64,000 nt of DNA from an uncultured Thalassolituus sp. (GTDB taxonomy: Bacteria; Pseudomonadota; Gammaproteobacteria; Pseudomonadales; Oceanobacteraceae): positions 62,001 to 126,000 of the forward strand of contig NZ_CATMFB010000009.1 in the NCBI RefSeq assembly GCF_950066645.1, given 5' to 3'. The first letter of the stretch is position 1, and every line of letters starts with the position of its first letter. The notes beneath the pieces were generated by a model. It was not told where the DNA came from and searched no databases. It was given only the letters and a program-made list of their open reading frames with translations. This document shows positions 1 to 64,000 of the stretch, in pieces. Position numbers and translations under genes: made by a program.

Positions 1-1545
1 GGCATTTATGTACAGCGCTATGCCCCTATGCTGCGGGTCGCTGTACCATACGGTGCCCTGAACTCTGCGCAGGTACGCAAGCTGGCCTATGTCGCCCGCA
101 CCTACGACAAAGGTTATGCGCACTTCTCAACACGTCAGAACGTCCAGTTCAACTGGCCAGAACTGTCGCAATGCCCGCAGATCCTCGCTGATCTTGCTGA
201 AGTTGAGATGCACGCAGTGCAGACCAGTGGTAACTGTATCCGCAACACGACGACTGACGAATACGCCGGTGTCATTGCTGAAGAAGTTGTCGATCCGCGC
301 CCTTACTGCGAAATCATCCGTCAGTGGTCTACTTTCCACCCGGAATTTGCTTTCCTGCCGCGTAAGTTCAAAATTGCGGTTAACTCAGTTCCTGGTGAAG
401 ACCGCGCATCTATCGCGATGCACGACATCGGCATCAATATCGTTAAAAACGATGCTGGCGAGGTTGGCTATCGCGTTCTTGTCGGTGGTGGTCTGGGTCG
501 TACCCCAATTCTGGGCGAAGAAATCTGTGCTTTCCTGCCGGAAGAAGATCTGCTGACCTACCTGGACGCCACCATCCGTGTGTACAACCAGTTTGGTCGC
601 CGTGACAACAAGTACAAAGCCCGCATTAAAATCCTGGTGAAAGCACTGGGTATTGATCGTATGCGTGAGCTGGTTGAAGAAGAGTTCAACCGCATCAAAG
701 AAGGCGAAGGCAAGCTGACTCAGGCTGAGCTTGAGCGAGTTAAGCAATACTTCACCGACCCTGCGTACAAGGCGCTTGAAAATGAGCCCGCGGCACTGGT
801 CGAAGCCCGCAGCGACAATAAAGCGTTTGCCCGCTGGCTGGAGCGCAACGTCCGTGCTCACAAAAAATCCGGGTACGCAGTTGTCACTCTGACCCTGAAA
901 CAGATTGGTACCCCACCGGGTGACGTAACCGCAGAACAACTGGATGCAGTTGCCGACCTCGCGGACGAATACAGCTTCGGTGAGCTGCGCTCTACTCATC
1001 AGCAGAACCTGGTTCTGGCCGATGTTGAACAGGCTGAACTGTTTGCACTGTGGCAGAAACTCAAAGCTCTGGGCATGGCAACCCCCACACTGGGCCTGCT
1101 GACCGATATGATCTGCTGTCCGGGCGGTGATTTCTGTGCACTGGCGAACGCGAAATCGATCCCCGTCGCTGAAGACATTCAGGCGCGCTTCGAAGATCTG
1201 GATTACCTATGGGATCTCGGCGACATCGACCTGAACATTTCCGGCTGCATGAATGCCTGTGGTCACCACCACATTGGTAACATCGGTGTTCTTGGTGTCG
1301 ATAAGAAAGGTGAAGAGTTCTACCAGGTGTCTCTCGGGGGCAACTCTGGTGGCAACAAGGCCGACGACGCCTCATTGGGTAAAATTCTCGGTCCGTCATT
1401 TGCCCGTGATGCGATGCCTGACGTGATCGCTAAGATTCTCGACTTCTATGTTACCAGTCGCCATGAGGGAGAAACCTTCCTTGAGGCATACCGCCGTATT
1501 GGCCACACCCCATTCAAGGAGGCCGTATATGGCAAAGCTGATTAA
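1..1545 (+). CDS. Nitrite/sulfite reductase hemoprotein, 5' end outside window
   Basis: Siroheme and [4Fe-4S] reductase of the CysI/NirA family, which reduces sulfite or nitrite by six electrons in the cytoplasm. The reading frame is open from base 1, so the N-terminus is missing; 514 residues are visible. The two cluster-binding motifs are clear near residues 373-379 (CPGGDFC, Cys-x5-Cys) and 416-420 (GCMNACGH, Cys-x3-Cys), and an N-terminal half-domain with STRQNVQF and SGNCIRNTT motifs is intact. The next gene, a DUF934 protein, overlaps its 3' end, the same pair as PA1838-PA1837 in Pseudomonas, where the reductase serves sulfite assimilation. Sulfite is therefore the likelier substrate; nitrite cannot be excluded. 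Confidence 0.93.
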   Translation, partial: GIYVQRYAPMLRVAVPYGALNSAQVRKLAYVARTYDKGYAHFSTRQNVQFNWPELSQCPQILADLAEVEMHAVQTSGNCIRNTTTDEYAGVIAEEVVDPRPYCEIIRQWSTFHPEFAFLPRKFKIAVNSVPGEDRASIAMHDIGINIVKNDAGEVGYRVLVGGGLGRTPILGEEICAFLPEEDLLTYLDATIRVYNQFGRRDNKYKARIKILVKALGIDRMRELVEEEFNRIKEGEGKLTQAELERVKQYFTDPAYKALENEPAALVEARSDNKAFARWLERNVRAHKKSGYAVVTLTLKQIGTPPGDVTAEQLDAVADLADEYSFGELRSTHQQNLVLADVEQAELFALWQKLKALGMATPTLGLLTDMICCPGGDFCALANAKSIPVAEDIQARFEDLDYLWDLGDIDLNISGCMNACGHHHIGNIGVLGVDKKGEEFYQVSLGGNSGGNKADDASLGKILGPSFARDAMPDVIAKILDFYVTSRHEGETFLEAYRRIGHTPFKEAVYGKAD

Positions 1546-1975
1546 TACCACAGGCCTGATCCAGGACACCGAACTGACCCAGGTGACTCTGAGTGAGTGG
1601 CAGGAAAACTCTGCGTCACTGAAAGGACAGTCACTGGAACTGGTGCTGACCAGCGACCAGACGGCCGATCTCTTCGGTGAAGATGCAGACAACTTCGCCC
1701 GCATCAGCATTGAATTTCCTAAGTTCACTGATGGGCGTGGCTACTCTGCTGCGCGCCTGCTGCGTGAGCGCTATGGCTACAAAGGTGAACTGCGTGCGAT
1801 TGGCGACGTTCTGATCGATCAGCTTTTCTTTATGAAGCGTTGCGGTTTTGACACTTACGCGCTCCGTGAAGATCAGGTTCTCGAGGATGCGATTGCTGCA
1901 TTCTCCACCTTTACTGCTCCTTATCAGAATGACGCGAATGATCAGCGTCCTCTGTTCCGCCGTCGCCTGAACTGA
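1529..1975 (+). CDS. DUF934 family protein, partner of the sulfite/nitrite reductase
   Basis: A 148-residue DUF934 protein. The family has no proven biochemical role but is almost always encoded right after the CysI/NirA-type reductase, so a role in assembly of or electron supply to that enzyme is inferred. The chosen ATG at 1529 is preceded by AAGGAGG at 1516-1522; an in-frame upstream start at 1448 would read deep into the reductase and has no family match. The start lies 17 bases inside the reductase gene, which implies translational coupling. Visible conserved stretches include FPKFTDGRGYSAARLLRER and ELRAIGDVLIDQLFFMKRCG. Confidence 0.9.
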   Translation: MAKLINTTGLIQDTELTQVTLSEWQENSASLKGQSLELVLTSDQTADLFGEDADNFARISIEFPKFTDGRGYSAARLLRERYGYKGELRAIGDVLIDQLFFMKRCGFDTYALREDQVLEDAIAAFSTFTAPYQNDANDQRPLFRRRLN

Positions 1976-1988
1976 TGTTCTGATGGCG

Positions 1989-2033
1989 CAATCCCCTTCT
2001 GTGGCTTACTCTCTAAGCTGGAGTTGGGGATTG
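1989..2033 (+). promoter_or_regulatory. Leader stem-loop sequestering the ribosome-binding site of the KefB-like gene
   Basis: CAATCCCC at 1989-1996 is exactly complementary to GGGGATTG at 2026-2033, and an inner stem GCTTA/TAAGC (2004-2008 with 2014-2018) fills the loop. The 3' arm contains the only purine-rich ribosome-binding sequence before the ATG at 2036. The RNA could therefore hide the start region, or act as a poorly defined terminator after the DUF934 gene, although there is no T-run. This is read from the sequence; regulation is inferred. Confidence 0.4.
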
Positions 2034-2035
2034 TT

Positions 2036-3196
2036 ATGCCGCAGGATATTGTATTTTCTTTCTTTCTGATTTTTGCTGGTGCGCTTGTACTGGCGACCAT
2101 CGCACTTTACACACGTCAGCCTGTCCTGATCGCTTATATCGCTCTCGGCGCCATTGCTGGCCCATTCGGAATGGGTTGGATTGAGCACCCCGACGCCCTC
2201 AATGACATGGCTCACATCGGTATTATTTTCCTGCTATTCCTGCTCGGCCTGGACATGCAGCCCTCGGCCCTGATCGCCGTTCTCAGAAAGGCGACTCTGG
2301 TCGCACTGGCCAGCTCTCTGGTGTTTTTTGCCTGTGGATTCGGCATTACCTCGGCACTGGGGTACAGCCAGACTGATGCCCTGATTGTCGGCCTGGCGCT
2401 GATGTTCTCGAGCACCATCATCGGGCTTAAGCTTCTTCCCACCACGGTGCTGCACCACAAGCACAGTGGCGAGCTTATGGTCGGCCTGTTACTTATTCAG
2501 GATGTTATTGCCATCCTTACACTCATTTTGCTGGGTGTTATGCAAGGTACATCGGACATTCCGGTGTGGCAGCCATTCGTCGCCCTGCCGCTTCTTGTTG
2601 GTGGCTGCTATCTGGTGGTTAAAATGATTCTCCTGCCTCTGATCAGCCGGTTTGACCGCTATCAGGAATACCTCTTCATCATGGCGATAGGCTGGTGCCT
2701 GGCTGTCGCGGAAGGGGCACGGGCGATCGGTCTTTCCGAAGAAATCGGTGCATTCATTGCGGGCGTGACGCTGGCCACCAGCCCGATTGCTCAGTTTATG
2801 GCGATCAGTCTTAAGCCCCTGCGCGATTTTTTTCTGGTGATGTTTTTCTTCACGCTTGGTGCAGGGGTCAACCTGGGGATGTTGGGGGATGTATTACTTG
2901 GCGCCGGACTGCTGGCCGCTGCGGTTCTTATCCTCAAACCCATTACCTTCAGGGTACTTCTGGGGCGCTTCAGCGAGCGTTCTGGACTGGCATGGGATGT
3001 TGGCTTCCGACTCGGCCAGATCAGCGAATTTTCGCTGCTTATCGGTTTTGTTGCGCTGGAAAGTGCCTTACTGAGTGAACGGGCATCACTGCTGATTCAG
3101 GCGACGGCCATCATCACCTTTGTCATATCGAGCTATATCGTCGTGTTTAACTATCCGAACCCGATCGCAGTCAGCGACCGGCTCCGGAGAGATTAG
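2036..3196 (+). CDS. KefB-type monovalent cation:proton antiporter (CPA2), membrane domain only
   Basis: An integral inner-membrane protein of 386 residues with about 12-13 hydrophobic segments, matching the Na+/H+ exchanger domain of the CPA2 family (KefB/KefC/RosB). Typical stretches are GIIFLLFLLGLDM, ALMFSSTIIGLKLLP and GEIGAFIAGVTLA-like SEEIGAFIAGVTLATSP. It ends right after the transport domain: the cytoplasmic TrkA-N/RCK domain of KefB and KefC (about 600 residues) is absent, so control by glutathione adducts or nucleotides through that domain is not expected here. ATG at 2036 is preferred; an in-frame TTG at 2024 is possible. It is likely to exchange K+ or Na+ for H+. Transcribed alone, convergent with the next gene. 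Confidence 0.88.
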   Translation: MPQDIVFSFFLIFAGALVLATIALYTRQPVLIAYIALGAIAGPFGMGWIEHPDALNDMAHIGIIFLLFLLGLDMQPSALIAVLRKATLVALASSLVFFACGFGITSALGYSQTDALIVGLALMFSSTIIGLKLLPTTVLHHKHSGELMVGLLLIQDVIAILTLILLGVMQGTSDIPVWQPFVALPLLVGGCYLVVKMILLPLISRFDRYQEYLFIMAIGWCLAVAEGARAIGLSEEIGAFIAGVTLATSPIAQFMAISLKPLRDFFLVMFFFTLGAGVNLGMLGDVLLGAGLLAAAVLILKPITFRVLLGRFSERSGLAWDVGFRLGQISEFSLLIGFVALESALLSERASLLIQATAIITFVISSYIVVFNYPNPIAVSDRLRRD

Positions 3197-3201
3197 AAAC
3201 G

Positions 3202-4194
3202 TCAGGCCTTATTGAGGTCCAGACGGTACCGACCAACGCCCTGTCCTATAAGAACAGCGGCCAGTACATCAGCGAGGCCTGAACGACCAATCTCGGTCGT
3301 CATGTGGGACAGCGACCCGAGTTTCCATTCGTTAGCAGCACGATTCAATACTGCCTGCTTGTCCACGAGTGGTATTTCGACAGAATCAACACCCAGCAAG
3401 CTGATGCCCCGCAGAATAAACGGAAAAACGCTGGCTTCGACTTTAATGCCAGCAATCATGCCGCAGGTAGTCACCGCACCTTCAGGCATCAGTTGCGGAA
3501 TGATCGCAGACACCATATCACCGCCCACGGTGTCGACTGCCGCCTGATACAGGGGCTTGGCCATGGCTTTGCCTTTCGCTGCAAGCACGGTCTCACGATC
3601 GACGATTTTTGCCGCACCCAACTCAGTCAGCCAGTCAGATTTTTCTGGCTTGCCCGACAATGCAACCACCTGATAACCGAGCTTCGCCAACAGAGCGACG
3701 GCAACAGACCCCACCCCGCCGGTAGCTCCGGTGACGAGCACAGGGCCGCGATCAGGACTGATACCCGCACGTTCCAGCTTCAGAACACTCAAAGCGGCGG
3801 TAAATCCTGCGGTACCCCACGCCATGGACTCAGACAGCGTCAGCCCCGCAGGAAGAGTCAGAACCCAGGAGGCCGGCACGCGGATTCTCTGTCCGTAACC
3901 GCCTTCGGTATTCATGCCGAGGTCGTAGCCGAAAACGACCACTTCCTGCCCGGCCTTAAATGCGGGGTCAGAGCTTTCGATGACGACACCCGCAGCATCG
4001 ATGCCGGGGGTATGAGGAAACTCTTTAGTCACACCACGGTTGCCGCTCGCTGACAAAGCATCCTTGTAATTGACCGAAGAAAACTGAACGTCTATCAGTA
4101 CATCCCCTGCTGGCAGATCGCTTTCTTCTCTCTCAACCCAGGCGGCTGTTGTACTCTTGCCGGACTCTTCAACCCGGTATGCCAGAAAACTCAT
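3202..4194 (-). CDS. acuI: AcuI/YhdH-family acryloyl-CoA reductase (NADPH)
   Basis: A 330-residue zinc-free medium-chain dehydrogenase of the YhdH/YhfP type. The GroES-like N-terminal half carries SSVNYKDALSASG and FPHTPGIDAAGVV; the Rossmann half shows VTGATGGVGSVAVALLAKLG, and the family signature SLLGVDSVEIP lies near residue 270. Known members reduce acryloyl-CoA to propanoyl-CoA and detoxify acrylate arising from 3-hydroxypropionate or dimethylsulfoniopropionate. No DMSP lyase or other acrylate gene is in the window, so its physiological substrate is inferred from the family. It is followed by the sohB gene upstream on the same strand with an 11-base gap, so the two are probably cotranscribed. 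Confidence 0.88.
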   Translation of the reverse strand: MSFLAYRVEESGKSTTAAWVEREESDLPAGDVLIDVQFSSVNYKDALSASGNRGVTKEFPHTPGIDAAGVVIESSDPAFKAGQEVVVFGYDLGMNTEGGYGQRIRVPASWVLTLPAGLTLSESMAWGTAGFTAALSVLKLERAGISPDRGPVLVTGATGGVGSVAVALLAKLGYQVVALSGKPEKSDWLTELGAAKIVDRETVLAAKGKAMAKPLYQAAVDTVGGDMVSAIIPQLMPEGAVTTCGMIAGIKVEASVFPFILRGISLLGVDSVEIPLVDKQAVLNRAANEWKLGSLSHMTTEIGRSGLADVLAAVLIGQGVGRYRLDLNKA

Positions 4195-4205
4195 AATTCC
4201 TCCCG

Positions 4206-5264
4206 TTAGCCTTTGCTCTGCATCTGATTGTGAAACACGGTCAACAAACGTGTGGCAGCGCGTTCAAAACCTGCCTGCACGGCAAGCCCAAGGCGCTCCT
4301 GCAGCGTTTTCCGGTATTCGTAACTCACGGTGTAGACATCCGCTTTATCACACGCAGAGACAAGATAGTCGTCACTCGTACCCACCTCGTCTATCAGACG
4401 ATGGTCAATGGCCTGACTGCCGTACCAGATATCACCCGTGGCGACCGCTTCAATGTCGACCCGGGGGCGGAACTGGCGAACGTGATTTTTGAAAAGATCA
4501 TGGGTGTCTTCGAGGTCAGACTGAAACTTCTCACGGGCCTTATCGGTATTTTCCCCAAACATAGTAACCGTGCGCTTGTATTCACCCGCCGTGAACAATT
4601 CAAAATCGACGTCGTTTTTCTTCAACAGGCGATTGAAGTTGGGTAGCTGAGCAACTACGCCGATGGAACCAATGATGGCAAAGGGAGCTGCCACCAGACG
4701 ATCTGCGATACAGGCCATCATATAACCACCACTTGCGGCAACATGATCAATGCAGACGGTCAACTGAATGCCTTTGTCGCGGATACGCTTGAGTTGAGAG
4801 GATGCGAACCCATAGGAATGTACCATTCCCCCGCCACTTTCGAGCCTGACAACGACCTCATCGTCTTTGCCTGCCATGGTCAGTACCGCGGTTATTTCAC
4901 GGCGCAGCAGTTCGGTATCGCTGGCGCGGATATCGCCATTGAAATCCAGAACAAACAGGCGTTTGCGCGGCTGAACTTCAGGCCGGGTCGCTTCTTTCTT
5001 CTCCTGCTTGGCTTTCACCTTTTCTTCTTTGCGGCGCTGTTTTTCCAGCGCTTTAAGTTCAGCCTCTGTGCTCAATGCGTTCTGAAGCTGCTCTTTGTGA
5101 TCTTCCAGCTCTTCGTTCAGCTTGCGGATCTTCAGTTCACCTTCTGAGGTATCCCGACGCTGGCGCGAACCAATCGCGACCATACCGCCCACAACTATAA
5201 GTACAGCAACCACCAGGGTGGCCACTTTCAACAGGAAACTGCCGTAATCCGCCAGAAACTCCAC
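4206..5264 (-). CDS. sohB: SohB-type inner-membrane serine protease (S49)
   Basis: A 352-residue signal-peptide-peptidase-like protease. Residues 9-31 form one membrane segment, followed by a charged coiled-coil stretch (about 43-95) rich in Lys and Glu, then the S49 protease fold. The nucleophile is the serine in AASGGYMMA (about S178) and the general base the lysine in AGEYKRTVTMFGE (about K230), the Ser-Lys dyad of SppA/SohB. It probably cleaves small membrane or periplasmic peptides. The length matches E. coli SohB (349 residues). It is divergent from the SCP2 gene across a 248-base intergenic region. Confidence 0.92.
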   Translation of the reverse strand: MEFLADYGSFLLKVATLVVAVLIVVGGMVAIGSRQRRDTSEGELKIRKLNEELEDHKEQLQNALSTEAELKALEKQRRKEEKVKAKQEKKEATRPEVQPRKRLFVLDFNGDIRASDTELLRREITAVLTMAGKDDEVVVRLESGGGMVHSYGFASSQLKRIRDKGIQLTVCIDHVAASGGYMMACIADRLVAAPFAIIGSIGVVAQLPNFNRLLKKNDVDFELFTAGEYKRTVTMFGENTDKAREKFQSDLEDTHDLFKNHVRQFRPRVDIEAVATGDIWYGSQAIDHRLIDEVGTSDDYLVSACDKADVYTVSYEYRKTLQERLGLAVQAGFERAATRLLTVFHNQMQSKG

Positions 5265-5392
5265 GAAATTTTTCCTTTATCCGGTTCTTTTAATGAGGTC
5301 GTCCAGCATAACGGAACCACGGGGCGGAGCAAGCGCAATCCCACATACAACCTGACAGGTGGGCGATTTTCAAACAATCGTTCGAAATTTCG

Positions 5393-5449
5393 TTGACACC
5401 TCAGGACCTGAAACATACAGTTGACGCAGTCTTTTGAGACGTTTATCTG
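5393..5449 (+). promoter_or_regulatory. Tandem sigma-70-like promoters for the SCP2 gene
   Basis: Two overlapping candidates read toward the SCP2 gene: TTGACA at 5393-5398 with TACAGT at 5416-5421 (17-base spacer), and TTGACG at 5421-5426 with TATCTG at 5444-5449 (17-base spacer). The -35 boxes are strong and the -10 boxes moderate. The start codon is about 65 bases further on. Prediction from motif match only. Confidence 0.45.
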
Positions 5450-5512
5450 TGCTGGCATGACGACATGTGTCGCCAGCTCGTCAACTAAGTAAGCAAACTG
5501 AAGGATATCTTT

Positions 5513-5827
5513 ATGTCATCTGCTGCTGAATTCATCGAACAAATGAAGTCAAAGTTTAACCCTGCTGCTGCTGAGGGTCTGGATCTGGTATTCCAGTTCA
5601 ACATCGAAGATGCTGACACTTACCACTTGATCGTTAAAGACGGTAGCTGTGAAGTTGTTGCTGGCGAAGCTGCAGATCCTAACGTAACTCTGATCATGAA
5701 CAGCGAAACCCTGCAGGGTATCGTGTCTGGCGACCTGGACGGCATGATGGCGTTTATGTCTGGTCAGCTGCGCGTTGAAGGTGACATGATGCTGGCAACT
5801 AAGCTGGGCGAACTCTTCCCTGCTTAA
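5513..5827 (+). CDS. SCP2 sterol-binding-domain lipid carrier protein
   Basis: A 104-residue stand-alone SCP2 domain. This small alpha/beta fold has a hydrophobic tunnel that binds fatty acyl or other lipid ligands. The family core is visible: LDLVFQFNIEDADTYHL, EVVAGEAADPNVTLIM and the C-terminal GQLRVEGDMMLATKLGELF. Bacterial stand-alone members are thought to carry acyl-CoAs or similar lipids in the cytoplasm, but none has a firm role. The start ATG follows AAGGA at 5501-5505. Codon choice looks highly optimised (GGT, CTG, AAC, GAA), and with the strong -35 boxes suggests high expression. A terminator follows immediately. Confidence 0.9.
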   Translation: MSSAAEFIEQMKSKFNPAAAEGLDLVFQFNIEDADTYHLIVKDGSCEVVAGEAADPNVTLIMNSETLQGIVSGDLDGMMAFMSGQLRVEGDMMLATKLGELFPA

Positions 5828-5838
5828 TATGCATCGCA

Positions 5839-5868
5839 CAAAAAAAGCGGCCAATGGCCGCTTTTTTT
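5839..5868. terminator. Bidirectional intrinsic terminator between SCP2 gene and 5882-6523 gene
   Basis: AAAAAAGCGGCC-AAT-GGCCGCTTTTTTT: a perfect 6-bp GC stem with a 3-base loop, flanked by A-run and T-run. It can stop transcription from both sides, serving the convergent genes at 5513-5827 and 5882-6523. Confidence 0.9.
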
Positions 5869-5881
5869 ATGTCTCTCTGTA

Positions 5882-6523
5882 TTACCACTGCCCCGCAACC
5901 GCATCTTCTGCCGCATCATTGACAGGACGCGCCACCAACCCCCTGGCTGAACGGGTGACGCTGTACACAGCGCCATTGGTCAATGGCATATAGACCGCGC
6001 TGCCGAAATCAGCATCCAACCACAGATCAAAGTCACGCAACCAACTCCAGACATCGAAGCCCCGGGAGTCCGCAAGTGAATACACGGTTCTCTTGCCTGT
6101 TCGTTCCTGTTCCAGTGACAGATAACGGCCCGAGAGCCGATCGAGGCGGTACAGAGGTTCTGCGCCCAGTGACGTCAGCGGGCCACTCCACACCAACATA
6201 CGGACATCCAGCTGCCACTGGTCGCCATTAATCACGTAGCGGGATTCGCCGCCTTCCGGATCAACAAGCGTCAGGTCATATTCCTGATCCGACAGCTTGT
6301 AGATGGTAACCGTGGTGAGGGGATGTTCCTGCGCCAGACTGCGGTATGACCACAGGTCCCAGGTAATAAACGCCAGCCAGACAGCGACCGCCAGCATGAT
6401 AAAACCGGAAGTCCCGCGTACCCATTGCGCAAACCAGCCTTTGTGGCGCCAGAACAGAGCAACCACAACAAGGGCAATAATAATCGCGAGTGACAGACCA
6501 AACGTCAGGCTAGCCTGCAGCAT
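5882..6523 (-). CDS. Two-segment membrane protein of unknown function
   Basis: A 213-residue protein with two N-terminal membrane segments (about residues 5-24 and 38-58) and a soluble C-terminal domain of about 150 residues, probably periplasmic. The soluble part is rich in Tyr, Trp and Asp (RYVINGDQWQLDVRMLVW, SRGFDVWSWLRDFDLWLDAD). Similar proteins in Pseudomonas-like genomes are often loosely named cation/multidrug efflux pump, but nothing here supports transport. Its start lies 14 bases inside the 3' end of the fimL gene, so the two form an operon and it may take part in the same surface or motility function. I do not recognise a characterised homologue. Confidence 0.8.
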   Translation of the reverse strand: MLQASLTFGLSLAIIIALVVVALFWRHKGWFAQWVRGTSGFIMLAVAVWLAFITWDLWSYRSLAQEHPLTTVTIYKLSDQEYDLTLVDPEGGESRYVINGDQWQLDVRMLVWSGPLTSLGAEPLYRLDRLSGRYLSLEQERTGKRTVYSLADSRGFDVWSWLRDFDLWLDADFGSAVYMPLTNGAVYSVTRSARGLVARPVNDAAEDAVAGQW

Positions 6524-8150
6524 ATCCTTCTCTCAATTGAGCCATACTTTCCTCCGCCATCTTCAGCGCATCGCGTCCGCCTGCAGATGGATTATCGTAG
6601 GTATCCATGTAGTACTCGATTGCTGTAACAGCATCGGCGAAGGCATCCAGATCCTTCTCAAGCGGTGTTGTATGAGTTTCGACAACATTCCGCACCATAA
6701 AATCCTCAAGATCAAGGAGCAGTTCACGCAGCTCTGGTTTTTCCAGGAATACCACCGCGCCACTGACATCGTGAAGACTTTTGGACACATTCTTAACGTG
6801 CAGTTTATCGTTGGTATCAACGTATGATGCGACCGAACGCTTCACCATAATGAGCGCACTGACGGATTCCGCAATCACGGATATCGTGGCTTCTCTCAAC
6901 GTGACAGGATCAACGAGTTTTTCATCCACCAACCGGTTACTCTGCGTCAGCGCATGGACATCCTGTTCAATCCGGATGATGTCATCCGCCAGCAGATTAA
7001 TTTCTGAGTTTCCTTCGCGCAGATGACGGATAACAGCATCGGCACGCATCGAGCTTTCATTCATATCAACCATCAGAAGCGTATCCGAAATACGCTCCAT
7101 CCGTTCGATCAGGTCTTCTTTCGTCGTCGCAAAGTCAGGGTTCCGCTGACTGCGGTCGATTAGATCTTTCAGAGCATCGATCTCATCCTGAAGCGCACGG
7201 GCAAACGACAGGAGCGCAGATTGATCCGGGCCACCCAGATTCTGTCGCGAACGTGCCAGAGCACGTTCAGTGACATGCCCCTGAATATGGTAACTCGCCT
7301 GCAGTGCTTTCAGGCCATCGGTTTCTGGTTCTGCCAGAGCAACCAGATACAGAAGTTCTTTCAGTAGCCAGTCTGGCGCTTTCTGCTGCAGGGACTGCCC
7401 GGAGGTTTCCTGCAGTTTACGGATCATGCGATCCAGCTGACCAACCAGCACGATTCGCTGCGGGGTCAGCTCAAAACTTTCCTGCCCGAGCGCGGTTACC
7501 GCATTCAATGCCAGATCCCAGAACGACCATGATGGGGTCCCCCGGCTGGCGACCTCTACGCGCGACAGTGCTCGCACGAGCACCTGCACTGGGCCATGTC
7601 GCCCGGCACTTCGTATCATCCCCAGCAAACCAAGCTGCACCATCTGGCGGACTTTACGGAACGCCAGTGGCTTACCTGCGACAGCTGCAGGCGCCTCCAC
7701 CTTCGGGCGAAGATTGTTAACGAAGAAGTATCCCTCAGGGAGCGGCTTTTCCTGCCGCTCGCGTCGCACCAGGTTGATAGTAGGAACGAGAAGAGAGGGT
7801 GCAACGGCCTGACCGCTGAGCACAAACTCGATGTAGCGCTTTATATAGATAATCGCCTGCGTACAGACATCCAGCAGAGAGGGAGACATTCCTTCATTGA
7901 GAGTTCGACGGACAGTTTCGGTCAGTTCTTCACACAGACGTTCACCCGCGCGGAAGTCCATCATTTTGAAGGTGCCACGCAACTGGCGTATTTCTTCCAG
8001 AAAAGCCCGCAGGTTTTCCAGGTCCCCATCGCCGGAATAATTATCCAGTTGCACTGCAGCATGGTCGAGTGCGTGATCAATTTCACCACGCACTACGTGC
8101 AGAGAAGCTGCAAACTGGGAGAGTTCACTTCCTGTTGTCAAAGGTGTCAC
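6510..8150 (-). CDS. fimL: FimL-like regulator of type IV pili (pseudo-Hpt protein)
   Basis: A 546-residue, mostly helical protein resembling FimL and the N-terminal part of the chemotaxis-like kinase ChpA. It has repeated Hpt-type helical bundles (for example RAFLEEIRQLRGTFKMMDFRA with FLEEIRQLRG at about residues 50-60) but no clear phosphoryl-accepting histidine motif HxxKG. In Pseudomonas, FimL acts at the cell pole to promote cAMP production by CyaB and thereby type IV pilus assembly and twitching. The assignment rests on length, sequence character and position: in P. aeruginosa fimL (PA1822) is close to dnaQ, rnhA and mltD, as here. No pilus or adenylate cyclase gene lies in the window. 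Confidence 0.8.
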   Translation of the reverse strand: MTPLTTGSELSQFAASLHVVRGEIDHALDHAAVQLDNYSGDGDLENLRAFLEEIRQLRGTFKMMDFRAGERLCEELTETVRRTLNEGMSPSLLDVCTQAIIYIKRYIEFVLSGQAVAPSLLVPTINLVRRERQEKPLPEGYFFVNNLRPKVEAPAAVAGKPLAFRKVRQMVQLGLLGMIRSAGRHGPVQVLVRALSRVEVASRGTPSWSFWDLALNAVTALGQESFELTPQRIVLVGQLDRMIRKLQETSGQSLQQKAPDWLLKELLYLVALAEPETDGLKALQASYHIQGHVTERALARSRQNLGGPDQSALLSFARALQDEIDALKDLIDRSQRNPDFATTKEDLIERMERISDTLLMVDMNESSMRADAVIRHLREGNSEINLLADDIIRIEQDVHALTQSNRLVDEKLVDPVTLREATISVIAESVSALIMVKRSVASYVDTNDKLHVKNVSKSLHDVSGAVVFLEKPELRELLLDLEDFMVRNVVETHTTPLEKDLDAFADAVTAIEYYMDTYDNPSAGGRDALKMAEESMAQLREGYAAG

Positions 8151-8264
8151 CGTCTATCGTTATTGTTCTGAGTCGCGATTCATTCTACTGACTGTAATAC
8201 GAAATCGCGACGCGTTTTCTGCGTCAATTCACATTTCAGCAATAGTTGTTTATCAATTACCGCG

Positions 8265-8972
8265 CTATGCCAACGGTTTACGCCAGAGAGCCCCCTCGCT
8301 CTTCTTATCTATCAGATCCAGAAACGCCTCATGCGCAGTAACCTCGTCTGCGCTGGCGCGGATCACTTTTAGATTACTGGCTTCAACCTGAACATCACCA
8401 AGATCAAGCTCAACTTCACCGTCTTCTGAATCGCTCTCATCAGCCAGCGCAAGATCTGTCTGGCCGCCCGTCATGATCAGATAAACATCAGCAAGGATCT
8501 CCGAGTCGAGCAATGCCCCGTGAAGTTCCCGGTGGCTGTTATCAATACCATAACGTTTACACAGTGCATCAAGACTGTTTCTGGCACCCGGGTGCATATC
8601 CCTGGCCAGCAGCAGGGTGTCCAGAACACCACAGAAATCGCGCGTTGGAGAAAGATTCAGGCGTGAGAACTCTGCGTCCATCATGCCGACGTCAAACGCC
8701 GCGTTATGAATCACAAGTTCGGCACCCGAGATAAAATTCCGGAAATCATCAGCAATCTGAGCGAACACGGGCGCGCCCTGCTCCTCCAGCCACTCATTGG
8801 TAATGCCGTGAACCTCTGCGGCTTCTTCATCAATCGGGCGCTGCGGATTAACGTAGACATGGTAATGCCGACCCGTGAGCTTACGCTCAATCACTTCCAC
8901 ACACCCGATTTCAATAATCCGGTGCCCTTCACCGATACCCGTTGTTTCGGTATCCAGTACCACCTGTCTCAT
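8265..8972 (-). CDS. dnaQ: DNA polymerase III epsilon subunit, 3'-5' proofreading exonuclease
   Basis: A 235-residue DnaQ. The DEDDh active site is complete: Asp7 and Glu9 in LDTETTG, the Asp in [10 protein letters not shown], and His and Asp in [17 protein letters not shown]. It removes mismatched 3' nucleotides within the replicative core with DnaE and HolE. After about residue 180 there is an acidic linker ([16 protein letters not shown]) leading to the C-terminal segment that binds the polymerase subunit. Its ATG overlaps the stop of rnhA (ATGA), and the pair rnhA-dnaQ is shared with most gammaproteobacteria, where they are often divergent in enterics but co-directional here as in Pseudomonas. 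Confidence 0.97.
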
Positions 8973-9403
8973 CGACCTGCCTCTTCTGCTCCACGGTTGG
9001 CCAGCTGGTCCGCCCGCTCATTCCCCTCATGACCGGCATGGCCCTTTACCCAGCGCCATTCAATCGTATGTTTCTGACACTCACTGTCCAGTGCCTGCCA
9101 GAGGTCTTTATTTTTAACCGGCTGCTTAGAAGCGGTTCGCCAGCCATTGCGCTTCCAGCCAGCCAACCATTGATTAATCCCCTGTTTGACGTACTGAGAA
9201 TCTGTGGTCAACACTACCTCACAGGGTCGTTTCAGAGCTTTCAGCCCTTCGATGGCGGCCATCAGTTCCATCCGGTTGTTGGTCGTCTCGCCCTCGCCAC
9301 CAAACAGCTCTTTTTCAGAGGCACCGTACCGCAGCAACGCACCCCAACCACCCGGGCCCGGGTTCCCCTTGCAGGCACCATCGGTAAATAACTCTACTTT
9401 CAT
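8969..9403 (-). CDS. rnhA: Ribonuclease HI
   Basis: A 144-residue RNase HI that cuts the RNA strand of RNA:DNA hybrids, removing primers and R-loops in the cytoplasm. The metal-binding acidic residues are all visible: Asp in [16 protein letters not shown] (Asp8), Glu in [13 protein letters not shown], Asp in [13 protein letters not shown] and Asp in [14 protein letters not shown]. The basic handle [20 protein letters not shown] is present, as in E. coli RnhA. The gene overlaps the following dnaQ start by four bases; the preceding methyltransferase gene ends nine bases upstream, suggesting a three-gene transcript. Confidence 0.97.
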
Positions 9404-9412
9404 TCTCTATCT

Positions 9413-10192
9413 TCAGTTCTTTTTCATTGATGCTGGCGCAAGCTCCCGTGCAACTTCACGAACAGCAGGCACAGCAAAACCAAGCCCCTGCGGGCTTGAA
9501 AATCGTTTACGTGAGCGAATTTTTGTCATGCCTGCGACCGTCTTGCGGGCGACCAGCACATACACATTTCCCGGCACCCACTGATTCCCGGCCAGTACGC
9601 GATCCACTCTGCGACTCAGTGTTTCTGAGCCAAGCCCCAGCGGCCACAGATGAGCCCCCGTGCTGATACTTTCAATCCGGAAATCAAGCAGCGTCAGCCA
9701 GTCTGCAAGGCGCGCCGGCGCGACCGGATTTGCGATCCATGGCAGTTCAACCGAGAGGGTCCGCAACCAACGCATCCCACCCCACCAGGATCCCGGATTA
9801 AAGCCAACCACGATGAGATAGCCACCAGACACCAGACACCGTGTCGTTTCACGGATCATCTGGTGTGGGCGATTGGTCATGTCCAACCCATGCTGGAGGA
9901 TAGCCACGTCCAGCGATTCATCCGCAAACGGCCAAGCGGCATCCTGAATCTGTGCCTGAACGTCCACCAGATCCCGCTGCCATGGCAGGCCAACCCTGAA
10001 ACAATGCTGAATCCGGGACTTGCGCATAAACTTCGGTTCGGCATCAACACCGGCGTACAGCATGTGACAGCCATAGAGATGATCAACCCATTCAGACAGC
10101 CAGCCAGCCTCAAGGGCCATCAGGCGCTGAGTGTCCCGACGGTCGAGCCAATTCTTCTGAGTGTCTGTTTTTATGCGATGCGCGTGTTTCAT
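9413..10192 (-). CDS. Class I SAM-dependent methyltransferase
   Basis: A 259-residue methyltransferase of the Methyltransf_11 type. A degenerate SAM-binding motif I sits at HMLYAGVDAEP, the acidic motif WPFADESLDVAILQHGLDM is near residue 95, and HQMIRETTRCLVSGGYLIVVGFNPGSW forms the typical post-motif strand region. The substrate is unknown. Orthologues occupy the same position in Pseudomonas (PA1814) between rnhA and the gloB/mltD genes. In that genome a glyoxalase II gene separates it from mltD; here it does not, and the gene is divergent from mltD across 74 bases. The C-terminus is basic (KIRSRKRFSSPQ), possibly nucleic-acid or protein binding. Confidence 0.85.
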   Translation of the reverse strand: MKHAHRIKTDTQKNWLDRRDTQRLMALEAGWLSEWVDHLYGCHMLYAGVDAEPKFMRKSRIQHCFRVGLPWQRDLVDVQAQIQDAAWPFADESLDVAILQHGLDMTNRPHQMIRETTRCLVSGGYLIVVGFNPGSWWGGMRWLRTLSVELPWIANPVAPARLADWLTLLDFRIESISTGAHLWPLGLGSETLSRRVDRVLAGNQWVPGNVYVLVARKTVAGMTKIRSRKRFSSPQGLGFAVPAVREVARELAPASMKKN

Positions 10193-10266
10193 CTGACGTC
10201 TTTCGCCTTGCGGGCACAGGATATGCTAATTAGACTGACAGCATTTGCAGTCTCATTGTACCCCTT

Positions 10267-11859
10267 ATGAAGTATTTTTCAGTATGTGTGCTCGCTCTGT
10301 TCACTTCCGCCTGCGGCCACTTTCAGACCAGCTCGTCAGATCATTACTCCCCGTCAGCTACAGAACCGGACGCCATTGAGCTGACACCGGCTGAAGAAGC
10401 GCTGGCCAGCCAACCGGAACCGGCACAGGAAGAAACTGCACCAGAGCTTGCAGAAGCCCCTGAGGAGTCACGCGACCTATGGATACGGGTGCGGGATAAC
10501 TTTATGCTCGACGAAACCGTTGAAGACCCCCGCATAGCCAGCCAACTGCGCTGGTACGCATCTCATCAGTCGTATCTTAACCGTGTATCTGAGCGCGGCG
10601 AGCGCTATCTGCACTACATCATTACTCAGATTGAAGAGCGCAATATGCCGGGTGAACTGGCCCTGCTCCCTATAGTGGAGAGCGCATTCGATCCATTTGC
10701 ATACAGTCACGGACGCGCGTCCGGCGTGTGGCAGTTTATTCCATCAACCGGTGCAGCCTATGGTCTGAAACAGGATTGGTGGCAGGATGGCCGTCGCGAT
10801 ATCAGGGCGGCGACCGATGCTGCACTGACGTATCTGGACCGCCTGCAGGCGCAGTTTGACGGCGACTGGATGCTGGCGCTGGCAAGTTACAACTCCGGAG
10901 CAGGCACGGTACGGAAAGCCATCCGACGCAACCGCGAAAAAGGACTGCCGACCGATTTCTGGGCACTGGATCTCCCGCGCGAAACCCGGGCGTATGTCCC
11001 TAAACTGATTGCCCTGGCCAAGCTGCTGCTCGACCCCGAAGCACATGGTATTGTCTGGCCAGAACTTCCGGATGAGCCTTACTTTGCCGTGGTTGAAACC
11101 GGCGGGCAGATCGATCTCGCTCAGGTCGCAGAGCTGTCAGGTGCAGACCTGGATGAGATCTATCGTCTGAATCCGGGTTTCAACCGCTGGGCAACACACC
11201 CTGCCGGCCCCCATGAAGTGCTTGTCCCACTCAACAATGCCGATACATTTGCCGAAAACCTGAAAAGCCTGCCGCCCGAGCACAGAGTCCGCTGGCAACG
11301 TTACACCGTTCGCAGTGGTGACAGCCTGAATCTGATTGCCAAGCGTTTCCAGACAACACCGGATGCCCTGCAGATCGCAAACGATCTGAATTCGAGCGTT
11401 ATTTACGCAGGTCAGCAGCTCATGATCCCCTCGGCGCACAAAAGTCAGGGCGAATATACCCTCAGCCTCGCAAAAAGAACGGAAAAGCTGCAGACCCGGA
11501 AGCCTAGTGGGTCATCTTCCCGCGTCGACTACTACGTGCGTGCCGGCGACAGTTTCTGGGAAATTGCGCAGGAATACGACGTGTCTGTACGCGAACTGGC
11601 CCGTTGGAACGCCATGGCTCCCACAGACCCACTGCGCATTGGCCAGAAGCTGGTGATCTGGTCGAAAAACCGGAGCGCCAACCGGGAAGTCATCCGCAAA
11701 GTCCATTATCAGGTGCGTAAAGGTGATTCACTCGCGGCCATTGCCGACCGCTTCAATGTGAGCCTGAAAGATATACGCCGCTGGAATGTCGCGGAAGTCG
11801 CCAGCAAATACCTGCAGCCCGGTCAGAATCTGACCCTGTATGTGAATGTTACGCGCTGA
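10267..11859 (+). CDS. mltD: Membrane-bound lytic murein transglycosylase D with three LysM domains
   Basis: A 530-residue lipoprotein that cleaves the glycan strands of peptidoglycan to 1,6-anhydro ends. A lipoprotein signal (LALFTSAC, lipidated Cys16) leads to an acidic, Pro/Ala/Glu-rich linker (about 30-68). The SLT domain follows, with catalytic glutamate in PIVESAFDP (about E138) and the motif ASGVWQFIPSTGAAYG. Three LysM repeats that bind peptidoglycan follow at about 342-387, 421-464 and 479-524, each starting Y-x-VR-x-GDS. E. coli MltD has two to three LysM units, so the architecture is standard. The next gene starts 14 bases before its end. Confidence 0.95.
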   Translation: MKYFSVCVLALFTSACGHFQTSSSDHYSPSATEPDAIELTPAEEALASQPEPAQEETAPELAEAPEESRDLWIRVRDNFMLDETVEDPRIASQLRWYASHQSYLNRVSERGERYLHYIITQIEERNMPGELALLPIVESAFDPFAYSHGRASGVWQFIPSTGAAYGLKQDWWQDGRRDIRAATDAALTYLDRLQAQFDGDWMLALASYNSGAGTVRKAIRRNREKGLPTDFWALDLPRETRAYVPKLIALAKLLLDPEAHGIVWPELPDEPYFAVVETGGQIDLAQVAELSGADLDEIYRLNPGFNRWATHPAGPHEVLVPLNNADTFAENLKSLPPEHRVRWQRYTVRSGDSLNLIAKRFQTTPDALQIANDLNSSVIYAGQQLMIPSAHKSQGEYTLSLAKRTEKLQTRKPSGSSSRVDYYVRAGDSFWEIAQEYDVSVRELARWNAMAPTDPLRIGQKLVIWSKNRSANREVIRKVHYQVRKGDSLAAIADRFNVSLKDIRRWNVAEVASKYLQPGQNLTLYVNVTR

Positions 11860-13324
11860 GTCTGCCCTCTGGCTGCTTATCGGTCTGTTTTTCACGCTGA
11901 GCGCAGCGGCTGAAGGTAGCATCAGCGTCAGTTACCAATCTGGCTCCCTCTTGCATGCCATCCCCTGGGAATCTGCCGACACCGAGCAGCCCTGGGCAGC
12001 AAAAGCGCGTAACGGGGGGAGCTTTTCGACGCTTGTGCACCACATCACGCCCTCATGGCGGCGGTTTGGCCCAGCAACCCCCAATGATATTTCAGAGTCA
12101 ATCGAAGCCCTGAGCCTGCCCCTACTGGCGCGTCATCCTGTGACAGATCATCTGATCCCAATCCTCGCTGATCGGTGGTACAGCGATGAACAGGCCGGCA
12201 TCACTTATTTCCATATTGATGATGATGCTCTCTGGTCCGACGGCATCCCCGTCACCAGCAACGACATCGCCTACACCCTACAATTTCTCACTGACGAGAA
12301 AAATGGCACGCCGTATCAGAGACAGCAACTGACGCAACACATCAGTGCAATCATCATCTACGACCCTGAATACTTCGCACTGGTACACACGGCGGGTTCG
12401 CCGCCAGAAACAGTGACCGGTCTGCGCCCCCTTCCGGCGCACTTTTATCGCTCATTGCTGCGCTGGCCAGCAGACTTCGACCGGACACCGCCACCCGTTA
12501 CCGGAGCGTATCAGCCGGAGGAGCTTGAATTTCAGTACGCATCGTTTAAGCGCGTAAAGGACTGGTGGGGGGACAAGCAGCGCTTCCTGAAATACCGCTT
12601 CCACCCCACCGAAATACGATTATTCCGTAGCTCTGAAGATAGCTTTAAAGCGTTTGCCAATGGCGAGCTGGACGCACTGTCCACCACCGACCCTGCGACC
12701 GCTGAGGCCAGCTGGGCACGACTTCTGACTCAGAAATACAAAATACGGAGGGTAGACTGCCCGGGCTGTCCAGACAGGCATCAGGGCATTGTATTTTCAC
12801 CCTCTGTCAGTCCGGATGAACAACAGGCTCTGATCCGCACGGTCACTTCCCTACTGGCGCCCGACCATGCTGACACCCCCGAAATAACGACTGGCGGCAT
12901 TACGCTCCACTACCCTGCGACTCAACGCTACAGCATGCTGAATAGCCACCCGGGTTTCGTTGCCGAACCGCCGTCATCACTGATACGGCGACTGCAGGAC
13001 AACCGCTATCAGGCAGTACTCATCAGTGCAGAGGCTGACACCGCAGAGGCAGACAGTGCCTTACGCCGGACACTGAGCACTGTCCCAGATCACGGAGCCG
13101 TTGCTGCACTACCCCACATTTCCTATTATCACTATCTTCTCTGGGAGTGGATCATGCTCCCTGAGACGCCCCTGTTGTCGCCAGCAGGTTTGCTTGCCCC
13201 CTTTGATGTGATCTACGGAGGGCTGTTCAGCATTAACCGGAAAGAGCGCGCAGCAATGATGGACAAACCCGAACGCCGCGAAGGAGAAACTCCGCCGGCG
13301 ATTAAGATTTACCCGAAAAAATAA
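11846..13324 (+). CDS. Orphan family 5 (peptide-type) extracellular solute-binding protein
   Basis: A 492-residue periplasmic protein with a signal peptide ([16 protein letters not shown], cleavage after AAA). It shows the SBP_bac_5 features [40 protein letters not shown], found as [11 protein letters not shown] then [15 protein letters not shown]. It is most like YejA/NppA-type binding proteins. No permease or ATPase gene is adjacent, whereas Pseudomonas has a full transporter (PA1807-PA1811) at this place. The 3' half is poorly conserved in look and has acquired a CPGCPD cysteine pair. It may work with a transporter elsewhere, have become a sensor, or be decaying. It overlaps mltD by 14 bases and is therefore coupled to it. 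Confidence 0.78.
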
Positions 13325-13343
13325 CAGATACAGGAGCCACAAC

Positions 13344-14138
13344 GTGGGACTTCTCAGCGGAAAAAAAGCACTGATCGTTGGTGTTGCCAGCAAACACTCC
13401 ATTGCCTACGCCATCGCGGATGCATTTCACCGGGAAGGCGCTGAACTCGCTTTTACCTTTCAGGGTGAGAAACTGGGTGAACGGGTAAAAAAAATGGCTG
13501 CAGAGTGGGAGTCTGATCTCTGCTTTCCCTGCGACGTTTCTTCAGATGAAGAAATCGCTCAGGTGTTCACCGAGCTGAACAAGCATTGGGACGGGATTGA
13601 TATCATCATTCACTCGGTAGGCTTTGCCCCTGCTGAGGAGCTGGACGGGGATTACCTTAACATCACAACGCGCGAAGGCTTCCGGATCGCTCATGACATC
13701 AGCGCCTACAGTTTCGTAGCGCTCGCCAAGGCCGCCAGACCGATGCTCGAAGGTAGAAACGGAGCACTGCTGACGCTGACTTATCACGGGTCGCAACAGA
13801 CACTCCCCAACTACAACGTAATGGGCCTTGCTAAGGCCTCCCTTGAAGCCTCCGTCCGCTACCTGGCCGGCTCTCTCGGACCAGAAGGCATACGTGTCAA
13901 TTCGATTTCGGCCGGACCAATTAAAACGCTTGCTGCTTCCGGTATTAAAAGCTTCCGGAAAATGCTTAAGAAAAACGCAGAGCGGGCCCCGCTGAAGCGA
14001 AATATTACTGCGGCTGAAGTTGCGAACTCTGCCGTCTTTCTCTGCTCAGACATGGCATCGGGCATCACTGCGCAGAATGTTTATGTCGACGGTGGTTTCA
14101 ATACCTGTGCCATGAGCCTGGATGAAATGGAAGACTGA
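13344..14138 (+). CDS. fabI: Enoyl-[acyl-carrier-protein] reductase (NADH)
   Basis: A 264-residue short-chain dehydrogenase that performs the last reduction of each fatty-acid elongation cycle. Catalytic residues are Tyr147 and Tyr157 with Lys164 ([19 protein letters not shown]), the FabI-specific Y-x6-K arrangement; [13 protein letters not shown] forms the NAD-binding turn and [13 protein letters not shown] the substrate-loop region. It is the classical triclosan-sensitive type by sequence. The start is GTG at 13344, preceded by CAGGAG at 13331-13336. It sits 19 bases after the binding-protein gene and ends before a strong terminator. Confidence 0.96.
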
Positions 14139-14148
14139 ACATCAGGCA

Positions 14149-14184
14149 TAAAAAAAGGCGGCTTAATAAAGCCGCCTTTTTTTA
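14149..14184. terminator. Bidirectional terminator between fabI and ppiD
   Basis: AAAAAAAGGCGGCTT-AATA-AAGCCGCCTTTTTTT: a 9-bp stem with four-base loop, A-run on the left and T-run on the right, placed between the convergent fabI and ppiD genes. Confidence 0.92.
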
Positions 14185-14198
14185 TCTGCAACAAAGCA

Positions 14199-16019
14199 TC
14201 ACTGCTCGATCGCTGTATTTGCCTTAGACCAGGCCTGATAGCTGATCATGTCATCGCGGGCATTCTGGTTACGGACCTGATCGGTCCCTGCATCGGTAGC
14301 AGCCATATTTTCCCAGCTCTTACGATCCACAGCATCAACTTTCACAACGGCATAGCCGGTGGTTGTTTTAACCACTTCACTGCCACCTTCAGTTAACGCA
14401 AAGGCCTTCTGGTGAACAGCGCGAGGCGCATCAGTTGCCTGACGGAGTGTACCGCTCGCGGTTTTCCAGTCCGCTGCTTCGCCGGCTAGAATCGCTTTCG
14501 CTTTATCGTTGGCAGCTTCAAGCGCTTTATCTTTAGTCAGGCGTGCAACGACAACCGTACGCACTTCTTCAAGTGGACGTGCGCGTGCGTCTTCAAATTC
14601 AGACACAGCAAACACCACAGCGCCCATTTCCGTTTCGATAACCTTACTTACCTCGCGGTCCAGTTTCATATTGTCCTGGAAGGCTTCTGAACGAACTTCG
14701 GCATCATCTGTCACGCCCTGACCTTCTTCGAAAGTGAAGAAATCGCTTTCCTGAACAGTAAGACCGGAAGCCTCTGCCACGTCATCAATCGAAGTGGATG
14801 AGTAAGCCAGATTCTCAAGATCCTGAATGCGTTCGGCGTAAATAAATCCTGCTTTTTCCTGCTTAACAGCAGCAGTAAGTTCATCACGAACTTCGTCCAT
14901 TGCTGGAACCTCAGGCAGAATGATCTGGTCGGCACGGATCAGGTGAACACCATATTCAGTCACAACAGGGCCACTGACTTCTTTTTCCTGCAGAGCGAAC
15001 AGAGCATCATCAAACGCCGGATCAAATGCACCACGACCATTGATACCCAATGAGCCACCATCGGCTGCTGAACCTACATCTTCAGAAACATCTGCAGCAA
15101 CGGCAGCGAAGGATTCGCCCGCATCAATACGGGCTTTCGCTGTAGCCGCCAGAGCCATCGCCTGCTCTTCTGTGCGCGATTCACCAATTTCAAAAAGGAT
15201 GTGACTGGCTGCGCGCTGCTCACGTTCAGCCTGGGCATCACGGTAGTCTGCGTACGCGATTTCCAGATCTTCTTCTGTCACTTCCTGTTTCGCGATCAGA
15301 CCCTGGCGATCCAGGAGCACATACTTAATGCGCGCTTTTTCAGGTGTACGGTAGCGATCAATGTTCGCCTGATAAGCTGACTCAATTTCTTCTTCAGAAA
15401 GGTTCACAGAAGATTCGAGATCAGCAGAATTCACAGCAGCGTAAGAATAAGAACGCTGCTCATTATTGAGAGCCTCCTCAAACTGAACCGCAAACGGTGT
15501 TTCAATCGTAGACAGCATAAACGCTGCACGCACCTGGTTCTGCTTAATGCTGTTTGCGAGAAGCGAGCGATACTGAACAACAGAGAGGTTGTTCATACGC
15601 AGTACAAGGCGGAACTGTTCTGGGTCGAACTTACCTTCAGACTGGAAAGAAGGAGTCGTGCGGATAATCTGGTCGATTACCTGGCTGGAGGCATACAGGC
15701 CCAGCTCTTCAGCCTGGGTCTGAGCCACTTTTTCGTTAATCAACTGTTCAAGAGCAGACTGCTCGAGAAATTTCTCGTTAAACAGATTCTCGTCATAGTT
15801 ATCACCGAACTGACGACGCAACTCTGACTTCTGCTCATCTACCTTACGCTGAACATCAGTTTTAAAAATTTCGTAGTCACCGACTGTAGCGACTGGCTTC
15901 TCGCCACCACCCAGAGTGACGATACTTTCGACGCCCCAGATTGCAAATACGAAAATAATAAAGCCAACAATGATCTTGGCGACGAGGCCCTGCGCATTAT
16001 CACGCATGGTCTGTAACAT
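14199..16019 (-). CDS. ppiD: Periplasmic chaperone and parvulin-type folding factor PpiD
   Basis: A 606-residue protein anchored in the inner membrane by one N-terminal segment (about residues 12-32, AKIIVGFIIFVFAIWGVES) with the rest in the periplasm. A SurA_N-like region (about 40-200) is followed by a parvulin domain (about 265-365; ASHILFEIGE, GSLGINGRGAFDPAFDDALF) and a second, degenerate parvulin-like region toward the C-terminus. PpiD works at the exit of the Sec translocon on newly secreted proteins. Its place after hupB and tRNA-Asp is the same as in E. coli (minus the tRNA) and Pseudomonas. ATG at 16019 is preceded by GGGAGG. Confidence 0.94.
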   Translation of the reverse strand: MLQTMRDNAQGLVAKIIVGFIIFVFAIWGVESIVTLGGGEKPVATVGDYEIFKTDVQRKVDEQKSELRRQFGDNYDENLFNEKFLEQSALEQLINEKVAQTQAEELGLYASSQVIDQIIRTTPSFQSEGKFDPEQFRLVLRMNNLSVVQYRSLLANSIKQNQVRAAFMLSTIETPFAVQFEEALNNEQRSYSYAAVNSADLESSVNLSEEEIESAYQANIDRYRTPEKARIKYVLLDRQGLIAKQEVTEEDLEIAYADYRDAQAEREQRAASHILFEIGESRTEEQAMALAATAKARIDAGESFAAVAADVSEDVGSAADGGSLGINGRGAFDPAFDDALFALQEKEVSGPVVTEYGVHLIRADQIILPEVPAMDEVRDELTAAVKQEKAGFIYAERIQDLENLAYSSTSIDDVAEASGLTVQESDFFTFEEGQGVTDDAEVRSEAFQDNMKLDREVSKVIETEMGAVVFAVSEFEDARARPLEEVRTVVVARLTKDKALEAANDKAKAILAGEAADWKTASGTLRQATDAPRAVHQKAFALTEGGSEVVKTTTGYAVVKVDAVDRKSWENMAATDAGTDQVRNQNARDDMISYQAWSKANTAIEQ

Positions 16020-16093
16020 GTTTCCTCCCTTAGGCCCGGCGCTGCCGGCCTGCCGAATGATCGGCCTGGATGTTGTTATCGTGCTTTCATACG

Positions 16094-16122
16094 AAAAAAG
16101 CGCATCAGGGATGCGCTTTTAT
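16094..16122 (-). terminator. Intrinsic terminator after tRNA-Asp
   Basis: AAAAAGCGCATC-AGG-GATGCGCTTTTAT: an 8-bp stem with a T-rich tail in both directions, located just downstream of tRNA-Asp on the minus strand and upstream of ppiD. It separates the hupB/tRNA transcript from ppiD. Confidence 0.8.
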
Positions 16123-16124
16123 TC

Positions 16125-16201
16125 TGGCGGACCGGACGGGACTCGAACCCGCGACCCCCGGCGTGACAGGCCGGTATTCTAACCAACTGAACTACCGGTC
16201 C
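16125..16201 (-). tRNA. tRNA-Asp (anticodon GTC)
   Basis: Complete cloverleaf on the minus strand: acceptor GGACCGG/CCGGTCC, discriminator G, encoded CCA, T-loop GGTTCGAGTC and anticodon loop CTGTCAC giving GTC. It begins 20 bases after the hupB stop codon, so it is probably cotranscribed with hupB. Confidence 0.96.
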
Positions 16202-16221
16202 AAAACCCTAAAAACGTTGTC

Positions 16222-16494
16222 TTAGTTGACAGCGTCTTTCAGCGCTTTACCTGGCTTAAAGCCTGGTACTTTTGCCGCTTTGATTTCGATCGGCGCACCT
16301 GTCTGAGGGTTACGACCGGTACGAGCGGCACGCTCTTTAACCATGAAGGTACCAAAACCTACCAGAGCAACCTGGTCACCTTCTTTCAGAGCACCGCCAA
16401 TGCTCTCGATCATTGCATCCAGAGCACGACCAGCTGCAGCTTTAGGCAGGTCAGCAGAAGCTGCGATAGCATCAATCAGTTCAGACTTGTTCAC
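16222..16494 (-). CDS. hupB: DNA-binding protein HU-beta
   Basis: A 90-residue nucleoid protein that binds and bends DNA as a dimer. The first half is the helical dimerisation part ([20 protein letters not shown]); the beta-arm carries the family signature [18 protein letters not shown] with the intercalating proline, and the C-terminus is [12 protein letters not shown]. Length is exactly that of E. coli HupB. Gene order lon-hupB-(tRNA-Asp)-ppiD is widely conserved. Strong codon bias suggests abundant expression. Confidence 0.97.
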
Positions 16495-16607
16495 ACTTAT
16501 CCCCTTATAGCATCCATATACTTAGTTTTGTTGTGCGACTGGATGATCGCCACAGAAACTTGAGAGCGATGATTTATACCAACTACCCCCCAGACCGTCA
16601 AGCGACC

Positions 16608-18998
16608 TTAGTGGGTACTTGGCCGCCCGGTGTCATCTTTTTGGGACTTAGTCTCATCAGTGGCTAAAATTTCACCAATTACGTCCTCTGGCTTACTTTC
16701 CAGAGCAACATCCAGCACTTCATCAATCCAGTCAACCGGCAGGATCTGCAGGTCGGCTTTGATATTATCAGGAATGTCGCGAAGGTCTTTTTCATTTTCC
16801 TTCGGAATGACAACCGTCTTGATTCCACCACGATGCGCAGCCAGTAATTTCTCTTTCAATCCGCCGATCGCGAGCACCTTACCACGCAGAGTAATCTCCC
16901 CTGTCATCGCGACGTCAGCACGCACTGGAATACCGGTTATTACAGAGACAAGTGCCGTCACCATGCCAATACCCGCGCTTGGGCCATCTTTAGGTGTCGC
17001 ACCCTCTGGCACGTGGATGTGAAGATCATGCTTATCAAAGTAATCCGTCGCGATACCAAGACCGGCAGCACGCGAGCGCACGACGGTGAATGCCGCCTGA
17101 ATCGACTCCTGCATCACCTCACCCAGCTTACCGGTCTTAATGATGCGCCCTTTGCCCGGTGTCGCCGCACCTTCGAGCGTAAGAAGCTCACCACCGACTG
17201 AGGTCCACGCAAGACCGGTTACCTGACCGATCTGATTATCACTGGCCGCAAGACCATAGGAGAACTTACGAACACCCAGGTAATCCTGAAGGAGTTCTTC
17301 TGTGATCTCACGGCGCGCATGTGTCTTTTCAAGCATATTTGCTTTTACGACGCGGCGACACAGCTTCGCCACCTCACGCTCAAGGCCACGCACACCAGCT
17401 TCCCGCGTGTAGTAGCGGATAATCTCGCGCAGGCGGTCATCAGAGACCTCCATTTCGCCATCTTTCAGACCGTTCAGCTTTACCTGCTTAGGCAACAGGT
17501 AGCGACGGGCAATATTCACTTTCTCGTCTTCGGTGTATCCCGGAATACGGATCACTTCCATACGATCAAGCAGAGGCCCTGGAATATCCATACTGTTAGA
17601 CGTACAGACAAACATCACATCCGACAGATCGTAGTCGACTTCCAGATAGTGATCCGCAAAAGCGGTGTTCTGTTCAGGGTCCAGCACTTCAAGCAGTGCT
17701 GACGCCGGATCACCGCGATGATCCATGCCCATTTTGTCAATTTCATCGAGCAGGAACATTGGGTTTTTCACGCCTACTTTAGACATTTTCTGCACCAGTT
17801 TGCCCGGCATCGAGCCGATGTAGGTGCGACGATGCCCCCGGATTTCCGCCTCATCACGGACACCACCCAGCGCCATACGAACAAACTTACGATTGGTCGC
17901 ACGAGCAATGGATTTACCCAGAGACGTCTTACCTACCCCTGGCGGCCCGACAAGGCACAGAACTGCTCCGCGAACCTTCTTCACCCGGCTCTGAACAGCC
18001 AGGTATTCGAGAATCCGCTCTTTCACTTCCTCAAGGCCAAAGTGATCGGCATCAAGGATGTCACGTGCATTACTGATGTCATTATTAACCCGCGTGCGCT
18101 TTTTCCACGGCAGGTTGATCAACCAGTCCAGATAACCGCGGACAACCGAGGCCTCTGCAGACATCGGAGACATCATCTTGAGCTTCTTGAGTTCTGATTC
18201 CGCCTTTTCGCGCGCTTCTTTTGACATTCCGGAAGCTTCGATGCGGTTGTTCAGCTCTTCAAATTCGTTGGTACCATCCTCAAGATCACCCAGCTCTTTC
18301 TGAATCGCCTTCATCTGCTCATTCAGATAGTACTCGCGCTGGCTTTTCTCCATCTGCTTCTTAACACGGCCACGAATGCGCTTCTCGACCTTCAGCAGAT
18401 CAATCTCAGATTCCATCACCTCCATCAGATGCTCGACGCGATCTTTCGCTTCAAGCATTTCCAGAACGTGCTGTTTTTCATCCAGCTTCAGAGAGATGTG
18501 TGCAGCAATAGTGTCGGCAAGACGGCTGGCATCTTCAATCGAGGAGATGGTAGAGAGAACTTCACTGGGTACTTTTTTCGACAACTGAACGTACTGTTCG
18601 AAATGCCCGGTCAGTGAACGCAGCAGAACCTCATTCTCGCGCTCACTCATATCGTTTTCGGCGTGCAGAGTCACATCGCCACGAAACATGGTTTCTTCGT
18701 CGATCAGCTCGTTAAGGTGCGCACGAACCTCACCTTCAACCAGCACTTTCACCGTACCGTCTGGCAGGCGCAACAATTGGAGTATGGTGGCAACCGTACC
18801 CGTTTCGTGCATCCCCTCAAGGGTTGGCGCATCATCCGCCGCATCGCGCTGAGCAACCAGCATAATGCGCTTGTCGCCAGACATCGCTTCTTCGAGGGCC
18901 TGAATAGATTTCTCACGACCTACGAAAAGTGGGATGACCATCGCAGGAAAGACAACAACGTCGCGCAGCGGCAACAGGGGAAGAGTTTCACGTGACAT
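16608..18998 (-). CDS. lon: ATP-dependent Lon protease
   Basis: A 796-residue LonA. The N-terminal substrate domain begins [20 protein letters not shown]; the AAA+ module has Walker [16 protein letters not shown] and Walker [12 protein letters not shown]; the protease domain carries the Ser in [11 protein letters not shown] and the Lys in [15 protein letters not shown] that form the catalytic dyad. It degrades misfolded and regulatory proteins in the cytoplasm. The ATG at 18998 fits the family start [10 protein letters not shown]; a longer in-frame reading to 19091 would run across the clpX terminator hairpin and is rejected. Confidence 0.98.
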
Positions 18999-19078
18999 AT
19001 AGGTACCTGATGAAAATTTGATGACGCTTATTACTGATATTGGGGACGGCAGAATGATTTTACAAGGGACGGAAATAA

Positions 19079-19103
19079 CAAAAGGAGCCATAGGCTCCTT
19101 TTG
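19079..19103 (-). terminator. Intrinsic terminator after clpX
   Basis: AAAAGGAGCC-ATA-GGCTCCTTTT: a 6-bp stem extended by A/T pairs, between the clpX stop codon and the lon start on the minus strand. It suggests that lon is largely transcribed from its own promoter. Confidence 0.75.
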
Positions 19104-19126
19104 TCAGCATGATTCAGTCAAAACGA

Positions 19127-20413
19127 TCAGTCATCATCCGGCGACACGCGCCCGACATCATTACTCTCGTAAATCATGATTGGCTCTGCTTCACCGCGGA
19201 TAACTGTATCCTCGATAACCACCTTTGCCACATGCTCTTCAGAAGGAACGCGATACATAGTATCGAGCAGAGCCGCTTCCAGGATTGAACGCAGACCACG
19301 TGCACCCGTCTTCCGCTCCATTGCCAGAGTCGCTACCGCATCAAGCGCAGCATCGCGGAACTCAAGCTCGACATTTTCCATATCGAACAGGCGCTGGTAC
19401 TGACGCACCAGAGAGTTCTTCGGCTCAGTAAGAATACGCACCAGCGCATCACGGTCGAGCTCATCAAGTGTCGCAACCACCGGCAGACGACCGATGAATT
19501 CAGGGATCAGGCCATACTTAACCAGATCTCCGGACTCTACTTCACGCAGCGCCTGGCCAACTGATTTCTGTTCCTGCTTGCCCTTCACCGTCGCAGAGAA
19601 GCCAATAGAGCTTTTCTCAGAACGGTCACGGATGATGTTATCCAACCCGGCAAATGCACCACCACAGATGAACAGAATATTGCCGGTGTCTACCTGCAGA
19701 AACTCCTGCTGTGGATGCTTACGCCCACCCTGAGGGGGAACAGACGCAACAGTACCTTCGATCAGCTTGAGCAGCGCCTGCTGCACACCTTCACCCGACA
19801 CGTCGCGAGTGATAGATGGGTTGTCGGACTTGCGTGAAATCTTATCGATCTCATCGATATAAACGATACCGCGCTGGGCCTTCTCAACATCATAATCACA
19901 CTTCTGCAGAAGTTTCTGGATGATGTTTTCGACGTCCTCACCAACGTAACCCGCTTCTGTCAGCGTGGTCGCGTCTGCAATGGTGAACGGCACGTTCAGC
20001 AGTCGTGCGAGGGTCTCGGCCAGCAGGGTTTTACCACTACCGGTAGGACCGATGAGCAGAATGTTACTCTTGGAAAGCTCAACACCTGACTTGCCACTGT
20101 CGTGCTGCAGGCGCTTGTAGTGGTTGTATACCGCCACCGCCAGCGTGATTTTTGCCTTATCCTGGCCAATCACATACTCGTCCAGCGTCGCCTTGATCTC
20201 CTGTGGAGTTGGCAGCTTGTCAGAGCTTCCCTTGTTCTCGGCTTCCTGTACTTCCTCACGGATAATGTCGTTACAGAGATCGACACACTCGTCACAGATA
20301 AACACCGAGGGGCCGGCAATAAGCTTGCGGACTTCATGCTGACTCTTACCGCAGAATGAGCAGTAGAGCAGCTTACCGCCGTCTTCGCCTTTGCCTTTTG
20401 TTTCGTCGGTCAT
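19127..20413 (-). CDS. clpX: ATP-dependent unfoldase ClpX
   Basis: A 428-residue AAA+ unfoldase that feeds tagged proteins to ClpP. The N-terminal zinc domain has the four cysteines of YCSFCGKSQ and [10 protein letters not shown]; Walker A is [15 protein letters not shown], Walker [10 protein letters not shown]; the ClpP-binding IGF loop appears as SSIGFSATV. The ATG at 20413 (MTDETKGKG) matches family N-termini; an upstream in-frame start at 20449 adds twelve unlike residues. It lies 96 bases after clpP on the same strand, the usual clpP-clpX operon. Confidence 0.98.
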
Positions 20414-20509
20414 TCGACTGCCTCGTAATTTTACTTTCTGATGTCCCAAAGATGGTACTTTTCGGCGGCGTTTTCAAGCCGCCCCGGGAAAATAACGGCT
20501 GATATTCCG

Positions 20510-21133
20510 TTATGCCCGTTTTGTCAGGACCTCGTCTACCAGGCCGTATGCCTTGGCAGTTTCCGCGTCCATAAAGTTGTCGCGCTCAGTGTCTGCGATG
20601 ACTTTTTCAAGCGGCTGACCTGTGTGTTCCGCAAGGATGCGGTTCAGACGATCTTTCGTGTCCTGAATATTCTGCGCGTGGATCAGAATATCGGTTGCCT
20701 GGCCCTGCGCGCCGCCACTTGGCTGGTGAATCATGACGCGTGAGTTCGGCACACTGTAACGCTTGCCGGGTGCACCTGCCGCCAGCAGGAAAGCGCCCAT
20801 AGAGCACGCCTGACCAATCACCATAGTGCTGACATCTGGTTTGATGAACTGCATGGTGTCATAGATAGACATACCCGCAGTCACAGAGCCACCCGGGGAG
20901 TTGATATACAGGTGGATATCCTTATCAGGATTCTCAGACTCCAGAAACAGCAGCTGAGCGACAACCAGGTTAGCCATATGATCTTCAACCTGACCTACCA
21001 GGAAGATCACACGCTCTTTCAGCAGACGTGAATAAATATCATAGGAACGCTCACCCCGTGCGGATTGCTCCACAACCATTGGAACCAGCGCGTTTTCGAT
21101 AATTTCGGATTGTTGCTTGATGGAGTCAAACAT
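20510..21133 (-). CDS. clpP: ATP-dependent Clp protease proteolytic subunit
   Basis: A 207-residue serine peptidase that forms the double-heptamer chamber. Catalytic Ser111 in [13 protein letters not shown] and His136 in [10 protein letters not shown] are visible, with the Asp in [11 protein letters not shown]. The ATG at 21133 is chosen; a GTG four codons earlier is in frame but lies against the GGGAG ribosome-binding sequence, leaving no spacer. The N-terminal region probably contains a short self-cleaved propeptide as in E. coli. tig-clpP-clpX-lon order is conserved in gammaproteobacteria. Confidence 0.97.
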
Positions 21134-21247
21134 TCGACCCTGCACTCCCTGACGTATAAAAAGAAAAACAGCCGTACCCTAGAGGATAGCGGCTGTCTTT
21201 CAGTTTAGCCATGTATTGGCAGAAAGTCAGGTCTGAACGGAAAGTTC

Positions 21248-22558
21248 TTACGCTGGCTGGTTAGCCATGCGAACAATTTCCTCGTAGGTAGACTCAGACT
21301 GAGACACCTGCGCTGCAGCCATAACTTTCTCTACTACCTGCTCTTCCAGAGCCAGCGCTTCAACCTGTGCGCGCTGCTGCTGGTTAGTCTGGTAGTATTC
21401 GCGAACCTGCTCAGGGTCCTGGTATGCAGAAGCAACTTCTTCAATCAGCTGCTCTACTTTTTCATCAGAAGGCTTCAGATCATTCGCTTCAATTGCAGCG
21501 TTCATCAGCAGACCGATAACAACACGCTTTTCTGCCTGATCTTTGAACAGTTCCGCAGGCAGCATGCTTGCATCAAGCTGCTGACCACCACCAAACTGCT
21601 GAACAGCCTGCTGACGCAGACGATCAATTTCCTGATCTACCAGCGCTTTTGGCACGTCAACCTGATTGGTCTCCTGAAGACCAGCAATCACCTGCTGCTT
21701 GGTCAGGTTGCGCAGCGCGCGAGCCAGTTCGCGATCCATATTCTTACGGATCTCAACTTTAAACTCTTCCAGGTCAGCCGTCTCAATACCGAAAGACTTA
21801 AAGAACTCTTCATTCAGCTCTGGCATCTCTGGCTTTTTAACGGTTTTAACAGTCACTTTGAACTGAGCAGGCTTACCTTTCAGCTCTTCTTTGTGGTAGT
21901 CCTCTGGGAAGCTGACATCCAGAGTCGCTTCTTCGCCAGCCTTCTTACCAACCAGACCATCTTCAAAGCCCGGAATCATAGAACCTGACCCCAGAGTCAG
22001 ACTGTAGTCGTTTGCCTGACCACCTTCGAATGCTTCACCATCAATGAAACCTTCAAAATCAATGACAACCTGGTCGCCATCCGCAGCGGCTTCTTCGCTC
22101 TCATTCCACTTAGCCTGCTGCTTCTGCAGATTGGCCAGCATGGTGTCGAGGTCAGCATCAGTCACCTGAGCAGTGCGCTGCTCGACTTTGATACCAGAGA
22201 AGTCTGCCAGAGCGATTTCTGGGTAAACTTCAAAAGTAGCCTTAAATTCCAGATCTTTACCTTCTTCATCCACAGTAGGTTCAAAAGAAGGCATACCAGC
22301 CAGTTTCACTTTCTCCTGCTCAACGGCTTTGAAGAACGACTGCTGCATCTGCTGATAGATGGCTTCGTAACGAGCCTGCTTGCCAAACATTTTCTTAGCA
22401 ACATTCGGCGGAATTTTACCAGGACGGAAACCATCAATACGGCGGCCCTTGGACAGCTTCTTAAGTTCAACAGTTACTTTTTGATCAACTTCCGCTGCCG
22501 GAACACCAATGGTCATGCAACGCTCAAGACCAGAGGTTGTCTCAATGGACACTTGCAT
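21248..22558 (-). CDS. tig: Trigger factor, ribosome-associated chaperone
   Basis: A 436-residue chaperone that meets nascent chains at the ribosome exit. The N-terminal ribosome-binding domain contains the signature KLSKGRRIDGFRPGKIPPN (about residues 33-51), the loop that contacts protein L23. The FKBP-type prolyl isomerase domain (about 150-245) shows DFEGFIDGEAFEGGQA and MIPGFEDGLVGKKAG. The C-terminal helical arms are rich in Gln. It is the first gene of the tig-clpP-clpX block and is preceded by three tRNA genes. Confidence 0.97.
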   Translation of the reverse strand: MQVSIETTSGLERCMTIGVPAAEVDQKVTVELKKLSKGRRIDGFRPGKIPPNVAKKMFGKQARYEAIYQQMQQSFFKAVEQEKVKLAGMPSFEPTVDEEGKDLEFKATFEVYPEIALADFSGIKVEQRTAQVTDADLDTMLANLQKQQAKWNESEEAAADGDQVVIDFEGFIDGEAFEGGQANDYSLTLGSGSMIPGFEDGLVGKKAGEEATLDVSFPEDYHKEELKGKPAQFKVTVKTVKKPEMPELNEEFFKSFGIETADLEEFKVEIRKNMDRELARALRNLTKQQVIAGLQETNQVDVPKALVDQEIDRLRQQAVQQFGGGQQLDASMLPAELFKDQAEKRVVIGLLMNAAIEANDLKPSDEKVEQLIEEVASAYQDPEQVREYYQTNQQQRAQVEALALEEQVVEKVMAAAQVSQSESTYEEIVRMANQPA

Positions 22559-22718
22559 AGATGCCTCTCATTTCAATTATCAATGGAACGACCGGCCTCC
22601 GGCCAATCGCTGAATACACAAAGGTCGCGGATTATAGCCCAAGCAAAGATCCGATTAAACCGCCATTACGGGCAGAGTTTGACACTTTCGTTAAAGGAGT
22701 AAAGAGAAGGGGGAAAAG

Positions 22719-22795
22719 TGGGGTGGCCGACGGGGATCGAACCCGCGACAACAGGAATCACAATCCTGGACTCTACCAACTGAGCTACGGCCACC
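22719..22795 (-). tRNA. tRNA-His (anticodon GTG)
   Basis: Minus-strand cloverleaf with acceptor GTGGCCG/CGGCCAC, anticodon loop TTGTGAT (GTG), T-arm GCGGGTTCGATCCCCGT and encoded CCA. The extra 5' guanine (G-1) typical of tRNA-His is encoded at 22795. Confidence 0.96.
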
Positions 22796-22826
22796 ACAGA
22801 AACTGCTGAGATTACCAATATAAAAT

Positions 22827-22903
22827 TGGCGCACCCGGCAGGGCTTGAACCTGCAACCCTCGGCTTAGAAGGCCGATGCTCTATCCAGTTGAGCTACGGG
22901 CGC
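22827..22903 (-). tRNA. tRNA-Arg (anticodon TCT)
   Basis: Minus-strand cloverleaf with acceptor GCGCCCG/CGGGTGC, anticodon loop CTTCTAA (TCT, reads AGA/AGG), T-arm GCAGGTTCAAGCCCTGC and encoded CCA. Middle member of the Pro-Arg-His cluster. Confidence 0.96.
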
Positions 22904-22929
22904 ATGTCCATCTAATCCGAGAGATTAAA

Positions 22930-23006
22930 TGGTCGGGGTAGAGAGATTCGAACTCCCGACATCCTGGTCCCAAACCAGGCGCGCTACCAGACTGCGCTAT
23001 ACCCCG
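22930..23006 (-). tRNA. tRNA-Pro (anticodon TGG)
   Basis: Minus-strand cloverleaf with acceptor CGGGGTA/TACCCCG, anticodon loop TTTGGGA (TGG), T-arm TCGGGAGTTCGAATCTCTC-like and encoded CCA. First of three tRNA genes transcribed toward tig. Confidence 0.96.
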
Positions 23007-23230
23007 ATCGATACTTGCGAAACTTCTGTCTCTCAAGTGGGTGCGCATATTATAGATGACCCGATTTGTCGTCAACGCCTTTTTTAAAAAAATCTTTAAA
23101 AACAAATGCTTCCCAGATTTTCCGGTGTTTAGCTCCGGATGGTGACATCAGAACTTTGTTTTAGAAGCTCAGCATGAGAAAATCGCGCGCTCTACAGATA
23201 CATACTCTTTCATTAAGGTTGATCCTACCT

Positions 23231-24088
23231 ATGACCGCAAAACTGATTGACGGCAACGCTACCGCCAAAGCCATGCGCGAATCCATTAAAGTACGCGTTG
23301 ATGCACGCCTTGCCGCTGGGAAGCGTGCTCCTGGTCTGGCCGTCATTCTGGTCGGCACCGATCCGGCCTCTCAGGTATATGTTTCTCACAAACGTAAGGA
23401 CTGCGAGCAGGTAGGGATCGTGAGCAAAGCTTTCGATCTGCCGGCAACCACAGACCAACAGGAACTCTTAGACCTGATCGACCAGCTGAATAACGACAAC
23501 GACGTCGACGGCATCCTGGTGCAACTGCCCCTCCCTGCTGGTCTCAGATCCGATGAAGTTCTGGAGCGCATTGACCCGACAAAAGATGTCGATGGCTTCC
23601 ACCCGTTCAATGTAGGTCGTCTCGCTCAGCGTATGCCGCTGCTTCGTCCATGCACGCCTGCCGGTGTGATCGACTTGCTCGACGGCACCGGCACAGACAT
23701 CACTGGCATGCACGCGGTGATCGTTGGCGCTTCTAATATTGTGGGTCGCCCTATGGGCCTGGAGCTTCTACTGAAAGGATGTACTGTGACCACCTGCCAC
23801 AGATTCACGAAAGATCTCGAAGGCCATGTTCGCCAGGCAGACATCGTTGTCGTGGCCGTAGGCAAACCTGGCATCGTTAAAGGTGAGTGGGTAAAAGAAG
23901 GTGCCATGGTGATCGATGTAGGCATCAATCGCCTGGACAGCGGCAAGCTGGTTGGGGATGTAGATTTCGATGCCGCCGCAGAGCGTGCCTCATTTATCAC
24001 CCCGGTACCGGGCGGCGTTGGCCCAATGACCCGTGCCAAACTGCTGGAGAACACCCTGTTCGCCTGTGAAGAGCTGCACGACAAGTAA
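23231..24088 (+). CDS. folD: Methylenetetrahydrofolate dehydrogenase / methenyltetrahydrofolate cyclohydrolase
   Basis: A 285-residue bifunctional folate enzyme that interconverts 5,10-methylene- and 10-formyl-tetrahydrofolate with NADP. The catalytic region [14 protein letters not shown] contains the conserved Tyr and Lys; the second signature [16 protein letters not shown] and the dinucleotide-binding [16 protein letters not shown] are intact. The start MTAKLIDGN at 23231 fits the family; AAGG at 23215-23218 is the likely ribosome-binding site. The gene is divergent from the tRNA cluster and ends before a strong terminator that marks the left edge of the accessory region. Confidence 0.97.
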
Positions 24089-24127
24089 GCAAGTAATACT
24101 TCTGAATAAGAAGAAAGCTGAATAAGA

Positions 24128-24157
24128 CGAAAAAGGGGGCAGCAGCCCCCTTTTTTA
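24128..24157. terminator. Bidirectional terminator between folD and the sugar dehydrogenase gene
   Basis: AAAAAGGGGGC-AGCA-GCCCCCTTTTTT: a 6-bp GC stem with A- and T-runs, positioned between convergent genes. Confidence 0.9.
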
Positions 24158-24168
24158 ATGCCAGTGTA

Positions 24169-25242
24169 TTACTGCCCCACCACCTCAGGCTCCAGCATCC
24201 ACAGTTCACCACTGTCGGTAACAATCCAGAGAACCCCTTCTCCATCTTCATAAACATCCCGAAGGCGCTGACCACGTTCACTGAAGAGTCGCTCTTCGCC
24301 AACAACCCGACCGTCCGCCATCAGGATGCGGTTCAGGTGAGTAAGTTTAAGCGCCCCCGCGAGAAGATCCCCCTGCAGGCCATACTTATCCGACCGGACG
24401 AAATGCAGACTTCCCGGTGCAATGGAAGGAACATACACTTTTGCCGCCGCCTCCATGCCCGCTTTGCTTTTTACGCCAACATCGAATGGGCCCCAGTACT
24501 CCTTCCCTTGTGAAACTTCTGGCCAACCATAGTTCTTGCCAGCAGAAATCAGATTCAGTTCATCGCCACCCCGGGGGCCATGCTCAATCGCCCAGAGCTG
24601 CCCACGATCATCGAAGGTAATTCCCTGCGGGTTGCGGTGACCGTACGACCAGATTTCAGGGAGCGCCCCCGCCTGGCCAACAAAAGGATTGTCATCGGGA
24701 ATACTTCCATCACGTTTGAGACGCAGAACACTGCCTGCGTGCGTGCTCAGGTCCTGGCCGTTCTCGCGTACACCGCGATCGCCTACAGTAAAAAAGACAT
24801 GGGAAGCATCAAAGGCGATACGACTCCCGAAATGCCGGGAGGTATCAGACGACGACCGGGTACTGAGCAACACCTGGCGATCTGTCAGCATGTTTGATCT
24901 GGGGTTGTAGCGGGAGCGCGCAAGTGCAGTCACCGCGCCAGCTGACATTGGCTGACTGAAGGTGTAATACACCCATCCTCCGGGCTTGTAGTCGGGTGGG
25001 ACTGCTACATCCAGCAGGCCACCCTGCCCGTCATACACAACGACCGGTGCACCGGCAACCGGAGTCAGCTGCCTGCTTGCCACATCGAAAATGACAAAGC
25101 TCCCCGCTTTCTGCGAAATCAGAAGCTTACCCGGCGCAACCTCAGTCAGCGCCCAGGGCTGTTTCAGTCCGGTGGTAACCACCTTGACTTGAGGAGCTGC
25201 AAACACAGATACGCTGAAAAACGCGAAAAAGAGAAAACGCAT
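24169..25242 (-). CDS. PQQ-dependent sugar dehydrogenase, YliI/soluble aldose type
   Basis: A 357-residue periplasmic beta-propeller protein. The signal peptide is short (MRFLFFAFFSVSVFAAP). Family motifs include LKQPWALTEVAPGKLLIS, DVAVPPDYKPGGWVYYTFS, IWSYGHRNPQGITFDDRGQLWAIEHGPRGGDELN (with YGHRNPQG and EHGPRGGDELN as core) and NYGWPEVSQG. Relatives oxidise aldoses at C1 with PQQ and calcium. The conserved histidine in the EHGP motif is present. No pqq biosynthesis genes are in the window. A perfect 8-bp inverted repeat lies just upstream. It stands alone, convergent with folD. Confidence 0.85.
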   Translation of the reverse strand: MRFLFFAFFSVSVFAAPQVKVVTTGLKQPWALTEVAPGKLLISQKAGSFVIFDVASRQLTPVAGAPVVVYDGQGGLLDVAVPPDYKPGGWVYYTFSQPMSAGAVTALARSRYNPRSNMLTDRQVLLSTRSSSDTSRHFGSRIAFDASHVFFTVGDRGVRENGQDLSTHAGSVLRLKRDGSIPDDNPFVGQAGALPEIWSYGHRNPQGITFDDRGQLWAIEHGPRGGDELNLISAGKNYGWPEVSQGKEYWGPFDVGVKSKAGMEAAAKVYVPSIAPGSLHFVRSDKYGLQGDLLAGALKLTHLNRILMADGRVVGEERLFSERGQRLRDVYEDGEGVLWIVTDSGELWMLEPEVVGQ

Positions 25243-25250
25243 AGTGGTCC

Positions 25251-25281
25251 GGTACCCAGAGAAACACTCTATGTGGGTACC
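25251..25281. repeat. Inverted repeat upstream of the sugar dehydrogenase gene
   Basis: GGTACCCA at 25251-25258 and TGGGTACC at 25274-25281 are exact inverse complements separated by 15 bases. The repeat starts nine bases upstream of the ATG at 25242 (minus strand), so it is either in the leader RNA as a hairpin or an operator for a dimeric regulator. Confidence 0.5.
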
Positions 25282-25315
25282 TTACCACCTGCAAAGTTCC
25301 TGGACTACACGGCAA

Positions 25316-26539
25316 CTACTGGCTCTTCAGGAGTGCTTTCTCCACGTCGACACCAACCGTAATCATCCCGACGAGCTTGCCGTCAGGGTTCATAACAACG
25401 GAAGAAACCTTCACCTGAAAGAATCCGGACGAGGCATCGTATTCAATCGGACCGATATAGAGATCACTGACAGCGGCACCCAACGTCTGCTGAAACGGCG
25501 CCTCATCGCCCTGATAGTAATCGGTCGTCACTGCGCTTTGCCCGGCATTAAGCCCCGAGCGATCGACGAGGAATATTTCAGTAAAGAGACCTTTACTGGC
25601 TTCCTGAACCACCTGTAAAAACGCACTGATATCCCGACCCAGCTCCCCAGAGATCATGGGCTGAACCGCCTGGCCAACTTCAGCCCGCCACTGACGGTCC
25701 CGTCTGGCGATATCTTCATCGGTTACGGTTTCGTTAACGCGGCTCTGCGCATCCAGTGCTGTCACAATTCTGGAATGCTTCAGAAGCGGCCTGATCCGCT
25801 CATCAAAGATGGCCTCAACCTGATCGCGCTCTACACCGCTCAGGTTGATACTGCTGTCAGCACATTTACCTATCAGCTCATTGAATTCGCTCATAAAGTC
25901 GGGATGTTCGGCAAGAAAGTGTTTACCGAAGTAGACACCAAGTGGCATGTAGCGGATGAACCTGCGTTGCAGACGGCTGAGACGCTCCCGTTCCGACGCA
26001 TCTACTTCGTTGAGCAACTCCTTGAAATACCGCTCGTCAGCGACAAAGGCATCCAGCCGGCCCGCAGCGACCAGGCGCAACAGCTGCTTGCCTTCATTTA
26101 CGGTCTCCGTGACCGGCATACCATTCTTCTGCAACCAGCGTTCCTGATTACTGGCTCTGACAGCACCGGTACGAAGCCCACGCGGAAAACCATCAATACT
26201 GCTATCGATGCCCGGAGCGAAATACCAGTACCACTTTTCAAGTGCAAACGGTGCTGACATCACCGCAGAGTCGGCCAACTCCTTCGTTGGCAGGGAGGAA
26301 AACAAACCATCTGCCTCACCATTTTTCAGGTCAGCAATTGCGCGCCCCCAGGGCATAACGCTGACAGAGTAGGGCTCTCCCATATCGCCGAAGACACACT
26401 GTACCGTCGACATCGAAACGCCAGACAACTCACCACGCAGCATCACCTGGTAAGGTGGCCATATTGTGGTTCTCAGCTCGACCGCACTCGCATGAAACGT
26501 CAGCAGCAAACCAATAGCCAGGCACCACTTTTTCAACAT
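25316..26539 (-). CDS. Periplasmic family 3 binding-protein domain fused to a PDC/Cache-like sensor domain
   Basis: A 407-residue exported protein. The signal peptide runs MLKKWCLAIGLLLTFHASA; the ATG at 26539 is chosen because a longer reading frame only adds a non-signal extension over the upstream gene. Residues about 20-245 form an SBP_bac_3-like domain (TTIWPPYQVM, PWGRAIADLKNGEADGLFS, RLDAFVADERYFKELL). Residues about 300-400 resemble a single PDC/Cache domain (LFTEIFLVDRSGLNAGQS, SSVVMNPDGKLVGMITVGVDV). No membrane segment, kinase or cyclase domain follows, so it is a soluble periplasmic protein that may pass a signal to a partner. Function not established. Confidence 0.72.
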   Translation of the reverse strand: MLKKWCLAIGLLLTFHASAVELRTTIWPPYQVMLRGELSGVSMSTVQCVFGDMGEPYSVSVMPWGRAIADLKNGEADGLFSSLPTKELADSAVMSAPFALEKWYWYFAPGIDSSIDGFPRGLRTGAVRASNQERWLQKNGMPVTETVNEGKQLLRLVAAGRLDAFVADERYFKELLNEVDASERERLSRLQRRFIRYMPLGVYFGKHFLAEHPDFMSEFNELIGKCADSSINLSGVERDQVEAIFDERIRPLLKHSRIVTALDAQSRVNETVTDEDIARRDRQWRAEVGQAVQPMISGELGRDISAFLQVVQEASKGLFTEIFLVDRSGLNAGQSAVTTDYYQGDEAPFQQTLGAAVSDLYIGPIEYDASSGFFQVKVSSVVMNPDGKLVGMITVGVDVEKALLKSQ

Positions 26540-26630
26540 CAGACTGATTCCCGCACAAGAAGACTCTTCTAAGGATAGTTCATGAAAAGTATGCGGCAGC
26601 GAATCACCACATATTGGCGCATTTTCGGAA

Positions 26631-27605
26631 CTACCAGGACAGCTCTTGTGCTTCGCTATCACTTGCGTCGTCTGACTCAGCGACATCTTCGGCCTCCGGA
26701 ATATCCAGATCGACTGCGAGAGCCTGACCGGTGTTAACGCGATAACACCTGACTACAGGATTGGGAGCCCCAGCCTGAAAACGATTCCACTGATGGTTGT
26801 CACGCTGAATAACAAGGAGTTCGTAGTCGTCGCGAGGACTGGAATGAAGCGAGCGTAGAGGATCGCAAAGAAAATGATTGCAAACATCCGAACGCATTTC
26901 TCTTGGCAGGACGCAGCCATTGATTCCGTGGTTGATACAACTGCCCGCGATGCTTTCGTCAGGTAACACTGACATGTACACAGAGACCAGTTGCTGCCCT
27001 GACAGATCCGGAGAGGCATCCAGCTGACGTCGCAGTAACACGGGTGAGATATACGCGTGATCACCACCTTCGGTGCAACAGCCACCCCGACACAGTGCGC
27101 ATACCCGGTCAGACACAGTGGCTAACCCGGGAGAATCTGAGAGAAACGCGTCCTGTGCCAGCCGACGTTCGTGAAGCGCATAATGCCGATCGTGGACCAG
27201 CTCTGAAATATCGTCGCATGCCAGAGCAGCAGCCAGCGCTTCCTCAAGATGTGCGTGGTAGCGCCCGGCTCTTGCGGACTCGGACTTCGCGATCATTTCT
27301 GGGGCAGAAGGAATGGGTATTACAGGTAGGTGCTTCAAGCCAGCGCTGGAGGCGATCAACCGATCCTGCCTGGCCTCAGCGGATTTAACGGCGTCTACGG
27401 TTTTAAGATGTTCTGCGTCACGGGCGCGCCGCTCGCGGATTAACTTAGCCTGAAATGACCGGTGCGCCGCGTAAAGCCCCGGCGCCATCGTCGAGGCCTG
27501 GCCCACCAGGTTCTGACATTGAATATCTGAACACAACACAGCCCCTCCTGCACGGGCAGGAAGGGCTGCTGTATCACCACATATTTCGCATTCACGAGCA
27601 GGCAT
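26631..27605 (-). CDS. Cysteine-rich protein with N-terminal zinc-finger-like and YkgJ-like metal clusters
   Basis: A 324-residue cytoplasmic protein I cannot assign to a characterised family. The N-terminus carries CEICGD and, twenty residues on, CSDIQC, a zinc-ribbon-like set. A charged helical middle (about 50-165) follows. The second half contains CALCRGGCC (Cys-x2-Cys-x3-CysCys), then SCINHGINGCVLP and SDVCNHFLC. This cysteine order resembles the YkgJ/UPF0153 family, whose CxxCxxxCC cluster is thought to bind zinc or iron. The tail is acidic (EAEDVAESDDASDSEAQE). ATG at 27605 is used; a GTG two codons earlier is possible. It lies 91 bases before the binding-protein gene on the same strand. 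Confidence 0.7.
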   Translation of the reverse strand: MPARECEICGDTAALPARAGGAVLCSDIQCQNLVGQASTMAPGLYAAHRSFQAKLIRERRARDAEHLKTVDAVKSAEARQDRLIASSAGLKHLPVIPIPSAPEMIAKSESARAGRYHAHLEEALAAALACDDISELVHDRHYALHERRLAQDAFLSDSPGLATVSDRVCALCRGGCCTEGGDHAYISPVLLRRQLDASPDLSGQQLVSVYMSVLPDESIAGSCINHGINGCVLPREMRSDVCNHFLCDPLRSLHSSPRDDYELLVIQRDNHQWNRFQAGAPNPVVRCYRVNTGQALAVDLDIPEAEDVAESDDASDSEAQELSW

Positions 27606-27653
27606 AACCACGTCAGAGTCTGCGTGCCCTGTACTCGGAGCTAAGCACCAGAA

Positions 27654-28241
27654 TCAGGCGAATTCGGTGCAATAAAAGCCATAGTTGTCTGCGTTCGTAA
27701 CGGCAACCGCAGGGTAGTCGGTAGCGATATGCTTACACTTTTTCTGCCCATAACAGTCCTGGCTGGTATCAGGTGGGTAAGACTCATCATCGGTGGCGGC
27801 GACCACATGTGACAACTCATGAATAAAAGTGAGTGCCTGCGGGTGCTTGCCACCATCTTCTTCTGAAAAATTGCCGAAAAACAGATTGGTATACTCAACG
27901 GTATAACCGCCGCTCTTCACAATGTCTTTTACTTTGTGCATGCTCCAGCCCTCATCCGGCCGGTACGCAGCTGCGTAATGCCCTGCTGCCGCAGACTTAG
28001 TACATTTGATGCTGCTTGCAGTCATGGCGTAGTGGATCGCATTGATCTTCTCAAACACCGTCGTTACGCGGGCCGAATCATACTTGCCAAACCATTTAGT
28101 GAACTGAGGAGAGGCATTGCCCCCCTTCTTCACCGCCTGAATGTCTTTCCACGCTTTTTCGACCATCGACTGCGCCTGAATCGCAGCGTTCTGAATCTTG
28201 ATGTTTTCGCTGGTGGTAAATCCAGAAAAGAGGTGTCCCAT
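27654..28241 (-). CDS. M35-type (aspzincin) metalloendopeptidase-like protein
   Basis: A 195-residue protein whose C-terminal half matches the lysine-specific metallo-endopeptidase/deuterolysin group. The zinc motif HELSH is at about residues 140-144, and the third ligand Asp of aspzincins fits TSQDCYG about 20 residues later, followed by the typical ATDYPAVAVTNADNYGFYC. Two cysteines near the active site and a C-terminal Cys suggest disulfides. There is no signal peptide (MGHLFSGFTTSENIKIQ), which is odd for an enzyme that normally acts outside the cell; export by type VI secretion or another signal-less route is an inference. The gene stands alone with no obvious immunity or secretion partner. 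Confidence 0.75.
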   Translation of the reverse strand: MGHLFSGFTTSENIKIQNAAIQAQSMVEKAWKDIQAVKKGGNASPQFTKWFGKYDSARVTTVFEKINAIHYAMTASSIKCTKSAAAGHYAAAYRPDEGWSMHKVKDIVKSGGYTVEYTNLFFGNFSEEDGGKHPQALTFIHELSHVVAATDDESYPPDTSQDCYGQKKCKHIATDYPAVAVTNADNYGFYCTEFA

Positions 28242-28521
28242 TGCTCGCTCCTGCTAAGTTACGCGATTGTGCCCCAATGCAGCTTGGTTACTGCGCAAAA
28301 CCGCTCCTGAGTTGATGCCTAAAGGCTAAACAAGAATGTCGCCTCAGGATACGACCAATACGGACAGATCAGAGCCAGATATCAGAGCCTGTAGATCTCA
28401 ACATCCCGCCACTTCGGTATTAACACCCACCAACTTAGGATCAAATACGCCAAATCGTTCAGTTAAAAGTTTATTACGGAGAAAGTGAACGACGATGAGT
28501 TCTGCGACTGGTCGTCAGGAA

Positions 28522-29247
28522 CTATGCGCCCTCCGGGTCAAGAAAGTTGTCCTGATGCCCCTCATTCTCCAGAAAATCAGAAAATCTCTTTCCATGCTCA
28601 TCTGAGAAATGCCGACCTGTGCTTCGCAGTGACTGGATCCTGTCTACCCTGAAATGCCTGAAACTCTGCGCCCGTTCACACCAGAGCGTCAGCAACCAGG
28701 CGGTGTCAAACACAGTCAGCCCCAGGGGCCGCGCCAAACGTCGGGTATGCTTATCCGCAAGGCTGAGATATTCAATTTCAAGTTCTTTTCTAAGCTGAAT
28801 AGCATCCTTTAGCTCGCGTAGATACGGCGTGTTATCAAGCTTACTGGGGCCTGCCATAAAGGACGAGTTTAAAAACTCATACCGCGCCGCTTCGCCAACA
28901 ACAGAAGCAATCTTAGCGGCCGCATTCCGGGCGGAACCGGCGACACCCTGATCACTACGGGAAGCAACAAGCCTCAGCCCAAGTGCAATTGCTGATAGCT
29001 CAGATTCACTTAACCTGAGCGACGGCATGAAATACCCGGGCTCCAGAATATAGCCAATACCACCCTCTCCCCGAATCGGCGCTCCCATTGCCTGCAGATC
29101 GGCCATATCCCTGTATAGAGTTCTTAACGAGACATTCATCCTTGTCGCCAGCTCCCTGGCCGGAACAGCAGTGCGATGAAGCCTCAGCTCATCCAGCAAC
29201 TGAAATAATCGGTAGGTTCTCACAATACCACTGCCACTTTCTGACAC
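28522..29247 (-). CDS. YafY-type transcriptional regulator (HTH_11 and WYL domains)
   Basis: A 241-residue regulator. The N-terminal winged helix (RLFQLLDELRLHRTAVPARELATRMNVS region; RTLYRDMADLQAMGAPI as recognition part) binds DNA; the WYL domain (about 140-215) shows IEYLSLADKHTRRLARPLGL and TAWLLTLWCERAQSFRHFRVDRI. WYL domains sense nucleic-acid ligands or metabolites. It is divergent from the small NTF2-like gene with only 88 bases between the starts, the usual arrangement of YafY regulators with the gene they control, so it probably regulates 29336-29713 and itself. Confidence 0.87.
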   Translation of the reverse strand: MSESGSGIVRTYRLFQLLDELRLHRTAVPARELATRMNVSLRTLYRDMADLQAMGAPIRGEGGIGYILEPGYFMPSLRLSESELSAIALGLRLVASRSDQGVAGSARNAAAKIASVVGEAARYEFLNSSFMAGPSKLDNTPYLRELKDAIQLRKELEIEYLSLADKHTRRLARPLGLTVFDTAWLLTLWCERAQSFRHFRVDRIQSLRSTGRHFSDEHGKRFSDFLENEGHQDNFLDPEGA

Positions 29248-29335
29248 TCAGCGACTGTAGCATGAACCCGTCATGTGACACACAGACAAGAAAAGCAGTA
29301 ACTGAACGACTTCCACGGCAACTAAGGAGATAACC

Positions 29336-29713
29336 ATGGATCACGAGACGGCAATACTCGACGTAATCAACACAATGACCGACGCTTTTGCACAAGGTGA
29401 TATCAACACTGTTATGAACTGCTATGCACAGAACGCCGTAGTCGTTGGCGAGCCAGGGAAAAAACAACAAGGAGACTCACAGTTACGCGCCATGTTTGGC
29501 TCGTATATCGAAGCTGGAGTAAATTTCAGATACGGAAAACACGAGGTGATTGTCAACGAACATACTGCACTTCACCTGATGAAGTGGACGCATCCGCAAA
29601 TCGACGGTAACGACGTCAGTGCTCTGTCCGTTGCCGTTTTGCAGAAGCAGGCCGATGGCACCTGGAAGATGATAATTGACCATCCCTTCGGTGATGGCGT
29701 CATGAATTACTGA
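29336..29713 (+). CDS. NTF2-like (SnoaL/DUF4440-type) small protein
   Basis: A 125-residue single-domain protein of the NTF2-like cone fold: ILDVINTMTDAFAQGDINTVMNCYA at the start, then AVVVGEPGKKQQG and a C-terminal WKMIIDHPFGDG strand. Members act as isomerases, hydrolases or ligand binders; no catalytic dyad can be named with confidence here. ATG at 29336 follows AAGGAG at 29323-29328. The divergent WYL regulator is the likely controller. Confidence 0.82.
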   Translation: MDHETAILDVINTMTDAFAQGDINTVMNCYAQNAVVVGEPGKKQQGDSQLRAMFGSYIEAGVNFRYGKHEVIVNEHTALHLMKWTHPQIDGNDVSALSVAVLQKQADGTWKMIIDHPFGDGVMNY

Positions 29714-29763
29714 AGCTCATCCTGAATACGGGCCTGGAGAAACCAGGCCCATGAACTTCGCAC

Positions 29764-30435
29764 TCAGTCGCCGGAAGGTGTGTAGTTTGCCCAGATTTCA
29801 GGCTCTTTTTCCCAGGGCGGCACCCCCGGGGAGAAGCCACTGTCAGCAGCACTCGAATTCTGATACCAGAACTGTATCCGTTTCATAAAGTCCTGATCAC
29901 TGCGGTTGCGAAAGATAAACCGTATTTCAGCATAAGTAATAACACGGTATTTGATGTCATCATCTACTTTGTACTGATAAACAGTACTCCTCTCGAAAGG
30001 GAATACGGCTTCTTCAGCTGCGACTCCGGGCTTTGAGATCACTGCATTCCAGTCCATGCCGTGATCAATTGCGAAATGAATAAAATGGTTATGCTTAACC
30101 AGAAACTCGATCCCTGCTTTACTTTTTTTGCGCCATCGCCGGTTGTTCGCTACGTCATCATCTGACGCAGGAACCTCAAGATCTGCATCATTGCGTACAA
30201 CACCGTGGTATTTCTCGCGTGTACGGCAGAACTCGCTGAAATCTTTGTTCAGATAGTGACAATCGTTAACGGCTGTTCCCGTCAGTAACTGATCCAACCA
30301 GGCTACGGTATTTTTGCTGGCAAAGTCCATGCAGGTCCGCTGTGTAAGCTGCTGAATCAACCTACCCCGACTCCCTGAGAAGCCATAAAAGAAATCACCA
30401 GCGCAGTACGTTCTCCATGGGTCAGAAAATGGCAT
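29764..30435 (-). CDS. Conserved-looking soluble protein of unknown function
   Basis: A 223-residue soluble protein with no signal peptide or membrane segment. It is rich in aromatic residues, Asp and Arg (FFYGFSGSRGRLIQQLTQR, VKHNHFIHFAIDHGMDWNAV, YRVITYAEIRFIFRNRSDQDFM). The N-terminal phrase CAGDFFYGFSG and the later EKEPEIWANYTP do not match a family I recognise. It is flanked by NTF2-like and membrane-protein genes and has no operon partner closer than 50 bases (convergent with the NTF2-like gene). The region is accessory, so a selfish or defence-related role is possible, but nothing in the sequence shows it. Confidence 0.6.
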   Translation of the reverse strand: MPFSDPWRTYCAGDFFYGFSGSRGRLIQQLTQRTCMDFASKNTVAWLDQLLTGTAVNDCHYLNKDFSEFCRTREKYHGVVRNDADLEVPASDDDVANNRRWRKKSKAGIEFLVKHNHFIHFAIDHGMDWNAVISKPGVAAEEAVFPFERSTVYQYKVDDDIKYRVITYAEIRFIFRNRSDQDFMKRIQFWYQNSSAADSGFSPGVPPWEKEPEIWANYTPSGD

Positions 30436-30677
30436 ATACGGCCTCCGTGCAGACTAATATTCAGGAAGTGAAGAATCAGAATGTACGCCACGTCGAATCA
30501 ACTTCGATACGACTGATATCGTCAGATATTTAAGGCTACGAAACCGAGCAAATGCATAAACTGAAAAAATTCAGCAGGTTGGCGGGACCACAGGAGATAG
30601 AATGCGCCACTGGCTTCAACAGCCAGACAAAATATTCCAAAAAGAATACGCCATAATCATTGCCTGGCAGGAATAGT

Positions 30678-31130
30678 CTATTCAGTGTGCCGGATTGTAC
30701 GCCAATGACTGAGGGATAAGACGAGGCCCAATCCCAGCAGGCTCATACCGAGCAGGCTCAGCTGCCAGGGTGATGACGCTGGCGTCAGCTGAGACGTAGT
30801 CATCGCCCCGATCATTCCGGGAAAGTGCTCCACAACACCAATGGCCAGTATCGCCCAGGCGCTCCAGCGCTCCCCTCGTCGGAATGGAATAGCCAACAGA
30901 AAGACGATGGCGACGGCAGAAGACAAAAACCCTGCACCTTCAGTTTTCATCATGCCGAGATACAGCACCTGATACGCTGGAGGAAGCTCATCCCACGACG
31001 TCGATATTGCGGCCAAATGAAAAGGCAGAAGCTCAGAACTGAAGGTGTAAATCAGACCAAACAGAAAAAGACCGACTGCATTAAAGGAAAAGCAGAACAG
31101 CGCTAACTTTATTTTGATGCTTCCGTGCAT
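30678..31130 (-). CDS. Four-segment membrane protein of unknown function
   Basis: A 150-residue inner-membrane protein with hydrophobic segments at about 8-29, 53-83, 90-108 and 122-141. The pattern LGMMKTEGAGFLSSAVAIVFLLAIPFRRGERW followed by WAILAIGVVEHFPGM (shown as LGMMKTEGAGFLSS and AIGVVEHFPGM) recalls small DoxX-like or DUF-type membrane proteins but is not diagnostic. No enzyme motif is visible. The ATG at 31130 is preceded by a purine-rich GAGCC, a weak ribosome-binding site. 227 bases without a clear gene separate it from the next gene upstream. Confidence 0.6.
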   Translation of the reverse strand: MHGSIKIKLALFCFSFNAVGLFLFGLIYTFSSELLPFHLAAISTSWDELPPAYQVLYLGMMKTEGAGFLSSAVAIVFLLAIPFRRGERWSAWAILAIGVVEHFPGMIGAMTTSQLTPASSPWQLSLLGMSLLGLGLVLSLSHWRTIRHTE

Positions 31131-31357
31131 ATAGGGCTCCTGCGTCCAGTAGTCAGGCCATTCATTTTGGCCATTATCAATCGCGGTACCTGCAATCAGG
31201 CAGCGACAAAATTCCGAACACCTTACACTCTTTATCGAATATCAAAACGGACCAGGTTGGATATACCACTCAGGTCCTTTCATAACGAAGTAGCGTCGAG
31301 TCTATCCGATGGGATGAACTCCCCCAAGCTGAGAAGTAACTGATCAACATACGCTTG

Positions 31358-31693
31358 CTAAACGTCCCCATCGCCTCCCCCAGCTGCATCGTTACTGTTG
31401 CCATAACCCGACTCTTCACTGCCATCCCGGCTTGGAGCGAATACGCCAGCCAAAAAAATGTAACTCAGCAATGGTATTGAATCTTTCTTCTTCGTCTGGG
31501 CAAAGTCATCCCCAAGCGCAGCAACAGTAATCGCCGGACCAATTAAGGGAAGAAGCCAAGCCAATAGATAGATTGCACGCTTCTGGCCAGCTTCGAGTGA
31601 TTCGGATCGAGATACATGATATGAAACAAAACTCGCCAAGTAGAGCACCAGGCTAGCAAAAATGATAAATAAGGTTATTCCCAAATAACTCAT
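31358..31693 (-). CDS. Small two-segment membrane protein of unknown function
   Basis: A 111-residue protein with two membrane segments (about residues 3-27 and 41-60) and a hydrophilic tail rich in Gly, Asp and Asn (SEESGYGNSNDAAGGGDGDV). The RAIYLLAWLLPLIGPAIT segment resembles phage- or integron-borne small membrane proteins. It starts with ATG at 31693 after an AAGGA box, a better ribosome-binding site than in the cassette genes to the right. No attC-like palindrome follows it, so it probably lies outside the array. Confidence 0.6.
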   Translation of the reverse strand: MSYLGITLFIIFASLVLYLASFVSYHVSRSESLEAGQKRAIYLLAWLLPLIGPAITVAALGDDFAQTKKKDSIPLLSYIFLAGVFAPSRDGSEESGYGNSNDAAGGGDGDV

Positions 31694-31792
31694 AGTTATC
31701 CTTAAGGTTCACTGCCGCGATAGCCGGAAAGTGACGCCAGTCCTAGAAAAGGCGTTGAATTATTCTCTGTCCGGAACGAATCTTACCGATGA

Positions 31793-32149
31793 TTAAGCAT
31801 GTAAACGAGCCTTATTAAAGTATAGTAGAGGTAAGCCTATAACCAATGCTAGCGACCAATCATAGAGCCATAACCCAAGTAATGTATGGGTAGCAATCAC
31901 ATACATTACCTGCAAAGGATACTTGTTACTAAACAGCAATACACCACACGTAGCACAAGTAACCATTGATAAAATAGTTAGATAGAAATACCCAGCGCCG
32001 TCTTCCGTTAAGGCACTGACAAGTATGTCTCCAGCAGCCTCATAGGTGCTCATCGTTTCAGGCTGGGCAACGAATAGCAGAATTAACCAAACACCTAGAA
32101 AATTAATTACACCAGGAACGCAAAGCACACCAGCCATCTTAAAATTCAT
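31793..32149 (-). CDS. Four-segment membrane protein of unknown function
   Basis: A 118-residue membrane protein with hydrophobic stretches at about 5-28, 50-68, 74-90 and 92-112. The ATG at 32149 is preceded by GGGGGA; a GTG at 32167 is possible. AT-rich codon use differs from the core genes and is closer to the cassette region. It lacks a recognisable attC on its 3' side, but a degenerate one may lie just upstream (32209-32275), which would make it the last or a decayed unit of the array. Function unknown. Confidence 0.55.
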   Translation of the reverse strand: MNFKMAGVLCVPGVINFLGVWLILLFVAQPETMSTYEAAGDILVSALTEDGAGYFYLTILSMVTCATCGVLLFSNKYPLQVMYVIATHTLLGLWLYDWSLALVIGLPLLYFNKARLHA

Positions 32150-32208
32150 AATCCCCCTAAGATACACAAAGTTCCGCCGTGGAACGTGTACCTCCTACGC
32201 GCCCCAGC

Positions 32209-32275
32209 AATAACCCCAATAGCCCTTACGAGCGGTTTGTAGTATCAAAAAGTTTCATCGGTTGGTTATAAGCGT
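32209..32275 (-). repeat. Possible degenerate attC site
   Basis: AATAACCCC at the left and GGTTGGTTATAAG at the right form complementary core-like ends around a 40-base middle, and the stop codon of the gene at 32278 abuts it as in the clear cassettes. The inner arms pair poorly, so this may be a decayed attC or chance. Confidence 0.3.
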
Positions 32276-32277
32276 TC

Positions 32278-32904
32278 TCAGAGTTCAATTTTACGCCCCC
32301 TATACCCGCCTCCACCTTTCGTTAAGGTCCATTGCTTCCACCCTGTAGATTTAAACTTCAGACCAGAGTTAGACTTCAACGTTTCGAGATACTGCTGTAA
32401 ATGTACTCCACTACTCTCAATAGGAACAGTAAGGTCAAGCCTACCAGTAGAGTTTTCAGAGAGATGAAGATCAAATCGTGATATCCCAAGATGCTGTGGA
32501 CTTTTGCCTTGGCTTACAAAATTCGCGTAATCAACTGGGTTTTGAAATTCTAGCGCGACGCCTGAATCATCCGTAAGTTGAAAGAAGTACTTCACGTAAA
32601 GTTCTAAGGGCCCTACTTCGGTCTTCATTATCGGGCGCAATCCTTCCAACCTTTCTGCGATATCATATAGTTCTTCCTGAGTTGCCACCCACTGATGCCG
32701 CATATATCGCCCAAGATCCGTCCAACCATATATCTCGTAGCGCTCCTTCATTTCACTGATAATGAAACTTGAAAAATCTGCTGGAGTGTCATGTCCTTCG
32801 TATAGGTATATACAAACATAGTCCGGTTCAGAGCATTGCGTGCAACGATCCAAGAATGCCTGCACTCTTCTCAGCGGCTTAATGAAACCCTTTCCCAGGC
32901 TCAT
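32278..32904 (-). CDS. Unknown protein, possible cassette gene beyond the IS remnant
   Basis: A 208-residue soluble protein starting MSLGKGFIKPLRRVQAFLDRC; the true start is uncertain because a GTG 84 bases upstream is also in frame. CTQCSEPDYVCIYLYEG near residue 20 has three cysteines. The rest is mixed alpha/beta (MRHQWVATQEELYDIAERL, LEFQNPVDYANFVSQGKSP) and ends GGGGYRGRKIEL. I do not recognise it. It is separated from the cassette array by a decayed transposase gene and may originally have been a cassette (see the candidate attC at its 3' end). Confidence 0.55.
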   Translation of the reverse strand: MSLGKGFIKPLRRVQAFLDRCTQCSEPDYVCIYLYEGHDTPADFSSFIISEMKERYEIYGWTDLGRYMRHQWVATQEELYDIAERLEGLRPIMKTEVGPLELYVKYFFQLTDDSGVALEFQNPVDYANFVSQGKSPQHLGISRFDLHLSENSTGRLDLTVPIESSGVHLQQYLETLKSNSGLKFKSTGWKQWTLTKGGGGYRGRKIEL

Positions 32905-33002
32905 GGAACCACTATATGTAAAAGCGCCTTTTCTCACTCTCTGACCCTTGATCCTACCCACGAAAAGTAAACACCATTCCAGGCACACTTCTCGTGATAT
33001 TC

Positions 33003-33415
33003 CTATTCATACTCTGCTGGGCTGTTATAGCCTACCGCAGAGTGCCTTCGCACTCGGTTACAAAGCGGTTCGATGTATTCAAATACGAGCTAGTACGCTT
33101 CCTGCTTTGTCGTCAGCTGGTCAGCGTAAACGGATTCAACTTTGAGCCTTGGGAATTGATTCCATGACGGCGTTGTCCCAGCAGTTTCCCTTTCTGTTCA
33201 TACTAGGCCGTATGCTTTTGCTGAGCAACCGATGCAGATATTCCCCTGAACGATACCGCACTCCGCGGTCCGAATGAAGGATCAGACCAGCCTTCACCTA
33301 CCGTAAGTCATACGCCATCTGGCAGGTATCTATGACCAGCTGATTCGTCATGCTGAAGTCCAGCAACCATCCGATGATATCTCTCGAGTAAAGATCCATC
33401 ACAACGACGTATCAA
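33003..33415 (-). mobile_element. Remnant of an IS3-family transposase gene (OrfB C-terminal part)
   Basis: On the minus strand, three broken frames rebuild the catalytic core of an IS3-family OrfB: MDLYSRDIIGWLLDFSM, a stop, [17 protein letters not shown] (second catalytic Asp), [14 protein letters not shown] (catalytic Glu), then after a frame change [18 protein letters not shown], a stop, and LVFEYIEPLCNRVRRHSAV to the natural end SPAEYE at 33003. The N-terminal half with OrfA, the first catalytic Asp and any clear terminal repeats are missing. At least two stop codons and one frameshift make it non-functional. It has replaced the 3' flank of the GNAT cassette at 33426. Confidence 0.88.
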
Positions 33416-33425
33416 TCAAAATTAA

Positions 33426-33911
33426 CTACCGCGAGATCTGAAATGCGATACGCTCATCACCCCAAGAGTTCCTCACCTTGCCACAGCGCTGGAATCCCTT
33501 GGCCTCCAACAACCTCTGCATCGGCAGGTTGTCCGCGTGAGTGTCAACTTTAATATCCGAACACGCATTGAGACACCAATGAATACAGGAAGCTCCCACG
33601 CCAAGCCGTGCTTCCAGTACCGCCAAACGATGGACAACAGAGCACGGTCTGTCATTGAGCCACGCCCCATCGTATAGATCTTTGTACGTATCGTCTTCTT
33701 CATCAAGCAGCGCGAAGCACCCAACCAAGCGACCGTTTTGCCTGCATACGTACAGCCAACCAGACTCAATATCTTTTAATATAAGCTCCCGGGTTGGATA
33801 ACCTTCCCGCCATTGCAGTGGGTTTCCGGATCGTATCATTGTTTCTCTTGCCGACACATAGACGTGCATTATAGTGTCGATCTCTCTGGATTCAGCGCGT
33901 GATATTTCCAT
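33426..33911 (-). CDS. GNAT-family N-acetyltransferase (cassette gene)
   Basis: A 161-residue GNAT protein: acetyl-CoA-dependent transfer to an amine. The fold is visible from IMHVYVSARETMIRSGNP, through WLYVCRQNGRLVGCFALLDEED (beta-4) to the CoA-binding region RLAVLEARLGVGASCIHWCL, where the usual Q/R-x-x-G-x-G/A is replaced by ARLGVGAS, and NLPMQRLLEAKGFQRCG near the C-terminus. The acceptor is unknown. It lies at the edge of the cassette array; its attC is not present, apparently lost when the transposase fragment came in. A weak attC of the neighbouring cassette lies upstream. Confidence 0.8.
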   Translation of the reverse strand: MEISRAESREIDTIMHVYVSARETMIRSGNPLQWREGYPTRELILKDIESGWLYVCRQNGRLVGCFALLDEEDDTYKDLYDGAWLNDRPCSVVHRLAVLEARLGVGASCIHWCLNACSDIKVDTHADNLPMQRLLEAKGFQRCGKVRNSWGDERIAFQISR

Positions 33912-34046
33912 AGATTACCTGACTGGAAGATAGGAACGGCGTACTAGTTTACGACGAAAACCTTCAGTATATTTGATGTACTTTTCTTCGCATTCGTTGT
34001 CATTTAAAGATCCTCATTAAGAAGTAGAGAGGTGTCTAATTTTTAT

Positions 34047-34107
34047 GGGTAACTCGGAGGGCTATCGCCGATGACACGTGCTTGTCGCGTACTCAGTCTT
34101 GTTAATG
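34047..34107 (-). repeat. attC site (degenerate)
   Basis: Left core GGTAAC (34048-34053) and right core TTGTTAAT (34099-34106) bracket an imperfect palindrome; the short arms GGAG/ACTC pair weakly. The stop codon of the gene at 34102 lies within the right core, as at other cassettes here. Degenerate but in the expected place. Confidence 0.5.
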
Positions 34108-34428
34108 GTCTGGCAGTGCCGCTTTACTGCCTGCGTAATATCCTTTTTTGAACAGTAATGTAGTGCTGCCGATCTGCAATGCATTTGGGTCTAATCCAGC
34201 GCGTTGCGCCTCCGCTGTTGCTTCGATTGGGACTGCTCCCGCTACATCTTTGGCGATACGACCATACGAAACATCTGGCGCCAGCTCTCTCAGCATAGAC
34301 TCTATCTCGCTAGTGGTGACAAATTGCTCCACCCAAGCCGTTTGCCATTTACTTGACTGAAGGTACAGGTAGCAGTTCAGTGTAAGAGAAAGCAAAAGCA
34401 ATGCTGGAATAATGTATTTGGTCATCAT
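34102..34428 (-). CDS. Unknown membrane-anchored small protein (cassette gene)
   Basis: A 108-residue protein with one N-terminal hydrophobic segment (YIIPALLLLSLTLNCYLYL, about residues 5-23), either an anchor or an uncleaved signal, and a soluble remainder exposed to the periplasm. The soluble part has VPIEATAEAQRAGLDPNALQ and ends STTLLFKKGYYAGSKAALPDH. No family recognised. Two ATGs follow each other at 34428 and 34425 directly behind the upstream attC core, with no Shine-Dalgarno box. Confidence 0.6.
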   Translation of the reverse strand: MMTKYIIPALLLLSLTLNCYLYLQSSKWQTAWVEQFVTTSEIESMLRELAPDVSYGRIAKDVAGAVPIEATAEAQRAGLDPNALQIGSTTLLFKKGYYAGSKAALPDH

Positions 34429-34433
34429 CTGGC

Positions 34434-34514
34434 TATTAACGCTCCGCTAAACGATGAGCGCTAGCGAGTCCTGCCCACGCTTTTTCTGGGCGATTTTTTA
34501 TTGCCTTGTTAATG
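34434..34514 (-). repeat. attC site of the 34519-34803 cassette
   Basis: Left core TTAACGCTCCGC at 34436, right core CTTGTTAAT ending 34513. In between, GAGCGCTAGCGAGTC and GCCCACGCTTTTTCTGGGC give the usual imperfect stem of an attC. About 80 bp. Confidence 0.8.
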
Positions 34515-34518
34515 GTCT

Positions 34519-34803
34519 TTACTCCTCAATTGGATAGTAAGTGAAACCCGAATATATGTTCTTGTGCTCCTTTGGCATTTCATGAGTCATCTTTACTTCT
34601 AGCTCAGGTTCGACACCGAAAATTAGAGTAGAATCTGCACACAACTCAAGTTCAACTTTTAGCTGATGAATTACAATTTGAGCTGCCTCGTATTCTGTAT
34701 CAGCCTCAATCCGACGCGTTGCGAAAAAACCAGCTTTCTGAACCTTACCATTAACTTCAAACATGTAAGGCTCCCCCTGAACGAATATAACGAAGTTCTT
34801 CAT
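34519..34803 (-). CDS. Unknown small soluble protein (cassette gene)
   Basis: A 94-residue protein starting MKNFVIFVQGEPYMFEVNGKV, with GFFATRRIEADTEYEAAQIVI and a C-terminal IYSGFTYYPIEE. The pattern of an N-terminal beta-hairpin, a helix around EYEAAQIVIHQLK and a final beta-strand is similar to small integron-encoded alpha/beta proteins, but no family is assigned. It has its own attC 3' of the stop. It starts close to the truncated attC of its neighbour. Confidence 0.6.
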   Translation of the reverse strand: MKNFVIFVQGEPYMFEVNGKVQKAGFFATRRIEADTEYEAAQIVIHQLKVELELCADSTLIFGVEPELEVKMTHEMPKEHKNIYSGFTYYPIEE

Positions 34804-34808
34804 ATGAC

Positions 34809-34845
34809 CATTAACGCCCCGCTAGACGGCGGGTGATCTGCTACC
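34809..34845 (-). repeat. Truncated attC of the 34841-35290 cassette
   Basis: ATTAACGCCCCGCTAGACGGCGGGTG shares its first 20 bases (TAACGCCCCGCTAGACGGCG) with the full attC at 35299-35387 but then runs into the stop codon of the gene at 34841. The second half, including a GTTA core, is missing. It looks like an attC that lost about 50 bases. Confidence 0.65.
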
Positions 34846-35290
34846 TTATTTCCTCACTTGCTACTATTATAAAAAGAAGCTCCAATGACTCTGATATTAG
34901 CTCCAACTCGGCACTCTTTTTATTTTCAATATAGATTTGCCCAGGCTTTTGATCATCTGAAAGAAAACCAATGTCTCCGGATTTGCCGCAACCAGAGAAG
35001 CTTCCTATTTTAATAAACTTACTATTGCTTGTAGAAGGCTCTGGGGAGCGGATCTTAAAACTTTCATTTATGTCACAGACACCAAATGTTTCAAAGCAAT
35101 CTAGCATCATGGGAGAAACAGATCTCGCCATTTCCAATTCATCTGAAGTAAACCACCTCAGCCTTTTGTAAATCTTGGGTCTAAACATAAAGAACTCCCT
35201 CAAAAAGGATTTCTTTGGCGACCAAGTTCGAATCTCAGCCTTTGCCTCTACCCACATCTCCTGAAATTGCTTTCTATTGTCTTGATTCAT
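34841..35290 (-). CDS. Unknown soluble protein, possibly SUKH/SMI1-like (cassette gene)
   Basis: A 149-residue protein. WFTSDELEMARSVSPMMLDCF, FIKIGSFSGCGKSGDIGFLS and GQIYIENKKSAELELISESLE have the rhythm of SMI1/KNR4 (SUKH) immunity-type folds (helix, then a G-D-rich strand, then an I-Y-strand and a C-terminal helix), but the match is only by eye and weak. The N-terminus is basic (AKAEIRTWSPKKSFLREFF). Its 3' attC is truncated, so this cassette may no longer be mobile on its own. Confidence 0.55.
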   Translation of the reverse strand: MNQDNRKQFQEMWVEAKAEIRTWSPKKSFLREFFMFRPKIYKRLRWFTSDELEMARSVSPMMLDCFETFGVCDINESFKIRSPEPSTSNSKFIKIGSFSGCGKSGDIGFLSDDQKPGQIYIENKKSAELELISESLELLFIIVASEEIR

Positions 35291-35298
35291 GATAAGTA

Positions 35299-35387
35299 GC
35301 TAACGCCCCGCTAGACGGCGAGCGAAGCGAGTCCTAGTGAAGGCCACACTTTTTGTGGCCGTAACGAAATTCAGCGGTTTGTTAGCA
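35299..35387 (-). repeat. attC site of the 35391-35822 cassette
   Basis: GCTAACGCCCCGC at the left, GCGGTTTGTTAGC at the right: the cores are exact inverse complements over GCTAAC/GTTAGC. The middle AAGGCCACACTTTTTGTGGCC forms a stem. About 89 bp; nearly identical to the attC at 37872-37965. Confidence 0.92.
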
Positions 35388-35390
35388 GCT

Positions 35391-35822
35391 TCAACGAAAG
35401 TTCTGTTTATAGCGATTTTCATCCCACTCCTCTCCGAATCCGGAGCTTCCTATCAATGCCTTCGAAAATCCGCGCTGATGATCCGCGTATACAGCAGCGA
35501 TTGGACTGTCTCTGTAGAGGATTGAAAAGCTGCCGGAAGTAGACGACCACCCAATCTTTAGACTGGACGTATCAAGTGAATCAATGATTGCGGATTCAGA
35601 AGCGTATCTATTTATCAATACTGGCGTAGCTCCTTCAGCCATTGCTACCTTATTGAAATCTTCCCGGGACTCAATCGGGCTATATAAAAATACATCTTTC
35701 AGGATATTCCCACGATCAGACTCAATTAGGTAAGCCCAACATGAGGCTCCATCATTTTCAACTAAAACAGAATATCTTCCATCAGGACTGTCAAACTTCA
35801 GTCGGAACTCATCCATAGGCAT
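35391..35822 (-). CDS. Unknown soluble protein (cassette gene)
   Basis: A 143-residue protein from ATG 35822 (MPMDEFRLKFDSPDGRYSVLV); a second ATG lies two codons later. FDSPDGRYSVLVENDGASCW suggests an opening beta-sheet, WAYLIESDRGNILKDVFLYSP a second strand pair, and a later WSSTSGSFSILYRDSPIAAVY a further sheet. No catalytic or membrane motif is seen, and I do not recognise a family. Gene start follows the neighbouring attC by 14 bases without a clear ribosome-binding site. Confidence 0.58.
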   Translation of the reverse strand: MPMDEFRLKFDSPDGRYSVLVENDGASCWAYLIESDRGNILKDVFLYSPIESREDFNKVAMAEGATPVLINRYASESAIIDSLDTSSLKIGWSSTSGSFSILYRDSPIAAVYADHQRGFSKALIGSSGFGEEWDENRYKQNFR

Positions 35823-35836
35823 GACCACCAAATCCT

Positions 35837-35895
35837 GCTAACGCCCGCGTAATGGGCGCGAGCTTGCGAGCGTCCTAATTGACGCGTTTGTTAGC
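35837..35895 (-). repeat. attC site of the 35891-36667 cassette
   Basis: GCTAACGCCCGCGTAA at the left and GACGCGTTTGTTAGC at the right; stem CGCGAGCTTGCGAGCG inside. 59 bp, one of the short attC forms. The stop codon of the cassette gene lies inside the right core. Confidence 0.9.
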
Positions 35896-36667
35896 TGCAT
35901 GCCCATGCAATTGCGAGTTTATCTTTGTGACTCTCGCATTGTGTTATATGTGAGCAGCCTACATCTCCAAACATATATGGGAGATTATCCTCTGAATCTA
36001 TTTGGAAAATGAGTTTCATGGGTGTTCCACATTCAGGACAATCGGGATATTCAACCCCCTGCACCCAATATGGCCAGCCAAGAAGCTTATCCTTCGGTAG
36101 GGGGTACTCCATGTCACAAAGCAAATCACTTTGCGCATCGGTCAACGTTACCCCTAAATTTTCAAGCTCTTCCCAATTGGGGTAATCTTCCTTTGATTCC
36201 CAGCCTATTATTTGCCTTTCCGGAAAGGCATCTTTGACGGGGCTTAAATCAGGTGACGCTATTACTTCACTTTTATAGTCAACAACTCTTACTAAAGTAC
36301 TCTTTGAAAAAGGAAAGAATGCTTCACAGTTAACCTCACATTCTTTATCCCAGTTTGTGCAGTAAAAAACTTGCAGCATTCCCTCTCCGAACAAATTTTT
36401 CTCCGTCGCAGGGAGCTCTTGAGAGTTTAACTGTAAGAATAGCTGCATAGGCTCATTGCAGTTGCTACAACAAGGCCACTTTTCATCTCTCGAAATCGCT
36501 GGAACACCAGAAAATTTTGAAGACGTAGGGTTAGAGGCTTTTTCTAATGTGTTCGGGAACCAAGCCACCCTTCTATGTGACTCTAATATCGGCTTGAGAC
36601 TCTCCCAGTTTTCTTTGGGTGAAGACTCAGATTCCTTTTTCTTGAATATATTGAAGATATTCATCAT
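35891..36667 (-). CDS. DUF1963 (YwqG-like) protein (cassette gene)
   Basis: A 258-residue soluble protein of the DUF1963/YwqG family: KFSGVPAISRDEKWPCCSNC near residue 55, the repeated strand LQLNSQELPATEKNLFGEGMLQVFYC (seen as QLFLQLNSQELP then GEGMLQVFYC), KLLGWPYWVQGVEYPDCPECG, and a C-terminal GDVGCSHITQCESH. Four CxxC pairs suggest metal binding. The family has no proven biochemical activity; members appear beside polymorphic toxin genes and in integrons, so an immunity role is possible. Starts at ATG 36667 or the next codon. Confidence 0.8.
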   Translation of the reverse strand: MMNIFNIFKKKESESSPKENWESLKPILESHRRVAWFPNTLEKASNPTSSKFSGVPAISRDEKWPCCSNCNEPMQLFLQLNSQELPATEKNLFGEGMLQVFYCTNWDKECEVNCEAFFPFSKSTLVRVVDYKSEVIASPDLSPVKDAFPERQIIGWESKEDYPNWEELENLGVTLTDAQSDLLCDMEYPLPKDKLLGWPYWVQGVEYPDCPECGTPMKLIFQIDSEDNLPYMFGDVGCSHITQCESHKDKLAIAWACS

Positions 36668-36688
36668 TCACCTGATCCATTTTTGACA

Positions 36689-36819
36689 GCTAACGTCGCC
36701 AACAGCGGCAGCCTTGGTGTGTGCCCATTTGTGCTTGAATGGCGTAGCCATGTGCAAATGGGCGCACACCAAGGCTGTCCAAGGGAGCGAAGCGACCGAA
36801 CTGCTTGGCATTGTTAGGC
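36689..36819 (-). repeat. Long attC site (131 bp) of the acetyltransferase cassette
   Basis: Cores GCTAACGTCGCC and GGCATTGTTAGGC bracket a very long, nearly perfect stem: CAGCCTTGGTGTGTGCCCAT pairs with ATGGGCGCACACCAAGGCTG, with a loop over 36735-36765. The length resembles the 120-130-bp attC repeats of Vibrio, unlike the 60-95-bp forms in the rest of this array. Confidence 0.92.
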
Positions 36820-37315
36820 TATAGATTGATCGAGTAGACCAAGAACTCTCGTCCATTACGCTCGAAACTTCCAACTTGCAAGAACCCATTAGACTCGTAA
36901 AGGTGATGCGCCGCAACCATGGATCGCTGAGTCCATAACACCATTTTAGAGCAACAGTCTGCTCTTGCCTCTGCAATCGCTTGAGCCACTAGGCGCTTAC
37001 CTAATCCTTGGCCACGAAACTTAGACCTTACACCAAGCAACTGCATCTCGACCTCTCCGTCTTTTGCGAGTCGACTTGCCTTTGAACCAGGCGGGCCCAA
37101 ATCGCTATGCTCGCAAGCTCAAAGCTCTCTCGATTGCGAATACCAAAGATGGCCCCCCTATCTCGTACCGCAGTTGCTTCAAATATTTCTTCTGCAAGTT
37201 CCGAATCTGTGAATCCTCCATCTACATAGACTTCTTTCAGAATCTCGGTAAGTTCAGAATCTACAATCTTAAGGTTTTCTGAGGTATCAAATTCAAAATT
37301 CACATCGGCTTCCAT
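36819..37315 (-). pseudogene. Frameshifted GNAT acetyltransferase (cassette gene)
   Basis: Two overlapping frames together encode one GNAT protein of about 165 residues. The first (from ATG 37315) gives MEADVNFEFDTSENLKIV to ESFELASIAIW; the second resumes GPPGSKASRLAKDGEVEMQL with the acetyl-CoA loop VRSKFRGQGLGKRLVAQAI (consensus R-x-x-G-x-G/A at RGQGLG) and a C-terminal LYESNGFLQVGSFER. One extra G in the run at 37093-37098 would join them as IWGPPG. The loss is either a real mutation or a homopolymer sequencing error. The 131-bp attC follows. Confidence 0.82.
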
Positions 37316-37329
37316 GCGGAGTGATAAGA

Positions 37330-37410
37330 GCCTAACGCCCGGCCTTGTGGCGCGCGCTTTTTGCGCGTCCTGCCACGCTTTTCAGTGGCTTCAACGGCCG
37401 CTTGTTATGC
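37330..37410 (-). repeat. attC site of the DUF4240 cassette
   Basis: GCCTAACGCCCGGCC at the left and GGCCGCTTGTTATGC at the right; internal stems GCGCGCGCTTTTTGCGCG and GCCACGCTTTTCAGTGGC. About 81 bp and almost the same sequence as the attC at 39973-40052. Confidence 0.93.
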
Positions 37411-37411
37411 A

Positions 37412-37858
37412 TTACTTCCAACCAGCTATGTTTGAGTAAGTTTCATAGCTTAGCGTCGTTACGTGATTATATTCCTTCCCGGTCTTTCGCTCGTATGCGG
37501 AAGAACCGACATACAATAAAGATTCAAATTCCATATCCTTCGGGAACGACTCTGGGTTACTTAATACTTCACTATATAAATCCTGGCCGTTAGCAACTAC
37601 AACACACCTCGAGTAAAGAAATGAGTCAGGTGAAAAATACTCGTTTTCATTGATATACGATTCTTCACCAATCTCCTTCGCATGAGCGCGATTATCCAAC
37701 GCATGAAGCTTTTGAGCTAGTATCTCTTCGAACTGAAAAATTTCATCTATCGACTTTTTTGAAAGTTCAATTACCGCCGGCTCAATAACGGCTTCATCAT
37801 TTCCCTCATGACTCCAATCAAAAAGTGCAATAATCATCCAAAATGCTGCTTCAGTCAT
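37412..37858 (-). CDS. DUF4240 domain protein (cassette gene)
   Basis: A 148-residue soluble protein. The opening FWMIIALFDWSHEGNDEAVI and the phrase LSKKSIDEIFQFEEILAQKLHALD (here SKKSIDEIFQFEEILAQKL) followed by Y-x-N-x-x-x-FSPDSFLYSRCVVVANG match the DUF4240 family, which is spread among bacteria and common in mobile DNA but has no known function. The protein is acidic overall. It lies between two attC sites of different types. Confidence 0.78.
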   Translation of the reverse strand: MTEAAFWMIIALFDWSHEGNDEAVIEPAVIELSKKSIDEIFQFEEILAQKLHALDNRAHAKEIGEESYINENEYFSPDSFLYSRCVVVANGQDLYSEVLSNPESFPKDMEFESLLYVGSSAYERKTGKEYNHVTTLSYETYSNIAGWK

Positions 37859-37871
37859 GAATTCTCCCTAT

Positions 37872-37965
37872 GCACAACGCCCCACCAGAAGGCGAGCGAA
37901 GTGAGTCCTAGTGAAGGCCACGCTTTTTCTTGTGGCCGTAACGAATTTCAGCGGTTTGTTATGTG
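37872..37965 (-). repeat. attC site of the Imm35-like cassette
   Basis: Left core GCACAACGCCCCACC, right core GCGGTTTGTTATGTG; middle GGCGAGCGAAGTGAGTCCTAGTGAAGGCCACGCTTTTTCTTGTGGCC in short pieces GAGCGAAGTGAGTC and GGCCACGCTTTTTCTTGTGG. About 94 bp, a near copy of the attC at 35299-35387. Confidence 0.9.
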
Positions 37966-37970
37966 TTGGA

Positions 37971-38255
37971 CTACAACGCTGCTTCGTATTCATTTATATA
38001 GTGCTCTATATCATGTGCTGTGCCAGTTACGGTAATTGCACCAGTTTCTCGATTTACTATGTATGGAGCGTTTCCGCAAACCATGTGTCGAAAATCACTA
38101 GATTCTAAATAGGCCTTACTCTGGTAGAAAAACACCCAGCCCCAAGACTTTTCAATGGTCTCATCTTCAAGCACAACGCATTCTATCGGGTCATGCGGAT
38201 CTTGAATACGAGAAATTTCGGACTCTACGAGTTTCTGTGCGTCTTCTCTATTCAT
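37971..38255 (-). CDS. YrhB/Imm35-like small protein (cassette gene)
   Basis: A 94-residue protein matching the YrhB/Immunity-35 family: N-terminal helix DAQKLVESEISRI, then KSWGWVFFYQSKAYLES, then GNAPYIVNRETGAITVTGTA and the final helix DIEHYINEYEAAL. Family members are predicted to neutralise toxins of polymorphic toxin systems; E. coli YrhB has also been described as chaperone-like. No toxin gene is adjacent, so here it would be an orphan immunity gene. It begins at ATG 38255, just after the odd TGATCCTACC motif. Confidence 0.8.
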   Translation of the reverse strand: MNREDAQKLVESEISRIQDPHDPIECVVLEDETIEKSWGWVFFYQSKAYLESSDFRHMVCGNAPYIVNRETGAITVTGTAHDIEHYINEYEAAL

Positions 38256-38270
38256 ACTGGGACCCTGATC

Positions 38271-38337
38271 CTACCCAAGCAAAGGCGCGCGTAAGCGCGT
38301 CCAGCCCAAAGGGCGATTTTTCCTTGGCTTGTTAGCA
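38271..38337 (-). repeat. attC site with altered core (38332-38739 cassette)
   Basis: The right end CTTGGCTTGTTAGC is normal, but the left core reads CCTACCCAAGC instead of the expected TAAC-CCAAG, so the crossover triplet GTT of the opposite strand is changed to GTA. Inner stem GGCGCGCGTAAGCGCGTCC and GCCCAAAGGGC are intact. Confidence 0.7.
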
Positions 38338-38739
38338 CCGATTTAACTCGTGAAGAACTTCTAATGCCAAGAATCCCCAGGTCGAGCCCGTACCGGGCTT
38401 ATGTTCATTAATTTCTACTTTAGAAGTAACATCGTCCCAAAGATAGAGCTCGATTACCTTACTGCGATTTTCATCTAAATCCATTTCAAATTCGTAGAAT
38501 CTCGCATCTGGAGTAAGAATAATTCCTTCGTCTGTACTCACGCCAGGGAAATCCTGTTCGTACTGTAATAATATGCTTTTCGCTGTATCTACACCTTTCT
38601 CCTCCAAGGCAATGGTAAGCCCTTTCGGAATGCCATTCTTTCGCCAGTAAGACGCCTCTTGATAAATCCGATGCTTTTCCAAGGCATTCTGCTCTTGAAC
38701 ATTCAGCTGGCGCTTCTTCTTAAGATATTCGATGTCCAT
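38332..38739 (-). CDS. Unknown soluble protein (cassette gene)
   Basis: A 135-residue protein: a charged N-terminal helix pair (MDIEYLKKKRQLNVQEQNAL, HRIYQEASYWRKNGIPKGLT), then a beta-rich half with RFYEFEMDLDENRSKVIELY and LWDDVTSKVEINEHKPGTGS, and a terminal helix LALEVLHELNRC. I do not recognise a family. Its stop codon lies in the right core of its attC. The start ATG at 38739 sits ten bases after the next attC core. Confidence 0.6.
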   Translation of the reverse strand: MDIEYLKKKRQLNVQEQNALEKHRIYQEASYWRKNGIPKGLTIALEEKGVDTAKSILLQYEQDFPGVSTDEGIILTPDARFYEFEMDLDENRSKVIELYLWDDVTSKVEINEHKPGTGSTWGFLALEVLHELNRC

Positions 38740-38749
38740 GTTATGTAGT

Positions 38750-38808
38750 GCTAACGGTTCAAGAAGAGGCGCCGATTTTCGGCGTCCCTCTTGCTTGATT
38801 TGTTACAC
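38750..38808 (-). repeat. attC site of the 38811-39227 cassette
   Basis: GCTAACGGTTCAAGAAGAGG at the left, CCTCTTGCTTGATTTGTTACAC at the right; stem GGCGCCGATTTTCGGCGTCC in the middle. 59 bp. Confidence 0.88.
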
Positions 38809-38810
38809 GA

Positions 38811-39227
38811 TTATTTTGCAGTATGGTCATAAAATAGGACCTCTAAACCTGGCTGCATAGTACGTATTTTAGGTTGATATAAATAGCAGCTGATTCTAGC
38901 ATAATTGTCTAGGTCGCTGCCTACCATACAAGTTTGCTCAAAGTTGATTTCACTTTCTTTGAATCTAATACGAAGCACCTTTGCGTCACCATTCAGTGCG
39001 GATTCAATTGCCGCAATACCTTTGGTGCATCTGCCATTTATTTCACGAACCACCACTAGCTTGCCTTTATTATCTGCGATCTCAACTTTGCCGTGGTAGG
39101 TTGCGTTTGAATCTAGTACTTTACCAACAAGTATATACTTGCCCTGTACCATCATGTGCAAGAAGTTATCTTCTGCTGAACAGAAAAATGGAAATAGTAT
39201 TAGCAATATTGCAATCGTTCTTTTCAT
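38811..39227 (-). CDS. Exported small protein of unknown function (cassette gene)
   Basis: A 138-residue protein with a clear signal peptide (MKRTIAILLILFPFFCSA, cleavage before EDN). The mature part, about 120 residues in the periplasm, is beta-rich: YILVGKVLDSNATYHGKVEI, GKLVVVREINGRCTKGIAAI, LRIRFKESEINFEQTC and a final GLEVLFYDHTAK. Three cysteines could form one disulfide. No family is recognised. ATG 39227 is chosen over one seven codons upstream because it gives a proper signal sequence. Confidence 0.65.
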   Translation of the reverse strand: MKRTIAILLILFPFFCSAEDNFLHMMVQGKYILVGKVLDSNATYHGKVEIADNKGKLVVVREINGRCTKGIAAIESALNGDAKVLRIRFKESEINFEQTCMVGSDLDNYARISCYLYQPKIRTMQPGLEVLFYDHTAK

Positions 39228-39230
39228 GAC

Positions 39231-39311
39231 GTGTAACGCCCGCAGCAAAGGCGAGCAACTTGTTGCGAGTCCAGCACACGAAGTGTGCGATTTTGCCTGC
39301 GCTTGTTAAGT
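39231..39311 (-). repeat. attC site of the 39306-39608 cassette
   Basis: GTGTAACGCCCGCAGCAAAGGC at the left and GCCTGCGCTTGTTAAG at the right; inner stem CAGCACACGAAGTGTGCG. About 81 bp with good pairing of both outer arms. Confidence 0.9.
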
Positions 39312-39608
39312 GTTTGACTGACGTACATAGTAAGTTAACCAGTATATTGGAGCGGCCACGATGTTAAAAAATAACATAGCAAATCCGATAGCAACACGAG
39401 CTTTTTTAGGACCTGACTGGAAAAAATTCCCCAGCATCCAGAACCAAAGCACTGTAGCTGATATGAACCCTACATCGATTAAGTAATCTATCGTCACTGG
39501 AATTTTTTGCCCGACTAACAAGGCATCCCAGTAAGAACTGAATGAGAGCCCAAATAACGTCACGGTGAATGCAAAAAGCAATCCACTGATAATCTTACGT
39601 ATATTCAT
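39306..39608 (-). CDS. Small membrane protein (cassette gene)
   Basis: A 100-residue protein with about four membrane segments (MNIRKIISGLLFAFTVTLFG onwards, then around 38-60, 70-90). The loop FFQSGPKKARVAIGFAMLFF separates segments 2 and 3 and is basic, so it faces the cytoplasm. No enzyme or transport motif. First of three adjacent cassettes that encode only small membrane proteins. Confidence 0.6.
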   Translation of the reverse strand: MNIRKIISGLLFAFTVTLFGLSFSSYWDALLVGQKIPVTIDYLIDVGFISATVLWFWMLGNFFQSGPKKARVAIGFAMLFFNIVAAPIYWLTYYVRQSNT

Positions 39609-39615
39609 AGATACA

Positions 39616-39676
39616 TTTAACGCCAAGCTAAGCGGCGCAGCTTTGCTGCGTCCTTGCTTGAGCGCCTTATTATGTT
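39616..39676 (-). repeat. attC site of the 39678-39956 cassette (degenerate right core)
   Basis: TTTAACGCCAAGCTAAGC at the left; the right arm GCTTGAGCGCCTTATTATG has TTATTATG in place of TTGTTATG. Stem GGCGCAGCTTTGCTGCGTCC is intact. About 61 bp. Confidence 0.82.
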
Positions 39677-39677
39677 T

Positions 39678-39956
39678 TTATTGCTTATTCTCTGTACCAA
39701 ACCCAAATAGATAACCTGCAATCGCACCAAGGATACCTATCGCAGCAGACTCAGAGCTTGGGTTCAGAACCGCCAATATACTTGCAAATGTAGCAACTAT
39801 AACGATACCGGTTATTCGCACATTAAAAGTGCCAAAGCCTTCTTTCATGTGAGAGAACACCTTTACGATTGCGAATACCCCAAAACCAAGAACAGCCAGG
39901 ATCGCTATACCTCTATTAATATCCATTTGAAATAGCACTTTTATAAAATCTTCCAC
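39678..39956 (-). CDS. Small membrane protein (cassette gene)
   Basis: A 92-residue protein with three likely membrane segments (GIAILAVLGFGVFAIVKVFS, RITGIVIVATFASILAVL and AIGILGAIAGYLFGFG). The last segment, glycine-rich and ending FGTENKQ, is reminiscent of small proteins of unknown function found in phage and integron cassettes. No signal-peptide cleavage site. Nothing in the sequence points to a ligand. Confidence 0.6.
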   Translation of the reverse strand: MEDFIKVLFQMDINRGIAILAVLGFGVFAIVKVFSHMKEGFGTFNVRITGIVIVATFASILAVLNPSSESAAIGILGAIAGYLFGFGTENKQ

Positions 39957-39972
39957 GGTTTATCCCTAAAAA

Positions 39973-40052
39973 CATAACGCCCGGCCTTTGGGCGCGCGCT
40001 TTTTACGCGTCCCGCCACGCTTTTCAGTGGCCTCAACGGCCGCTTGTTACTG
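39973..40052 (-). repeat. attC site of the 40060-40353 cassette
   Basis: CATAACGCCCGGCC at the left and GGCCGCTTGTTACTG at the right with inner stems GCGCGCGCTTTTTACGCG and GCCACGCTTTTCAGTGGC. A near duplicate of the attC at 37330-37410, differing at few positions. Confidence 0.93.
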
Positions 40053-40059
40053 ATGCCAA

Positions 40060-40353
40060 TCATAGACAGTCTCCCAAACTACACGCAGAAATCAAGCTTG
40101 TCCAAAAGATGGCAAATATTAAGTAAGCTGCGAAAGCCAACCACGCCAGCAACTTCTTTGTAGGTGACTGAATAACAACATTGCTAAAAAAGTACGCCCC
40201 TACAATTGCCGAAATAATTACCCATAGAAACTGAGATGAAAAAATAGCATTCGCAAACTTAAACCAATACGAAGAATAAACGGCTACAACCGAGATCACG
40301 ATCGGCATGAGTAAAGCTGGCAACAACGATTTCAGAGTTTGACCTGTATTCAT
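40060..40353 (-). CDS. Small membrane protein (cassette gene)
   Basis: A 97-residue protein with three membrane segments (LLPALLMPIVISVVAVYSSY, FLWVIISAIVGAYFFSNVV and LLAWLAFAAYLIFAIFWTS). Two cysteines near the C-terminus (ACSLGDCL) lie outside the last segment. Third of the consecutive membrane-protein cassettes. No recognised family. Confidence 0.6.
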   Translation of the reverse strand: MNTGQTLKSLLPALLMPIVISVVAVYSSYWFKFANAIFSSQFLWVIISAIVGAYFFSNVVIQSPTKKLLAWLAFAAYLIFAIFWTSLISACSLGDCL

Positions 40354-40360
40354 AAGCAGT

Positions 40361-40407
40361 AGTAACGCCCAAAGCAGCGGTTTATCCGCTGCCTTTGCTT
40401 GTTACAT
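40361..40407 (-). repeat. Short attC site of the DUF1444-like cassette
   Basis: AGTAACGCCCAAAGCAGCGG at the left, CCGCTGCCTTTGCTTGTTACAT at the right: a 47-bp palindrome with a 5-base loop TTTAT, near the minimum for a functional attC. The cassette gene stop codon overlaps the right core. Confidence 0.88.
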
Positions 40408-41262
40408 GTTGAACTCTATCCATTTATCACCTTTTCGAACAAAGCCTACTTCAGAGACTATATGAGACCACTGATTTTCAGGGTTATACACAATACTTCT
40501 AACTTTTTTTAGGCCTTCGACATCGTTAGAGCCTGTAACAAGCACCACATCTCTGGATGGTACATAAACAACTATATCTCCATTAACAGGGAAATTATCC
40601 TTTGTCCAAAGGTCGTCATAAAGTAAAAAAGATGCTTCATAAGTACCATCAGCCACAATCATCGAGATAGTTGACGGGTCACCTTCGATCTGTACTGATG
40701 GTATAGCCTTCTTCAAGTTGGCCATAGAGAGACTTTTTAATTCTTCTTCCTTTACACCTAGCTTGGCTATGTCTTCCTTCGGCATATACTTGATAGAAGA
40801 CGGTGTATCAATAGCGTAAAGAATATATAGCACCTCATTTAGTTTTTCGTAATAGAAGGGAAATTCTCCATCACTCTCATTTCTTTTCATCAGTGCAGTT
40901 ATCTGCGCAATGTACTCGATATCTTTAATAACGGGAAAGATATGACTCTTTTCCATCTTAACTTTAACGTCGGAGTTACTTTGCATTAGTGCTTTGCTAT
41001 AGCTTTCGATTACAACGTCTAGCTCATATGGGCTTGAACGATAATTTTTGTAGGCGTTATCAAGGTATGTTGTAGATTCTTCTCCATCACTGTATGTCAC
41101 CTCGACTTCTAGATGTCCTTTAATTTCAGCTTTAACTCCCTCTATTTTCGAAGAAATCGCGTTCACATACCTTTGAGCAAACTCTTTTTCACTTATAATT
41201 TCATCAGCAAAACTATTACCGACAAAAAAACATATGAAAGAAAGTATAACTATTCTTTTCAT
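40402..41262 (-). CDS. Exported protein resembling DUF1444 (cassette gene)
   Basis: A 286-residue protein, the largest in the array, with a signal peptide (MKRIVILSFICFFVGNSFA, cleavage before DEI). The C-terminal half resembles DUF1444/YtpQ proteins: ISMIVADGTYEASFLLYDDLW, GDIVVYVPSRDVVLVTGSND and VEGLKKVRSIVYNPENQWSH. The N-terminal half is helical and charged. DUF1444 proteins are normally cytoplasmic and uncharacterised; an exported version is unusual. Low-GC codon use (AAA, ATA, TCA) contrasts with core genes. Confidence 0.68.
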   Translation of the reverse strand: MKRIVILSFICFFVGNSFADEIISEKEFAQRYVNAISSKIEGVKAEIKGHLEVEVTYSDGEESTTYLDNAYKNYRSSPYELDVVIESYSKALMQSNSDVKVKMEKSHIFPVIKDIEYIAQITALMKRNESDGEFPFYYEKLNEVLYILYAIDTPSSIKYMPKEDIAKLGVKEEELKSLSMANLKKAIPSVQIEGDPSTISMIVADGTYEASFLLYDDLWTKDNFPVNGDIVVYVPSRDVVLVTGSNDVEGLKKVRSIVYNPENQWSHIVSEVGFVRKGDKWIEFNM

Positions 41263-41293
41263 TATTCATCCAATTCCTGGTTATCTAAATACA

Positions 41294-41396
41294 TGTAACG
41301 CCGCGCACAGCGGCTGGCGAAACTGGCGGTTTTTGTGCTGCGCAGCTGCACAAAAAGTGAAAGGTTTGACAGTCCGTTGCTGCGCCTTGTTATGCG
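41294..41396 (-). repeat. attC site of the 41399-41758 cassette
   Basis: TGTAACGCCGCGCACAGCGG at the left and CCGTTGCTGCGCCTTGTTATGCG at the right; central stem TTTTTGTGCTGCGCAGCTGCACAAAAA. About 103 bp, one of the longer ones. Confidence 0.9.
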
Positions 41397-41398
41397 CA

Positions 41399-41758
41399 TT
41401 ATGGGCCTTCAACTATTAGAGCTAATCTGTTCTGACTGCGCAGAACTTTTTTACAAAGATAAATTAGCTGAATGATGTAGCTATTTAGAACTTCATCATT
41501 TAATAGTTCATTTAGAAAATTAAACTCTTCAATTACCCATTGAATCTCAGATTGATTGTATTCCCATCTTAGACTTACATTTTCCGGCATGTGGGCAGAA
41601 AACTGTAGCCTATATGCTTTAGCAACTCCAAATATACACTCCGCAATACTTTCTGGCACATACACGCCATCATCCTCAGACTCAGGATATTGAGAGCTGC
41701 TCGCCCCTGCAGGTAAAACAGCAAAAGTATATTCAGGTTCTTCTAGCATTTTTTCCAT
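41399..41758 (-). CDS. Unknown acidic protein (cassette gene)
   Basis: A 119-residue acidic soluble protein: YTFAVLPAGASSSQYPESED, then a helical half with IAECIFGVAKAYRLQFSAHM, IQWVIEEFNFLNELLNDEVL and LIYLCKKVLRSQNRL. No membrane segment, signal peptide or catalytic motif is seen, and no family is recognised. ATG 41758 lies 26 bases after the neighbouring attC with no strong ribosome-binding site. Confidence 0.58.
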   Translation of the reverse strand: MEKMLEEPEYTFAVLPAGASSSQYPESEDDGVYVPESIAECIFGVAKAYRLQFSAHMPENVSLRWEYNQSEIQWVIEEFNFLNELLNDEVLNSYIIQLIYLCKKVLRSQNRLALIVEGP

Positions 41759-41783
41759 TTAATTGAACTACACCAGCTATGGC

Positions 41784-41843
41784 GCATAACGCCCGCATCA
41801 GTGGGCGGAACGTAGGCTGCTCCACTGCATGCGATTGTTATGC
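41784..41843 (-). repeat. attC site of the 41858-42178 cassette (first in reading direction)
   Basis: GCGCATAACGCCCGCATCAGTGG at the left and CCACTGCATGCGATTGTTATGC at the right; 60-bp imperfect palindrome with good outer-arm pairing. Confidence 0.9.
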
Positions 41844-41857
41844 ATTTGGACCTACTT

Positions 41858-42178
41858 TTATCGCATATTCTTGTACTTGACGACAAATTCTTTGGCCTGT
41901 TCAAGTGTATCTGGATATGGAACAGTATCCTTATCTTTCGGGCCTACACGTATCTTTTGAAATCTAAACCCGTGATCAAACAAAAACCTCACCTTTTGCC
42001 ACTGTTTTAGATCGCCCTTCTTCGGCGCTTTAAAGTGACGCCCCAGATTATGAGCTACCCCTCCGCAATGAGGACACTTCATTTCAAGCGGAACTCCATC
42101 GGTTAGAACAAATTCCCGTTTAAATGATTTGCGGCAATCGAAGCACGCAAAAGCCATATTGTAAGGTGTTCTATCCAT
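41858..42178 (-). CDS. Unknown protein with a two-CxxC zinc-ribbon-like head (first cassette gene)
   Basis: A 106-residue basic protein. FACFDCRKSFKREF and MKCPHCGGVAHNLGRHFKAP place two CxxC pairs 20 residues apart, as in a zinc ribbon. The C-terminal half (KQWQKVRFLFDHGFRFQKI, LEQAKEFVVKYKNMR) is helical and basic, which would suit nucleic-acid binding; this is inference. It is the cassette nearest the presumed attachment end of the array, hence likely the most recently captured if the array was once active. Confidence 0.65.
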   Translation of the reverse strand: MDRTPYNMAFACFDCRKSFKREFVLTDGVPLEMKCPHCGGVAHNLGRHFKAPKKGDLKQWQKVRFLFDHGFRFQKIRVGPKDKDTVPYPDTLEQAKEFVVKYKNMR

Positions 42179-42638
42179 TTACGATCCCATATTCATGGTT
42201 ATGATGGCACAATCACGAAGATGCTTAACAGTTTATTCGTGAGCGTGCTCATTTACACACCCCTGTCCCTTTCAATATTTCGAGCATAACCCCCTAGCAC
42301 CACTATGAAAAGTGCCTGAGGCGACGCCTTTTGCCAGCGTGAAAGCGTGCGTGTTCATTTACACACCGGAGGCATCTTTACATTTGGCACATTATCGCGC
42401 CGGGCTTGATTATAACTATATTATTTATATAGGCTATTTTTTGTTGATAAGCTTCATGGCGTGCTTGCTCATTTTGCTTTGATCCTGAAAACGCGCATTG
42501 TATTGAACAGATACCGAAATATACTGTTTATTCATCCATGTGTTTTTCATGAGAGAAGTTGATCCTACTGCGGCCAGATTTTCACACAAAAACGCCGGGC
42601 GTTGCCCGGCGTTTTGATGTTGCTTGTCGCTCTGAATC
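42179..42638. other. Gene-free stretch at the presumed leader end of the cassette array (candidate attI, no integrase)
   Basis: About 400 bases before the cysS terminator hold no credible gene. Seen here: a core-like GCTTAAC at 42223-42229 (GTTAAGC on the cassette strand); a direct repeat GCGTG-CTCATTTACACACC at 42243-42260 and GCGTGCGTGTTCATTTACACACC at 42345-42367; an AT-rich block at 42405-42446 with TTGATT and TATAAT-like boxes; and TACTGTTTATTCATCCATGT at 42522-42541, a weak match to a LexA box. In a complete integron this is where attI, the cassette promoter and the divergent integrase gene would be. The integrase is absent. Interpretation as an attI relic is inference. Confidence 0.4.
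42586..42617 (-). terminator. Intrinsic terminator of the glnS-cysS operon
   Basis: CAAAAACGCCGGGC-GTT-GCCCGGCGTTTTGA: an 8-10-bp GC-rich stem with a T-rich tail on the minus strand, 22 bases after the cysS stop. Confidence 0.9.
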
Positions 42639-44018
42639 TTATGACTTCGACCAGGTTGTTCCCTCTGGTCCGTCTTTCAACACAATGCCCTTCGCTGCCA
42701 GCTCGTCACGTACCGCATCAGCGGTTGCGAAGTCTTTAGCTTTTTTGGCTTCGAGACGTTTCTGGATCATTTCTTCAATCCATTCTGCTTCGTCACCGGC
42801 ACCTGATTGCAGGAAGTCCTGAGGCTCAGCCTGCAAAATACCCAGTACGCTACCGAGGTATTTCAGCTGGCTGGCCAGTGCGGCCTTTTCAGACTCACTT
42901 GCTTTGTTCACTTCGCGTACCAGATCAAACAGGGCCGCAAGGGCTTCTGGCGTATTGAAATCGTCGTCCATGGCGGCATGGAAGCGTACAGAGAACTCGT
43001 TGTCGATGTCCTTAGTGTCCGAGTCTGAGGAAACACCAGCATTCTGCAACGCATTGTAGAAACGTTCCAGCTTTACCTGAGCTTCCTGTAGGTGCTCTTC
43101 AACGTACATGACGTGCGAGCGGTAGTGGCTAGATATGAGAAACAGACGCACGGTCTCGCCGTTGTACTTCTCCAGAATGTCGCGGATGGTAAAGAAGTTG
43201 CCCAGTGACTTGGACATTTTTTCCGCACCTAAGCGCAGCGCACCGGCGTGAATCCAGGTGTTCGCATAGGTCTTACCGGTCGCGGCTTCAGACTGGGCAA
43301 TTTCGTTCTCGTGATGAGGGAATTTGAGGTCCGGACCACCGCCGTGAATGTCGAAGGTGTCACCTAAGCAGCACGTCGACATGGCTGAACATTCTATATG
43401 CCAGCCCGGCCGACCGATGCCCCATGGCGACTCCCAGTGTGGCTCATCTGCTTTCGCACCCTTCCAAAGCGCGAAATCCAGCGGATCTTCTTTAACATCG
43501 CCGACTTCGACACGAGCTCCGGATTCCAGCTCATCAAGCACTTTGCCAGAGAGTTTTCCGTAACCATCAAACTTACGCACACGATAATATACATCGCCAT
43601 TGTCGGCGGCGTAGGCATAGCCTTTTTCAATCAGTGTTTCGATTAAACGAAGAATGTCGCCAATATGACCAGTCGCCCGAGGCTCTGAAGACGGGCGCCC
43701 CATTCCTAGCTGGTCGAAGTCTTCATTCATCGCAGTAGCAAAACGTTCAACTAATTCGAGGAATGGCTCACCATTTTCATTTGCACGGTTAATGATTTTA
43801 TCGTCAATGTCGGTGATATTTCGGATGTAATTTACGTCAAAACCCTTATGACGCAGATAACGCACAATAAGATCAAACGCCAAAAATGCTCGGGCATGCC
43901 CCAGGTGACAGAAGTCGTAGACGGTCATTCCACACACATACATGCCGACCTTGCCGGGTACGAGTGGTTTGAATTCTTCTTTCTGTCGGGTCAGGGTGTT
44001 AAATATTTTTAACGTCAT
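42639..44018 (-). CDS. cysS: Cysteinyl-tRNA synthetase
   Basis: A 459-residue class I synthetase that charges tRNA-Cys. The HIGH-type motif is [12 protein letters not shown] (about residues 36-47), and KMSKS appears as [12 protein letters not shown] (about 266). Zinc ligands include the Cys in [10 protein letters not shown], Cys in [13 protein letters not shown] and the [11 protein letters not shown] histidines. The C-terminal anticodon-binding part ends [17 protein letters not shown]. Three bases separate it from glnS, so both synthetases are translated from one mRNA, the order seen in Pseudomonas (PA1795-PA1794). Confidence 0.97.
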
Positions 44019-44021
44019 GAC

Positions 44022-45695
44022 TTAACCTTGTGTCAGGGACTTATCTTCGCGAAGTCCGATAGTGAGATTGAATGTGGGCTTATCAGCAGTGTGATCAAAA
44101 CGATCCGCCACGTAGTAGCCTTCACGCTCAAACTGGAAATTAGCTTCTGCATTGACTGCGGCCAACGCAGGTTCGATGTAGGCGGTGATGACTTCCAATG
44201 AGTCTTTATTCACGTGCTCCATAAAATCCCCTTCTTCTTTGTCAGGGGTGGCGCTGGTGAACAGGCGCGAGTACTGGCGCAGCTCGGCTTCTTTGCATTC
44301 GGTCGCAGATACCCAGTGCACAACCCCTTTTGGCTTGTTGCCGTCTTCAGGGTCCAGGCCCAGGGTGTTCTCGATCAGGTTGGCGCGCACCAGGGTAACG
44401 TTACCTGCGTCGTCTTTCTCGTAGCCTGTACATTCAAGCACGTAAGAAAAACGCAGGCGGATTCGGTTACCCGGGGTGAACTTCTTCTTAAACTTCTTGC
44501 TGTACTCTTCTTTGAAGTCGTCCTGGTCAATCAGCAGTTCACTGGTGAACGGAATGTTACGCGAACCGAGATCAAGTTCAGGATGGAACGGCGCAGACAG
44601 CAGTTCTTTGTGATCTTCTGCCAGGTTTTCAATCACGACTTTCAATGGCTTGAGTACAGCCATCGCACGCGGTGCATTCTGGTTCAGGTCGCTGCGCACG
44701 GCGTGTTCGAGCATGGCAACATCGACCATACCGTCACTGCGGGTCACACCGATCATGTCGCAGAAGGTGCGGATTGAGCTTGGGGTAAAACCGCGACGGC
44801 GCATGCCTGAGATAGTTGGCATACGTGGGTCATCCCAGCCGGAAACAACCTGCTCGTCTACAAGAGCTTTCAGCTTACGCTTGGACGTCACTGTGTAATC
44901 GAGGTTCAGACGGCCAAATTCGTACTGCTTTGGCTGTGCTGGTACTGGCAGATTCTCGATAAACCAGTTGTACAGTGGCTTGTGGTCTTCGAATTCCAGC
45001 GTACATACGGAATGGGTAATGCCTTCGATGGCATCAGACTGACCGTGGGTAAAATCGTACGTTGGATAGATGCACCATTTGTCGCCCGTCTGGTGGTGAT
45101 GCACCTTGCGGATACGGTACATGATCGGATCGCGCAGGTTCATATTGGGCGATGCCATGTCGATCTTAGCGCGCAGTACTTTTGCGCCTTCGTCGAACTC
45201 ACCAGCACGCATACGCGCGAACAGGTCGAGGTTCTCTTCAACGCTACGATCACGGAACGGGCTGTTTTTGCCCGCTTCGGTCAGAGTCCCACGGTATTCA
45301 CGAGCCTGCTCGGCATTCAGATCGCAGACGTAGGCTTTACCAGTCTTGATCAGTTCAACAGCCCAGTCGTGCAGCTGGTCGAAGTAATCAGACGCGTAGT
45401 GAATCTCGCCGGCCCAGTTGAAGCCCAGCCAGGTGATGTCGTCTTTGATCGCGTTGATAAACTCCTGACTTTCTTTCTCAGGGTTGGTGTCATCGAAACG
45501 CAGGTTGCAGGCACCGCCGAACTGCTCTGCTACGCCAAAGTTGAGGCACACAGATTTTGCGTGTCCGACATGCAGGTAGCCATTGGGCTCAGGCGGAAAG
45601 CGGGTCACGACCGAGCTGACACGACCGGCGTCGAGGTCTTCCTGAATGATCTTAGCGATAAAGTTATTGCTGGCAGGTGCGGTTGATTCAGTCAT
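44022..45695 (-). CDS. glnS: Glutaminyl-tRNA synthetase
   Basis: A 557-residue class I synthetase that charges tRNA-Gln directly. Signature PPEPNGYLHVGHAKSVCLNF holds the HIGH motif (HVGH); the KMSKS equivalent is TSKRKLKALV; the D-P-x-M-Y-R-I stretch DPIMYRIRKVHHHQTGDKW lies between. The two C-terminal beta-barrels that read the anticodon are present (GNRIRLRFSYVLECTGYEKD). The start MTESTAPASN at 45695 is chosen; the frame is open upstream for 60 codons but that part overlaps the ppiB promoter region. The gene is divergent from ppiB. Confidence 0.97.
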   Translation of the reverse strand: MTESTAPASNNFIAKIIQEDLDAGRVSSVVTRFPPEPNGYLHVGHAKSVCLNFGVAEQFGGACNLRFDDTNPEKESQEFINAIKDDITWLGFNWAGEIHYASDYFDQLHDWAVELIKTGKAYVCDLNAEQAREYRGTLTEAGKNSPFRDRSVEENLDLFARMRAGEFDEGAKVLRAKIDMASPNMNLRDPIMYRIRKVHHHQTGDKWCIYPTYDFTHGQSDAIEGITHSVCTLEFEDHKPLYNWFIENLPVPAQPKQYEFGRLNLDYTVTSKRKLKALVDEQVVSGWDDPRMPTISGMRRRGFTPSSIRTFCDMIGVTRSDGMVDVAMLEHAVRSDLNQNAPRAMAVLKPLKVVIENLAEDHKELLSAPFHPELDLGSRNIPFTSELLIDQDDFKEEYSKKFKKKFTPGNRIRLRFSYVLECTGYEKDDAGNVTLVRANLIENTLGLDPEDGNKPKGVVHWVSATECKEAELRQYSRLFTSATPDKEEGDFMEHVNKDSLEVITAYIEPALAAVNAEANFQFEREGYYVADRFDHTADKPTFNLTIGLREDKSLTQG

Positions 45696-45840
45696 AGCGT
45701 TCCGTATCTGTACAGAAATCGGGCAAAAACGGTCTGACCTGCCACAGAGTTGCGCGGCGGCCATGTCAGCCCATAAAAAAGCCGGTATTATACGCGCACG
45801 AACCCCGTAAGGGATAGCCGACGACCAACAGAGATTGATT

Positions 45841-46335
45841 ATGATTCTGCTGAAAACCAATTTTGGTGACATCAAAGTTGAACTGAACCACGAGAAGGCG
45901 CCTAAAACCGCTGCAAACTTCGAACAGTACGTAAAAGATGGCTTCTACGACGGTGTTATTTTTCACCGCGTGATCGACGGTTTTATGATCCAGGGCGGCG
46001 GTATGGAGCCTGGCATGAAACAGAAAGAAACCCGCGAGCCGATTGAGAACGAAGCGGATAACGGTCTGGCCAATGACGCCGGCACTCTGGCAATGGCACG
46101 CACCATGGACCCGCACTCAGCGAGCGCGCAGTTCTTCATCAACGTTTCTGACAATGCATTCCTGAACCACACCGGTAAAGATATGCAGGGCTGGGGCTAC
46201 GCCGTGTTCGGTAAAGTGGTTGAAGGCATGGACGTGGTTAACCGCATCAAGGGCGTCCGCACCACCACCGTCATGGGTCACCAGGACGTGCCTGCTGAAG
46301 ACGTGATCATTGAGAAAGCTGAAATCGTTGAGTGA
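45841..46335 (+). CDS. ppiB: Cytoplasmic cyclophilin-type peptidyl-prolyl isomerase B
   Basis: A 164-residue cyclophilin. The active-site arginine and neighbours lie in [19 protein letters not shown] (Arg about 43); other conserved stretches are [18 protein letters not shown] and [16 protein letters not shown]. No signal peptide, so it acts in the cytoplasm on proline bonds during folding. ATG 45841 gives the family start [15 protein letters not shown]. It is followed 12 bases later by lpxH, a pairing (ppiB-lpxH) shared with E. coli and Pseudomonas. Confidence 0.97.
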
Positions 46336-46347
46336 TATAGCTGACTG

Positions 46348-47073
46348 ATGACTCACTATTTTATCTCTGACCTGCACCTGCAGGCAGACCGCCCAGCAAT
46401 GACCGAGGGTTTCCTCGGTCTGCTGGACCGGCTTACCGATGCTGAAGCCCTGTACATTCTCGGTGATTTTTTCGAAGTCTGGATCGGTGATGACTACAGC
46501 GATGCCTTAGTCGAGCAGATCAAATCGTCACTGAAAGCCCTCAGCAACAAAGGCACAGACGTTGTATTTATGCACGGCAACCGTGATTTCCTGATGGGAG
46601 ACACATTCGCCGCTGACTGCGGTGGCCGCATGATGGCAGAAGGTTCTGTGATACACGTAGGCGATGACAGTGCCCTGCTGCTGCATGGCGACAGCCTGTG
46701 TACCCGCGACGTCGAGTACATGAAAATGCGTCAGGTGTTCCGCAACCCTGCGTGGATTGCCGAGGTATTATCGAAGTCGATCCCGGAGCGTGTTGCACTC
46801 GGCCGCCAGGTGCGCTCAGAGAGCAAAGCCGGACAACAGATGAAAGCCGATGACATCATGGATGTTACACCGGAAGAAGTGGATAAAGCTCTGACGGAGG
46901 CTGGCGTCAGCCGCATGATTCATGGTCACACTCACCGGCCGGATACGCACCGCTGGGAGCACCATGGCGAAGCGCGCGAACGCATTGTTCTCGGAGACTG
47001 GGGCGATGACCACGGCTGGCTGATCCGCTGGCAGGCGGGAAGCAAACCTGTACTGGAGAAGTTCGGGTTCTGA
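46348..47073 (+). CDS. lpxH: UDP-2,3-diacylglucosamine diphosphatase
   Basis: A 241-residue metallophosphoesterase of lipid A synthesis that hydrolyses UDP-2,3-diacyl-GlcN to lipid X and UMP at the inner membrane. The metal-binding motifs are complete: FISDLHL (Asp8, His10), ILGDFFEVWIGDD, MHGNRDFLMG, LLHGDSLCT and MIHGHTHRPDTH. Length equals that of E. coli LpxH (240). It follows ppiB closely and precedes a DMT transporter by 12 bases, so the three plus-strand genes are likely one transcript. Confidence 0.97.
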   Translation: MTHYFISDLHLQADRPAMTEGFLGLLDRLTDAEALYILGDFFEVWIGDDYSDALVEQIKSSLKALSNKGTDVVFMHGNRDFLMGDTFAADCGGRMMAEGSVIHVGDDSALLLHGDSLCTRDVEYMKMRQVFRNPAWIAEVLSKSIPERVALGRQVRSESKAGQQMKADDIMDVTPEEVDKALTEAGVSRMIHGHTHRPDTHRWEHHGEARERIVLGDWGDDHGWLIRWQAGSKPVLEKFGF

Positions 47074-47085
47074 CCCGGACACCTC

Positions 47086-47961
47086 ATGCTTTCAAAGCGA
47101 CTTCAGACCAGTGTACTGACCTTAGTGGCACTGGTCGCATTTGCAGGCAATTCGGTTCTCTGCCGGATCGCCCTCAAAGACCAGACGATTGACCCCGCCA
47201 GTTTCACCTTCATCAGAATTGCGGCCGGTGCTGTATTTCTGGTGATTATTCTGCAGCTGTTCCAATGGCGAACAAAGCGCTCTGGCCCGCCCCAAAGCGC
47301 AGGTAGCTGGTTATCCTCACTGGCTCTGCTGGGCTATGCCGTTGCTTTTTCGTACGCCTATATTTCGCTGGATACCGGCGCGGGGGCCCTGATTCTTTTT
47401 GGCTCAGTACAGATAACCATGGTGCTGACCAGCCTGATTAAGGGCGAACAGCTCAGCATCGGAGAATGGCTCGGCCTGCTGCTGGCGTTCTGTGGTATGA
47501 GCCTGCTTCTGGTACCCGGTGCTTCAGCGCCTTCGCTTTACGGATTCGCTCTGATGGCCCTGTCAGGCATTGCCTGGGCAAGCTATACACTGCGCGGGCG
47601 CAACGCATTGGAGCCCGTTGCCGAAACAGCGGGCAATTTCTCCCGTGCGACCGTCCCTGCACTGTTGATTGCAATGGTATCTCTGGCTGGCGGATGGGTA
47701 GATATTTCCAGTACGGGGGTCTGGCTGGCTCTGGCTTCCGGAGCCCTGGCGTCGGGCGCAGGTTATGCCATCTGGTATAGCGTCCTGCCACACCTGCACA
47801 TCAGTCAGGCCGCGGTTCTGCAGCTTTCTGTGCCTCTGCTTGCCGCGGCCGGAGGGCTGATCTTTTCTGCAGAGCCAGTTACCCTGACCTTCGTAGCGTC
47901 ATCGGTACTGGTGTTGGGAGGCATTCTTCTGGTGATCTGTTCGCGTCAGGCAAACAACTGA
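47086..47961 (+). CDS. EamA-family (DMT) permease
   Basis: A 291-residue inner-membrane transporter with ten membrane segments in two EamA repeats (about 10-135 and 150-285). Family phrases are AFAGNSVLCRIAL, ASFTFIRIAAGAVFL, AYISLDTGAGALILFGSVQIT and, in the second half, YAIWYSVLPHLHISQAAVLQ. DMT carriers export amino acids, nucleosides or other metabolites; the substrate is not predictable. Its 3' end overlaps that of the convergent murB gene by 16 bases. Confidence 0.88.
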   Translation: MLSKRLQTSVLTLVALVAFAGNSVLCRIALKDQTIDPASFTFIRIAAGAVFLVIILQLFQWRTKRSGPPQSAGSWLSSLALLGYAVAFSYAYISLDTGAGALILFGSVQITMVLTSLIKGEQLSIGEWLGLLLAFCGMSLLLVPGASAPSLYGFALMALSGIAWASYTLRGRNALEPVAETAGNFSRATVPALLIAMVSLAGGWVDISSTGVWLALASGALASGAGYAIWYSVLPHLHISQAAVLQLSVPLLAAAGGLIFSAEPVTLTFVASSVLVLGGILLVICSRQANN

Positions 47962-48944
47962 GGTTCTGGCTCCAGCCAGACACCAAATTTTTCGTACACT
48001 GAATCCTGAACGCGTTTCTGTAGTGCGCGGACGTCTGCCAGAGTCGCACCCGCTGACGTGGTGAGTACCAGTGCCTGCTTTTCGTACATAGCCACGGGAC
48101 CAAAAGGCTTGCCACGAAAACCACACTGGTCGATCAGCCAGCCTGCGGCTAACTTAGCACCATGCGGCTGTGCATAGACAGGCAGATCGGGATACCGGGC
48201 GGCCAACTGCCGTGCACACTCGTCACTGACGACAGGGTTCTGAAAAAACGACCCCGCATTGGGCACGATCGCGGGGTCGGGCAGCTTACTCATTCTGATG
48301 TCAGTGACGGCCTGAATCAGGGAGGCTGGTGTGATTTCTGCCGCGTTCAGCAAGTTCAGTGGTGCATAGCTGACCACAGGAGAGAATCTGCGCGGCAGGC
48401 GGAACCTGACTCTCAGAATCACAAAATCATTGCGTAACTCACGTTTGAATACCGAATCACGATACCCAAAACGACACTCAGCTGCGCTGAACGTACGCAA
48501 CTGACGCGTACTGAGCTGATAGCCAGTCACAGAATCAATAAATTCGCCGACTTCTACCCCGTAAGCTCCGATGTTCTGCACCGGTGCGGCACCTACCGTA
48601 CCTGGAATCAGCGCCAGATTTTCGATGCCGTGACCAAAGGCTATGCTCTGCTCTACCCACTGGTGCCAGTTCATTCCTGCATCAACATCAACGAGGCTGA
48701 CCTCGTCGTTCTGCATCACAAGCTGAATCCGGCAGGATTCTGACTGCACTACCAGCGCATTAACTTTCTCACTGAGCAGTACGTTACTGCCACCGCCCAG
48801 CACTCTCAGAGGAAGTTGCGCCCGGGTCGCGTAGCCCTGCAACTGAATCAGCTCCGCAAGGCTGCGAAACCCAGCATAGGCAGAGGCTTCTGATACGAGC
48901 CTGAGGGTATTGCGGTCGGTAAGTGGAAAGTGCTGCTGCAGCAT
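47946..48944 (-). CDS. murB: UDP-N-acetylenolpyruvoylglucosamine reductase (type I)
   Basis: A 332-residue FAD enzyme that makes UDP-MurNAc in the cytoplasm. The FAD site reads LRVLGGGSNVLLSE and ENLALIPGTVGAAPVQNIGAYGVEV; the catalytic Ser lies in PNAGSFFQNPVVS and the catalytic Glu near the C-terminus in EPEPQLFA region (E-x-E). The length is that of E. coli-type MurB (342). It is last in a minus-strand series trm112-ptp-murB and begins three bases after the phosphatase stop. Confidence 0.96.
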   Translation of the reverse strand: MLQQHFPLTDRNTLRLVSEASAYAGFRSLAELIQLQGYATRAQLPLRVLGGGSNVLLSEKVNALVVQSESCRIQLVMQNDEVSLVDVDAGMNWHQWVEQSIAFGHGIENLALIPGTVGAAPVQNIGAYGVEVGEFIDSVTGYQLSTRQLRTFSAAECRFGYRDSVFKRELRNDFVILRVRFRLPRRFSPVVSYAPLNLLNAAEITPASLIQAVTDIRMSKLPDPAIVPNAGSFFQNPVVSDECARQLAARYPDLPVYAQPHGAKLAAGWLIDQCGFRGKPFGPVAMYEKQALVLTTSAGATLADVRALQKRVQDSVYEKFGVWLEPEPQLFA

Positions 48945-48947
48945 GTG

Positions 48948-49433
48948 TCAGGGCTTTCCGGCGAGAGTCTGATGAATGTCGGCAATCAGGCCGTCACAGG
49001 CATCTTCGATCAGATCAAGAACATGACGGAAGCCAGCTTCGCCCCCGTAATAAGGGTCTGGCACTTCGTGTTCATCAAAGCTGCGACCAAACGCCCGCAG
49101 AAACAACTTGGGCCGGGTGCCACCTGTGCGCTCGTATATTTCCATCAGATCGCTGAAATTCGAGCGATCCATCGCGAGAATATAATCGAAGATGTGGAAG
49201 TCATCTTCATTGACCTGGCGCGCACGCAGCCCTGAGATATCGACACCCCGATCGTTTGCTGCCGCCTGTGAGCGTGGATCAGGTGCTTTTCCGGTGTGCC
49301 ATTCAGCCGTGCCCGCGGAGTCGACCTGGACCTGCGTCGAGAGCCCCTCTTCTTCAAGACGTCCCAACAGAACACCGTGCGCGGTCGGCGAACGGCAGAT
49401 GTTGCCGAGGCAGACGAAAAGAACGCGTATCAT
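48948..49433 (-). CDS. Low-molecular-weight protein-tyrosine phosphatase
   Basis: A 161-residue phosphatase with the P-loop [13 protein letters not shown] (nucleophile Cys8, C-x5-R-S) and the general-acid Asp in [12 protein letters not shown] near residue 128. In gammaproteobacteria such enzymes act on autophosphorylated tyrosine kinases of polysaccharide export, or have unknown targets. The location before murB matches Pseudomonas PtpA (PA2978). No tyrosine kinase gene is in the window. The Trm112 gene overlaps its start by four bases. Confidence 0.93.
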
Positions 49434-49639
49434 GCCTGACCGCTGTTACCCTGAGCTTTGTCGAGCTTTTCTTCTTCACTCATCTTGCGGGCTTCGCCTT
49501 CAAGCATGACAGGCACACCGTCGCGTACCGGATAAGCCAGCCCATCGAAGGTACAGATCAGCTCTGCTGCGTCACGGTCGTACTTGAGTTTACCCTTGCA
49601 CTGCGGACAGACCAGCATGCTGAGAAGTTGTTTATCCAT
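49430..49639 (-). CDS. Trm112/YcaR-family zinc-ribbon-like protein
   Basis: A 69-residue protein: [20 protein letters not shown] carries one CxxC pair, followed by [23 protein letters not shown], the hallmark [11 protein letters not shown] of the family. In bacteria the protein may activate SAM-dependent methyltransferases, as Trm112 does in eukaryotes. It overlaps lpxK by 8 bases upstream and the phosphatase gene by 4 bases downstream. In Pseudomonas and E. coli kdsB follows this gene; here the phosphatase does. Confidence 0.94.
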
Positions 49640-50615
49640 GATTTCGTTTTCCCAATGTCTTCAGAAGATTGTCTATCTGAGTTCGCGCCTCCGGGCCGGG
49701 TACTGCTGAAATTTTCAGGTACCAGCTGCCAGACGGCGCAAAGCCGCTACATTTTACCCAGTCTTTCTCGGTCATGACGACCGGAAGACCGTCATCAAAC
49801 TTCAGATCGTCTGCAACGAAGGCATGATGATCCGGGAATGGATGCTCAATTACCTGCACGCCTGCTTCCCGCAGGGTCGTGTAAAAGCGTTGCGGATTGC
49901 CAATGCCTGCCACAGCATGGACGGTCTGACCGCGCAGAAAGTCGGGAGATTCTTCCCGACCAGAGATAATGTCGACCAGCGAGTCCGCAACGATCGTAAA
50001 GTCCTGACCATTCACCAGATACAGATCTGCTTGCTTCAGCCGACTGATGGGCTCTCGCAATGGGCCGACGGGCAACTGCCAGCCATTACCGAAACCCCGG
50101 GTGTGGTCGCTGACGACAATTTCAGCGTCCCGCGCCATGGCGTAGTGCTGGAGACCATCATCAGAAAAAATAATATCGACCTCATGCTCCAGTTCAGCAA
50201 CGGCACGACTGCGCACAGGGTCGACAACCACTGGAGCACCTGACGCGAGCAGAAGGCGCGGCTCATCGCCGCTCTCCTCAACGGGCGTGTCAGCAGACAC
50301 CTTCAGAGGATACGAATCCGCCTTTCCTCCATAGCCACGCGAAACAATGCCAGGACGCAGTCCAAGCGCCGACGAACGCGCCACAAGGTACTGAATAAGG
50401 GGAGTTTTACCCGTTCCGCCGACTGCAATGTTACCCACGACCAGTACTGGAGTAATCTGGCCGCTGGGCGGAAATAACCGGTAAAAGAGCCGGCGCAGGC
50501 CGCTGACAGCAACGAACAACAACCACAATGGCAGCAGCCACAGGTTGCCACGAGCAGAGTGATACCAGTTGTATTCAATACGCGCGGCCAGGCCGCGCTC
50601 AGACCCGTGGGACAC
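49632..50615 (-). CDS. lpxK: Tetraacyldisaccharide 4'-kinase
   Basis: A 327-residue inner-membrane kinase that phosphorylates the lipid A precursor at the 4' position. Near the N-terminus a hydrophobic segment ([20 protein letters not shown]) anchors it; the P-loop is [20 protein letters not shown] and other motifs are [25 protein letters not shown] and [11 protein letters not shown]. The GTG at 50615 is used because the frame upstream runs through msbA and gives no family match; this makes a 17-base overlap with msbA, but the exact start is uncertain. Forms a lipid A synthesis/export unit with msbA. Confidence 0.93.
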
Positions 50616-52359
50616 CCTCGGCTTCCACAAACTGAAGTTGATGAAGTTGTGCGTAGGCGCCCTGACGTTCCAGCAGTTCGGTGTGTGAACCCTGCTCACT
50701 GATATTGCCGCCGTCGATAACGACAATACGATCAACGTTTTCAATCGTACTCAGACGATGGGCAATCACGAGTGTCGTGCGACCCTTCATCACTTCTTCC
50801 ATGGCTGCCTGAATGTGTCGCTCAGATTCTGTGTCCAGTGCGGATGTCGCTTCATCCAGAATCAGGATCGGAGCATTTTTCAGCAGAGCCCGGGCAATGG
50901 CGATCCGCTGACGCTGACCACCCGATAACATCAGGCCATTCTCACCTACCTGCGTGTCATAGCCATGTTCAAGGCGCTCGATAAATTCATGGGCATGTGC
51001 CGCACGCGCTGCAGCTTCAACCTGCTCGTCTGTCACATCCTGCAGCGAGCCGTAGGCGATGTTGTCACGGATACTGCAATTGAACAGAGTGACCTGCTGA
51101 CTGACGATGGCGATCTGATCGCGCAGTGCTTCGAGTGTAAAGTCGCGGATATCCTGACCGTCGATCAGAATGCGTCCTTCCGTCGCATCGTAGAAGCGTG
51201 GCAGAAGGTTCACAAGTGTGGTTTTACCACTTCCGGATTTACCAACAAACGCCACCGATGTCCCGGCCTTTATTTCCAGGTCAATGCCCTTCAGGGCCTC
51301 TGAGGCGGCTTTATCATAGCGGAAGCGGACCTGATCAAATGTGACCTGCCCCTGGCAGCGCCCCGGATGGTGTGTGCCTTCATCTTTTTCGATCTCGGCA
51401 TCGAGGATAGCAAACACAGATTCAGCGGCAGTCAGACCTTTCTGGATGATTGAGTTAATGTCTGTCAGGGCACGCATCGGCTTAGCTATGAGAGACGCCG
51501 CAGTAATAAACTGCAGGAAGGCTTCTGCGGTCATCTGCCCTGCGGCAACCCGCTGAAACATCAGATACACCATCACGCCAAGACCAACCGCAATGACCTG
51601 CTGTGACAGCGGGACGTTAATCGCATTGGTCAGCGCAAACTTCATCACCTGTTTGCGGTTTTCATCACTGGCTTTCTGAAACCGCTTTTCTTCGAATTCG
51701 GTCGCGCCATACGTGCGCACTTCGCGATAGCCACTGATCGACTCATTGGTTACCTGTGTCACGTCACCCATCGACTTCTGAATACGACGGCTGTAGCGGC
51801 GGAAAAACCGGCTCGCCTGAGACACCAGAAGTCCGATGACAGGCACAATCACCAGAAAAATCCCGGTCAGCGTGTAATCCAGCCAGATCAGATACCCCAT
51901 GAGAAGTATCACAGTGAGACCTTCCTGAATGACGGTCGTTACCGCTTTTGTGCTTGCGCCGTTGACCTGCTCGACGTCAAAAATCACCCGGGAAATCAGC
52001 CGTCCGGTCGACTCAGAATCATAGTAGCGGCTCGGCAGACGCAGCATCCGCCCGAACAGATCCGTACGCAGCGCGTGTACAACTTCCCGCCCGACCATGG
52101 CAGTGAAATATTTACCCAGAAACGTCCCGATTCCCCGGTACAGGTAAACCCCGATCAGTGCCGTCACCAGGAAGATAATATTTTCCTGGGTGGTGTCTCT
52201 GAGGGTGTTTTCTACCACGCCCATCAAATGGGCAAGCAGAGGTGCGGATGAAGCAAACATCGCAAAGCCGATGATGCTGATCAGAAAGATAAACTTATGG
52301 GGCCAGACATAAGTCAGCAGGCGACGATAAAGTGCGCCTGCTTTGGGTTTTGCGGACAT
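50599..52359 (-). CDS. msbA: Lipid A export ATP-binding/permease protein MsbA
   Basis: A 586-residue half-transporter that flips lipid A-core across the inner membrane. Six membrane segments occupy about residues 18-315; the ATPase half shows Walker A GKSGSGKTTLVNLLPRF, signature LSGGQRQRIAIARALL and Walker B ILILDEATSALDTESE, with FRYDKAASEALKGIDL at the A-loop region. Typical of MsbA is SRYYDSESTGRLISRVIFD in the coupling-helix region. One base-pair spacing to exbD upstream and overlap with lpxK downstream indicate an operon. Confidence 0.96.
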   Translation of the reverse strand: MSAKPKAGALYRRLLTYVWPHKFIFLISIIGFAMFASSAPLLAHLMGVVENTLRDTTQENIIFLVTALIGVYLYRGIGTFLGKYFTAMVGREVVHALRTDLFGRMLRLPSRYYDSESTGRLISRVIFDVEQVNGASTKAVTTVIQEGLTVILLMGYLIWLDYTLTGIFLVIVPVIGLLVSQASRFFRRYSRRIQKSMGDVTQVTNESISGYREVRTYGATEFEEKRFQKASDENRKQVMKFALTNAINVPLSQQVIAVGLGVMVYLMFQRVAAGQMTAEAFLQFITAASLIAKPMRALTDINSIIQKGLTAAESVFAILDAEIEKDEGTHHPGRCQGQVTFDQVRFRYDKAASEALKGIDLEIKAGTSVAFVGKSGSGKTTLVNLLPRFYDATEGRILIDGQDIRDFTLEALRDQIAIVSQQVTLFNCSIRDNIAYGSLQDVTDEQVEAAARAAHAHEFIERLEHGYDTQVGENGLMLSGGQRQRIAIARALLKNAPILILDEATSALDTESERHIQAAMEEVMKGRTTLVIAHRLSTIENVDRIVVIDGGNISEQGSHTELLERQGAYAQLHQLQFVEAEGVPRV

Positions 52360-52360
52360 G

Positions 52361-52783
52361 TTATCTGCCGTTACCTGGTTGACGGGTTGTGATGCTCAGG
52401 TTGACCAATCCCAGCTGGCCTGCAGCATCCATCGCCCTGACAACCGACTCGTGAGTCGTGCGGGCATCTGCAGTGATCACGACTGGCGCCGCGTCACGTC
52501 CGTTCAGTTCCTGAGTCATTGCGCTTTTCAGCGTATCAATCTGCGTATTGACCAGACTCCGGCCATTCACGCTGTACTCTCCGCTCTCGGAGATCAGAAT
52601 ATCAATCGACTGCGGGATCTCGTCACTTGCCGATGCCGAGGCCTCTGGCAGGCTGATATTAAGATGATTTTCTTTGGTGAACGTGGTCGACACCATAAAG
52701 AAGATCAGCAACAGAAATACAATGTCGATCAGAGGCGTCAGGTTAACTGACACCTCTTCACGGCTTTGCCGCTTGAAGTTCAC
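52361..52783 (-). CDS. exbD: ExbD/TolR-family biopolymer transport protein
   Basis: A 140-residue protein with one N-terminal membrane segment (PLIDIVFLLLIFFMVS) containing the conserved Asp (about D20) that carries protons in ExbD/TolR, and a periplasmic domain. With the ExbB-like protein it forms a proton-driven motor that energises an outer-membrane or periplasmic partner. No tonB or tolA is nearby. It overlaps the exbB-like gene by four bases (ATGA). The same pair precedes lpxK in Pseudomonas (PA2982-PA2983). Confidence 0.93.
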   Translation of the reverse strand: MNFKRQSREEVSVNLTPLIDIVFLLLIFFMVSTTFTKENHLNISLPEASASASDEIPQSIDILISESGEYSVNGRSLVNTQIDTLKSAMTQELNGRDAAPVVITADARTTHESVVRAMDAAGQLGLVNLSITTRQPGNGR

Positions 52784-53415
52784 TCGCCGCGCTCCCCGGA
52801 GTCAGCTACTTCACGATCACCGTGCAACACATCGACCAGTTTGATCGCTTCCTGCTCCATAAACACGACGATTTCATCAACGCGACGCTGAAGAATGCGG
52901 TGACAGATAAGTGCAGGAATAGCGACAACCAGACCCGCTGCCGTCGTAATCAGAGCTTCGGAGATACCACCAGCCAGCAGATTCGCCTGCCCTGTTCCCT
53001 GAGCCATGATTTCAGCAAAGACTTTGATCATACCGATAACCGTGCCCAGCAGGCCCATCAGAGGTGCCACTGCCGCCACTGTTCCGAGTGCATTCAGATA
53101 CCGTTCCATATCGTGAATCACGTGCGAAGCGACTTCTTCAATGCTCTCTTTCATGATCTGACGACCGTGACGGCTGTTAATCAGCCCCGCCGCCAGCACA
53201 CGCCCCAGCGGGCTGGAAGAACTAAGTTCACGGATACGGGTCGCATCGAGCTGCTTGTTTTTCATCCATCCCCAAACCTGCGCTAACAGATCCGGCGGAG
53301 CGATTTTCGCAGCGCGCAACGTCCAGAAACGTTCAATTGTAATTGCCAGTGCCAATACGGAAGCGATGATAATCGGCACCATCATCCAACCACCACTCTG
53401 GATGATCTCGAGCAT
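52780..53415 (-). CDS. exbB: MotA/TolQ/ExbB-family proton channel protein
   Basis: A 211-residue inner-membrane protein with three membrane segments (about 10-28, 112-137 and 153-178). The family core GTVAAVAPLMGLLGTVIGMI and the later GGISEALITTAAGLVVAIPA, including the conserved Thr and Glu-adjacent residues of the channel, are intact. Partner of the ExbD-like protein encoded immediately after. Naming as exbB rather than tolQ follows its position; tolQ normally travels with tolR, tolA and tolB, none of which is here. Confidence 0.92.
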   Translation of the reverse strand: MLEIIQSGGWMMVPIIIASVLALAITIERFWTLRAAKIAPPDLLAQVWGWMKNKQLDATRIRELSSSSPLGRVLAAGLINSRHGRQIMKESIEEVASHVIHDMERYLNALGTVAAVAPLMGLLGTVIGMIKVFAEIMAQGTGQANLLAGGISEALITTAAGLVVAIPALICHRILQRRVDEIVVFMEQEAIKLVDVLHGDREVADSGERGE

Positions 53416-53494
53416 ATCCAGCGTCTCCTGCCAGTTATTATTTGCGCGCTACTCTAGCACATGGTTACAGACTGAAAAATCCCCGCAGATCAAC

Positions 53495-55699
53495 TCAGCG
53501 CCACCATGGTACCCAACCACAGCGTCCGCAGTCCCGATGGCCGTCCGCATCAATCGACAGAAACCCGGATTCAGCCGTCAGAAAGAGCCTTATATTCCGC
53601 TCTTTCAAACGGCGCAGAACTTCGGTATGCGGGTGCCCATAGCGGTTTTTATAGCCACTGCTGATCCAGACTTCCGCAGGGGCGACCGTATCCAACCAAA
53701 CCTCAGCGCTTGACGTCCGGCTGCCATGATGAGCGGCCACAAGTACGTCGCTCTGCAGGTCGTCACCGTACAGATCCACCAGAGCCGCCTCTGCCTGCGC
53801 TGTAATATCGCCCGGAATCAGAACCCGTCGCCCATAATAATTGAGCTGCAGAACACAACTGTGATCATTGTCATTGCGGCGAAGTGCCTCAGGGAGTGAA
53901 AAGAATTTCAGCGAAACGCTGTCAGACAAGGCCAACAGGCCACGTTCATGACAATCCTGAAAATGCCACGCCTGATGCCTCGCTGGCTGACCAGCAAGGC
54001 GCACGACTGCCGGGTACTGCGCAAGCAGTGTATCCAGACCTCCGGCATGATCGTTATCCGAATGCGAAATCACCAGCAGATCAAGAGACTCGGCTCCCGA
54101 CTTTTCTAACCACGGAATAACCACGGCAGATGCCATGCTGAAGTCAGGGGAATACGCAGCACCCGTATCGATGACCAGTGTTCTCCCGGCATCCCGGACC
54201 ATCAGACTCTGCCCCTGCCCGACATCAAACAGCCACAGCTTCGACGTCTGATCTGTAAGCTCGTGCGCGGCAAGCGTGAACAGAGCCAGCCCCAACGCGC
54301 AATGCGCCCAGTGAAGGCCAGCCCTCCAGAGCAACACCAATGCAATCCAGGGCAGAACCCAGACAGCCCCTGGCAGAATCGCCGGCAACGACCAGGCGTC
54401 AAACAAAGTCTGAAGTTGCCAGAACAGATCTGAAAGATACTGCATTGCGGTATCAGCCCATTCAGATTCATAGACACTGAGCAGAAGACTGAGCGGCAGA
54501 ATGCAGAAAGAAATCAGCGGAATGATCAGGGTGTTTGCGATGACGTGAACAACCCCCAGCGGCTGTCCCCAGATCATCATCACCGGCGCCAGCCCCGCCA
54601 TCACAGCAAACTGCGGCACCATCCAGGGACCAACAACGCCATTGCGACGCCCTTCCAACAACAGAATTAACGCATAGACGGCCACGAAAGAATAAAGGAA
54701 CCCGGCGGATGTCCATAGCAAGGGGGCTGCGATCAGGGTGACAAGCATCACCAGACTGAGCACCTGCGCAAACCGGATCTGGCGGGCCGCACCCCACAAC
54801 AGCATCAGCAGGGTCGCTAATAACCAGGCCCGTATCAGTGCGATACCACTGCCCGCGACGAGAACATAACCTCCTGTCATCGCAACCGCTGCCATCCGTG
54901 CGATCCAATGCCCATAGGTACCCGTGCGGATACCAACGACACGTAATAACCGCACGAGCGCGGAGGCCAGGACGAATGCCACCATGGCGACCATCCCGAC
55001 GTGCAGCCCACTGACCACAAGAACATGCAGGGTGCCTGTATTGCGCACCAGACGCCACTGGTGAGGAGTAAACGCATCGGGTTTTCCGAACACCAGGCCG
55101 TCAATCCACGCTTTTGTGTTATCAGATAAGCGAGTCTCTGACGGGGAGCCTCTGGACAGCTGCTGAGTAAAATCAAGACTGCGTACATACCCTGTCGCTG
55201 TCACGCCTTCCCGCATCAGCCAGAGTTCATAGTCGAAGGCGAGATCATTCTCGATATTGCGGGGACTCTTGAGTGTCACTTCGGCGTCAATGCAGTCACC
55301 GGCCAGAAAACTTTCGACCCCGGGGTTGTACCAGCTCAGGCGCAGGTCGCCCGTGGCCACAGGATCACCACGGAAGGTCACTGACTGAGGTGAAAGAACG
55401 AAGCGCAGGACCGTCTGTCCGGAACGAAGCGTCGGGCTGGCCATCGCAGGTTCCGTAATACAGCCAGCCACCTTAAAACGCTCGCCACTGATCTCCTCAG
55501 GTAAAAGAAGTGCAACCCGCTGCGAAGTGAAAAAACTGCCCCATACTGAAGAGACAGCGACCACGAGAAGCAACCATCGATATGATGATACGCGTACAGA
55601 GACCGCAGCCAGAACCCCCGCCAGGAGGCAGGCGTTCTGAAATGGCAGCAGTGTGCCGCAAACCACTGAAATTACCGCGACTAAGATCAGAAGGTGCAT
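53495..55699 (-). CDS. comEC: ComEC/Rec2-family DNA uptake channel protein
   Basis: A 734-residue inner-membrane protein needed for passage of transforming DNA into the cytoplasm. The N-terminal part includes two hydrophobic segments and an OB-like periplasmic region (about 60-200); the Competence domain has ten or so membrane helices (GTLHVLVVSGLHVGMVAMVA at its start); the C-terminal metallo-beta-lactamase-like domain (about 490-734) holds DVGQGQSLMV, VISHSDNDHAGGLDTLL and AAHHGSRTSS with metal-binding His/Asp. Type IV pilus regulation (fimL) elsewhere in the window fits natural competence, but this is inference. Confidence 0.93.
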   Translation of the reverse strand: MHLLILVAVISVVCGTLLPFQNACLLAGVLAAVSVRVSSYRWLLLVVAVSSVWGSFFTSQRVALLLPEEISGERFKVAGCITEPAMASPTLRSGQTVLRFVLSPQSVTFRGDPVATGDLRLSWYNPGVESFLAGDCIDAEVTLKSPRNIENDLAFDYELWLMREGVTATGYVRSLDFTQQLSRGSPSETRLSDNTKAWIDGLVFGKPDAFTPHQWRLVRNTGTLHVLVVSGLHVGMVAMVAFVLASALVRLLRVVGIRTGTYGHWIARMAAVAMTGGYVLVAGSGIALIRAWLLATLLMLLWGAARQIRFAQVLSLVMLVTLIAAPLLWTSAGFLYSFVAVYALILLLEGRRNGVVGPWMVPQFAVMAGLAPVMMIWGQPLGVVHVIANTLIIPLISFCILPLSLLLSVYESEWADTAMQYLSDLFWQLQTLFDAWSLPAILPGAVWVLPWIALVLLWRAGLHWAHCALGLALFTLAAHELTDQTSKLWLFDVGQGQSLMVRDAGRTLVIDTGAAYSPDFSMASAVVIPWLEKSGAESLDLLVISHSDNDHAGGLDTLLAQYPAVVRLAGQPARHQAWHFQDCHERGLLALSDSVSLKFFSLPEALRRNDNDHSCVLQLNYYGRRVLIPGDITAQAEAALVDLYGDDLQSDVLVAAHHGSRTSSAEVWLDTVAPAEVWISSGYKNRYGHPHTEVLRRLKERNIRLFLTAESGFLSIDADGHRDCGRCGWVPWWR

Positions 55700-55756
55700 T
55701 GCCTCTCCATGGCGTAGCAGGCATAATTCCCGCGCATATCAGAACCGGCGGTGGGC

Positions 55757-56293
55757 ATGCCTAAAAAGCTTTTAAAAAGATTCTTTCCTTCGCCGGATCA
55801 GGTAAAGCGCAACCGCTCCCTGAAGTTTCTTGCCCCTCTGTTCAGCAAACCGAATCTGTGGCATATCAACCGGCGTGCAGTGGCCCGTGCCTTCCTTGTC
55901 GGCGTATTCACCGCCTTTCTGCCCGTGCCCTTTCAGATGGGAATTGCAGCCTTTCTGGCCTTTTACGTCAACGCCAATGTGCCTATCTCGATCGGCCTGG
56001 TGTGGATCAGTAATCCGGTCACCATCCCGCCTATTTTCTACGGCACGTATCTTCTTGGAAGCTGGATGCTGGGGACACCTTCCAACGAATTTTCGATAGA
56101 ACTGTCGCTGCAGTGGGTGCTTAATGAACTGGGCGCCCTGTGGGCTCCATTATTTGTCGGCTCTCTTGCCGCAGGTCTGGTGCTGTCTGTAATCGCCTAT
56201 TTTGCCATGCACCTCGCCTGGCGCATGCATGTGGCTCACAATTGGAAAAAGCGCCAGCTTATCCGCCAGCGCCGTAATGAGACTGAGAAATAA
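55757..56293 (+). CDS. DUF2062 membrane protein
   Basis: A 178-residue membrane protein with two or three membrane segments and basic ends (PKKLLKRFFPSPDQVKRNRS; NWKKRQLIRQRRNETEK). The DUF2062 signature is RAFLVGVFTAFLPVPFQMGI and IGLVWISNPVTIPPIFYGTY. The family is uncharacterised but is regularly encoded between comEC and lolC/D genes in this lineage (PA2985). ATG 55757 is chosen; a GTG two codons earlier is in frame. It is divergent from comEC and convergent with lolD. Confidence 0.88.
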   Translation: MPKKLLKRFFPSPDQVKRNRSLKFLAPLFSKPNLWHINRRAVARAFLVGVFTAFLPVPFQMGIAAFLAFYVNANVPISIGLVWISNPVTIPPIFYGTYLLGSWMLGTPSNEFSIELSLQWVLNELGALWAPLFVGSLAAGLVLSVIAYFAMHLAWRMHVAHNWKKRQLIRQRRNETEK

Positions 56294-56296
56294 CGC

Positions 56297-56980
56297 TTAA
56301 TCAGCGGATTCCAGCTGTCGGTTGACCAGACGATAAACCCGGGCCATGCGCCCTGCCAGTTCACGGTCGTGGGTGACGGTAATAAAGGCGGTATCGACCG
56401 AGCGTCGCAGCTCTGCCATCAGATTTTCTACTTCGGAAGCCGTTTCCTGATCAAGGTTGCCTGTCGGCTCATCCATCAACACCAGCTTCGGGCGGTTCAC
56501 CAGTGCACGCGCGATGGCCGTTCGCTGACGTTCCCCCCCCGACAGTTCTGAGGGCTTGTGGCTACCGCGTTCTGCCATTCGCAACCGGCTGAGACATTCT
56601 TCCGCCCGCTCTGCCGCTTCTACCCGGCTCATGCCTCCCAATAACAGAGGCATCATCACGTTCTCAAGCGCCGTAAATTCCGGAAGCAGGTGATGAAACT
56701 GATAAACAAAACCAACGTCGCGGTTTCTCAGCGCAGTTCTTTCACGCTCAGACATCGCGCCGATGTCCTGACCACTGATCAGAACCGAGCCTCCATCCAT
56801 AGTGTCCAGACCGCCCAGTACATTCAGCAGAGATGTTTTCCCTGAGCCAGACGCGCCGACAATGGCAACTGAATCACCCGGAGAGACGGTCAGGTTGATG
56901 TCTTCCCAGACGGTCACGGCCTGAGGGCCGGTGGTGTAGGTTTTGGTCAGCCCATGAGCTTCCAGTACATATTTACTCAT
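56297..56980 (-). CDS. lolD: Lipoprotein-releasing ABC transporter ATPase LolD
   Basis: A 227-residue ATPase that drives release of outer-membrane lipoproteins from the inner membrane to LolA. Walker A GASGSGKTSLLNVLGG, the LolD Q-loop region FVYQFHHLLPEFTALENVM, signature LSGGERQRTAIARALV and Walker B LVLMDEPTGNLD are all present. It starts 8 bases before the end of the lolC-type gene, so the two are translated as a pair. No second permease gene follows. Confidence 0.95.
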   Translation of the reverse strand: MSKYVLEAHGLTKTYTTGPQAVTVWEDINLTVSPGDSVAIVGASGSGKTSLLNVLGGLDTMDGGSVLISGQDIGAMSERERTALRNRDVGFVYQFHHLLPEFTALENVMMPLLLGGMSRVEAAERAEECLSRLRMAERGSHKPSELSGGERQRTAIARALVNRPKLVLMDEPTGNLDQETASEVENLMAELRRSVDTAFITVTHDRELAGRMARVYRLVNRQLESAD

Positions 56981-58223
56981 AACGTAGGGCCTCTGCTGGC
57001 TGAACTCGGGATGCGCGGTAAGATGGATACAGTGTTGCCAGGAAACTGATCGTCAGTGACGCAGAAACGACAATCATTACATCCAGCCACTGCAGTTCGC
57101 TCGGCAGATAAGAAATAAAGTACACGTCTGCGCTCAGGATCTGGAAATTAAACAGGCGCTCAACCGCGGCGACCAGCTCAGATATCGTTAATGCGCCCGC
57201 GATCCCCAACAATGTACCCAGCACGACTCCGACGACACCAATAGAAAGGCCCTGCACCATAAAGATGGCCATCACAGTACGTGGGCTGGCTCCCATAGTC
57301 CGGAGAATCGCGATATCAGACTGTTTATCAGTCACCACCATGACCAGTGTTGAAATGATATTGAACGCAGCCACAGCAACAATAATGAGAAGGAGCAGAC
57401 CGATCATGGTTTTTTCCATGCGGATTGCCTGAAACAGATTACCGTGCGTGCGCGTCCAGTCGGTTCCGCTGAAGCGCCCATCGAGGCGATCGACAATTTC
57501 CCAGATGCCACGCGGAGCATCGAACAGGTTATCGAATTTCACCCGGAGCGACTGTGCCTGAGCATCAAGCCTGGCCAGTTTGCGTGCATCCTCCAGGTGA
57601 ATCACACCCAGATTGGCGTCCAGTTCTGCGCCGACTGAGAAAATCCCGACGACATTGAGGCGCTTGATGCGCGGCAGAACGCCCGCAGGAGAGAGCGTGG
57701 CTTCCGGCAACATCAGAGTCACCTTGTCACCCACCCCAACCTGAAGATGTTTGGCCAGCAACTCTCCCAGCACGATGCCGTATTCACCCGCGACCAGGTC
57801 GTTCAGACTACCTGCCGTAATATGCTGCGGCAGAATCGACACACGCTCTTCAGCTCCGGGGTCAATACCTGTGATCATACTGCCCTGAACCCGACCACCG
57901 TAGCCCAACATGCCCTGCAGACGGGTCAGTGGTGCAGCAGCAGCTACGCCGGGGAGCCCTTCTACCCGGGTTGCCAGTACCTGCCAGTCATCAACGCCGC
58001 CATACTGATAGAGTACGGCATGCGGCACCATGCCCAGAATTCGCTCCCGCAGCTCCCGGTCAAAGCCATTCATAACGGACAGCACCAGAATCAGCACAGC
58101 CACTCCCAGGGTCATTCCGACCATGGAAGACATAGAAATAAAAGAAATAAAGTGATTGCGACGTTTGGCCGCCAGATAGCGAAGACCAATCCAGATAGGT
58201 AGCCGCGAGCTTGTCGATAACAT
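56973..58223 (-). CDS. lolC: LolC/LolE-family (possibly LolF-type) lipoprotein exporter permease
   Basis: A 416-residue permease with four membrane segments: one near residues 28-51 and three in the C-terminal third (about 270-400), with a large periplasmic domain between. Typical phrases are LRYLAAKRRNHFISFISMSS, SMVGMTLGVAVLILVLSVMN, LFQAIRMEKTMIGLLL and DIAILRTMGASPRTVM. E. coli and Pseudomonas have two such subunits (LolC and LolE). Here only one is encoded with lolD and the next gene is unrelated and divergent, so a homodimeric LolF-like permease is possible. LolA interaction hook residues cannot be judged by eye. Confidence 0.92.
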   Translation of the reverse strand: MLSTSSRLPIWIGLRYLAAKRRNHFISFISMSSMVGMTLGVAVLILVLSVMNGFDRELRERILGMVPHAVLYQYGGVDDWQVLATRVEGLPGVAAAAPLTRLQGMLGYGGRVQGSMITGIDPGAEERVSILPQHITAGSLNDLVAGEYGIVLGELLAKHLQVGVGDKVTLMLPEATLSPAGVLPRIKRLNVVGIFSVGAELDANLGVIHLEDARKLARLDAQAQSLRVKFDNLFDAPRGIWEIVDRLDGRFSGTDWTRTHGNLFQAIRMEKTMIGLLLLIIVAVAAFNIISTLVMVVTDKQSDIAILRTMGASPRTVMAIFMVQGLSIGVVGVVLGTLLGIAGALTISELVAAVERLFNFQILSADVYFISYLPSELQWLDVMIVVSASLTISFLATLYPSYRASRVQPAEALRYE

Positions 58224-58418
58224 AAGGTCAGAACATCAGCCTGTTGCAGAAGGCAGCCAGTTTGCCTTATGCCCGGGCGCTTTTCGACCTCTGTGCTGAC
58301 TTTTTTACAAGCAATGACAAAGATGCCGCTCTGCGCAGTCTTTACGAAAAGATTACGGGCCAGAATCATTGGGTAACTGAACGGCACGTTAAAGCACATC
58401 AGTTTGGCGTGAGAGGCC

Positions 58419-58446
58419 TTGCGTCCAGGTCCGGATTCACTAGGAT
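58419..58446 (+). promoter_or_regulatory. Candidate sigma-70 promoter of the 58475 gene
   Basis: TTGCGT at 58419-58424 and TAGGAT at 58441-58446 with a 16-base spacer, about 28 bases before the start codon. Moderate match to consensus only. Confidence 0.3.
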
Positions 58447-58474
58447 AAAAACAATCCAACTAAGGGATGCTGCC

Positions 58475-59089
58475 ATGAAACCGTTGTTCGCTGTTCTGCC
58501 CCTCGCCCTCACTGCTGCTGTTGCTTCTGCTGAGATCGTCGAAATCCCACCTGAAGAAATGACGCAGGAATACATCCGCGACACGACCGTTATCGTGAAA
58601 GAACGCGTGCCTGTGCTTGAACAGGCCCCGAAAGCCATGATTAAGGTGTCTCCATTAGAAGATGACTTCTCTGAAGGGGAATCCACCCTGGAAACGACTG
58701 GCGAGCTGACAGCAGCGCAACGCGCCCTGCTCGAATCGATTTTCAGCGATAACAGCGCCCAGCAGAATTTTCAGCTGGATTCGCAGTCGTCCTTCGCCTA
58801 TCAGTCTCCGGCGTATGATCCGTACCTTCACGTCAATGACGATAAACTGCGTGAAGTACTCGGCCTTGAACCCGGTGCGCCGATTGACTACAACAACCTG
58901 CAGTTTCCAGCCACAGCGCAGACCAACGGTGTGAACGCACTGTCTTCTGACAACCCTGGCCAGTTCCAGCTGGTGATTCCCAACAGCGGGAACTATTCTC
59001 CCTCCGCTTTCTCTACCCCTAACGGAGAAATTGGTGTTACTGTGACCAACGACAACATCATTTTTCAGATGAACACCCCACAACAGTAA
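58475..59089 (+). CDS. Exported protein of unknown function
   Basis: A 204-residue periplasmic protein with a clear signal peptide (MKPLFAVLPLALTAAVASA, cleavage before EIV). The mature part starts EIVEIPPEEMTQEYIRDTTV, is rich in Asn, Gln, Pro and Ser, and continues with SAQQNFQLDSQSSFAYQSPA and LGLEPGAPIDYNNLQFPATA; it lacks cysteine and has low-complexity character. The start at 58475 is preceded by AAGGGA; an open frame runs further upstream but has no signal peptide. I do not recognise a family. It is transcribed away from lolC and followed, after a 187-base AT-rich gap, by the hydrolase gene. Confidence 0.72.
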   Translation: MKPLFAVLPLALTAAVASAEIVEIPPEEMTQEYIRDTTVIVKERVPVLEQAPKAMIKVSPLEDDFSEGESTLETTGELTAAQRALLESIFSDNSAQQNFQLDSQSSFAYQSPAYDPYLHVNDDKLREVLGLEPGAPIDYNNLQFPATAQTNGVNALSSDNPGQFQLVIPNSGNYSPSAFSTPNGEIGVTVTNDNIIFQMNTPQQ

Positions 59090-59276
59090 AGTTGTGTATA
59101 GCAGCGGATCTGCTGGCCGGAATTGTACTATTTCGGCCAAAATCCGAGAAAAAGCCTATATATTTCAATAGGTTAGAAAGAGATCAATTATTCGTAAAGA
59201 AAACATACAACTATGGCCTTCTGTCTATAAGTACGATAGAGTGGACCAACTATAAGAATAAAGAGCCCGGTGCGAT

Positions 59277-60548
59277 ATGAACTTCTCTACCTACAGTCCC
59301 GCAGCCCTCAAAAGCGCCCCGTCCATCCAGATGGTCGGAGAATACAAGGTTGAGTTTCTCGCTTATGAGAGCCCAGACAACATGGACAAAGCACCTGTCA
59401 TGTTTCTTGGTGGAGCTTTCCAGAGTTTTTCCTCTTTCCGCAACGAAGTAGAACAGATCCTTGAGCATTGTCCGGTGATACTGGCTGACTTCCCTTCTCA
59501 GGGCAGCAACGATCAGTTAGCACCCGATCTGGATATGGAAGACTACGCCGATCTGATCGCAGGTTTCCTGACCTCTCAGAACGTCCGTAAGGTACAGCTG
59601 ATGGGCGTCAGCTATGGCTCCGCCATGGCGACCCTCTTTGCTTCTAAATACCCGGAGCTGATCGAGCGCCTGCTGATTTCCGGCATTACCTGCTTCCGTC
59701 GTGAAAGCCTGATCACCCTGCTTGAAGACTCTCTCAAGCTGCTCGAAACCGGTGACATGGATGCGTTCGCAACGACTGCAGTCTGCAACCTGATCAACCA
59801 TAACCGTATGGAAGAAACAAACATCGGCGCAACCTATCGTCGCCTGCTGTTCCGTCAGATTGCACGCCTCAACGACAACGAACGTATGCGCTACGCTCAG
59901 AACACCCGTCGCCTGCTGCGTTTTGAAGGTTTCCCTGCGTTCCCGGTATGCGAAACTCTGATTGCGACCGGCGAATACGACAACTTCACACTGCCTCAGG
60001 AAAATGCGGCAGTGGCTCGTCAATGTCCTAACGGTACCTTCGCGGTAATCCGCAACGCGGATCACCTGGCTCAGTTCGAGCAGAAGTCAGCCTCTATGGA
60101 GGTTGTCTGCCGCTTTATGACTGGTCAGTCACTTGAGGGCATTCCAGGGGTTGATATCTATGACCCGCAGGCATTCGATTTTGCGAACCAGCGTCTGCAG
60201 GCTCGTCTGCGTCCAATGGAACAGCCTTACACCCTCGTAGACCAAGCGACCGGAAAAAGCCACACAGTGCGTATGCTGAACATCAATTTCAGCGGCTGTG
60301 AGCTGGAACAGATTCACGTTGATATGGCTCTGACGGAAGCGTCTGACGAGCTGTACCTCGAACTCCCGGAAACCGGACACACCTACCATGTGCGGGTTCT
60401 GGCGAAAGACAAAAAGCGTATGCGTTGCCTGATTATGCAGCGTGATATTAAGGCTGCGGAATCACTGCTCTCCTACCTGAAAGAGCACCTGCTGATGATT
60501 CGCGACAACCAGCCTGCAGTTGAGGAAGTAGCGGGCCGCCTGGCCTGA
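59277..60548 (+). CDS. RhlA-like alpha/beta hydrolase with C-terminal PilZ-like domain
   Basis: A 423-residue two-domain protein. Residues about 20-285 form an alpha/beta-hydrolase similar to RhlA: PVMFLGGAFQSFSSFRNEVE, VILADFPSQGSND, nucleophile elbow LMGVSYGSAMATLF (Ser in GVSYGS, about 113), Asp region TGEYDNFTLPQ and His in RNADHLAQFE. Residues about 310-400 resemble a PilZ domain (GKSHTVRMLNINFSGCELEQ, then YLELPETGHTYHVRVLA), but the canonical RxxxR arginines for c-di-GMP are not evident and D-x-S-x-x-G reads NFSGCE. RhlA makes hydroxyalkanoyloxy-alkanoates; whether this enzyme does is unproven. Strong codon bias suggests good expression. Confidence 0.75.
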   Translation: MNFSTYSPAALKSAPSIQMVGEYKVEFLAYESPDNMDKAPVMFLGGAFQSFSSFRNEVEQILEHCPVILADFPSQGSNDQLAPDLDMEDYADLIAGFLTSQNVRKVQLMGVSYGSAMATLFASKYPELIERLLISGITCFRRESLITLLEDSLKLLETGDMDAFATTAVCNLINHNRMEETNIGATYRRLLFRQIARLNDNERMRYAQNTRRLLRFEGFPAFPVCETLIATGEYDNFTLPQENAAVARQCPNGTFAVIRNADHLAQFEQKSASMEVVCRFMTGQSLEGIPGVDIYDPQAFDFANQRLQARLRPMEQPYTLVDQATGKSHTVRMLNINFSGCELEQIHVDMALTEASDELYLELPETGHTYHVRVLAKDKKRMRCLIMQRDIKAAESLLSYLKEHLLMIRDNQPAVEEVAGRLA

Positions 60549-60580
60549 GACCTGTGCACGGCAGAGATGCCATGTACCTG

Positions 60581-60603
60581 ACCCGCTTCGGCGGGTTTTT
60601 TAT
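60581..60603 (+). terminator. Intrinsic terminator after the hydrolase gene
   Basis: ACCCGC-TTCG-GCGGGTTTTTTATT: a short GC stem closed by a stable TTCG tetraloop and a T-run, 33 bases after the stop codon. Confidence 0.88.
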
Positions 60604-60639
60604 TGCCCGTCGTTTAATTGCCCGTCGTTAGTTACGACA

Positions 60640-62730
60640 TCAGATCCGGCGGAACGGCGGCAGCGAATCCAGTAATAAACGCCCGTATCGGTGAGACACC
60701 AGACGCTTATCGAGAATGCTGATTCTGCCCTGGTCACTTTCCTTGCGGATAAGCCGGCCACACGCCTGAATCAGGCGTATCGATGCCGCAGGCAGTGTCA
60801 GCTCCATAAAGGGATTGCGCCCCCGGCTTTCCATCCACTCTGAGATCGCTGCCTGAATCGGATCGTCCGGTACCGCAAATGGAATTTTCACAATCACAAC
60901 ATGAGTGACATATTCGCCCGGCAGGTCAATGCCTTCTGCAAAGCTCGCGAGGCCGAAAATCAGACTCCCCTCACCCTTATCAATCCGCTCTTTGTGACGG
61001 CGGACAATTTCACCTTTAGGCAGATAGCCCTGACTCAGGAGAATGTCGTACCAGTCACGGATAAAGAAATCACGGGTGGCCTCAAGCTGGGCACGGGAGC
61101 TGAACAGAACCAGAGTGCCTTTGGTGGTATCTACATTGTCTTTTAACCAGCTCTGAACATCGCCTTCGAACGATTCGCTCTTCGGATCAGAAGCCAGCTG
61201 AACGACTTCCAACTCCCCCAGCTCAGGATAATTAAACGGACTTGCGACCCGCTCATAGGTCGCCCAGTCAGGCAGTCCGGCTTCCCAGCGAAGTGTGTTG
61301 AAGCTGTTCAGAGCCGTCAGCGTGGCTGAAGTCAGTACAGCGCCATAGCAGCGGCTCCAGAGATTACGTCTGAGCTGCTCAGCGACGGATATTGGCGACG
61401 CGGACATAATAATATCCCAGTCATCTCCGAACGGTGTTTTGTTCAGCCAGCGCGCGACGGGCAGCTCACCTTCGGCTTCTGCCGCCGCCAGCCAGGACAA
61501 GGCCTCCGACAACTGCTCTGCGCGGGCGAGCATTATTCCCACAGGCGCCTGCCAGGATTCTGCGACATCCCGGGCAACTTCAGGCTCTTCCTTCGGATCA
61601 AGCGACTTCTGCAGCAGGTCGTTCAGTTTATCCAGACACTGAAGTACGGGCTGTAATGGAGCTTTCATCGTGGTCAGCAGGTCTTTCAGGCTGTCCGGTG
61701 CATGGCCAAACTCAAAGCGCAGACGATCCCTTTCGCCAAGAAGATCCATGACCATCGGCCACAACAGGCTGACTGACTGTGTCAGTGTTCTTATATGCTC
61801 CGGCGCCTCACGCATCGAGTGCATGATACTGACGGGCATCCCCGCCTGAGCAATAAACTGATCGAAGAGTTTCTCCAGCTGCTTCAGCCACTGGCGCGTC
61901 GAGCGAACCCCCATATCCAGGCGGAAATGGTTCAGCGCCTTATCTGCCAGATGGTGGCCCTCGTCGAAAACATAGATAGTTTTATCGGGCGCCGGCAGAA
62001 CAGCGCCTCCTCCCAGAGACAGATCCGCCAACACCAGGTCGTGGTTAGCGACAATGATATCGGCCTCTTCCATGGCTGCCCGGGCCTTATAAAAGGAGCA
62101 GTTATTAAAGTGTTGGCAGCGGCGGTTTGAGCACTCGCGATGCGTCGCCGTCAGGTGGCTCCACTGACTGTGTTCGATTTCATCCGGCCATCTGTCCCGG
62201 TCGCCATCCCAACCGCCGCTGGCGTACTGAGACAGCATATCTTCATAGAGCGCTCTGTCTTTTTCTTCCGGCGTCTGTTCAAACAAGTCGACGGTAGCCA
62301 GCATTCCCGAAAGGTGCTGCAGCGCTTTGTCTAATTTCACCAGGCAGAGGTAACGTCCGCGGCCCTTAGCCAGCGCGTAATTAAAAGGCAGAGAAATGTG
62401 CTTTTTGAGGGCCGGCAGATCTTTATCGAGAATCTGCTCCTGCAGGGCGACAGTCGCCGTTGATATAAGCAGTTTACGCTCCCGCTCTACAGCAACGGGT
62501 AGCGCTGCGATCAGGTACGCCAGTGTTTTACCCGTGCCCGTGCCAGCTTCTACGACGGCAATACCCGCGTTGTTATCTCGCTCACCCTTGTCTCCTTCAT
62601 GAACATTGCCCAGCGCTTTGGCGATTTCTGCAATCATGACCCGCTGTCCAAGGCGCGGGCGTAACTCCATCGCCTTGATGCATTCGCGATACAGGCTCTG
62701 AATCCGTTCTTTGGTTTCTTTAGTGAGCAT
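60640..62730 (-). CDS. dinG: DinG-family ATP-dependent DNA helicase
   Basis: A 696-residue superfamily 2 helicase with an iron-sulfur cluster. Walker A is EAGTGTGKTLAYLIAALP; the four Fe-S cysteines lie in the region about 120-215, including CSNRRCQHFNNCSFYKAR; the DEAH box is VFDEGHHLADKAL; motif VI is IRLIQACGRLIRKESDQGR. DinG unwinds R-loops, D-loops and G-quadruplex DNA with 5'-3' polarity. Length is close to E. coli DinG (716). Its ATG overlaps the stop codon of the gspB gene (ATGA), which is an unusual partnership. No clear LexA box was seen before gspA because that lies outside the window. Confidence 0.93.
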   Translation of the reverse strand: MLTKETKERIQSLYRECIKAMELRPRLGQRVMIAEIAKALGNVHEGDKGERDNNAGIAVVEAGTGTGKTLAYLIAALPVAVERERKLLISTATVALQEQILDKDLPALKKHISLPFNYALAKGRGRYLCLVKLDKALQHLSGMLATVDLFEQTPEEKDRALYEDMLSQYASGGWDGDRDRWPDEIEHSQWSHLTATHRECSNRRCQHFNNCSFYKARAAMEEADIIVANHDLVLADLSLGGGAVLPAPDKTIYVFDEGHHLADKALNHFRLDMGVRSTRQWLKQLEKLFDQFIAQAGMPVSIMHSMREAPEHIRTLTQSVSLLWPMVMDLLGERDRLRFEFGHAPDSLKDLLTTMKAPLQPVLQCLDKLNDLLQKSLDPKEEPEVARDVAESWQAPVGIMLARAEQLSEALSWLAAAEAEGELPVARWLNKTPFGDDWDIIMSASPISVAEQLRRNLWSRCYGAVLTSATLTALNSFNTLRWEAGLPDWATYERVASPFNYPELGELEVVQLASDPKSESFEGDVQSWLKDNVDTTKGTLVLFSSRAQLEATRDFFIRDWYDILLSQGYLPKGEIVRRHKERIDKGEGSLIFGLASFAEGIDLPGEYVTHVVIVKIPFAVPDDPIQAAISEWMESRGRNPFMELTLPAASIRLIQACGRLIRKESDQGRISILDKRLVSHRYGRLLLDSLPPFRRI

Positions 62731-63362
62731 CAGCGGATTGCCTGCCAGCCACGGCTACGACCGACAAATACCGTCCATCCAGAGACATCCAGACTCAGTC
62801 CATCTTTGGTTATTTCTTTGATGCTGACGCCTTGTGTCAGAGTGTCGCCTTCCTTCCACACCCGGTCATTCATTGTGACCGTTCGCTTAGAAGGCACAGA
62901 GCTGTAGAGGTGCCCGGTGATATTCAGCGTAGGAATCTGCTTAAGCGCCTCAACTGGCGCCGCACCGCTCTTCCCGGCCTTTGGAACGACACTGACTGCC
63001 ACCGGAGCCACAGGCGCCTGTAAGGTTGCTGAACTCATAACGGCACCCGGTGTTTCGTCTACCGTATCCGGAACGTTCACTGGCGTGCTGTTTTCTTCGA
63101 TGTCGGTAACCGCCGCCGTTTCAATGGGTACGGGTACCGGTGCGACTGCAGGCTCAGTCGGGGGATTCCGCCACAACAGCAGCACGATCAGGATCAGAAG
63201 TAACAACAGAAGCAGAGCGATAACGGGAAGCCACTTCTGTCCTGCACTGGCATCCTGTACACGCGATGCCGGCGATATTGCCACCGTTGAGAACTCACGC
63301 TCTGGCTGATTTTTCTGCCTTTCTTCTTCCGATTTTTTCAGAGCATCCAGGATGTAAGACAT
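62730..63362 (-). CDS. gspB: General secretion pathway protein B (GspB/ExeB type)
   Basis: A 210-residue bitopic inner-membrane protein. The N-terminal cytoplasmic tag MSYILDALKKSEEERQKNQP is the GspB hallmark; the membrane segment is LPVIALLLLLLLILIVLLLW (about 45-64); a Pro/Val/Thr-rich periplasmic linker leads to a C-terminal GspB domain (about 140-210; IPTLNITGHLYSSVPSKRTV, MNDRVWKEGDTLTQGVSI). With GspA it helps place the outer-membrane secretin of type II secretion in the peptidoglycan layer. It overlaps gspA and dinG by one and one-to-four bases. Confidence 0.9.
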   Translation of the reverse strand: MSYILDALKKSEEERQKNQPEREFSTVAISPASRVQDASAGQKWLPVIALLLLLLLILIVLLLWRNPPTEPAVAPVPVPIETAAVTDIEENSTPVNVPDTVDETPGAVMSSATLQAPVAPVAVSVVPKAGKSGAAPVEALKQIPTLNITGHLYSSVPSKRTVTMNDRVWKEGDTLTQGVSIKEITKDGLSLDVSGWTVFVGRSRGWQAIR

Positions 63363-64000
63363 TAGCCGCCCCTCTGCATATGCATCAGGGTACGCGGCCC
63401 GATAATCCGGTCAGCTTTCAAACCATGACTGATCTGAAACTCAGCAACGGCCTGCTCAAGAAGCGGATCGTAAAACTCAGGGTCTGCCTGAAACTGAACG
63501 CCCCCGGGGCCAATGGAAGTCCATTCCTGATTCCAGTTGATGCCCAGTCTGGAGCGTACCCAGCGGATGATGGCGGCTTTATCACCGGGCTTGACCGTAT
63601 CTTCGTAGCCCGGCGGTACCTGCCAGAGCACCAGTGCATCTCCCGTCGCGACAGAGATGTCAGGAGAAAGCACCCGCCAGCTGCCCCTTGCCACAGGAAC
63701 TGCAACCGGCTGCTCAAGATCTTTCAATTCGGTCAGTGGCCAGTCAACCCAAAGGCAACGGTACTGACTCTGGAGCAGATCCGAGCAGCTTTCCACGTCC
63801 ATCCCTAACGATTGACTGAGCAGGTTAAGTGGGTTCTGAGCACCGTCTGATAGCGCACTGTCTGATGGCGCAACTGGCACCGGTGAGCGGAACAGTAGCA
63901 GCGCAAGAGCGACACACACCAGAACGCCCAATGCACCGACACTGCCCGCCAGAGCAACCGGCTTCCAACGACGGCCGGACGCCGGGCGTTGCGACGGCTT
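63362..64000 (-). CDS. gspA: General secretion pathway protein A, C-terminal part (cut by window edge)
   Basis: The last 212 residues of a GspA/ExeA-type protein; the N-terminal AAA ATPase lies beyond the window. A basic linker (KPSQRPASGRRWKP) precedes a membrane segment (ALAGSVGALGVLVCVALALLLF) given here by its ends ALAGSV and LALLLF. The periplasmic part ends in a peptidoglycan-binding domain: YDPLLEQAVAEFQISHGLKA, then DRIIGPRTLMHMQRGG. The ATPase-peptidoglycan-binding protein remodels the cell wall for secretin assembly with GspB. Only the end is visible, so the assignment leans on the neighbouring gspB. Confidence 0.88.
   Translation of the reverse strand, partial: KPSQRPASGRRWKPVALAGSVGALGVLVCVALALLLFRSPVPVAPSDSALSDGAQNPLNLLSQSLGMDVESCSDLLQSQYRCLWVDWPLTELKDLEQPVAVPVARGSWRVLSPDISVATGDALVLWQVPPGYEDTVKPGDKAAIIRWVRSRLGINWNQEWTSIGPGGVQFQADPEFYDPLLEQAVAEFQISHGLKADRIIGPRTLMHMQRGG

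Follow-up and report, generated by a model that had tools for sequence, protein, structure and literature searches.

Rows of tandem attC cassettes at loci without an integron integrase (intI) are known as CALINs. The account of their origins in PMC8618304 names off-target insertion, loss of intI and rearrangement, and several attI platforms per genome do not figure in that account. Integrons typically have one attI, close to the integrase (PMC9024848). The array described here lies in a 64-kb stretch of DNA (the window). It resembles CALINs in its tandem attC cassettes and in a locus lacking intI, but differs in owning an attI and a leader. Like sedentary chromosomal integrons, it is headed by an attI, holds many cassettes, most of them without a known function, and occupies a locus kept between species, whereas the window locus lacks intI and several platforms occur per genome. 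The CALINs of Xanthomonas likewise lie at conserved loci away from intI; the description in PMC12444791, on which this comparison is based, does not mention an attI of their own, which the window array has. The class 2 attI2 core as quoted in PMC12901181 (AATAAAATGTTRRRY) is, compared by eye, one base off the window core (AATAAACTGTTAAGC). The Delta-attI cassettes in the same source are similar in that attI copies occur outside their usual place; as described there, attI pieces form a cassette end, whereas here leader-attI units head separate arrays.

The cassette array between cysS and folD

The row of about 17 small genes at 33426-42230 is a genuine integron cassette array. The 16 open frames and one frameshifted gene of the original prediction, all on the minus strand, were found in place, the frameshifted one being a GNAT gene. 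Their reading as integron cassettes with attC sites was borne out by a covariance model, a structural scan and single-strand folding. The attC covariance model (R1) was built from 30 sites, all taken from seven genomes other than that of the window; these were chosen by a spacer-aware scan, and their 100% pairing is by construction and carries no evidential weight. In the covariance-model search proposed with the original prediction, R1, run unfiltered on the window, gave 14 attC matches with E no higher than 5; every one of them is on the minus strand and inside 34437-41840, and there is no intI in the locus. A stricter structural scan of the window found nine attC sites, all minus and all within the array, and its control gave four matches in total over 20 Markov-resampled windows at the same threshold. 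When the bottom strand was folded as single-stranded DNA, an R stem, an unpaired spacer and an L stem appeared in 10 of the 14 sites; the R stem was missing at 39615-39675 and 38266-38337, and the sites at 37872-37964 and 34434-34514 did not adopt the expected fold. A strict RYYYAAC/GTTRRRY scan recovered none of the attC sites of the array, because outer core bases are exchanged between neighboring sites. A relaxed core-motif scan let noise in and was superseded by the spacer-aware scan and R1. Rfam gave no match up to E 0.1 in 33000-42700, and PADLOC gave none for the 10 cassette products, out of 17, to which it was applied.

All features of the array are on the minus strand, and the scores below are from R1. 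Cassette 1 (41858..42178), with a weak zinc-ribbon match under the cut-off, is followed by an attC at 41787..41840 (37.1 bits), cassette 2 (41399..41758) by one at 41296..41392 (41.4 bits), and cassette 3 (40402..41262), a DUF1444 gene, by one at 40363..40404 (38.2 bits). Cassettes 4 (40060..40353) and 5 (39678..39956) have their attC at 39975..40049 (51.4 bits) and 39618..39672 (25.1 bits). Cassette 6 (39306..39626; attC 39234..39308, 49.1 bits) has a 92% copy on another platform of its own genome, and cassette 7 (38811..39248; attC 38752..38805, 40.2 bits) an 80% match in G005:C88. The attC of cassette 8 (38332..38739) at 38272..38334 (25.9 bits) has an altered right core, and that of cassette 9 (37971..38255), an Imm35 gene, is weak (37875..37961; 16.7 bits, E 0.095). 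Cassette 10 (37412..37858; attC 37333..37407, 47.8 bits) carries DUF4240, cassette 11 (36819..37315) is the GNAT gene in two frames with a long attC (36691..36816; 31.5 bits), and cassette 12 (35891..36667; attC 35839..35893, 45.2 bits) carries DUF1963. Cassette 13 (35391..35831; attC 35301..35384, 37.6 bits) has an 88% cassette copy at the cysS platform of another species. Behind cassette 14 (34841..35290) the attC is a relic of which, by eye, the right half is left (34812..34840); cassette 15 (34519..34803) has a weak attC (34437..34511; 15.2 bits, E 0.23), and cassette 16 (34102..34428) retains, at its stop, the R'' box of an attC that is otherwise lost. The genes of cassettes 14 and 16 are followed by truncated attC relics. 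The last gene, a GNAT-like frame at 33426..33911, has no attC behind it and adjoins an IS3 remnant, and its membership of the array is uncertain. When ORF ends were compared with attC starts, the claim of a palindrome behind each gene held for 14 of the 17 genes only, and stops inside the right core, described for many genes, overlapped the R'' box for five genes out of 17.

An insertion between folD and cysS, as originally proposed, is supported by the empty site of the sister-genus genome G011, in which cysS is followed directly by a convergent folD (81% identical) about 100 bp away. The flanking folD of the window is genuine, although it lies 9.3 kb from the array end. The cysS locus was compared in the eight genus genomes in which cysS was found, the own genome included; G004 gave no match. 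An attI-like sequence was seen by eye in seven of the eight and intI in none of them, while R1 detected attC at the locus in five (own, G001, G002, G003 and G005) and not in G006, G007 and G008. The idea of an expanded ancestral integron locus fits in part: several platforms are conserved across species, and this locus is among them.

The attI platforms and the integrase of the genome

The array is headed by an attI (42226-42554) that the original prediction overlooked. Its core CACGCTCACGAATAAACTGTTA (42226..42247, minus) has the same letters as the core beside a broken intI on contig C11, and homology among copies stops at the crossover, GTTA (42226-42229, minus). The leader (42248..42554, minus) aligns to the C11 intI-attI interval and contains a putative cassette promoter and a relic of the intI promoter region. 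In it, a degenerate LexA-box-like site at 42521..42540 (minus) aligns with an intact CTGT-N8-ACAG in the intI copy. A sequence scan of the leader gave four weak promoter-like sites, with 1.5 expected, one of them on the cassette strand. The host gene ahead of the platform is cysS (42639..44018, minus). Over its whole length, 42226-42554, the segment shares homology with the promoter-attI region adjoining the only intI found in the genome, on C11 (E 3.8e-48); in G005 and G007, whose integrons have an intact intI, the same segment is their attI. This homology, together with its break at the crossover, marks the segment as an attI. The array is an integron platform without an integrase, composed of leader, attI and about 16 cassettes. 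With at least two tandem attC and no integron integrase near, it is a CALIN by definition, as predicted, but that label is incomplete given its own attI and leader; of the parts of a complete integron, the attI at the array head is present by homology, and intI is absent in cis.

An integrase supplied from elsewhere had been thought necessary for mobilization. The only intI found lies off the locus, on C11, but an in-frame stop breaks it, as does a gap of about 85 residues accompanied by a change of frame; it is a pseudogene, and the arrays of this strain should therefore be frozen. Tyrosine recombinases at C9:152026, C16 and C4 were considered as integrases and rejected, since they did not match the integron-integrase model.

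At least six attI platforms in the genome are followed by attC, and one further attI copy is degenerate. Beyond the window, attI copies lie on C11, C14, C5, C4 and C8, with a second copy on C14 that was reached through an attC match and matches an intI-linked head of the beta type at 82% over 315 bp. All 19 attC matches listed, from 150 scored of 883 candidates, sit behind an attI copy, and R1 found no attC at the degenerate copy on C5. The copy of cassette 6 lies on the orphan platform on C8, with homology bounded exactly by the attC crossover at both ends. An amt-like gene read by eye beside the C4 platform was not borne out by a follow-up check. The viral contigs searched contained no attI core.

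Platforms and integrases across the family

In 44 family genomes, 175 attI-core matches were found in 34 genomes, compared with 40 intI matches over the cut-off, 29 of which belong to these 34 genomes; attI outnumbered intI in 31 of the 34. The core pattern had no match in the other 10 of the 44, and the reversed-pattern control gave two matches. Among 40 attI copies from six genomes, attC in the same direction followed 29, within 1 kb in 17 cases, and no copy had attC in the 1 kb ahead of it or on the other strand. At three loci without intI (the cysS locus and loci B and C, where no compared species has one), identity between species at the same locus was 67-96% across the final 55 nt leading up to the crossover and 18-35% after it, in 9/9 pairs. 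Three intI-linked pairs behaved likewise (73-98% before, 18-29% after).

The complete genome G070 has nine attI and one intI. In G063, there are 11 attI and one intI over the cut-off, with intI or pieces of it ahead of 9/11 and recent intI-attI blocks 96-99% alike; this genome shows stages of the proposed platform multiplication and intI loss. The complete genome G017 has seven attI and no integrase found, so that platforms persist unserved. Orphan attI of the alpha type also occur in genomes whose sole intI is of the beta type. Among 49 platform segments of eight genomes, a whole-cassette pair between two platforms was found in the own genome only; a 427-bp, 95% pair in G014 was rejected as a cassette copy, since it is not bounded by attC and R1 detects none in the two stretches concerned.

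Origin and service of the platforms

We consider it likely that these loci form a distributed integron, in which one integrase would serve many attI platforms in trans; in this strain that integrase is broken. The intI-attI segment would have multiplied to sites beside housekeeping genes, and intI would then have been lost from every platform but one. Recombination between attC sites may have excised cassettes from one array, to be inserted at the attI of another, with the remaining integrase presumably acting in trans on orphan attI and the leader probably carrying the cassette promoter. At the level of sequence, the comparisons establish the identity of attC and attI, their copy number, the absence of intI, the turnover behind kept attI and one cassette copy between platforms; recombination at orphan attI is what we infer from them. 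The turnover could also date from a period in which platforms had their own intI, or reflect homologous exchange of whole loci. Also counting against service in trans are the lone whole-cassette pair, the platforms of G017 with no integrase found, the alpha-type orphan attI in genomes with only a beta-type intI, and the 10 family genomes in which the core pattern is not matched.

The intI or intI pieces beside attI in G063, the short intI fragments of T. marinus L101 and SAT97 L097, the LexA-box relic of the window without intI, and the single whole-cassette pair in eight genomes and 49 segments would also fit platforms that were each filled by their own former intI and frozen after its loss, with no action in trans. 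We regard this as rather unlikely: it requires an independent intI loss in every species, cassette 6 is present on two orphan platforms, and the sequence after attI differs in 9/9 pairs at the cysS locus and loci B and C, where the compared species have no intI. Multiplication of arrays as whole blocks by segmental duplication, as the IS-linked intI-attI blocks of G063 might suggest, is very improbable as a substitute for capture at each attI, since the platforms of the own genome have just one cassette in common, with exact cassette ends.

A plain CALIN, formed when cassettes inserted off-target between cysS and folD at a chance site (attG), would agree with the absence of intI nearby and the empty site of G011; it is scarcely credible for an array headed by a 330-bp leader-attI segment homologous to an intI-linked copy. 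That several copies of this segment occur per genome, with conserved LexA-like and leader blocks, might suggest a dispersed promoter or MITE-like element with no role in recombination. Such an element is most improbable where homology ends at the GTTA crossover and the cassettes that follow are unrelated, where attC occur on that side and strand only, and where the same segment serves the intact-intI integrons of G005 and G007 as attI.

Integrons are usually pictured with a single attI next to a single intI, and the counts in this family depart from that picture. IntegronFinder detects attI of class 1 only, according to PMC9024848, and orphan platforms would therefore escape notice. For this marine family, a slightly better than even case can be made for one SOS-controlled integrase with chromosomal attI platforms numbering up to about ten, selection holding each of them in a fixed gene neighborhood, and cassettes flowing between many expression sites of one genome. 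Such genomes would offer a natural system for testing IntI in trans and the effect of array position on cassette expression. If the reading as a distributed integron is true, part of the so-called CALINs would be landing platforms, not debris.

The cassette array beside cysS and its attI head

As originally predicted, the window region 33426-42230 contained 16 short open frames plus a gene with a frameshift (a GNAT gene), all 17 on the minus strand. The attC sites were analyzed with a covariance model (R1) trained on 30 sites from seven other genomes and none from the window; since a structural scan had picked these sites, perfect pairing among them is no proof. With E values up to 5 allowed, R1 run unfiltered on the full 64 kb returned 14 matches; every one was on the minus strand within 34437-41840, as the prediction of one-directional sites had implied. 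E was below 0.001 for 12 of these, and the two weakest had values of 0.095 and 0.23. The structural scan detected nine sites, all minus and inside the array, whereas twenty Markov copies searched with that threshold gave four in total. Of the 14 attC sites, 10 folded as bottom-strand DNA into an R stem, a spacer and an L stem. The cassette array is therefore real. The claim that a palindrome follows each gene held for most of them; two of the attC sites survive as truncated relics, and none follows the last GNAT gene. Cassette 9 (37971-38255) encodes an Imm35 immunity-like protein.

In a sister-genus genome, folD directly follows cysS, which agrees with the proposal that the array was inserted between the two genes. 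Left of the array, three short minus-strand frames with attC-like remnants were recognized by eye at 31358-32988, where R1 found no match; they are possibly decayed old cassettes. An IS3-family transposase fragment below the family cut-off (33136-33297) adjoins the far array end.

The original description was correct as far as it goes but overlooked the head of the array. The segment between cysS and cassette 1 (42226-42554) aligned with the stretch that, on contig C11 of the same genome, separates the integrase gene from the first cassette. It comprises a leader, a LexA-box-like site (degenerate in the window copy) and the core CACGCTCACGAATAAACTGTTA, identical in both copies, and the homology ends at the core GTTA. 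Judged by this alignment, the segment is by descent an attI that lacks intI.

The integrase and attI copies of the genus

The whole-genome search suggested earlier placed no intI at the window array. The integron-integrase model detected a single gene, on C11, in two pieces and below the cut-off, and no further intI in this genome. An in-frame stop interrupts the gene close to its start, and about 85 residues are missing where the frame shifts; the gene adjoins its own attI, a second array and a pgpA-like gene. In the relative G005, an attI unit 98% identical to that of C11 is accompanied by an unbroken intI over the cut-off; the loss on C11 therefore looks recent. Between the broken intI and pgpA (15331-15560 of extracted stretch L009), a short tandem repeat of about 20 bp in several copies was seen by eye.

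Using blastn, copies of the head segment were located on C9 (the window), C11, C14 and C5, and a core-pattern search added C4 and C8. An attC match at C14:95590 led to a second attI on C14, missed by the core pattern and by a looser one, whose head matches a beta-type, intI-linked head at 82% over 315 bp. All copies except the degenerate one on C5 were followed by attC. At least 19 attC were scored in this genome, a lower bound because 150 of 883 candidates were scored, and all 19 lay behind an attI copy.

The two attI types, alpha and beta, associate with two intI types. No intI was seen at the cysS locus in the eight genus genomes in which cysS was found (this one included), and by eye the attI there was alpha in four and beta in three, with no clear attI in G007. 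R1 detected attC at this locus in five of the eight; G006 and G007 had one site each by structural scan only, and the short stretch of G008 had none. Both types stand close to a pgpA-like gene, alpha in the window's genome (G000) and G005 (stretches L009 and L064), and beta in G001, G003 and G008 (L055, L059 and L062), as if the locus had swapped integrase type between species.

Orphan attI copies across the family

Forty attI copies were extracted with flanks of roughly 1 kb ahead and as much as 4 kb behind (G063, 11; G070, 9; G014, 9; G017, 7; G018, 2; G000, 2). Same-direction attC followed 29 of them, within 1 kb in 17, and neither the 1 kb ahead nor the opposite strand contained attC in any of the 40. 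An intI or a piece of it preceded 12 copies, nine of these in G063. Three intI-less loci are common to species: cysS, locus B beside fadA and locus C beside dinB, identified by cysS itself or, for B and C, by aligned flanks. In all nine pairs compared, identity was 67-96% over the 55 nt leading to the crossover and fell to 18-35% over the next 55 nt. For three intI-linked pairs the corresponding values were 73-98% and 18-29%; in this set pgpA adjoins intI in G000 and G005 and lies 8.6 kb away in G007. It is well supported that the orphan copies, those with no adjacent intI, are attI platforms.

Host genes, named by NCBIfam in one or two genomes per locus, were fadA (L051, L066), dinB (L054), ilvH (L191), acnB (L052) and trmL (L070). 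In L054 (G001:C7; minus-strand attI ending at 9671), dinB (Pol IV) occupies the place of intI, is oriented away from the array and is preceded by an intact LexA-like box; similar flanks occur at G003:C18 and G008:C22. By eye, L045 (G003:C21), L061 (G008:C22) and L040 (G010) carry an element with a common start at the attI crossover, which in G010 opens with an IS110/IS1111-like IGIDLAK. Tandem attI pairs on one contig were observed in L094 (151 and 5332), L065 (3464 and 8464) and L170 (6318 and 9065), with attC in between in L094 and L170.

Allowing at most one mismatch, the attI core matched 175 times in 34 of 44 family genomes, several of them incomplete, compared with two matches for the reversed control pattern. 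The pattern is not universal in the family, because 10 genomes, eight of them in genus g3, had no core match. Forty integrase matches over the cut-off, some partial, were distributed over 31 of the 44 genomes, and 29 of them fell within the attI-bearing genomes. Eleven attI-bearing genomes, including the complete genome G017 with seven attI, had no integrase over the cut-off. Thirteen order mates outside the family gave three core matches in two genomes. A stricter core, for which we estimate about four chance matches, identified 59 stretches in a named genome collection, by title about 40 from Thalassolituus, Oceanobacter and relatives and the rest mostly Halomonas/Vreelandella and Microbulbifer. 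With Thalassolituus intI queries no integrase was seen in 48 of them, a count that divergent intI could escape and in which some stretches are short ahead of attI.

Proposed multiplication of platforms and movement of cassettes

Genome G063 encodes one intI over the cut-off and four below it. At four places intI and attI lie in a common block, about 96-99% alike, together with the remnant of an IS-like transposase; one further place has a shorter version, and two places retain only 363-381 bp, from inside the first part of intI to attI, 98-99% alike. These stages support a model in which an intI-attI segment would be copied to new places and intI then lost. The blocks in L225, L226, L228 and L229 share the transposase remnant and an IS-like left end reading TAGCAGGCTGTTGA, from which two copies depart at one letter, and this element is a possible carrier of the copying. 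In the window's genus, the platform segment starts immediately before the start codon of intI, as an ancient loss of the gene there would predict.

At its C8 platform, the window's genome carries a second copy of window cassette 6, 92% alike, with homology running from the crossover of the preceding attC to that of the cassette's own attC. For cassette 13, a copy at 88% with equally exact ends lies in G001, at a cysS platform with another attI type. Behind the second C14 attI, the leading cassette (L243 from 3553) resembles, at 87% over 1058 bp, the cassette that comes first after an attI in L094 (from 151), which belongs to an Alteromonadales bin. Comparison within genomes (49 platform segments, eight genomes) revealed a cassette pair in G000 only. 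A 427-bp pair in G014 was rejected as a cassette copy, its ends having no attC. In four other G014 platforms (L201, L203, L205, L207) a repeat of some 300 bp recurs, its copies 83-94% alike.

According to the available portions of the literature, integrons typically have one attI near the integrase, and attI beyond class 1 are poorly described and undetected by IntegronFinder (PMC9024848). Arrays without intI, termed CALIN, are attributed to off-target insertion, intI loss or rearrangement (PMC8618304), and one has been reported in a genome without intI (PMC7923331). Pseudogenes of intI are frequent and some genomes have more than one intI (PMC2426708). The accessible text on Xanthomonas CALINs at fixed loci mentions no attI (PMC12444791), whereas the window array has one; in Delta-attI cassettes, pieces of attI lie within arrays (PMC12901181). 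No account of dispersed, additional or orphan attI platforms was found in the partly accessible literature searched, and since most subscription journals lie outside it, this absence is not proof of novelty. The best reading of the sequences is that one integrase would have fed all the attI platforms in trans. Of greater interest than the array itself is its setting: through a large part of a marine family, genomes carry several attI-headed arrays that lack an integrase.
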